22,605 nucleotides of DNA, taken from NCBI GenBank assembly GCA_934668285.1, contig CAKUNB010000011.1, positions 1 through 22,605 on the forward strand, given 5' to 3'. Every line of letters begins with the position of its first letter. The first letter of the stretch is position 1. This document shows positions 1 through 22,605 of the stretch, piece after piece. A program made the position numbers and the translations under genes. Source of the stretch: an uncultured Oscillospiraceae bacterium. GTDB lineage: Bacteria; Bacillota; Clostridia; Oscillospirales; Oscillospiraceae. The notes below the pieces were generated by a model, which worked only from the letters and a program-made list of their open reading frames with translations, had not been told where the DNA came from and did not search any database.

Positions 1-337
1 GGACAACAACCACCAGCGCCGCCGCAACGGCCAGCGGGTAGCTGTGGAAGCTGGTGGAGTCCAGCAGCTTGCCCACGACCAGCGCGGAGACCGTCAGCTC
101 CATGCCGCAGGCGAAGTCGATCTCGCCGGAGCAGAGGATGATGGTCAGGCCGATGCCGGTAATGCCCATGGTACAGGCGGAGCTAACAATATTCAGCAGG
201 TTCTGCACCGCGAAGAAGCGCGGCTGAATCGCGCCGAGCAGCAGGCCCAGCAGCACGCTGAAAATGGCGAGGCCGTATTTTGAAAAGAACGAGCTTGCAC
301 CCGTGCCGGAGCGCTTTTCTCTTGCTAACTTACTCAT
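1..337 (-). CDS. RbsC-type sugar ABC transporter permease (partial, N-terminal part)
   Basis: Inner-membrane permease subunit of a ribose/galactose-type ABC importer (BPD_transp_2 family). Only the first 112 residues are present; the gene runs off the left edge. The ATG at 337 is preceded by a GAAGG-type ribosome binding site. After a basic, Ser-rich N-terminus there is a hydrophobic segment from about residue 24 (YGLAIFSVLLGLLLGAI). It is followed by the family pattern NLLNIVSSACTMGITGIGLT and ILCSGEIDFACGMELTVSA, which corresponds to the conserved SGxIDLSVG region of RbsC/MglC permeases. It lies 16 bp after the preceding permease, so it is the last visible gene of unit A. Two non-identical permeases in one unit suggest a heterodimeric channel. 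Family call is secure; substrate unknown. Confidence 0.9.
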   Translation of the reverse strand, partial: MSKLAREKRSGTGASSFFSKYGLAIFSVLLGLLLGAIQPRFFAVQNLLNIVSSACTMGITGIGLTIILCSGEIDFACGMELTVSALVVGKLLDSTSFHSYPLAVAAALVVVV

Positions 338-353
338 ATTACGACCTTCTTTC

Positions 354-1349
354 TTAGCTGAACTTGACGGCGGGGAGGCCTTCTTTTCTGGTCAGCGCAA
401 TGAAGCCGACGGCGAACAGCAGGATCGCGCCCTGAATGATATCTCTGGTATAGTTCGGCGCGCCGATGCTGAGCATGCCGTTCTGGATGATAATCATCAG
501 GATCGCCGCAATCACCGTGCCCTGCACATTGTAGCGGCCCGGGCGCAGGAAGGTTGCGCTGAGCATGGCGGCGGCAATCGCGTTCATCATAATGTCGCTG
601 CCCATCGTGGGGCTGACCGCGGCGATCTGGCCGCACTCGATGATGCCGCCCATGCCGGCAAACGCGGAGCTGATCAGGAATGCAATGATCTTAATTCTAT
701 TATTGTTGATGCCGACCTGACGGCAGGCCGTGCTATTCGCGCCGACGGCGAAAATATGGCGGCCAAGCATCGTTTTATCCACAAGAATCCATGCGGCGAT
801 GCTCAGGACGGCAAAGGCGATGACCGAGACGGGCACCGGCCCGACATAGGCGCGGCCGAGGAACATGAAGTCGTCGCCCCAGTTGTTGGAGAACATGTAC
901 TTGTTGTCCGTCAGGTACTTGATCGTGCCGTCGGCAATGGTCGAAAGGCCAAGCGTGGCAATGAACGAGGGGACGCCGAACTTGATCGTCAAACCGATGC
1001 CGAGGTAGCCCAGCAGCATGGAAGCGCCAAGACCGATCAGCAGCGCAGGGATGTACGGGAAGCCCTTGATGGACATCAGAGCACCGACTACCGCCGCCGA
1101 CAGTGTTGCCTGCGAGCCGACGGCGAAGTTCATTTCGCCGCAGGACATGCCGATCAGTGCCGCGAAAGCAAGCATTGCGGTAATGCAGGCCGAGGCGAGG
1201 ATGTTCATGAAGTTGGCGAAGGTCAGAAACTTCGGTGCAAGGAGGTAAAATATAAAGAAAATCAGTACGGTTGCAATCAGCAGGAAGAAGCGCGGAATTT
1301 CAGAAAGCGCGCTCTTTTTCATTCTGCGATCGATGCGCTCAGTGGACAT
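354..1349 (-). CDS. RbsC-type sugar ABC transporter permease
   Basis: Membrane permease of a ribose-type ABC importer, 331 residues, close to the usual length of about 320-340. I chose the ATG at 1349 (MSTERIDRR) over the in-frame GTG at 1358 because an AGGAGG sits about 8 nt upstream of the ATG and the GTG would overlap it. The start overlaps the end of the ATPase gene by 11 bp, implying translational coupling. The protein has many hydrophobic segments, the motif MSCGEMNFAVGSQATLSAAVVGAL (split here: MSCGEMNFAVG, then SQATLSAAVVGAL) in the position of SGxIDLSVG, and the GRHIFAVGANSTACRQVGIN cytoplasmic loop, which corresponds to the EAA-like ATPase contact loop (GRxxYAxGgN..AA..sGI). It pairs with the partial permease downstream and the ATPase upstream. 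Confidence 0.93.
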   Translation of the reverse strand: MSTERIDRRMKKSALSEIPRFFLLIATVLIFFIFYLLAPKFLTFANFMNILASACITAMLAFAALIGMSCGEMNFAVGSQATLSAAVVGALMSIKGFPYIPALLIGLGASMLLGYLGIGLTIKFGVPSFIATLGLSTIADGTIKYLTDNKYMFSNNWGDDFMFLGRAYVGPVPVSVIAFAVLSIAAWILVDKTMLGRHIFAVGANSTACRQVGINNNRIKIIAFLISSAFAGMGGIIECGQIAAVSPTMGSDIMMNAIAAAMLSATFLRPGRYNVQGTVIAAILMIIIQNGMLSIGAPNYTRDIIQGAILLFAVGFIALTRKEGLPAVKFS

Positions 1350-2862
1350 TGACCGCACCTCCTCTCATGGCCGCGGCGATGATTTCTTCCTTGGTGCATT
1401 CGCCGCGCTTGAATTCCTTTACAATGTCGCCGTCGAAGAAGACGTACAGGCGGTCGCAGGTGTTGAGCAGCTCCTCCAGCTCAGAGGAAATGAACAGCAC
1501 GGCCTTCTTGTCCTTCTCGACGAGGTCTCTCAGCTTGAGATAGATATCATGCTTTGCGCCGAGGTCCATACCGGCGGTCGGCTCGTCAACGATCAGCAGC
1601 TTCAGGTTCTGCACCTCGACGGAGCGGCCGATGATGATCTTCTGCATGTTGCCGCCGGAGAGCTGCTGCATCGACTGGCCGACGTTGGAGTACTTGACCT
1701 TGTTTTTGGTCAGAACCTTCTGCGTGAACTCGGCAACCTTGTCGAACATGACCTTGCCGGTTCCCTTCTTGCTCAGCACGTCCCAGAAAAGGCTGCAGAT
1801 GTTATCCGACAGATTCAGGCCGCCGAAAATGCCGCGCGAACGAATCTCGGGCGTCAGCACCATGCCCTTGTGGATCATGGTGTAGGGGTCGCTGCTTGTG
1901 ATCGTCTTGCCGTCAAAGGTATAGCTGATGGGCGCGTCAGTCTTGCGTATACCGAACAGAACCTCTGCGGTTTCCGTCCGTCCAGAGCCGACCAGACCGT
2001 AGAAGCCGACCATTTCGCCGGAATAGATGTTGAAATTGACGCTGCGCTCCTTGCCGTCAAAGCTGAGCTTGTCTACCTCAATCACCTTCTCCGAATCGGC
2101 GGTGCGGGATTCCACGATGTTGATCGGGTCAATTTTTCCTTTTTTAATCATTGCGGCAATGCAGTCGTCCATCGGAAGCTCGGACGCCTTTGCCGTCAGA
2201 ACGCTGTGGCCTTCGGTGAATACCGTAATGTAATCGCAAATCTGATAAACTTCTTCCAGCTTATGGGAAATGAAGGCAATCGAAATGCCGAGATTGTCTC
2301 TTAACTGACAAATAAATTTCAGGAACGAATCGACCTCGCTCTCGCCGAGGGAGGCGGTCGGTTCGTCAAGAATCAGCAGCTGCGGATTCATATAAAATGC
2401 GCGCATGATCTCAATGAGCTGCTGCTCACCCGCGCCCAGCTTTTCCACCGGAACGTCCAGCGGGACGTCGATGCCCAGCTTCTCGCGGATGCTCTCTGCG
2501 CGCTGCTTGATCGTCCTTGTATCGACGACGCCCTTCTTCTTCGGCTCATGACCGAGGCAGATATTCTCCGCGCCCGTCATATAGCCGACAAGATTTCTCT
2601 CCTGATAGACCATGTTGATGCCGGCCTTCATCGATTCGGAGACCTTCTTGAATTTGACTTCCTTGCCGTTAAAGAAGATCTGGCCCTCGTCCGGTTTATA
2701 AACGCCGGTCAGCATTTTGCAAAGCGTCGACTTACCGGCGCCGTTTTCACCGACGAACGCATGGATCGAGTTGCGCTTGATCTCCATCGTTACGTCGTTG
2801 GAAGCGATGACGCCGGGAAAGCGCTTAAAGAGGTGCTTTACCTCCAGCACGTTTTCATTCAC
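1339..2862 (-). CDS. Sugar ABC transporter ATP-binding protein, two nucleotide-binding domains (RbsA/MglA type)
   Basis: Cytoplasmic ATPase of unit A, 507 residues, the normal length for the duplicated RbsA/MglA/AraG family. First domain: Walker A GENGAGKST at residues 38-46, signature LGAGEQQ, Walker B LLILDEPTASL. Second domain: degenerate P-loop GLVGSGRTE, good signature LSGGNMQK and Walker B LLIVDEPTAGMDLGAKH. A degenerate second Walker A is normal in this family. The ATG at 2862 is preceded by an AGGAAAGG ribosome binding site. It follows the binding-protein gene after about 128 bp that contain two hairpins, and its 3' end overlaps the permease start, the standard binding protein-ATPase-permease order. 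Substrate not deducible. Confidence 0.95.
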   Translation of the reverse strand: MNENVLEVKHLFKRFPGVIASNDVTMEIKRNSIHAFVGENGAGKSTLCKMLTGVYKPDEGQIFFNGKEVKFKKVSESMKAGINMVYQERNLVGYMTGAENICLGHEPKKKGVVDTRTIKQRAESIREKLGIDVPLDVPVEKLGAGEQQLIEIMRAFYMNPQLLILDEPTASLGESEVDSFLKFICQLRDNLGISIAFISHKLEEVYQICDYITVFTEGHSVLTAKASELPMDDCIAAMIKKGKIDPINIVESRTADSEKVIEVDKLSFDGKERSVNFNIYSGEMVGFYGLVGSGRTETAEVLFGIRKTDAPISYTFDGKTITSSDPYTMIHKGMVLTPEIRSRGIFGGLNLSDNICSLFWDVLSKKGTGKVMFDKVAEFTQKVLTKNKVKYSNVGQSMQQLSGGNMQKIIIGRSVEVQNLKLLIVDEPTAGMDLGAKHDIYLKLRDLVEKDKKAVLFISSELEELLNTCDRLYVFFDGDIVKEFKRGECTKEEIIAAAMRGGAVNVH

Positions 2863-2889
2863 AGCAAAAACCTACCTTTCCTGTTTGCG

Positions 2890-2957
2890 CTGACGGCAGC
2901 TTTGGCCGTCAGTTCAGATTGGAGACGACCGCCATGTGAAACACGGTCGTCTCCAAT
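2890..2957 (-). promoter_or_regulatory. Two strong hairpins between binding-protein and ATPase genes (mRNA stability/attenuation element)
   Basis: Two inverted repeats lie in the gap between the binding-protein and ATPase genes. The first met by the transcript is a perfect 14-bp stem, ATTGGAGACGACCG (2918-2931) with CGGTCGTCTCCAAT (2944-2957), loop 12 nt. The second is an 8-bp stem, CTGACGGC (2890-2897) with GCCGTCAG (2905-2912). In the transcription direction of unit A neither has a U-tract behind it, so they look more like 3'-end stabilisers or partial attenuators that keep binding-protein mRNA in excess. On the opposite strand the 14-bp stem is followed by T-rich sequence (2961-2976), so it could also stop antisense transcription. 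Confidence 0.7.
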
Positions 2958-2990
2958 CCGTTTTTATCTTTCTTTTAGGGGATGATAGGC

Positions 2991-4202
2991 TTATTCGGCG
3001 CCATCGGTGATCGTCATTGCGCCGCCCGCATCCGTCCAGTTATACCATGCATCGGGATCCGTGGGGTCGCCGCCATAGTAATCGAACACAGCGTGGATGC
3101 TTTCGCCGACTGCAGGAACGTTCTCACGGGTAACAACGCGGCCGTTTGCGTAGATGCACTCGCCAACGACGCGGATGAGGCAGCCCTCATCGCCGGGGTT
3201 CAGGCCGTCCTGCTGGATCTGGCCGATGAGCTCCATGATGTTGTGGGTATAGGCCTCGAAGGGCTGTGCGTAGTTGTAGCGGAAGGGGGTGTTGTCGCGG
3301 ATGTAGGCCCACGCGCGGGAGCCGCCGTCAAGGCCGGCCGTCCAGCACTTTTCGCCGGTGGGATCGCCGTTCTGGGCAATCGCTTCCGCAGCAGCAAGAG
3401 CGATGAAGTCGCAGCTGCCGACGATGCCAGTCATCTGATCGCCGTACTTTTGCAGCCATGCCTGCGTGTAGTCCCAGGTAACCTGCGCGGGGTCGCCGGT
3501 CGGGGTGATGTCCTCGTAGGCCAGCCAATTCATTTCGGGGTAAACCTCAGCGATGGCCATAATCGGCTCCACACGTTCGTTGTGAGACTGCACGGCGCTC
3601 GAGCCGAGGACGCAGATCTGATCCTTCCAGTAGTGCTCTTCGCCGATGGTGTACAGCAGCTCCATTGCCGCAACGCCGTTGGGCATGGAGGAGTTGGCAA
3701 TGATGCCCTCGACAACCTGGTTGTCGTTGCAGTAGACGCCGATGCCCTTCTCGCGGGCCTGGGCAATCAGGTCGACCTTGGAGGCCATGGATTCCATACT
3801 GAAGAGGATGATCGCGTCAACGTCCTGATTGATGAGGTTCAGGATGCCGTCGCGGCATTCCTGATCGTTTTCATAGTAGGCGTCGACCAGATTCCAGCCG
3901 CGGTGACCGGCCTCGATCTTGTACTGCTGGATGGTGCGGGACTGGGATTCGGATTCGGAACGGGTGTGAACATAGCCTACCGTCAGGCCTTCCTTCACAA
4001 CGCGGGGGCGGGGAAATGCGTCAAATGCTTCGAGGGTTCCGGTGTTGGTCTGATTGTCATTTGCCGATTCGCTGTTCTGCTGGGTTTCGCCGTTGGTCGG
4101 GGTCTCGGGTGCCGCCGAGGGGTCCTCGTTCGTCTTGCCGCCGCATCCCACCAGGGCAAGCAGCATGACGACTGCCAAGAGAAGCGCAATTACCTTTTTC
4201 AT
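2991..4202 (-). CDS. Sugar-binding lipoprotein of ABC transporter (periplasmic-binding-protein-like, type 1)
   Basis: Extracellular lipid-anchored solute-binding protein of unit A, 403 residues, longer than typical RbsB (about 300). The N-terminus has a Lys-Lys start, a hydrophobic core and the lipobox LVGC with Cys20 as the lipidated residue. A Ser/Thr/Asn/Glu-rich linker follows to about residue 55. The mature part has the alternating alpha/beta sequence of Peripla_BP_4 proteins (VDAYYENDQECRDGILNLI, then NQDVDAIILFSMES; the stretch GIGVYCNDNQVVEG). AAGGAG lies ahead of ATG 4202. It is 35 bp downstream of the aldolase gene. The extra length and the segment with GGSRAWAYIRDNTPFRYNY suggest a ligand other than plain ribose. 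Ligand unknown. Confidence 0.9.
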   Translation of the reverse strand: MKKVIALLLAVVMLLALVGCGGKTNEDPSAAPETPTNGETQQNSESANDNQTNTGTLEAFDAFPRPRVVKEGLTVGYVHTRSESESQSRTIQQYKIEAGHRGWNLVDAYYENDQECRDGILNLINQDVDAIILFSMESMASKVDLIAQAREKGIGVYCNDNQVVEGIIANSSMPNGVAAMELLYTIGEEHYWKDQICVLGSSAVQSHNERVEPIMAIAEVYPEMNWLAYEDITPTGDPAQVTWDYTQAWLQKYGDQMTGIVGSCDFIALAAAEAIAQNGDPTGEKCWTAGLDGGSRAWAYIRDNTPFRYNYAQPFEAYTHNIMELIGQIQQDGLNPGDEGCLIRVVGECIYANGRVVTRENVPAVGESIHAVFDYYGGDPTDPDAWYNWTDAGGAMTITDGAE

Positions 4203-4237
4203 TTCTTCGTCTCCTTTTTATATTTTGATAACAGAAA

Positions 4238-5104
4238 TCAGAGGGCCAATTCCTGTGTACCAAACACGTCAATATGCTTCGAAATCTCAGCCTTGGCATC
4301 GATCAGAGCATCGGTGACCAGTGCGTCGAGGGCAATGTTCTTGCCGGCGCGGTCATTGACATACGCACGGGCGCGGGCACCGCCGGCGAGGCTGACCTCG
4401 GTGCAGAAGTTGATCTTATTGATGCCGCAGGCGACTGCCTTGCGGAACATTTCGTCGCTGAGGCCGGAGCCGCCGTGAAGCACCAGCGGGACCTTAACGG
4501 CTGCGCGGATTTTTTCGATGCGGTCGTAGTCGAGCTTCGGCTCGCCCTTGTAAACGCCATGGACAGTGCCGACGGCGATTGCCAGCGCGTCAACTTCAGT
4601 CTCCTCGGCAAAGCGCACCGCGTCCTCGACGTTGGTGAACTTGCTGTCGTCAACGATGTTGCCCTCGAGCATGTTGCCCTCGTGGCCGGACACGTGGCCG
4701 ATCTCTGCCTCGACGGAAACGCCGCAGGCGTGCGCCGCACGGACAACCTCACGGGTCTTTGCAATGTTCTCCTCGAACGGGAGGGACGAGCCGTCGAACA
4801 TCACGGAGGAGCAGCCATAGCGGATGGCCGTCATCGCGGACTCGAAGCTGGGGCCGTGGTCCAGATGCAGCGCCACGGGAACGCTCACACCTTCGCAGCG
4901 GGCGACAAAATACTTCATGATGCGCTCGAAGTGGGGTCTGTCAAACAGGAAGGGCGGGACCATCATGACGACGGGCTTGCCTGCCTCTTCGGCTGCGTCG
5001 AGAATGATCTCCGCATAGAGGTGATCCGTTGCGCCGAACGCGCCGACGGCGTACTTCTTCTCGACCGACTCACGGAGCAATTCCTTCATTGTAACGAGTG
5101 CCAT
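4238..5104 (-). CDS. Class II fructose/tagatose-bisphosphate aldolase family protein (GatY/KbaY-like)
   Basis: Zinc-dependent class II aldolase, 288 residues, matching the 284-286 of the tagatose-bisphosphate aldolases GatY/KbaY. These enzymes reversibly split ketose (bis)phosphates into dihydroxyacetone phosphate and an aldehyde. Residues visible at the family positions: Asp82 and His83 in HLDHG (catalytic acid and Zn ligand), His182 in GTVHGVY, His210 in LHGGSG, plus VEAEIGHVSG and GINKINFCTE for phosphate/ketose binding. The first gene of unit A, it starts about 94 nt downstream of the predicted transcription start. No kinase lies in the same unit; the PfkB kinase of unit C could supply its substrate. 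Whether the substrate is fructose-, tagatose- or another ketose-phosphate cannot be decided. A housekeeping FBP aldolase is less likely given the transporter context. Confidence 0.92.
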   Translation of the reverse strand: MALVTMKELLRESVEKKYAVGAFGATDHLYAEIILDAAEEAGKPVVMMVPPFLFDRPHFERIMKYFVARCEGVSVPVALHLDHGPSFESAMTAIRYGCSSVMFDGSSLPFEENIAKTREVVRAAHACGVSVEAEIGHVSGHEGNMLEGNIVDDSKFTNVEDAVRFAEETEVDALAIAVGTVHGVYKGEPKLDYDRIEKIRAAVKVPLVLHGGSGLSDEMFRKAVACGINKINFCTEVSLAGGARARAYVNDRAGKNIALDALVTDALIDAKAEISKHIDVFGTQELAL

Positions 5105-5182
5105 ATTTTTTCATACCTTTCCAAGCTGTTTTTCCGGCGGCGGCAGCGCTGTCTACTGCGTTCGGCCGTGCGTAGAATTTAA

Positions 5183-5197
5183 GTTAATTTGATTAAC
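5183..5197. promoter_or_regulatory. Operator A: AT-rich palindrome just downstream of the unit A promoter
   Basis: GTTAATTTGATTAAC, inverted arms GTTAAT and ATTAAC around TTG. It covers roughly +1 to +15 of the predicted unit A transcript, the classic place for a repressor. Near-identical sites occupy the same place at the unit B and unit C promoters (5492-5506 and 12546-12560). The binding protein is not identified in this window. Confidence 0.75.
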
Positions 5198-5204
5198 TGC
5201 TTTG

Positions 5205-5234
5205 AGTATACTCGCAATTCCTTGGAATTGTCAA
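5205..5234 (-). promoter_or_regulatory. Promoter of unit A (aldolase and first sugar transporter)
   Basis: On the minus strand, -35 TTGACA (5229-5234) and -10 TATACT (5205-5210) with an 18-bp spacer. The predicted start is near 5198, directly followed by operator A. Inside the spacer region there is a further inverted repeat, CAATTCC-TT-GGAATTG (5215-5230), which also touches the -35 box. Confidence 0.82.
5215..5230. promoter_or_regulatory. Second inverted repeat inside the unit A promoter
   Basis: CAATTCC (5215-5221) and GGAATTG (5224-5230) are perfect 7-bp arms around TT, lying between and partly over the -35 and -10 boxes. Its sequence differs from the GTTAAT operators, so it may bind another regulator or be chance. 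No other copy was noticed at the other promoters. Confidence 0.4.
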
Positions 5235-5459
5235 TGCGCGGAGTCTCCAAAAATGCGTGCGAAAATTTGTTTAATTTGACGAACTTATCTTTTACGTCCA
5301 ATCTGGGTCGTCGAATTTTGTCTTGTGTTTTTGCATTATGGCATGTCGGACGCCTTTTTAGCTCGTCTTTTTCGGTCCTCACCCACTCTTTCAGTTTGAG
5401 AAATTCTTCGATTTTTGAAAAAGAAAAGAAATAGTGCACAAATTGCCCCGCAAATTTCA
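5235..5459. other. AT-rich divergent intergenic core without a supported gene
   Basis: This stretch separates the back-to-back promoters of units A and B. It is much more AT-rich than the genes. I see no convincing coding sequence; the minus-strand open frame through it would have to span both promoters. The one notable item is a 12/15 match to the operator at 5270-5284. Confidence 0.6.
5270..5284. promoter_or_regulatory. Possible auxiliary operator (degenerate copy)
   Basis: TTTAATTTGACGAAC matches operator A (GTTAATTTGATTAAC) at 12 of 15 positions. It lies about 36 bp upstream of the unit A -35 box; its centre is 87 bp from the centre of operator A. An upstream secondary site could support looping, but AT-rich sequence makes chance matches possible. 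Confidence 0.35.
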
Positions 5460-5488
5460 TTGACAAATTCGTGATAGCGTCGTATAAT
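5460..5488 (+). promoter_or_regulatory. Promoter of unit B
   Basis: Perfect consensus sigma-A-type promoter: -35 TTGACA (5460-5465), 17-bp spacer, -10 TATAAT (5483-5488). The predicted start falls near 5495, inside operator B. The untranslated leader is about 80 nt and ends in AAGGAGG before the first gene. Such a strong promoter with an overlapping operator is what a tightly repressed catabolic operon needs. Confidence 0.88.
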
Positions 5489-5491
5489 TGA

Positions 5492-5506
5492 GTTAATTAA
5501 ATTAAC
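5492..5506. promoter_or_regulatory. Operator B: perfect 7-1-7 palindrome at the unit B promoter
   Basis: GTTAATTAAATTAAC, arms GTTAATT and AATTAAC around a central A, begins 4 nt after the -10 box. It is the most symmetric of the three shared operator copies and matches operator A at 13 of 15 positions. Confidence 0.78.
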
Positions 5507-5575
5507 AGCATGTGTTGGTGCGAATTGACCACCGGCACAATGATGTGATTTACTGAATACTAAGGAGGCTTCCCT

Positions 5576-6349
5576 ATGAAGATTGTTCGCTATCTGCGCG
5601 ACGGCGGCGCGGCGTACGGCATGCTCGCCGACGGCACCATTTACGGGCTGGCAGTTTCTCCGTTCGATCCCGCATTTGACGCAGCCGCTCCCGCTCTGGA
5701 CGGCACGCAGGCTCCCCTCTCCGAGACGGAGCTGCTGACCCCCTGCGTTCCAACCAAGTATCTGGGCGTGGGTCTGAACTCCACCGGCGCGGCCAAGGCC
5801 GTCGGGCGCCCCATCCCCACCTACCCAATCACCTTCCTCAAGCCGACCGGCGCGGTCATTGCCTCGGGCAAGCCGATTCAGATTCCCGTTTTTGACAACT
5901 GCAAATATCTCTACGAGGGCGAGCTGGCCGTCGTGATCAAAAAGGAGGGCAAGCGCATTCCGAAGGAAAAGGCAATGGACTACGTGCTCGGCTGCACCTG
6001 CTCCAATGACGTGACCGATTTTACGCAAGTCGACCGCGACGCGCTGCGCTTTAAGTGCGCCGACACCTTCGGCCCGATCGGCCCGTGCATCGACACGGAA
6101 GTCGACCCCTCCAACGCCCGCATCCGCAGCTGGGTCAACGGCCAGCAACGGCAGGACGGCAACACCTCCGAGATGATTTTTGACGTCCCCTACATGATCT
6201 CCTTCTTCTCGGAATTCATGACGCTCTATCCAGGCGACGTGATTTCGATGGGAACGCCCGCCGGTGCGGGACAGATCAACCCCGGCGACAAGATCACCAT
6301 CGAGGTCGAGGGCATCGGCGTGCTGGAAAACACGGTGGAGGCAATTTAA
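5576..6349 (+). CDS. Fumarylacetoacetate hydrolase (FAH) family protein
   Basis: Predicted metal-dependent hydrolase, isomerase or lyase acting on a C-C bond of a 2,4-diketo or 2-keto acid; in sugar-acid operons, relatives hydrolyse 2,4-diketo-3-deoxy-sugar acids to pyruvate plus a hydroxy acid. It has 257 residues. The FAH catalytic domain starts around residue 57 (TKYLGVGLN), with metal ligands Glu114 and Glu116 in YEGELAVVI, Asp145 in SNDVTDF, Lys160 and the GPIGP loop (166-170), and MGTPAGAG near the C-terminus. The short N-terminal beta domain is typical. ATG 5576 follows a full AAGGAGG. It is the first gene of unit B, with an SDR and an HpaI-type aldolase nearby supporting a sugar-acid role. 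Exact reaction unproven. Confidence 0.9.
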   Translation: MKIVRYLRDGGAAYGMLADGTIYGLAVSPFDPAFDAAAPALDGTQAPLSETELLTPCVPTKYLGVGLNSTGAAKAVGRPIPTYPITFLKPTGAVIASGKPIQIPVFDNCKYLYEGELAVVIKKEGKRIPKEKAMDYVLGCTCSNDVTDFTQVDRDALRFKCADTFGPIGPCIDTEVDPSNARIRSWVNGQQRQDGNTSEMIFDVPYMISFFSEFMTLYPGDVISMGTPAGAGQINPGDKITIEVEGIGVLENTVEAI

Positions 6350-6363
6350 TCGTTCCCTCCATT

Positions 6364-6484
6364 TGTCATTGCTCGGAGCGAAGCGACGCGGCAATCTCTT
6401 GCAGACTGTCCGAATTTGCCGAAAGCCCCCGTAACTTTTGAATCCCTCTGCGAGATTGCCACGGCTTGCGGCCTCGCAATGACA
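6364..6484. repeat. Palindromic intergenic repeat (REP/MITE-like)
   Basis: A 121-bp element between the FAH and SDR genes with imperfect inverted ends of about 34 bp. Arm 1 (6364-6398) begins TGTCATTGC and ends GGCAATCTC; arm 2 (6452-6484) begins GAGATTGCC and ends GCAATGACA. The arms read GGAGCGAAGCGACG and GGCCGCAAGCCG between those conserved ends. Sequences of this layout are, as I recall, widespread dispersed repeats in bacterial genomes. It sits inside unit B and would form a large RNA hairpin there, possibly reducing readthrough or altering stability. No coding content. Confidence 0.75.
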
Positions 6485-6554
6485 TGCTTTGACCTTTCCC
6501 CTCTGAAGCTGATCTCACTATTACAATAATAATATTTGAAAGGCAGGTTTTATC

Positions 6555-7343
6555 ATGTACAGCGAACTCAACGGAAGAATCGCCGTCGTCACCGGCGCCG
6601 GCAGCGGCATTGGCCGCGAAATCTGCGAGCGTTTTGCCAGAGAGCACATGACCATCGTGGCAACCGGCCGCAGAAGCAATGTCGAGCAGACAATGGAGCT
6701 GGTTCGGCAGATCGATCCCGGCAACAAGGGCATGCCCGTCATTATGGACGTGACCGATCCGGACTCCGTGCAGTCTGCGGTCAAGCTGATCGTCAAGGAG
6801 TATGGCCGTGTGGACGTGCTGGTCAACAACGCCGGTATCCCGCACGAGTTCATGCGTGCGATCGATATTCCAAACGACGTGGCAAAGCACCTGATGGACG
6901 TGAACTTCATGGGTACCTTCTACTGCTCCAAGTATTTCGGCCAGCAGATGCGCGAGCAGAAGTTCGGCAACATCATCAACATCGGCTCCTGGTCCGGCAA
7001 GACCGGCTCCAAGTTCTTCGGTCTCTACTGCGCCTCCAAGGCGGCCATGCATGTCTTCGCGCAGTCGATGGCCCTCGAAATGGCGGACTACGGCGTGCGC
7101 GTGAACACCGTCTGCGGCGGCGCGATTGACGGAAACCGTCTGAAGACCTCCTTCGAAAGCGAATGTGTTGCAAACGGGATCACCTTCGAGGAGCACGCAC
7201 AGAACATCATCAACATGATTCCCCTGCACCGCTTCGGCACCGGCGAGGACATGGCCAACATGGCGACCTTCCTCATCTCCGACAACGCGTCGTACATCAC
7301 CGGTCAGGCCATCAACATCTGCGGCGGAATTGAATTCCATTAA
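6555..7343 (+). CDS. SDR family NAD(P)-dependent oxidoreductase
   Basis: Classical short-chain dehydrogenase, 262 residues. It shows the cofactor motif TGAGSGIG at 13-20, NNAG at 91-94 and the catalytic set Asn117, Ser145, Tyr158 and Lys162 (YCASK). The C-terminus has the usual ITGQAINICGG. The Arg-Arg after the second strand (TGRR, 37-40) hints at NADP use, but this is weak. In sugar-acid routes such SDRs oxidise aldoses, or the C4/C5 hydroxyl of 2-keto-3-deoxy acids ahead of an FAH-type hydrolase, which fits the gene just upstream. The ribosome binding site GAAAGGCAGG is modest. It is separated from the FAH gene by the palindromic repeat, so partial uncoupling is possible. Confidence 0.93.
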   Translation: MYSELNGRIAVVTGAGSGIGREICERFAREHMTIVATGRRSNVEQTMELVRQIDPGNKGMPVIMDVTDPDSVQSAVKLIVKEYGRVDVLVNNAGIPHEFMRAIDIPNDVAKHLMDVNFMGTFYCSKYFGQQMREQKFGNIINIGSWSGKTGSKFFGLYCASKAAMHVFAQSMALEMADYGVRVNTVCGGAIDGNRLKTSFESECVANGITFEEHAQNIINMIPLHRFGTGEDMANMATFLISDNASYITGQAINICGGIEFH

Positions 7344-7355
7344 GGAGGCGCAATA

Positions 7356-8330
7356 ATGAAATACAAGCTGTTATGCAACTACTGGCTTCCCAAGGCCTGC
7401 ACTGAGCCGTATACCGATCAGTTTACCTTTATCTGCCCGACGGAGAAAGAGGATCACTATACGCAGGAACAGATCAAGGAACGCATCGGCGACTGCGACG
7501 TTTTCTTTGATGTCCGCGACTGGGCACGCCGCGACCTGATTGAAGCCGGCAAGAACCTTAAGGTCATCGCAAACCACGCCGTCGGCTATGACGCAATCGA
7601 TGTCGATTGCTGCAACGAGCGCGGAATTGCCGTCGTCCTCTGCGCGACGAAGGTCACGGAGACGACCGCCGAGCTGGCCGTAGCGCTCATGATGGCCACG
7701 ATGCGCAGCGTCGCCAGATACGACCGCGAAATTCGCAACGGCATCTGGACCTCCGGTCCGTGGATCGACACCGACACGCAGCTGTTCGGCCACACGCTCG
7801 GCGTGATCGGCTTCGGCCGCATCGGCAGAGCCTTTGCAAAGAAGGCGCGCGGTCTTGGCATGACCATTCAGTACTACGATCCCTTCCGCGCCTCCCCCGA
7901 GGTCGAGCGCGAATATGAGGCGACCTATCTGCCGCTCGACGAGCTGCTGGCAAGCTCCGACTGCGTCACGCTGCATCTGCCCTATACGAAGGAAAATCAC
8001 AACCTGATCAACGCCGATGCCTTCGCCAAAATGCGCGACGGCTCCTATCTGATCAACGCGGCGCGCGGCCCCATCGTGGACGAGGACGCAATGATCGCAG
8101 CGCTCAAGAGCGGTAAGCTGCGCGGCGCCGGTCTCGACGTTTTCGTCGGCGAGCCGCAGGTCAACCCCGAGCTGCTGAAGCTGCCGAACGTGGTAATGAC
8201 GCCGCACGCGGGCAGCCAGACGCTCGAAACGCGCGTAAATATGTGGAACGAGGGCATGGAGGGTGTCATCAGCGTCCTGAACGGCAAAACGCCGCCCAAC
8301 ATCGTCAATCCGCAGGTGATGTCTAAATAA
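7356..8330 (+). CDS. D-isomer-specific 2-hydroxyacid dehydrogenase
   Basis: NAD-dependent dehydrogenase interconverting 2-keto acids and D-2-hydroxy acids (glycerate, glyoxylate/hydroxypyruvate and phosphoglycerate dehydrogenase family), 324 residues. The Rossmann motif GFGRIG is at 152-157, and Asp175 in YYDPFR is compatible with NAD. The catalytic triad is visible: Arg237 in NAARGPIVDE, Glu266 in VGEP and His284 in PHAGS. No extra regulatory domain, so biosynthetic SerA is unlikely. TAAGGAGG precedes ATG 7356, 12 bp after the SDR gene. It could reduce a 2-keto product (pyruvate, hydroxypyruvate, glyoxylate) released by the aldolase or hydrolase of the same unit. Substrate not resolved. Confidence 0.93.
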   Translation: MKYKLLCNYWLPKACTEPYTDQFTFICPTEKEDHYTQEQIKERIGDCDVFFDVRDWARRDLIEAGKNLKVIANHAVGYDAIDVDCCNERGIAVVLCATKVTETTAELAVALMMATMRSVARYDREIRNGIWTSGPWIDTDTQLFGHTLGVIGFGRIGRAFAKKARGLGMTIQYYDPFRASPEVEREYEATYLPLDELLASSDCVTLHLPYTKENHNLINADAFAKMRDGSYLINAARGPIVDEDAMIAALKSGKLRGAGLDVFVGEPQVNPELLKLPNVVMTPHAGSQTLETRVNMWNEGMEGVISVLNGKTPPNIVNPQVMSK

Positions 8331-8434
8331 TTACGTTTGCGGCACAGCCGAGCGGTACGATCCACTGTCCTACCCCGCCCAGCTGCGCCGCTTGCGCACC
8401 TTGTATACATATTAAAAGAATGGAGGAAACCGAC

Positions 8435-9187
8435 ATGACGTTAATCGACGCCCACACTCATGTGGGCACCTGTCAGGTTCTCGGCGCAAACAGCACCTTC
8501 GAGGCCGTCTGGGCCAAGATGGAGCAGTACCATATCCAGACCTCCCTCGTCCAGCCGCATCCGTGGCCGAAGGAGCCGGAGCGCGAGCACGAGGATATCG
8601 CTAATCTGGCTGCAAAATACCCCGGCCGCATCTACGGCATGGCCTGCTTCAACCCCTATCTGGAGGAAGCTGAGTATGAGCGGCTGCTGAAATGGGCAAT
8701 TCGCGACCTTGATTTCCGCGGCGTAAAGATCCAGACCGGTCCGCAGGCGCTTTCGCCGCTGCATCCTGCCTGCGACAAGATTTTCCGCCTTGCAAACGAG
8801 CTGCACATTCCGGTGATGATTCACACCGGCGTGGGCATTCCGAACGCGCTGCCCTCGCTGGCCATTCCCCGCGCAATGGAATATCCGGAGCTTCCGATCG
8901 TGCTGGCGCACGCGGGCGCGAATCTTTTCACAACGGAGGCCATTGTCGCCGCGCAGATCTGCAAGAATATCTATCTCGAAACCTCGTGGGTCACGAGCTT
9001 TGACACCATCCCGCTGCTGCAGAAGGTCGAATCCGAGCGCGTTATGATGGGCTCGGACGTTCCGGAGAACGTGGCAAGCGAGCTGTGCAAGTACGAGAGT
9101 GTGGAAATGACCGACCACCAGCGCCGCCAGTGCATGGGCAAAACTGCAGCGACGCTCTACCGTCTCCCCTACGAGGACGGGCAATAA
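8435..9187 (+). CDS. Amidohydrolase family protein (metal-dependent TIM-barrel hydrolase, COG2159-like)
   Basis: Predicted metal hydrolase or decarboxylase of the amidohydrolase-2 group, 250 residues. The N-terminal metal motif DAHTH gives His7 and His9. Others are GVKIQTG (Lys98 region), His130 in MIHTG, His159 in LAHAG and Asp208 in GSDVPE, the expected order. I start at ATG 8435, because the upstream in-frame ATG at 8420 is immediately followed by the GGAGG that serves the 8435 start. Members hydrolyse lactones or amides or decarboxylate small acids; in this unit a sugar lactonase or an acid decarboxylase is plausible. The 104-bp gap before it holds no clear promoter, only the short palindrome TGTATACA (8402-8409). 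Confidence 0.85.
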   Translation: MTLIDAHTHVGTCQVLGANSTFEAVWAKMEQYHIQTSLVQPHPWPKEPEREHEDIANLAAKYPGRIYGMACFNPYLEEAEYERLLKWAIRDLDFRGVKIQTGPQALSPLHPACDKIFRLANELHIPVMIHTGVGIPNALPSLAIPRAMEYPELPIVLAHAGANLFTTEAIVAAQICKNIYLETSWVTSFDTIPLLQKVESERVMMGSDVPENVASELCKYESVEMTDHQRRQCMGKTAATLYRLPYEDGQ

Positions 9188-9207
9188 GCAGCAAAAGGAG
9201 AGATACT

Positions 9208-9990
9208 GTGAAAATCAAAACTGCCGTCAAGCAGAAATTCCGCAGCGGCCAGCCCGTTACCATGGCGTTCCTGTGCTCGAAGGACGCCAATCTGGCGGAG
9301 CTGATGGCGCTCTGCGGCGTCGACATCGTCATTCTTGACAATGAGCATTTTACCTTCTCGGAGGCCGATATTTCCGGCATTCTGCGGGCGCTTTCCCCGT
9401 ATGAGACCGCCTGCATGCTCCGCACCACCAGCACTGACGCGGGCTTCCTGTCCCGCCTGATGGAGCTGGGCATCAACGGCATCATGGCGCAGCAGGTTAA
9501 GAGCGCCGAGCATGTCAGAAAAATCATCGACGCCGTGAAATACTATCCCGAGGGCAGCCGCGGCTTCGGCATGAGCCGTGCGCTCTCCTTCGGCGCGGAG
9601 CCGCTCGACCCCGCTGCATACATGAAGGCGGCAAACGACAATTTCCTGCTCATTCCCGTGGTGGAGGATGAGGAGGGCGCTTCCCATGCGGCGGAGATCG
9701 CGGCGATCCCCGGCGTTGACAGCGTGAACGTCGGCGCGATGGATCTGTCGCTTTCCATGGGCTACGGCAGCAAGCGCACGCCCGAGGTCATGGCGGTCGT
9801 GCAGGCGACGCAGAAGGCCATCAAGGAGGCCGGCAGCATCTGCGCCGACTTTGTTACCGCGCCGGAGCAGGTGCCGGAGCTGATCAAAAACGGCTCGAAG
9901 CTCCTGCTGCTCGGCACCGAGCAGTCGATGATCGTCAACTTCCTGCAGCCGATTCTCCGCGCGCTGAAGGACGCCGCAGGCAGCTGCTGA
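9208..9990 (+). CDS. HpcH/HpaI family aldolase (2-keto-3-deoxy-acid aldolase type)
   Basis: Class II, divalent-metal pyruvate aldolase that would split a 2-keto-3-deoxy acid into pyruvate and an aldehyde. It has 260 residues from a GTG start at 9208, chosen because AAAGGAG lies just upstream and the longer frame runs back into the amidohydrolase gene. Visible residues: Asp44/Glu46/His47 in LDNEH (general base region), Arg72 in MLRTT, YYPEGSRGFG (112-121), Glu153 in VVEDEEG and Asp179 in GAMDLS as metal ligands, at the same numbers as in rhamnonate aldolase RhmA/YfaU. One deviation: the loop usually reading IP.V is IMAQQV here (92-97), so substrate preference may differ. It follows the amidohydrolase by 20 bp. 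Confidence 0.9.
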   Translation: MKIKTAVKQKFRSGQPVTMAFLCSKDANLAELMALCGVDIVILDNEHFTFSEADISGILRALSPYETACMLRTTSTDAGFLSRLMELGINGIMAQQVKSAEHVRKIIDAVKYYPEGSRGFGMSRALSFGAEPLDPAAYMKAANDNFLLIPVVEDEEGASHAAEIAAIPGVDSVNVGAMDLSLSMGYGSKRTPEVMAVVQATQKAIKEAGSICADFVTAPEQVPELIKNGSKLLLLGTEQSMIVNFLQPILRALKDAAGSC

Positions 9991-10017
9991 AAAATCAGAA
10001 GAAAGAAGAGGAACACT

Positions 10018-10968
10018 ATGAATATTGCAGTACTGGGCGCAGGCGCAATGGGCTCGCTGTTCGGCTACAAGCTGAAAAAGGACGGCCACAACGTCTGCCT
10101 GATCGACATCTGGAAGGATCATGTTGCGGCCGTCAATCAGCACGGCCTGACGATCGAAACGCCGGACGGCGCGACCGACACCATCCCCATTCCGATGGTG
10201 GAGCACCCCGAGGAGGTGCCCGCCGTGATGAAGGAGCCGGTTGAGCTGATCATTGTCTTCGTCAAGGGCACCGCGACGGACTCGGCCATCCGGCAGGCCG
10301 CCTGCATCGTCAGCAAGGACACCAAGGTCATCACCTTGCAGAACGGCGTCGGCAACGCCGACGTGCTGGCAAAGTACATTCCTGCCAATCAGGTCTATTT
10401 CGGCACCACCACGGTGGGCGCCACCATCAAGTCTGCGGGGCATGTGATCTATTATCCCGCACAGAAGGAAACCTGCACGCACATTGCCACGATGGACGGC
10501 TCTGTCACCGCAGGCATCGAGGCCGTGGCGAGTGCGTTTACCAAGGCCGGTCTGACCACCATCGTTTCCTCGGAGACTGAGGCGCTGGTGTGGAAAAAGC
10601 TGGTCGTCAATTGCATCGGAAATCCCATGTCCGTGGTCACGCGGCTGTACAGCAACGTGCTGTGCAGCGACGACGACAACACCATTCTCACCAAGCAGAT
10701 CATCGACGAGTCCTGCGCCGTCGCGCAGAAGAAGGGGCTGCCGATCACGCCCGATCAGTTTGACTGGGTTATTCCGTTTACCTCCAAGCTTGAGCGCTTC
10801 CCCTCGATGGGCTACGACGCAATGAATAAAATGCCGACCGAGATCGAAACGATCAACGGCGCTGTGGTGCGCGAGGGCAAGCGCCTCGGCGTTCCCACGC
10901 CGGTTAACGAAACGCTCTACCATCTGGTGCGCCTGATCAGCGCGCATTACGACAAGCGCGTGTACTGA
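10018..10968 (+). CDS. Ketopantoate reductase-like (ApbA/PanE family) 2-keto acid reductase
   Basis: NADPH-dependent reductase of the PanE family, 316 residues (E. coli PanE has 303). N-terminal Rossmann GAGAMG at 7-12, FVKGTATDSA (81-90), LQNG (107-110), the catalytic lysine region VWKKLVVNC (Lys193/Lys194), and C-terminal TEIETINGAVV with Glu275 in the position of the substrate-binding Glu. Ribosome binding site GAAGAGGAA, 27 bp after the aldolase gene. No other pantothenate genes are near, and catabolic genes surround it, so I infer it reduces a keto acid or aldehyde of this pathway rather than ketopantoate. PanE function cannot be excluded from sequence. Confidence 0.87.
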   Translation: MNIAVLGAGAMGSLFGYKLKKDGHNVCLIDIWKDHVAAVNQHGLTIETPDGATDTIPIPMVEHPEEVPAVMKEPVELIIVFVKGTATDSAIRQAACIVSKDTKVITLQNGVGNADVLAKYIPANQVYFGTTTVGATIKSAGHVIYYPAQKETCTHIATMDGSVTAGIEAVASAFTKAGLTTIVSSETEALVWKKLVVNCIGNPMSVVTRLYSNVLCSDDDNTILTKQIIDESCAVAQKKGLPITPDQFDWVIPFTSKLERFPSMGYDAMNKMPTEIETINGAVVREGKRLGVPTPVNETLYHLVRLISAHYDKRVY

Positions 10969-10978
10969 TTCTCCCTTC

Positions 10979-11057
10979 GGGCGCGCCGCAGAGTGATTGC
11001 CGCAGCGGGATTTTTGATACTTTTCTCCGCTTCCTCGCCTGCGGCGCGCCCATTTTT
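10979..11057 (+). terminator. Long-loop GC hairpin followed by T-run (partial terminator or attenuator)
   Basis: Perfect 13-bp arms GGGCGCGCCGCAG (10979-10991) and CTGCGGCGCGCCC (11039-11051), then ATTTTT (11052-11057). The 47-nt loop itself contains AGCGG and CCGCT that can pair. The layout is terminator-like but the loop is long, so partial readthrough into the last two genes of unit B is likely. Confidence 0.5.
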
Positions 11058-11083
11058 ACTTACTCAGGAAAGGACTTGAAAAA

Positions 11084-11389
11084 ATGATTGTCATGATTTG
11101 CTCTCTGCGCGTAAAAACCGGCTGCGGGCCGGAGCTGGAGCGCCATGTGGCCGAGCTGGCCGCTGCAATGGCGGAGCATGCGGGCGTGCTGGGCTTTAAC
11201 CTGAACCGCAGCACCGAGGATCCGGCAGCCTATACTCTGATCGAAAAGTACGCCGACGAGGGCGCGCTCTATTACCATTCCACCTGCGAGGCGGGCAAGC
11301 GCTTTGCCGCGCGGGCAAACGAGCTGGTCGACGGCGGCGTTTCCTGCGTGCGCTGCGACGAGGTTGTGGACATTGGCATCTATAAGTGA
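11084..11389 (+). CDS. ABM-domain protein (antibiotic biosynthesis monooxygenase/YgiN-like, dimeric alpha-beta barrel)
   Basis: Small cytosolic protein of 101 residues with the ABM layout: an N-terminal strand (MIVMICSLRVKTG), a helix (ELERHVAELAAAMAEHAG), a central strand with LGFNLNRSTEDP, then YTLIEKYADEGALYYH with its conserved Tyr/Glu/His pattern, and a second helix. AGGAAAGG precedes ATG 11084. Family members range from quinol monooxygenases to proteins of unknown function, and sugar mutarotases of the RhaM type share the same fold. A mutarotase-like or small-molecule-binding role would suit this operon, but that is inference; nothing here proves oxygenase activity, which would be odd in an anaerobe. 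Confidence 0.85.
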   Translation: MIVMICSLRVKTGCGPELERHVAELAAAMAEHAGVLGFNLNRSTEDPAAYTLIEKYADEGALYYHSTCEAGKRFAARANELVDGGVSCVRCDEVVDIGIYK

Positions 11390-11433
11390 GGCCGGCAGGG
11401 TCTCGCTATTTTTCGACATTACGGGAGGTAACA

Positions 11434-12384
11434 ATGAAAAATACAAGGTTCGGCTCCACCGAGCTGATGGTATCGCCCATCTGCGTGGGAACGTGGAGCA
11501 TGGGCGGCGGCTCCTTCTGGGGCGCTTCTGACGACGGCGAATGCATCGCCGCCATTCACGCCATGCTGGAGCGCGGCGTGAACATCATCGACACCGCGCC
11601 GGCCTACAACGGCGGCCGCGCCGAGGAGCTGGTCGGCAAGGCGGTCGCGGACCGGCGCGACAAGGTCTGCATTGTGACAAAGTCCGCCGTCTTTGATAAT
11701 CCCGACCCGAACGGGATGCCCATCAACGACGGCACCTATCAGAGCATTCTCCGTCAGGCGGAGGATTCCCTGCGGCGGCTCGGGACAGATTACGTGGACG
11801 TGCTGCTGATGCACTGGCCGGATCCGGCGACGCCGCTGGAGGAATCCATGCGCGCCTACGCCGAGCTGAAAAAAAGCGGCAAGGCGCGGTATATCGGCGT
11901 CTCCAACTTTACCGTCGAGCAGCTGGAGGAGGCCAACCGGTACTGCAAGCTCGATGTCTTCCAGCTGCCGTACTCGCTGGTTGACACCGCGCAGAAGGAT
12001 CGCGCGGAATGGGCGCACGCGCAAGGAATGGCAAACATGTCCTACGGCTCGCTGGGCGGCGGCATTCTGACGGGTGCGTACCGCACGCTCCCCACCTTCC
12101 CTGAAAAGGACGCACGCTCGTGCTTCTATCAGGGCTTCCATGAGCCGTATTTCTCCAAGGTGATGGGACTGCTGAAGATCATGGACCGCATTGCCGAGGC
12201 GCACGGAACGACACCCGCGCAGGTTGCGGTAAAGTGGATTAACGAAAGCGGGCTGATCGATACGGCAATTGTCGGCGTGCGCAGCGTGAAAAAGGCAATT
12301 GCCAACTGCGAAGGACTGGATTGGAGCATGGCGGAGGCCGAATGGCAGGAGCTTGAGGCCTATCGGCAGGCAAATCTTGGATAA
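11434..12384 (+). CDS. Aldo/keto reductase
   Basis: NADPH-type (beta/alpha)8 aldo/keto reductase, 316 residues, which interconverts aldehydes or ketoses and alcohols. The catalytic tetrad is complete: Asp53 and Tyr58 in DTAPAY, Lys83 in VTKS, His127 in LLMHWPD. IGVSNF and the C-terminal IVGVRS are also typical of the YajO/Tas-like group. ATG 11434 follows GGGAGG; the longer frame starting at 11386 would overlap the preceding gene and lacks a site. It is the last gene of unit B and could reduce the aldehyde released by the HpaI-type or class II aldolase. The downstream 120 bp contain only weak hairpins (CACGA/TCGTG at 12433-12449), so the end of unit B is not sharply defined. Confidence 0.92.
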   Translation: MKNTRFGSTELMVSPICVGTWSMGGGSFWGASDDGECIAAIHAMLERGVNIIDTAPAYNGGRAEELVGKAVADRRDKVCIVTKSAVFDNPDPNGMPINDGTYQSILRQAEDSLRRLGTDYVDVLLMHWPDPATPLEESMRAYAELKKSGKARYIGVSNFTVEQLEEANRYCKLDVFQLPYSLVDTAQKDRAEWAHAQGMANMSYGSLGGGILTGAYRTLPTFPEKDARSCFYQGFHEPYFSKVMGLLKIMDRIAEAHGTTPAQVAVKWINESGLIDTAIVGVRSVKKAIANCEGLDWSMAEAEWQELEAYRQANLG

Positions 12385-12507
12385 ACTTACAAAAATGCTC
12401 GGCATTTACAGGCATCCGCGCAGAATGTTTTACACGACAGCTTTTCGTGATATTTACCATTATTTTTTGTCAAAAATTGTTGATAATGTAGAAAACGGAA
12501 AGAATTA

Positions 12508-12536
12508 TTGACAAACCGTTGGCGGTAGTGTATAAC
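12508..12536 (+). promoter_or_regulatory. Promoter of unit C
   Basis: -35 TTGACA (12508-12513), 17-bp spacer, -10 TATAAC (12531-12536). The predicted start is near 12543. Upstream sequence is strongly AT-rich, like an UP element. The leader is about 100 nt and ends in AAAAGGAG before the binding-protein gene. Confidence 0.83.
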
Positions 12537-12545
12537 TAAACTAAA

Positions 12546-12560
12546 GTTAAATTGATTGAT
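12546..12560. promoter_or_regulatory. Operator C: third copy of the shared palindrome
   Basis: GTTAAATTGATTGAT matches operator A (GTTAATTTGATTAAC) at 12 of 15 positions, with the match extending to AA on the left flank. It begins 9 nt after the -10 box, the same setting as operators A and B. Its right arm is degenerate, suggesting weaker repression. Confidence 0.62.
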
Positions 12561-12590
12561 TTTATTTTTCTTTCCTGTTTTCGTAATATA

Positions 12591-12603
12591 CAGCCAACGG
12601 CTG
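12591..12603 (+). other. Small hairpin in the leader of unit C
   Basis: CAGCC-AAC-GGCTG, a 5-bp GC stem with 3-nt loop about 38 nt ahead of the start codon. It is followed by A-rich rather than T-rich sequence, so it is not a terminator; it may protect the 5' end. Function uncertain. Confidence 0.35.
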
Positions 12604-12641
12604 AATATTAAAAAATACTCAAGAAAAAAGGAGAAAACACC

Positions 12642-13661
12642 ATGAAAAAGCTCATCGCGCTTCTGTTAGTTCTCGTCCTTTCCGTGTGCCTGTTCGCAGC
12701 CTGCGGGAAGCAGCCCGAACAAACCGAGCAGCCCGCGCCGACCGATCCGGTCGCCTCCGAAGATCAGCCCACTCCCACCGAGGACGGCGGCGATACCCCC
12801 GACGTCAAGGATCTCAAGGTCGCTCTTGTTACCGTCACGCAGAGCTTTGACTTCTTCATCAACGCAGAAAAAGGTATGCAGGACGTGTTCGACGAGCAGG
12901 GCATTGAATTTGCCGTTTACAACTACGACATCGACTCCGACCGCATGATTGAGGTTCTGACGCAGGTGCAGGCCATGGACTTTGACGTTGTCATCTGCTC
13001 CTTCTACGATAACTCCTGCGCCAATACGCAACTGCAGGAGCTGCGCGACCGCGGCATCAAGGTCGTCACCTACGAATCCGCTCCCTCTGACGACTCCGTC
13101 GCCGACGCGATCATCCTGTCCGACGACTTCACCTCCGGCTACCTCTGCGGCAAGGCAATGTGCGAGGCCATCGGCGGCGAAGGTCAGGTGTTCTCCTACT
13201 GCAACCGCACGATGAACTCCGTTGCAAACCGTCTGGCGGGCTTTGAGAAGGCGCTGACCGAGTACCCCAACGTTGAGCATGTGACGAACCTTGAGGACTC
13301 TTCCTCTGAGAGCGACACGAACGCAGGCGCGGCTCTGATTCAGAACGTCATCTCCCTGTACCCCGACATCAAGGGCTACTTCTCCGGCGGCGAATCGAAC
13401 TGCCTGCTGGCAGCTCCCGTTGTGCAGGACCTCGGCATCACCGATCAGATCTACATTGCAACCGTCGACTGCACCTCCATGCTGCTGGACTACATGCAGC
13501 AGGGCATCGTCAACTGCTGCATCGATCAGGACTCCTACAACCTCGGCCGCACCGTTGCCGAAACCGCGATTGCCGCCTACCTCGGCGAAACGGTTGAGCA
13601 CTACATCTACTCGCCGGTCACGCTGGTCGACTCCAGCAACATGGCCGACTTCATCAAGTAA
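12642..13661 (+). CDS. Sugar-binding lipoprotein of second ABC transporter (RbsB-like)
   Basis: Extracellular lipoprotein that captures substrate for the unit C importer, 339 residues. The signal has MKK, a Leu/Val core and the lipobox FAAC with Cys21; Phe at -3 is slightly unusual. A Pro/Glu/Thr-rich linker runs to about residue 55, then a Peripla_BP_4 domain starts at LKVALVTVTQSFDFFINAE. DFDVVICSFYDNSCANTQLQ (in part) and LSDDFTSGYLCGKAMCEAIG correspond to the substrate-pocket and hinge segments of RbsB-like proteins. It is clearly different in sequence from the unit A binding protein, so the two importers probably take different compounds. Start supported by AAAAGGAG. Ligand unknown. Confidence 0.93.
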   Translation: MKKLIALLLVLVLSVCLFAACGKQPEQTEQPAPTDPVASEDQPTPTEDGGDTPDVKDLKVALVTVTQSFDFFINAEKGMQDVFDEQGIEFAVYNYDIDSDRMIEVLTQVQAMDFDVVICSFYDNSCANTQLQELRDRGIKVVTYESAPSDDSVADAIILSDDFTSGYLCGKAMCEAIGGEGQVFSYCNRTMNSVANRLAGFEKALTEYPNVEHVTNLEDSSSESDTNAGAALIQNVISLYPDIKGYFSGGESNCLLAAPVVQDLGITDQIYIATVDCTSMLLDYMQQGIVNCCIDQDSYNLGRTVAETAIAAYLGETVEHYIYSPVTLVDSSNMADFIK

Positions 13662-13698
13662 GCATTCCACAATCGTTCACCTAAGCGAAACGGAACAG

Positions 13699-13740
13699 GC
13701 CGGCTGCGGTTATATCAGTGATGACCGCAGTCGGCTTCTT
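13699..13740 (+). promoter_or_regulatory. Hairpin between binding-protein and ATPase genes of unit C
   Basis: Arms GCCGGCTGCGGT (13699-13710) and ACCGCAGTCGGC (13724-13735) form a 12-bp stem with one G-U pair and a 13-nt loop, followed by TTCTT. It has the same location as the hairpins at 2890-2957 in unit A. Likely role: partial termination or 3' stabilisation so that the binding protein is made in excess over the ATPase and permease. Confidence 0.65.
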
Positions 13741-13768
13741 CCCGACCTGACATAAAGGAGGGGTAGAA

Positions 13769-15277
13769 ATGGACGGCAAATATGTCATCGAGATGGAAAA
13801 TATTTGCAAATCCTTTTACGGCGTCCAGGTTTTACGAAACGCACAGATCAACGTCGCTCCGGGCGAGGTAGTTGCGCTGATCGGCGAAAACGGCGCGGGT
13901 AAATCCACGCTGATGAACATTCTGTGCGGCATTCATCAGGCCGATTCCGGTACCATCCGGATGTTCGGCGAGGAAATCAAGGTCAACAATCCGCACGACG
14001 CCTATCTCAAGCGCATTGCCATGGTACATCAGGAAATCTGCCTGGTCGAGCAGATGAGCGTAGAGGACAATCTGTTCCTCGGCTCCGAGCCGAAGAGCAA
14101 TCTGCTGAATCGGGACAAGGCAACCGTTCGGGAAAAAACGCAGGAGGCGCTCGATCTGCTCGATCTGCCGTTCGCGCCAAACACGCCCGTTGAGCGGCTG
14201 AATGTTGCGCAGCAGCAGATGGTCGAGGTTGCCCGCGCTATCGTTTTTGACGCAAAGGTCGTAATTTTTGACGAGCCTACCGCTTCCCTTTCCTCCGCGG
14301 AGACGGAAAAGCTGTTTGAAGTCGTCCGCGCCATGCAGGAAAAGGGCATCGGTATTATCTATATTTCCCACCGGCTGGAGGAAATCTTCCGGATCTGCAA
14401 CCGCGTCACCGTGCTGCGCGACTCGCAGTTCATCGGCACGCGCTATGTCTCCGACATTACGAAGGACGAGCTGGTCGCCATGATGGTCGGCCGGACGATC
14501 GACGACTATTTCGGCGACAAGAAGACCTACGGCAGCGACAGAACCGTGCTGTCCGTCCGCGGACTGACCGGCGAAAAGTTCCACGATGTCAGCTTCGACC
14601 TCAAGGAGGGCGAAATCCTCGGCTTCTCGGGGCTGGTCGGCGCGGGGCGCACGGAAATGGTACGGGCGCTGTTCGGCGTAGACCCCATTCACACGGGCGA
14701 GGTTTATCTCGACGGCAAGAAGCTGAAGGTCAAAAATCCCGGCCAGATGATCGGCGAGGGCTTTGCGATGGTGTCCGAGGACCGGAAAAAATACGGGCTG
14801 ATCCTCAACAACTCCGTCGCCTTCAACCTGACGCTGATGGTCGCAAAGCGCTTTATCAAGCACCTGCACGTCGACAAGAACAAGGAAATCGACATCATCA
14901 ACGAATACGTGCAGAAGCTGCGCATCAAGCTTGCCAGTCCCTCGCAGCTCTGTCAGAATCTCAGCGGCGGCAACCAGCAGAAGGTCGTTATCTCGAAATG
15001 TCTGGCCGCCGGTTCGAAAATTCTGATCATGGACGAGCCGACGCGCGGCATCGACGTCGGCGCAAAGCACGAAATCTACGAGCTGATCATGCGTCTGGCA
15101 CGCGATGAGCATTTGTCTATCATCATGATATCCTCGGAGCTTTCCGAGATACTCAACCTGAGCAGCCGCATCGCCGTGATGCACGAGGGCGCGCTGGTGC
15201 ACACCTTTGACACCGCGCGCGAGACGGTGACGCAGGAAATGATCATGCAATATGCAACAATGGGAGGAGACAATTAA
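13769..15277 (+). CDS. Sugar ABC transporter ATP-binding protein, two nucleotide-binding domains (RbsA/MglA type)
   Basis: Cytoplasmic ATPase of the second importer, 502 residues, full family length. First domain: Walker A GENGAGKST at 39-47, Walker B VVIFDEPTASL, with the signature degenerate (LNVAQQQ instead of LSxGQQ), a variation that MglA-like proteins also show. Second domain: GLVGAGRTE in place of Walker A, good signature LSGGNQQK and ILIMDEPTRGIDVGAKH. ATG 13769 follows AAAGGAGG. Its stop codon is directly followed by the permease ATG (zero gap). The second-domain Arg in DEPTRGID is the form usual in RbsA. Confidence 0.95.
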   Translation: MDGKYVIEMENICKSFYGVQVLRNAQINVAPGEVVALIGENGAGKSTLMNILCGIHQADSGTIRMFGEEIKVNNPHDAYLKRIAMVHQEICLVEQMSVEDNLFLGSEPKSNLLNRDKATVREKTQEALDLLDLPFAPNTPVERLNVAQQQMVEVARAIVFDAKVVIFDEPTASLSSAETEKLFEVVRAMQEKGIGIIYISHRLEEIFRICNRVTVLRDSQFIGTRYVSDITKDELVAMMVGRTIDDYFGDKKTYGSDRTVLSVRGLTGEKFHDVSFDLKEGEILGFSGLVGAGRTEMVRALFGVDPIHTGEVYLDGKKLKVKNPGQMIGEGFAMVSEDRKKYGLILNNSVAFNLTLMVAKRFIKHLHVDKNKEIDIINEYVQKLRIKLASPSQLCQNLSGGNQQKVVISKCLAAGSKILIMDEPTRGIDVGAKHEIYELIMRLARDEHLSIIMISSELSEILNLSSRIAVMHEGALVHTFDTARETVTQEMIMQYATMGGDN

Positions 15278-16291
15278 ATGGCGAAGGAAACCGGTTCCAT
15301 CCAGGCACGGCGCGAGCCTTGGATTAAGACCTATCTGAGAACCAACGGCGGCATTCTGATCGCTCTGGCCGTTTTGCTGTTGGTCATGACTGTAACGCGC
15401 GGCTCAATTTTCTGGACAACCCTCAACATGAAATCGCTGCTGATGACCGTTACCACCACTTCCCTGCTGGGTCTGGGTATGACGGTGCTGCTCATCTCCG
15501 GCTACATCGATCTTTCTCCCGGCTCCACCTACTGCCTGTGCGCGGTGTGGATCTGTAAGATGATTACCGACTGGGGCTGCAATTTCTACGTTGCCCTGAT
15601 CGGCACGCTGATTCTCGGCGCGCTCACCGGCGTGCTGACCGGCACGGTGATTACGAAAACCGGCATGCCCGCCTTTATCGTTACGCTCGCAATGGACGGC
15701 GTCAAGCGCGGCATTGCCTATCTCATCTCCGGCGATAAGCTGAAAATCTACTGCACCGATCCGACCTTCAAGTCCTTCGGCATGGGCTACTTCCTCGGCC
15801 TGCCCATTTCCCTGTTCATCATCGCAGGCGCGTGCATCATCGTCGCCATCATTCTGAACCGGACCGTCACGGGCCGCCATCTGTACGCAACCGGCGGCAA
15901 CCAGCAGGCCGCCGTCAACGCGGGCGTCAACGTCAAGAAGATGTGCATCATCTCCTATGTGATCATGGGTGTGCTCGGCGCAATCGCCGGTATCATCAGC
16001 GCCGCGAAGACGACCACCGGCAATCCGACCATCGGCACCGACGTTATGAGCGACGCCGTCGCCTCCGCCGTTCTGGGCGGCACCGCATTCAGCGGCGGCA
16101 AGGGCACGGTCATGGGTACCGTCACCGGCGTTATCCTGATCGGCGTTGTACTCAACGGCATGAACCTGCTGCAGATCAACTACTACTGGCAGATGCTCTT
16201 CAAGGGCCTGCTGATCCTCTTTGCCGTTTACATCGACACCGTCAAGTCCCGCAACAGCGGCAAGCTCCGGCTGCGCAAGGCCGCCGGTTAA
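15278..16291 (+). CDS. RbsC-type sugar ABC transporter permease
   Basis: Membrane permease of the second importer, 337 residues. A basic N-terminus precedes the first membrane segment (GGILIALAVLLLVMTVT). The family motif appears as LLISGYIDLSPGSTYCL, and the ATPase-contact loop as TGRHLYATGGNQQAAVNAGV. The GTDVMSDAVASAVLGG and GGKGTVMGTVTGVILIGV stretches near the C-terminus are also typical of RbsC. The ATG directly abuts the ATPase stop codon, with GGGAGG just upstream inside the ATPase gene. Only one permease is present in this unit, so it probably works as a homodimer, unlike unit A with two. Confidence 0.95.
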   Translation: MAKETGSIQARREPWIKTYLRTNGGILIALAVLLLVMTVTRGSIFWTTLNMKSLLMTVTTTSLLGLGMTVLLISGYIDLSPGSTYCLCAVWICKMITDWGCNFYVALIGTLILGALTGVLTGTVITKTGMPAFIVTLAMDGVKRGIAYLISGDKLKIYCTDPTFKSFGMGYFLGLPISLFIIAGACIIVAIILNRTVTGRHLYATGGNQQAAVNAGVNVKKMCIISYVIMGVLGAIAGIISAAKTTTGNPTIGTDVMSDAVASAVLGGTAFSGGKGTVMGTVTGVILIGVVLNGMNLLQINYYWQMLFKGLLILFAVYIDTVKSRNSGKLRLRKAAG

Positions 16292-16323
16292 TCAAAGCCC
16301 TCGGGCAGAAAGGAACTATTATC

Positions 16324-17367
16324 ATGAAAGCTGTACAATATAGCGCCGCAGGCCGCGAGAACGGCCGCGTTACCGACATTCCCTACCCCGTATGCGGCGA
16401 CAATCAGGTGATCATCAAGGTCATGTCCGCCGGTATCTGCAAGGATTCCGAGCGGATGATCGACACCGAAGGCTCCCCGCTGGACAATTACCCTCTGGTG
16501 CCCGGCCATGAATTCTCCGGCTACATCCACGAGGTCGGCAAGAACGTCACGACCTTCAAGATCGGCGACCGCGTTACCGCTGACAACACCGTCCTCTGCG
16601 GCGAATGCTACTTCTGCCAGAAGGACGATCCGCTGCACTGCGAGCACTTCGGCTCTCTGGGCCACAACATTGACGGCGGTATGGCGGAATATGTCGCGGT
16701 CAACAAGGACAAGGTCTTTCACATTCCGGACAATCTTTCCTTCAACGCCGCCAGCCTGACCGAGCCTGTCGCCTGCGTCATGCACGGTCTGGACCGGCTG
16801 AACGTCCAGTACGGCGAGGTCGTGCTCGTCTTCGGTGCAGGCCCCCACGGCCAGATCGCCTCGATGCTCCTGCAGCACTCCAACGCCTCCGCCGTCATTT
16901 GCATCGCTCCCACGCAGAAGAAGCTGGATATGCTGACGAAGAAGGGCATTGAGACCATCTGCATGGACCGCAATGACTACAGCATCCACGAAAACGCCAT
17001 CCGCGCCCGCTTCCCCCACGGCGTTGACGCCGTGTTCAACACCACCGGCAGCGGCCAGCTGATCCAGAGCGCCGTGCGGATGCTCCGCCCCGGCGGACGT
17101 ATCATCCAGTACGCACCCTGCGTCAAGGAAGACGAGCTGAAGGCCGTCAACGCCCGCGAGTTCTACTTCAAGGAGCTGTCATGGATCGTCTCGTCCTGCC
17201 AGACGCACTGCTACGGCCGCAGCCTGGACGCCATGGCCTCCGGCGTGGTGGATGCGGACATGCTGGTTTCGCACGAATTTGAGCTGGACGACTACTTCCG
17301 CGCGCTGGACATGAACATGACCAGCAAGGACGTCATCAAGATCATCCTGCACCCGAACAAGGACTGA
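16324..17367 (+). CDS. Zinc-dependent MDR alcohol/polyol dehydrogenase (first of pair)
   Basis: Medium-chain dehydrogenase, 347 residues. The start ATG 16324 has AGAAAGGA upstream; the much longer open frame in the same phase runs through the permease gene in the wrong frame and is not real. Catalytic zinc ligands: Cys39, His62/Glu63 in GHE, Glu147. Structural zinc cysteines 92, 95, 98 and 106. The Rossmann turn GAGPHG is at 171-176. Unusually, the residues after the catalytic Cys read CKDSE rather than CGSD, so the proton-relay Ser/Thr is replaced by Asp or shifted by one. Probably oxidises a polyol or sugar hydroxyl brought in by the transporter upstream; product unknown. Confidence 0.92.
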   Translation: MKAVQYSAAGRENGRVTDIPYPVCGDNQVIIKVMSAGICKDSERMIDTEGSPLDNYPLVPGHEFSGYIHEVGKNVTTFKIGDRVTADNTVLCGECYFCQKDDPLHCEHFGSLGHNIDGGMAEYVAVNKDKVFHIPDNLSFNAASLTEPVACVMHGLDRLNVQYGEVVLVFGAGPHGQIASMLLQHSNASAVICIAPTQKKLDMLTKKGIETICMDRNDYSIHENAIRARFPHGVDAVFNTTGSGQLIQSAVRMLRPGGRIIQYAPCVKEDELKAVNAREFYFKELSWIVSSCQTHCYGRSLDAMASGVVDADMLVSHEFELDDYFRALDMNMTSKDVIKIILHPNKD

Positions 17368-17392
17368 CCGCGCAACGACAAGGAGAATTGCT

Positions 17393-18433
17393 ATGAAAAA
17401 TATTGCTGCATTGCTGACCGGCAAGGAAAAAATTGAATTCTTTGACTACCCGATGCCGACCCTCGGCGACGACGATGTGCTGGTGGAGATCAAACACTGC
17501 GGCATCTGTGGCTCGGATGTCGGCGTATACGCCGACCCGACCGTCGGCGGCGCACTGGATATCACGCTGCCCGTCATGCTCGGGCACGAAAGCGCCGGTG
17601 TCGTCGTCGGGCTGGGCGCGAACGTTACTGATCTTGCAATCGGCGACAAGGTCGCGCTGGAGCCGGGCGTGCCCTGCGGAAAGTGCGAGGCCTGCCTGCG
17701 CGGGGACTACAACCTCTGCGACGACGTAATTTTTATGGCTGCGCCGCCCTTCACCACCGGCGCGATGTGCAAATACGTTGCGCATCCGCGCTCCCGCACC
17801 TTCAAGCTGCCCGAGGGTATGTCTACCATCGAGGGCGCGCTGATGGAGCCGTTCTCCGTCGGCATGTTCGCCGCGCAGCACGGCGAGGTCGATCTGACGC
17901 AGTCGGTCGCCATCATCGGCGGCGGCTGCATCGGCATGATGACCGCGCTGGCCTGCCGCGCACGCGGCTGCACGAACATCATCATTGCCGACCTGTTCGA
18001 CAGCCATCTTGAGGTAGCGCGGAAGCTGGGCTTTACCAAGGTGTTCAACAGCACCGGCAAGGATCTGGCGCAGTGCGTGCGCGAGCTGAACGGCGGACGC
18101 GGCGTGGACGTCGCCTTCGAAACCGCGGGCAGCGCCTACGTCGTCGGCAAACTGCCCGGCATGGTGCGCCGCGGCGGCACCATCGTCCTCGTCGGCAACA
18201 TCATGAAGCCGGTAGAGTTCGACTTCTGGAGCATCAGCTACAACCAGATCGCGATCAAGCCGATTTTTCGCTATAAGCACCTCTACCCTGCCTGCATTGC
18301 CGTTACTGCCGCCGGAAACGCTGCGGTCAGCGACATTGGCATCAAGGTCTACCCCTTCTCCGAGGCGCCCGCTGCCTTTGACTGCGCGCTGCACGATAAG
18401 CTCAACACGCTCAAGGTCATTGTTGAGTTCTGA
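17393..18433 (+). CDS. Zinc-dependent MDR polyol dehydrogenase, sorbitol/xylitol dehydrogenase-like (second of pair)
   Basis: 346 residues with the sorbitol dehydrogenase pattern: GICGSD with catalytic Cys39, GHE at 64-66, EPGVPCGKCEAC with structural cysteines 95, 98, 101 and 109, EPFSVG, and the Rossmann loop GGGCIG followed by IIIADLF, whose acidic residue favours NAD over NADP. This would oxidise a polyol to a ketose, or work in reverse. AAGGAG lies 8 nt before ATG 17393. It is similar in fold to the preceding gene but not a close copy, so the two may act in sequence, first at one carbon and then at another. The stop overlaps the kinase start by one base (TGATG). Confidence 0.93.
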   Translation: MKNIAALLTGKEKIEFFDYPMPTLGDDDVLVEIKHCGICGSDVGVYADPTVGGALDITLPVMLGHESAGVVVGLGANVTDLAIGDKVALEPGVPCGKCEACLRGDYNLCDDVIFMAAPPFTTGAMCKYVAHPRSRTFKLPEGMSTIEGALMEPFSVGMFAAQHGEVDLTQSVAIIGGGCIGMMTALACRARGCTNIIIADLFDSHLEVARKLGFTKVFNSTGKDLAQCVRELNGGRGVDVAFETAGSAYVVGKLPGMVRRGGTIVLVGNIMKPVEFDFWSISYNQIAIKPIFRYKHLYPACIAVTAAGNAAVSDIGIKVYPFSEAPAAFDCALHDKLNTLKVIVEF

Positions 18434-19386
18434 TGGCGGCCATGAAGCAGGAAAAAGCCGTTGTGCTCGGCGGGGTCTGCGTCGATGTGCTGGTAAGCGG
18501 CGTTGACATCCCGCAGGCCTTCCGGAAGGAAACGACACCCGCGGGCAGCATCGCCTTCGCCGTCGGCGGGGACGCGATCAACGAGGCCTCCACCATTGCA
18601 AAATGCGGCCATCCGGTGCGGCTGGCCTGCGGTGTCGGAACAGATTTTGCCGGAAAGCTGGTGCTGGAACAGGCGCGGGCCTTGGGCATTGACGACAGCA
18701 GCATTCACATTGCCGAGGGAAAGGCCACGTCGCTTAACTGCGTCGTCGTCAATCTGGACGGAGAGCGGCGCTTCCTCGCGCCGCCCTTCGCAGAGTCGCT
18801 GTATTTCGATTTCTCGATTTCCATGCTGGAGGGTGCAAAGGTGCTCAGTCTGGCAAGCCTGTTTACCCCGCCGCTGACCGCGCCGGAGCGTCTGCTGCCG
18901 GTCGTGCGGGCAGCGAAGGCAATGGGCTGCACGGTCTGCGCCGACATGAACATCAATCCCGCCATGTCCCTTGCGGACTACCGCGACGTTCTGCCGTACA
19001 TCGACTATCTGTTCCCGAACGCGGAGGAATCGCTGTACTACACCGGAAAAGCGGACGTGACCGCCGCGGCGGAGGTGTTCCGCTCCTTCGGCGTCAGAAC
19101 CGTGCTGGCAAAGGCCGGAAAGGACGGCGCGTATCTCTGCGGCGCGGACGGCGTTACGCTGGTACCGTCGTGCAAAACGCGCTGCGTCGATACCACCGGC
19201 GCAGGGGATAATTTTGCTGCCGGATTTATTTCCGGTCTGCTCGACGGGCTGGATGACCTCGCTTGCGCCCGCCGCGCAGCGGCTGCGGCAGCAATCTCCG
19301 TCGCACATGTCGGCGCCGGTACCGGTATCCGCTCCAAGGAGCAGGTGCTCGCCGTCACCCGCACGGGCATCGTGCCTGAAAATTGA
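18433..19386 (+). CDS. PfkB family carbohydrate kinase
   Basis: Ribokinase/fructokinase-type ATP-dependent sugar kinase, 317 residues. PfkB motif 1 region contains GGDAINEA at 45-52; motif 2 is DTTGAGDNFAAGF with Asp253 to Asp259, the last being the catalytic base; FPNAEE (194-199) is the usual nucleotide-side motif. The ATG overlaps the dehydrogenase stop by one base and has no strong ribosome binding site, so it is probably translated by coupling. It would phosphorylate the ketose made by the dehydrogenases. The product could feed the class II aldolase of unit A or the transaldolase/isomerase/transketolase set of unit D. Exact sugar unknown. Confidence 0.92.
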   Translation: MAAMKQEKAVVLGGVCVDVLVSGVDIPQAFRKETTPAGSIAFAVGGDAINEASTIAKCGHPVRLACGVGTDFAGKLVLEQARALGIDDSSIHIAEGKATSLNCVVVNLDGERRFLAPPFAESLYFDFSISMLEGAKVLSLASLFTPPLTAPERLLPVVRAAKAMGCTVCADMNINPAMSLADYRDVLPYIDYLFPNAEESLYYTGKADVTAAAEVFRSFGVRTVLAKAGKDGAYLCGADGVTLVPSCKTRCVDTTGAGDNFAAGFISGLLDGLDDLACARRAAAAAAISVAHVGAGTGIRSKEQVLAVTRTGIVPEN

Positions 19387-19393
19387 TTGCAAA

Positions 19394-19433
19394 GAAAGAG
19401 CGAATGGCAGGTCGTGCCATTCGCTCTTGTTTC
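19394..19433. terminator. Bidirectional terminator between unit C and the GntR gene
   Basis: Perfect 14-bp stem AAGAGCGAATGGCA (19396-19409) and TGCCATTCGCTCTT (19415-19428) with a GGTCG loop. It is followed by TGTTTC on the plus strand and by a TCTTTGC tail on the minus strand. It lies between two convergent genes, so it probably ends both transcripts. Confidence 0.85.
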
Positions 19434-19436
19434 ATT

Positions 19437-20189
19437 TCAGTCCTCGTGGTCGGTGTATTCCATGCGGATTTTGATGATATCGCCGCGGAAGTAGACGCAG
19501 GAGTATTCGTAGACGGTATTGTCCATGGTAAACAGCTGATCCTGAAGGAGCAGCAGCGGGAAGCCGGTGTGGATATTCAGGTAGCCGGCCTTGGAGCGGT
19601 CGGCGGAGTAGGATTCCAGCGTCTCGATCACGCGACCGCGGCGCAGGCAGTAGCTCTCATTCATGATGCGGCAGAGAGGCTCGTTTTGCAGCTCCTTCTC
19701 CTCCAGCGCGGGACAGAGGGCGGCGGGGACATAGGACTTGTGGTAGCTGATGCGCGTGCCGTTGACCGAGCGGACGCGGCGGATGCAGTAGACCGCTTCA
19801 TTGGGATGCAGATTCAGCTTTCTGCCGACGAATTCGCCCGCCGGTGCGCAGTTGCAGGAGAGCAGGATCGTCTGCACGTCGTGTCCCTGCTCCTCGAGCT
19901 GCTTGCGCAGGCCGGAATAGCCGAGACTATCAAACTCAAACTTCGTGCCGCTGACGAAGGTGCCCTTCCCCTGAATGCGGTAGAGATAGCCCTGCGTTAC
20001 AAACTGCGTGATGACGCTGCGAACCGTCATCCGGCTCAGACCGTAGATCTCGCTCAGGCGGTTTTCCGAGGGGATCATCGTGTTCGGCGCCCACTCGCCC
20101 GAGGTGATCTTGCCGCGGATAATATCCTTCAGCTGTGTGCTGAGTGGGACGGCATCCTGCCGGTTTAAAAAATACTGTTGGTCGGACAT
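19437..20189 (-). CDS. GntR family transcriptional regulator with UTRA effector domain (HutC subfamily)
   Basis: Cytoplasmic repressor-type regulator, 250 residues. The N-terminal winged helix-turn-helix at about 10-79 contains PLSTQLKDIIRGKI, MIPSENRLSEIYGLSRMTVR (recognition helix about 51-62) and the wing IQGKGTFV. The rest matches the UTRA domain (chorismate-lyase fold) that binds small effectors, often sugar phosphates; the stretch IRRVRSVNGTRISYHKSYVP is typical. ATG 20189 follows a GGGGG-containing site. It is divergent from the transaldolase-like gene, and the gap holds a GTATATAC site fitting the HutC consensus GT(N)TA(N)AC over that gene's promoter, so it probably controls unit D. 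It may not control units A-C, whose operators look different. Confidence 0.93.
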   Translation of the reverse strand: MSDQQYFLNRQDAVPLSTQLKDIIRGKITSGEWAPNTMIPSENRLSEIYGLSRMTVRSVITQFVTQGYLYRIQGKGTFVSGTKFEFDSLGYSGLRKQLEEQGHDVQTILLSCNCAPAGEFVGRKLNLHPNEAVYCIRRVRSVNGTRISYHKSYVPAALCPALEEKELQNEPLCRIMNESYCLRRGRVIETLESYSADRSKAGYLNIHTGFPLLLLQDQLFTMDNTVYEYSCVYFRGDIIKIRMEYTDHED

Positions 20190-20236
20190 AAAGCATTTCC
20201 CCCTGTTCTTTCGTGCATTGGCAGGATATTCAACTA

Positions 20237-20266
20237 ATTATACACCGAAAACGTCAAAAAAGTCAA
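20237..20266 (-). promoter_or_regulatory. Promoter of the GntR regulator gene
   Basis: On the minus strand, -35 TTGACT (20261-20266) and -10 TATAAT (20237-20242) with an 18-bp spacer, giving a leader of about 40 nt. No clear operator copy overlaps it, so autoregulation, if any, would work from the sites further upstream at 20349-20375. Confidence 0.72.
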
Positions 20267-20320
20267 TCTTCCCTTTCGATCATTTTTTCGCGGAAAAGCG
20301 AAGAATCGGCGGCAAATGGG

Positions 20321-20349
20321 TTGACAACCGCGTTGTCATTCGGTATGAT
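20321..20349 (+). promoter_or_regulatory. Promoter of unit D
   Basis: -35 TTGACA (20321-20326), 17-bp spacer, -10 TATGAT (20344-20349). The palindrome at 20349-20358 touches the last base of the -10 box and covers the predicted start near 20356. The leader of about 70 nt ends in AAAGGAG before ATG 20425. Confidence 0.83.
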
Positions 20350-20375
20350 GTATATACAAGTACTATTAAGTACTT
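20349..20375. promoter_or_regulatory. Predicted operator(s) of the GntR/UTRA regulator
   Basis: Perfect palindrome TGTATATACA (20349-20358), whose core GTATATAC fits the HutC-type GntR consensus GT(N)TA(N)AC. It is followed by a second inverted repeat, AAGTAC (20358-20363) and GTACTT (20370-20375), separated by TATTAA. The pair overlaps the start site and early leader of unit D, as expected for repression by the adjacent divergent regulator. Confidence 0.68.
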
Positions 20376-20424
20376 ACATGTATAAAACAGTTAGCAGATC
20401 GATTTTGAAAGGAGCTACAAAACC

Positions 20425-21729
20425 ATGCAGATTCAGTCCAAAATCCGCAATCTCAACCTGCCCGCCGTCAGCGGCGAGGAGGAGTACGTCCAACGGGTGC
20501 TCGAACAGAAGCTGACGCTTGACGAGTTCCGTTCCGTTTCCCAGCTGGCCGACTACATCGGCGTAACCCCCGAGTTCCGTAAGGTCATCGACTATTTCAA
20601 AACACCCGCCGGTGAGACGCCTGCCGGCTTTGAAATTCAGCTCCAGCTCAGCGCCGATCGCGTGCTGCGCGCCGATCTGAAGCGGAACATTTCCTACGAC
20701 AAAAACGGTATCCGCCGCCCGACCAATCTGCTCTTCTCCGCCGACAGCGCCAACCCCTACGAGGTCGCGCCCGTCGCCGGAATGCTCGCAAACCTGACGT
20801 GCAACCCCGGCATCATCTACGACCTGTTCATCAACAATCCCAAGGCAAACATCGGCAATCAGTTCAAGACCCGTGACGAGGTCATGGCGGAAATCGGCCG
20901 GATCCTCGGGCCGGGCGTTGACATCAGCGTGGAGCTGAACGACCCGTTCGGCAAGAGCGACGAGGAAATCCTCGAGGAGGCGGCGCACTTCAAAGAGCTG
21001 CTTTCGGAATATCGCGTGGTCATCAAGGTGCCGCACACCGGCCCGGTCAACCGCGAGAATGTTTCGCAGCTCCTGACCGGCGACAAGCGCCTCAACCGCC
21101 GGTATGACGACGTCTCCACGGCAGATGCCTTCCGAGGCCACAATCTGGCGCTCATGCTGCACGAGCACGGCTACAGAGTCAACTTCACCCTGATGTTCGA
21201 GCAGCCGCAGTCGGCACTGGCACTGCAGGCGCGGCCCTACTTCATCAACAGCTTCATCCGTCACCGCTATATGCAGACGCAGGAAATGAACCGTCTGGTC
21301 AAGCTCTATCGCAGCAGCGGCTCGAAGGAGTATCTGGAGCAGCTGCGCACCTACATGCTCAGCAAGGACTACTACTGCGCCGGTGAGGAGAACGTTGATC
21401 TGCTCAAGGTGCTCGACAAGGCGGAGCTGCTGCTGGCGCAGCGCAACATCAACTGCCCCGAGGGCAGCGACGGCCTCGACGGCGTTCGTCACAACCTGCG
21501 CCTCCTGCGCCAGACGAACATGGAGGACACCCGCCTGATCATTTGCAGCATGGAGGGCGACTGCAACTACTACGACATCGACCGTCTGCTTGCCTCGGAC
21601 GAATACGGCGATATGGCAGGCCGCGTCGTTCTGACCGCCGAGCCGAACTACCTTGCACGCTTCAGCAGCGCGAATCAGGTGGTTTCCTATCAGCGCAGAT
21701 TCATGAACGCCGCCAACGGCGCGAAATAA
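20425..21729 (+). CDS. Transaldolase-family protein with long N- and C-terminal extensions
   Basis: 434 residues, against about 215 for TalC/FSA and 316 for TalB. The core at about 101-283 carries transaldolase landmarks: FSADSANPYEV (first strand, Asp107), NLTCNPGIIYDLF (123-135, equals TTNPSLI), VVIKVPHTG (198-206) with Lys201 as the predicted Schiff-base lysine, and VNFTLMFEQPQSALA plus FINSFIRHR (equals NVTLVFSPTQAL and SPFVGR). About 100 residues before and 150 after the core have no counterpart I recognise. Expected chemistry is transfer of a dihydroxyacetone unit or aldol cleavage of a ketose phosphate. ATG 20425 has AAAGGAG upstream. Neighbours are an RpiB-type isomerase (12 bp gap) and a transketolase subunit, supporting a pentose-phosphate-like role with a possibly unusual substrate. 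Confidence 0.83.
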   Translation: MQIQSKIRNLNLPAVSGEEEYVQRVLEQKLTLDEFRSVSQLADYIGVTPEFRKVIDYFKTPAGETPAGFEIQLQLSADRVLRADLKRNISYDKNGIRRPTNLLFSADSANPYEVAPVAGMLANLTCNPGIIYDLFINNPKANIGNQFKTRDEVMAEIGRILGPGVDISVELNDPFGKSDEEILEEAAHFKELLSEYRVVIKVPHTGPVNRENVSQLLTGDKRLNRRYDDVSTADAFRGHNLALMLHEHGYRVNFTLMFEQPQSALALQARPYFINSFIRHRYMQTQEMNRLVKLYRSSGSKEYLEQLRTYMLSKDYYCAGEENVDLLKVLDKAELLLAQRNINCPEGSDGLDGVRHNLRLLRQTNMEDTRLIICSMEGDCNYYDIDRLLASDEYGDMAGRVVLTAEPNYLARFSSANQVVSYQRRFMNAANGAK

Positions 21730-21741
21730 GAGGAGACGGCC

Positions 21742-22188
21742 ATGAAAATTGCGATTGGTTGCGATCCGAATGCAGCGTCCCTGAAAAATACGCTGATTCC
21801 CTATATTGAAGGCCTTGGCCACACGGTTTCTGACCTCGGCAGCGACGACCCGATTTACGCCAACATCGCCGTTACGGTCGGCAAGGCAGTCGCGGACGGC
21901 ATCTATGATCGCGGCATCCTGATCTGCGGCACCGGCATCGGCGTGTCCATCGCCGCCAACAAGGTTCCCGGCGTGTACTGCGCGCTGCTGCACGACGTCT
22001 ATCAGGCGGAGCGGGCGCAGCTGAGCAACAACGCGAACGTGATCGCCCTCGGCGCGCAGGTGCTCGGCGTTGATCTGGCAAAGTGCCTCGTGCGGGAGTA
22101 TCTGAGCCATACCTTCGACCCGCAGAGCCGTTCGATGCCGAAGGTGGCGCGCATTGCGCAGTATGAGGAGGAATTTTATGGCAGATAA
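21742..22188 (+). CDS. RpiB/LacA/LacB family sugar-phosphate isomerase with altered active site
   Basis: 148 residues, the usual RpiB length. RpiB isomerises ribose 5-phosphate and ribulose 5-phosphate; relatives act on galactose 6-phosphate or tetrose phosphates. Conserved: catalytic Cys62 in ICGTGIGVSIAANKVPG. Changed: the DHxG motif near the N-terminus reads CDPNAA (Pro9 instead of His), and the HND(A/T)N segment reads SNNAN (Ser95 instead of the His used for ring opening in E. coli RpiB). Catalytic Cys retained with ring-opening His lost suggests a substrate that is acyclic or different from ribose 5-phosphate. GAGGAG precedes ATG 21742, 12 bp after the transaldolase-like gene; its end overlaps the transketolase start by 11 bp. 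Confidence 0.88.
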   Translation: MKIAIGCDPNAASLKNTLIPYIEGLGHTVSDLGSDDPIYANIAVTVGKAVADGIYDRGILICGTGIGVSIAANKVPGVYCALLHDVYQAERAQLSNNANVIALGAQVLGVDLAKCLVREYLSHTFDPQSRSMPKVARIAQYEEEFYGR

Positions 22189-22605
22189 GGTTCGCGTTCT
22201 CCGCGCGAAGCTCGCGGCAAACCGCTGCCGCAAAAACGTGCTGCGCATGGTACAGGCCGGTGGGCATGGGCACATCGGCGGCGCATTTTCCGCGCAGGAT
22301 GTGGTCGCGGCGCTGTATTTTGACGTGATGCAGATCGATCCAAAGCAGCCGAAGGACGAAAACCGAGACCGCTTCCTGCTTTCCGCCGGACACAAATGTC
22401 TGGCGCAGTATGCCGCGCTCGCCGAGCGCGGGTTCTGCGGCAAGGAAATTCTGGACACCTACGGCGCGCTGGCCTCCAAGATCCCGGGGCACCCCGACAT
22501 GCATAAACTCGCGGGCGTTGAGGCAAACACCGGCGCGCTCGGGCACGGACTGTCCATCGCCGCCGGTATGGCGATGGCGGCCAAGCTGGACGGCCGCTCC
22601 TATCG
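22178..22605 (+). CDS. Transketolase N-terminal subunit (partial, runs off the window)
   Basis: First 142 residues of a thiamine-diphosphate transketolase. The ATG at 22178 has GAGGAGG upstream and overlaps the isomerase end by 11 bp. Seen: GHGHIGGAFSAQDVVAALYF (29-48), DRFLLSAGHK (64-73), PGHPDMHK (103-110) and GVEANTGALGHGLSIAAGMA (113-132), all in the expected order and spacing. The start MADKVRVLRAKLAANRCRKN and the AQDVVAALYFDVMQIDP pattern resemble the split, two-subunit transketolases more than the one-piece enzyme, but only the sequence beyond the edge can show this. The GDG thiamine-diphosphate motif lies outside. It would exchange two-carbon units with the sugar phosphates handled by the two genes before it. 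Confidence 0.9.
   Translation, partial: MADKVRVLRAKLAANRCRKNVLRMVQAGGHGHIGGAFSAQDVVAALYFDVMQIDPKQPKDENRDRFLLSAGHKCLAQYAALAERGFCGKEILDTYGALASKIPGHPDMHKLAGVEANTGALGHGLSIAAGMAMAAKLDGRSY

Follow-up and report, generated by a model that had tools for sequence, protein, structure and literature searches.

A putative operator shared by two divergent sugar-breakdown units of an uncultured Oscillospiraceae bacterium, with a weak candidate site at a third unit

In the 22,605-nt window (the whole stretch of DNA analyzed), two back-to-back sugar-breakdown units, A and B, are probably switched off together by one repressor. Sequence, symmetry, and position gave good support to an operator common to both units; a third unit, C, may share the switch through a site too degraded for certainty. 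The features were as follows.

354..4202, minus strand: unit A genes 2-4, periplasmic sugar-binding-type protein, ABC ATPase, and permease
4238..5104, minus strand: unit A gene 1, class II ketose-bisphosphate-type aldolase
5183..5197, minus strand: putative operator O_A, GTTAATTTGATTAAC, perfect arms of GTTAAT-N3-ATTAAC, 7 bp past the unit A -10
5205..5234, minus strand: unit A promoter-like TTGACA-N18-TATACT, hexamers near consensus
5270..5284, plus strand: degenerate GTTAAT-N3-ATTAAC copy lying between O_A and O_B, with 3 mismatches in the arms
5460..5488, plus strand: unit B promoter-like TTGACA-N17-TATAAT, hexamers near consensus
5492..5506, plus strand: putative operator O_B, GTTAATTAAATTAAC, perfect arms of GTTAAT-N3-ATTAAC, 3 bp past the unit B -10
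5576..12384, plus strand: unit B, eight genes, namely FAH-family hydrolase, SDR, D-2-hydroxyacid dehydrogenase, amidohydrolase, HpcH/HpaI aldolase, ketopantoate-reductase-like, ABM, and aldo-keto reductase
12508..12536, plus strand: unit C promoter-like TTGACA-N17-TATAAC, site 9 bp downstream
12546..12560, plus strand: candidate weak operator O_C, GTTAAATTGATTGAT, 9 of 12 arm bases, 9 bp past the -10
12642..19386, plus strand: unit C, six genes, namely sugar-binding-type protein, ABC ATPase, permease, two Zn-dehydrogenases (the second YdjJ-like), and YdjH-like PfkB kinase
19396-19428: terminator-like stem after unit C
19437..20189, minus strand: GntR/HutC (UTRA) regulator gene
20321-20349: promoter-like sequence before the HutC-type box
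20350..20357, plus strand: GTMTAKAC (HutC-type) box, the sole exact one in the window, directly past the -10 of 20321-20349

Both O_A and O_B matched GTTAATNNNATTAAC at all 12 arm bases. They were identical to each other at 13 of 15 positions on the plus strand and at 14 of 15 when O_A was read in its own transcription direction, and the likeness extended over 22 nt (82%). The sites lay 309 bp apart, center to center, in the 471 bp between the divergent units. No perfect site arose in 2000 dinucleotide shuffles of this intergenic region, and when the start of the site was restricted to 0-12 bp past the -10, none of 5000 shuffles matched O_A and none of 5000 matched O_B. The pair was in excess over chance, and at both units a symmetric site lay over the inferred start region of a sigma-70-type promoter. 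Two further promoters tested for the GTTAAT palindrome past the -10 gave nothing (5 and 6 mismatches). The coordinates and letters given for the three sites in the original prediction were correct on re-reading, and their placement downstream of the -10 boxes was confirmed at the distances listed. Its figure of 12-13 matches in 15 held on the plus strand for A-B and for A-C (12 of 15), but failed for the full set of pairs because B-C reached 10 of 15 and A-C, in the direction of transcription, 9 of 15.

We consider it likely that O_A and O_B represent the same operator, recognized by a single dimeric DNA-binding protein that is most likely a repressor. At each of the two promoters the copy would span approximately the expected start of transcription, and the protein, once bound, would prevent open-complex formation or promoter escape; units A and B would be freed together by a sugar-derived inducer. 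Binding, repression, inducer, and start sites are what we infer from the DNA. Because the sites are 309 bp apart, each is most likely to act on the promoter beside it, and looping is possible. The degenerate copy at 5270..5284 is a possible auxiliary site and may be due to chance. Unit C would perhaps be a weaker third target.

Double operators, with a palindrome occurring twice between divergent operons as it does here, are described for GntR-family regulons (PMC4494728, available portion) and LacI-family motifs (PMC4052901, available portion). As in those systems, each operator lies near its own operon; here both divergent operons consist of structural genes. Among LacI-family motifs, 1251 of 1303 were even palindromes, and odd palindromes were reported for 4% of the regulators (PMC4052901, same portion). 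The LacI-family pattern is an even palindrome, usually with a central CG; the sites found here were odd, 15 bp long, with an N3 center and without CG. The A/B operator pair is of an ordinary catabolic kind, in which at most the pathway and the repressor may be new.

One repressor had been proposed for all three units. For A and B the proposal was supported by the perfect arms and the shuffling results; for C it depends on the degenerate site, and a three-operon regulon serving a single pathway, with the same repressor also holding unit C through the site at 12546, is a tentative reading with somewhat less than an even chance. The position of O_C relative to its -10 resembled that at A and B, but three of its 12 arm bases differed, and with O_B it shared the 10 of 15 positions given above. 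O_C was equalled by 388 of 2000 dinucleotide shuffles of 12509-12600, by 136 of 5000 shuffles when the start was held to 0-12 bp past the -10, and by 982 of 5000 at any position in the leader; by our arithmetic, P was approximately 0.08 after correction for the three promoters tried besides the A/B pair. A match within coding sequence at 12229 (2 mismatches) was better than O_C. The partial symmetry of O_C may instead serve RNA, because O_C lay within a 9-pair stem of the predicted fold of the C leader and this leader folded better than all 200 shuffles.

The enzymes provided better support for a link between A and C than did the degenerate C site. The unit C kinase was 39% identical to YdjH and the second dehydrogenase 38% identical to YdjJ. 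The kinase scored 189 bits against a PDB sequence named ydjH and 91 against the next (8iwl, also named YdjH, scored just 40), and the dehydrogenase scored 252 bits against YdjJ vs. 112 against YdjL. In E. coli K-12 (L144), which carries a ydjLKJIHG cluster and a ydjF regulator gene, the YdjH and YdjJ genes adjoin those for the YdjI aldolase and the YdjG reductase; the RefSeq names of the E. coli kinase and aldolase refer to octuluronates. Against this, neither the aldolase nor the aldo-keto reductase of the window was specifically YdjI-like or YdjG-like: the unit A aldolase scored 170 against GatY, 166 against KbaY, and slightly lower, 160, against YdjI. The E. coli genes form one cluster, whereas here they are split over A, B (last gene), and C; transport is by YdjE and YdjK in E. 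coli and by two ABC importers here; and seven further enzymes are present beyond the E. coli ydj set. No YdjF match was found among the 21 window proteins compared, and the three E. coli upstream regions examined contained no palindrome within 3 mismatches. For the gene at 20425, the identity GatZ was rejected, since neither E. coli GatZ nor KbaZ matched it.

In Diplocloster agilis (L065), a single cluster held homologs of the first dehydrogenase (54%), the second dehydrogenase (42%), the kinase (34%), and the aldolase (46%) together with an ABC importer. Since the kinase and dehydrogenase are Ydj-like and D. agilis clusters all three enzyme types, A and C plausibly belong to one pathway, independently of the motif. 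Unlike the window, the D. agilis cluster has regulator-type genes of its own at its flanks (LacI-family, ROK, and cNMP-binding-domain), and it carries a LacI-type GATAAAACGTTTTATC element. A GTTAAATTATTTAAC in that cluster precedes a -35-like TTGACA rather than following a -10 as here; given the cluster's own regulators and LacI-type element, it was set aside.

Shared operators are among the few clues in sequence alone to the importers and enzymes of one pathway. Should all three units prove to be co-regulated, sugars tested as inducers could reveal the natural substrate of the Ydj-type pathway. A fuller reading, in which a three-operon regulon under an odd-palindrome repressor combines two ABC importers, the Ydj-type route, and the amidohydrolase/FAH/HpcH-HpaI set into a new pathway, in a poorly sampled lineage, whose substrate would be a higher-carbon sugar acid or some comparably unusual sugar, is doubtful at present.

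The repressor had been described as having no visible gene here. A GntR/HutC gene does lie at 19437..20189, and that gene probably does not encode the A/B repressor, as the box of its family occurs only past the promoter at 20321-20349; the A/B repressor gene is probably outside the window. That the GntR/HutC protein binds the GTTAAT sites is improbable, even though it is the product of the sole regulator gene recognized in the window and the gene adjoins unit C. The HutC consensus is NyGTMTAKACNy, and some HutC proteins have other motifs (PMC4494728, available portion). Its core is of the GT-N4-AC type, which O_A and O_B are not, and no exact core was found at the A, B, or C promoters. Because the 8-mer core was also present in 26 of 100 shuffles, the box by itself is weak; the argument lies in its position.

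Activator or global regulator sites were also considered for the palindromes. LysR-type sites follow the pattern T-N11-A, with which an odd 15-bp palindrome agrees; however, the sites occupy a repressor position, past the -10, and the promoters are already near consensus. A global site was disfavored by scans for further copies. None of five related genomes contained the exact palindrome; control patterns were likewise at zero, and this comparison therefore shows rarity only. Among 398 genomes from the phylum to which a Clostridium sp. (L001) belongs, promoter-adjacent copies showed no general enrichment, occurring in 57 against 65 (hand count) for the reversed control, so the palindrome is not a widely shared operator in that phylum. 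We regard an activator or global regulator as quite improbable. By our estimate chance would yield about one exact copy in 21 Mb of even composition. The absence of the exact palindrome from the five genomes and from 80 loci (1,302,975 bases) also speaks for O_A and O_B as operators of their own units.

Chance similarity of AT-rich DNA, or RNA hairpins in the leaders, is highly improbable as the general explanation: the intergenic DNA is AT-rich and O_A formed a 7-bp hairpin in the predicted fold of its leader, but shuffles never reproduced the A/B sites, the A leader folded no better than shuffles, the B leader, which folded somewhat better (z -1.95, 8 of 200 as good), did so without use of the palindrome, and no Rfam family was found in the window; this reading is disfavored for A and B and possible for C.

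No orthologous locus was recognized in the searches that follow. The nearest relatives, known as proteins, were an aldolase at 76% (P0002) and an amidohydrolase at 79% (P0122), and the window's amidohydrolase was present on contigs as long as 82,495 bases. Oligonucleotide composition pointed to no clear taxon. The gene order of the window was absent from the 80 loci among the matches listed in an aldolase profile search of genome contigs, where the best aldolase identity was 52%. A search of 197 genomes with the aldolase returned one match, the center genome itself, and two further searches returned distant matches in 8 of 187 and 12 of 188 genomes (one being the center). The first dehydrogenase was found in 0 of 398 genomes and a further ortholog search gave 0 of 214; both lacked a positive control, so these empty answers show nothing. 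No match was found in viral contigs. The amidohydrolase occurred in 3 of 398 genomes, and the 20 kb around those three held no other window gene except one 38% RpiB match. The FAH protein was found in 1 of 7 genomes and in 1066 plasmid records, all below 60% identity.

Exact or degenerate motif strings occurred in the literature only in an unrelated human-genetics paper. The available portions of PMC3750489 and PMC8579813 contained no GTTAAT-type motif, and those of PMC4972977 and PMC11778176 had no bearing on it. In 30 motif-matching loci, 15 of 31 sites fell outside reading frames of at least 80 aa, and of the proteins checked, those beside eight of the loci with such sites, none pointed to the operons of the window. 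An exact O_B 15-mer (L111) was dropped; approximately 100 bp separated it from a solitary Zn-alcohol dehydrogenase gene downstream, and no promoter was evident by eye. A match with 1 mismatch in L004 was coding. Among the motif-matching loci, the palindrome adjoined a MarR-type gene (L105) and flavodoxin-domain and PCMT genes (L109), and in L092 it lay 10 bp past a TATAAT, between genes for an ABC ATPase and an AI-2E-type transporter.

We observed the sequence, symmetry, position and statistics of the three sites. The palindromes lay where the original prediction had placed them, each, as it had also claimed, just downstream of a promoter-like -10 sequence (3-9 bp at A, B and C). The predicted count of eight genes in unit B was likewise correct.

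5183-5197, O_A, palindrome copy at unit A
5234-5205, minus strand, promoter-like TTGACA-N18-TATACT of unit A
Unit A, minus strand, class II aldolase, sugar-binding-type protein, ABC ATPase, permease
5492-5506, O_B, palindrome copy at unit B
5460-5488, promoter-like TTGACA-N17-TATAAT of unit B
Unit B, plus strand, genes 1-4, FAH-family hydrolase, SDR, D-2-hydroxyacid dehydrogenase, amidohydrolase
Unit B, plus strand, genes 5-8, HpcH/HpaI aldolase, ketopantoate-reductase-like protein, ABM protein, aldo-keto reductase
12546-12560, C site, palindrome copy at unit C
12508-12536, promoter-like TTGACA-N17-TATAAC of unit C
Unit C, plus strand, sugar-binding-type protein, ABC ATPase, permease, two Zn-dehydrogenases, PfkB kinase
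17393-19386, YdjJ-like dehydrogenase and YdjH-like kinase of unit C

Each unit would form one transcript, and a 14-pair terminator-like stem followed the end of unit C. The site centers were 86 bp (A), 77 bp (B) and 89 bp (C) upstream of the start codon. Both O_A and O_B carried all 12 arm bases of GTTAATNNNATTAAC, whereas the C site carried 9. The copies had been said to match at 12-13 of 15 positions; on the plus strand this held for A-B (13/15) and A-C (12/15), but not for B-C (10/15). When the sites were compared with A in their own direction of transcription, identities were 14/15 (A-B) and 9/15 (A-C). Flanks were common to O_A and O_B at 82% over 22 nt. In addition, a CAATTCCTTGGAATTG palindrome was found at 5215-5230, between the -35 and -10 boxes of the unit A promoter; it could be a second operator or a chance occurrence, short perfect palindromes being common in the window.

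Dinucleotide-preserving shuffles of the 471-bp A/B intergenic region, which contains two perfect sites, produced a perfect site in none of 2000 replicates. When the start was limited to 0-12 bp after the -10, O_A and O_B were each equalled in 0 of 5000 shuffles and the C site in 136 of 5000; the C site was also equalled in 388 of 2000 shuffles of 12509-12600. At the same position in other promoter-like places, we found 5 mismatches before the transaldolase-like gene (20425) and 6 before the GntR gene. Places with three or fewer mismatches numbered 11 in the window, 5 of them non-coding (the two perfect sites, 5270, 5450 and 12546) and 6 coding, with non-coding DNA (2,628 of 22,605 bases) defined by the 21 genes taken. 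One coding match (12229, 2 mismatches) was better than the C site. Thus, the A/B sites are secure and form a putative ordinary shared operator pair; the C site is a candidate only, its role as an operator uncertain, and the proposal of one operator at three promoters is thereby partly confirmed. Most likely, a dimer bound at each promoter would cover its start region and block initiation, and a sugar-derived inducer binding the dimer would release it; protein binding, sign of control, inducer and start sites are what we infer here.

An RNA explanation of O_A and O_B is weak, because no Rfam family was found in the window, the unit A leader folded no better than shuffles (O_A can form a 7-bp hairpin) and the unit B leader fold (z -1.95) did not use the palindrome. 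None of 200 shuffles folded as well as the unit C leader (12540-12641; z -2.97), whose predicted fold places the C site within a 9-pair stem; this calls for further caution on a C operator. This leader also contained a hairpin around CAGCCAACGGCTG.

The exact palindrome was absent from five related genomes and, among the matches listed in an aldolase profile search of genome contigs, from 80 loci (1,302,975 bases), which held 3 one-mismatch and 66 two-mismatch near-matches. A broader pattern (TANNNT, then the palindrome within 9 bp) occurred in 57 of 398 genomes of the phylum of a Clostridium sp. locus, and the reversed control in 65 (hand count); the palindrome therefore does not serve these bacteria as a general operator and, if functional in the window, is confined to this lineage or regulon. 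No orthologous locus was recognized in the genome searches (in the contig profile search, among the matches listed), distant aldolase loci being left out. Elsewhere, GTTAAT-N3-ATTAAC adjoined a MarR-type gene (locus L105) and lay 10 bp after TATAAT between two transporter genes (locus L092); other regulators may use similar palindromes.

A link between units A and C is also plausible independently of the motif. The unit C kinase scored 189 bits to a PDB sequence named ydjH (91 to the next best; 40 to a second YdjH chain, 8iwl) and was 39% identical to E. coli YdjH. The second dehydrogenase matched YdjJ (38%, 252 bits) over YdjL (112 bits) and GatD (110 bits). RefSeq names YdjH as L-glycero-L-galacto-octuluronate kinase and YdjI as its 1-phosphate aldolase, and the pair at 17393-19386 suggests a pathway for an octuluronate-type or other unusual sugar acid. 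The E. coli Ydj cluster also encodes the YdjI aldolase and YdjG reductase; the available text of PMC6561318 describes ydjLKJIHG as a single operon, with a promoter that responds in the mouse gut. The unit A aldolase scored 170 (GatY), 166 (KbaY) and 160 bits (YdjI), and YdjG was the best NCBIfam model for the unit B aldo-keto reductase at 165 bits, far below the cut-off of 550, so both assignments are at family level. Diplocloster agilis carries an ABC importer in one cluster with the aldolase, the kinase and both dehydrogenases. Given this and the Ydj-type similarities, it is plausible from gene content, without reliance on the degenerate C site, that A and C are used together and hence controlled together.

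The repressor had been predicted to be not visibly encoded; one regulator gene is in fact present, at 19437-20189, for a GntR/UTRA protein (HutC subfamily; nearest PDB entry, the repressor YvoA). The HutC core is given as NyGTMTAKACNy in the accessible part of PMC4494728, and its sole exact match in the window (20350-20357; at least one match in 26 of 100 shuffles) directly followed the -10 of TTGACA-N17-TATGAT (20321-20349). Immediately after this fourth promoter-like sequence came GTATATACAAGTACTATTAAGTACTTACATGTATA, which forms an imperfect inverted repeat containing the HutC-type box; the element (20321-20391) lies upstream of the transaldolase-like gene and an RpiB-type isomerase. The product of the adjacent GntR gene probably uses GTATATACAAGTACTATTAAGTACTTACATGTATA as its operator and more likely acts at the 20350-20357 box than at the A/B palindromes. 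The 15-bp site, being odd, bears little resemblance to LacI-family motifs, since even palindromes make up 1251 of 1303 of them in the portion of PMC4052901 consulted. A regulator gene, ydjF, adjoins the E. coli Ydj cluster; comparison of 21 window proteins gave no match to YdjF, and the palindrome (three or fewer mismatches) was absent from the three E. coli upstream regions examined.

The 205-bp gap between unit B genes 1 and 2 had no inverted pair of at least 14 at seed 9, and a 21-base part of its repeat had an exact copy in 0 of 146 loci. The gap carried (6360-6490) GAGCGAAGCGACGCGGCAATCTC and an imperfect reverse counterpart (GAGATTGCC...GCAATGACA), which we take to resemble a dispersed repeat described in other bacteria.
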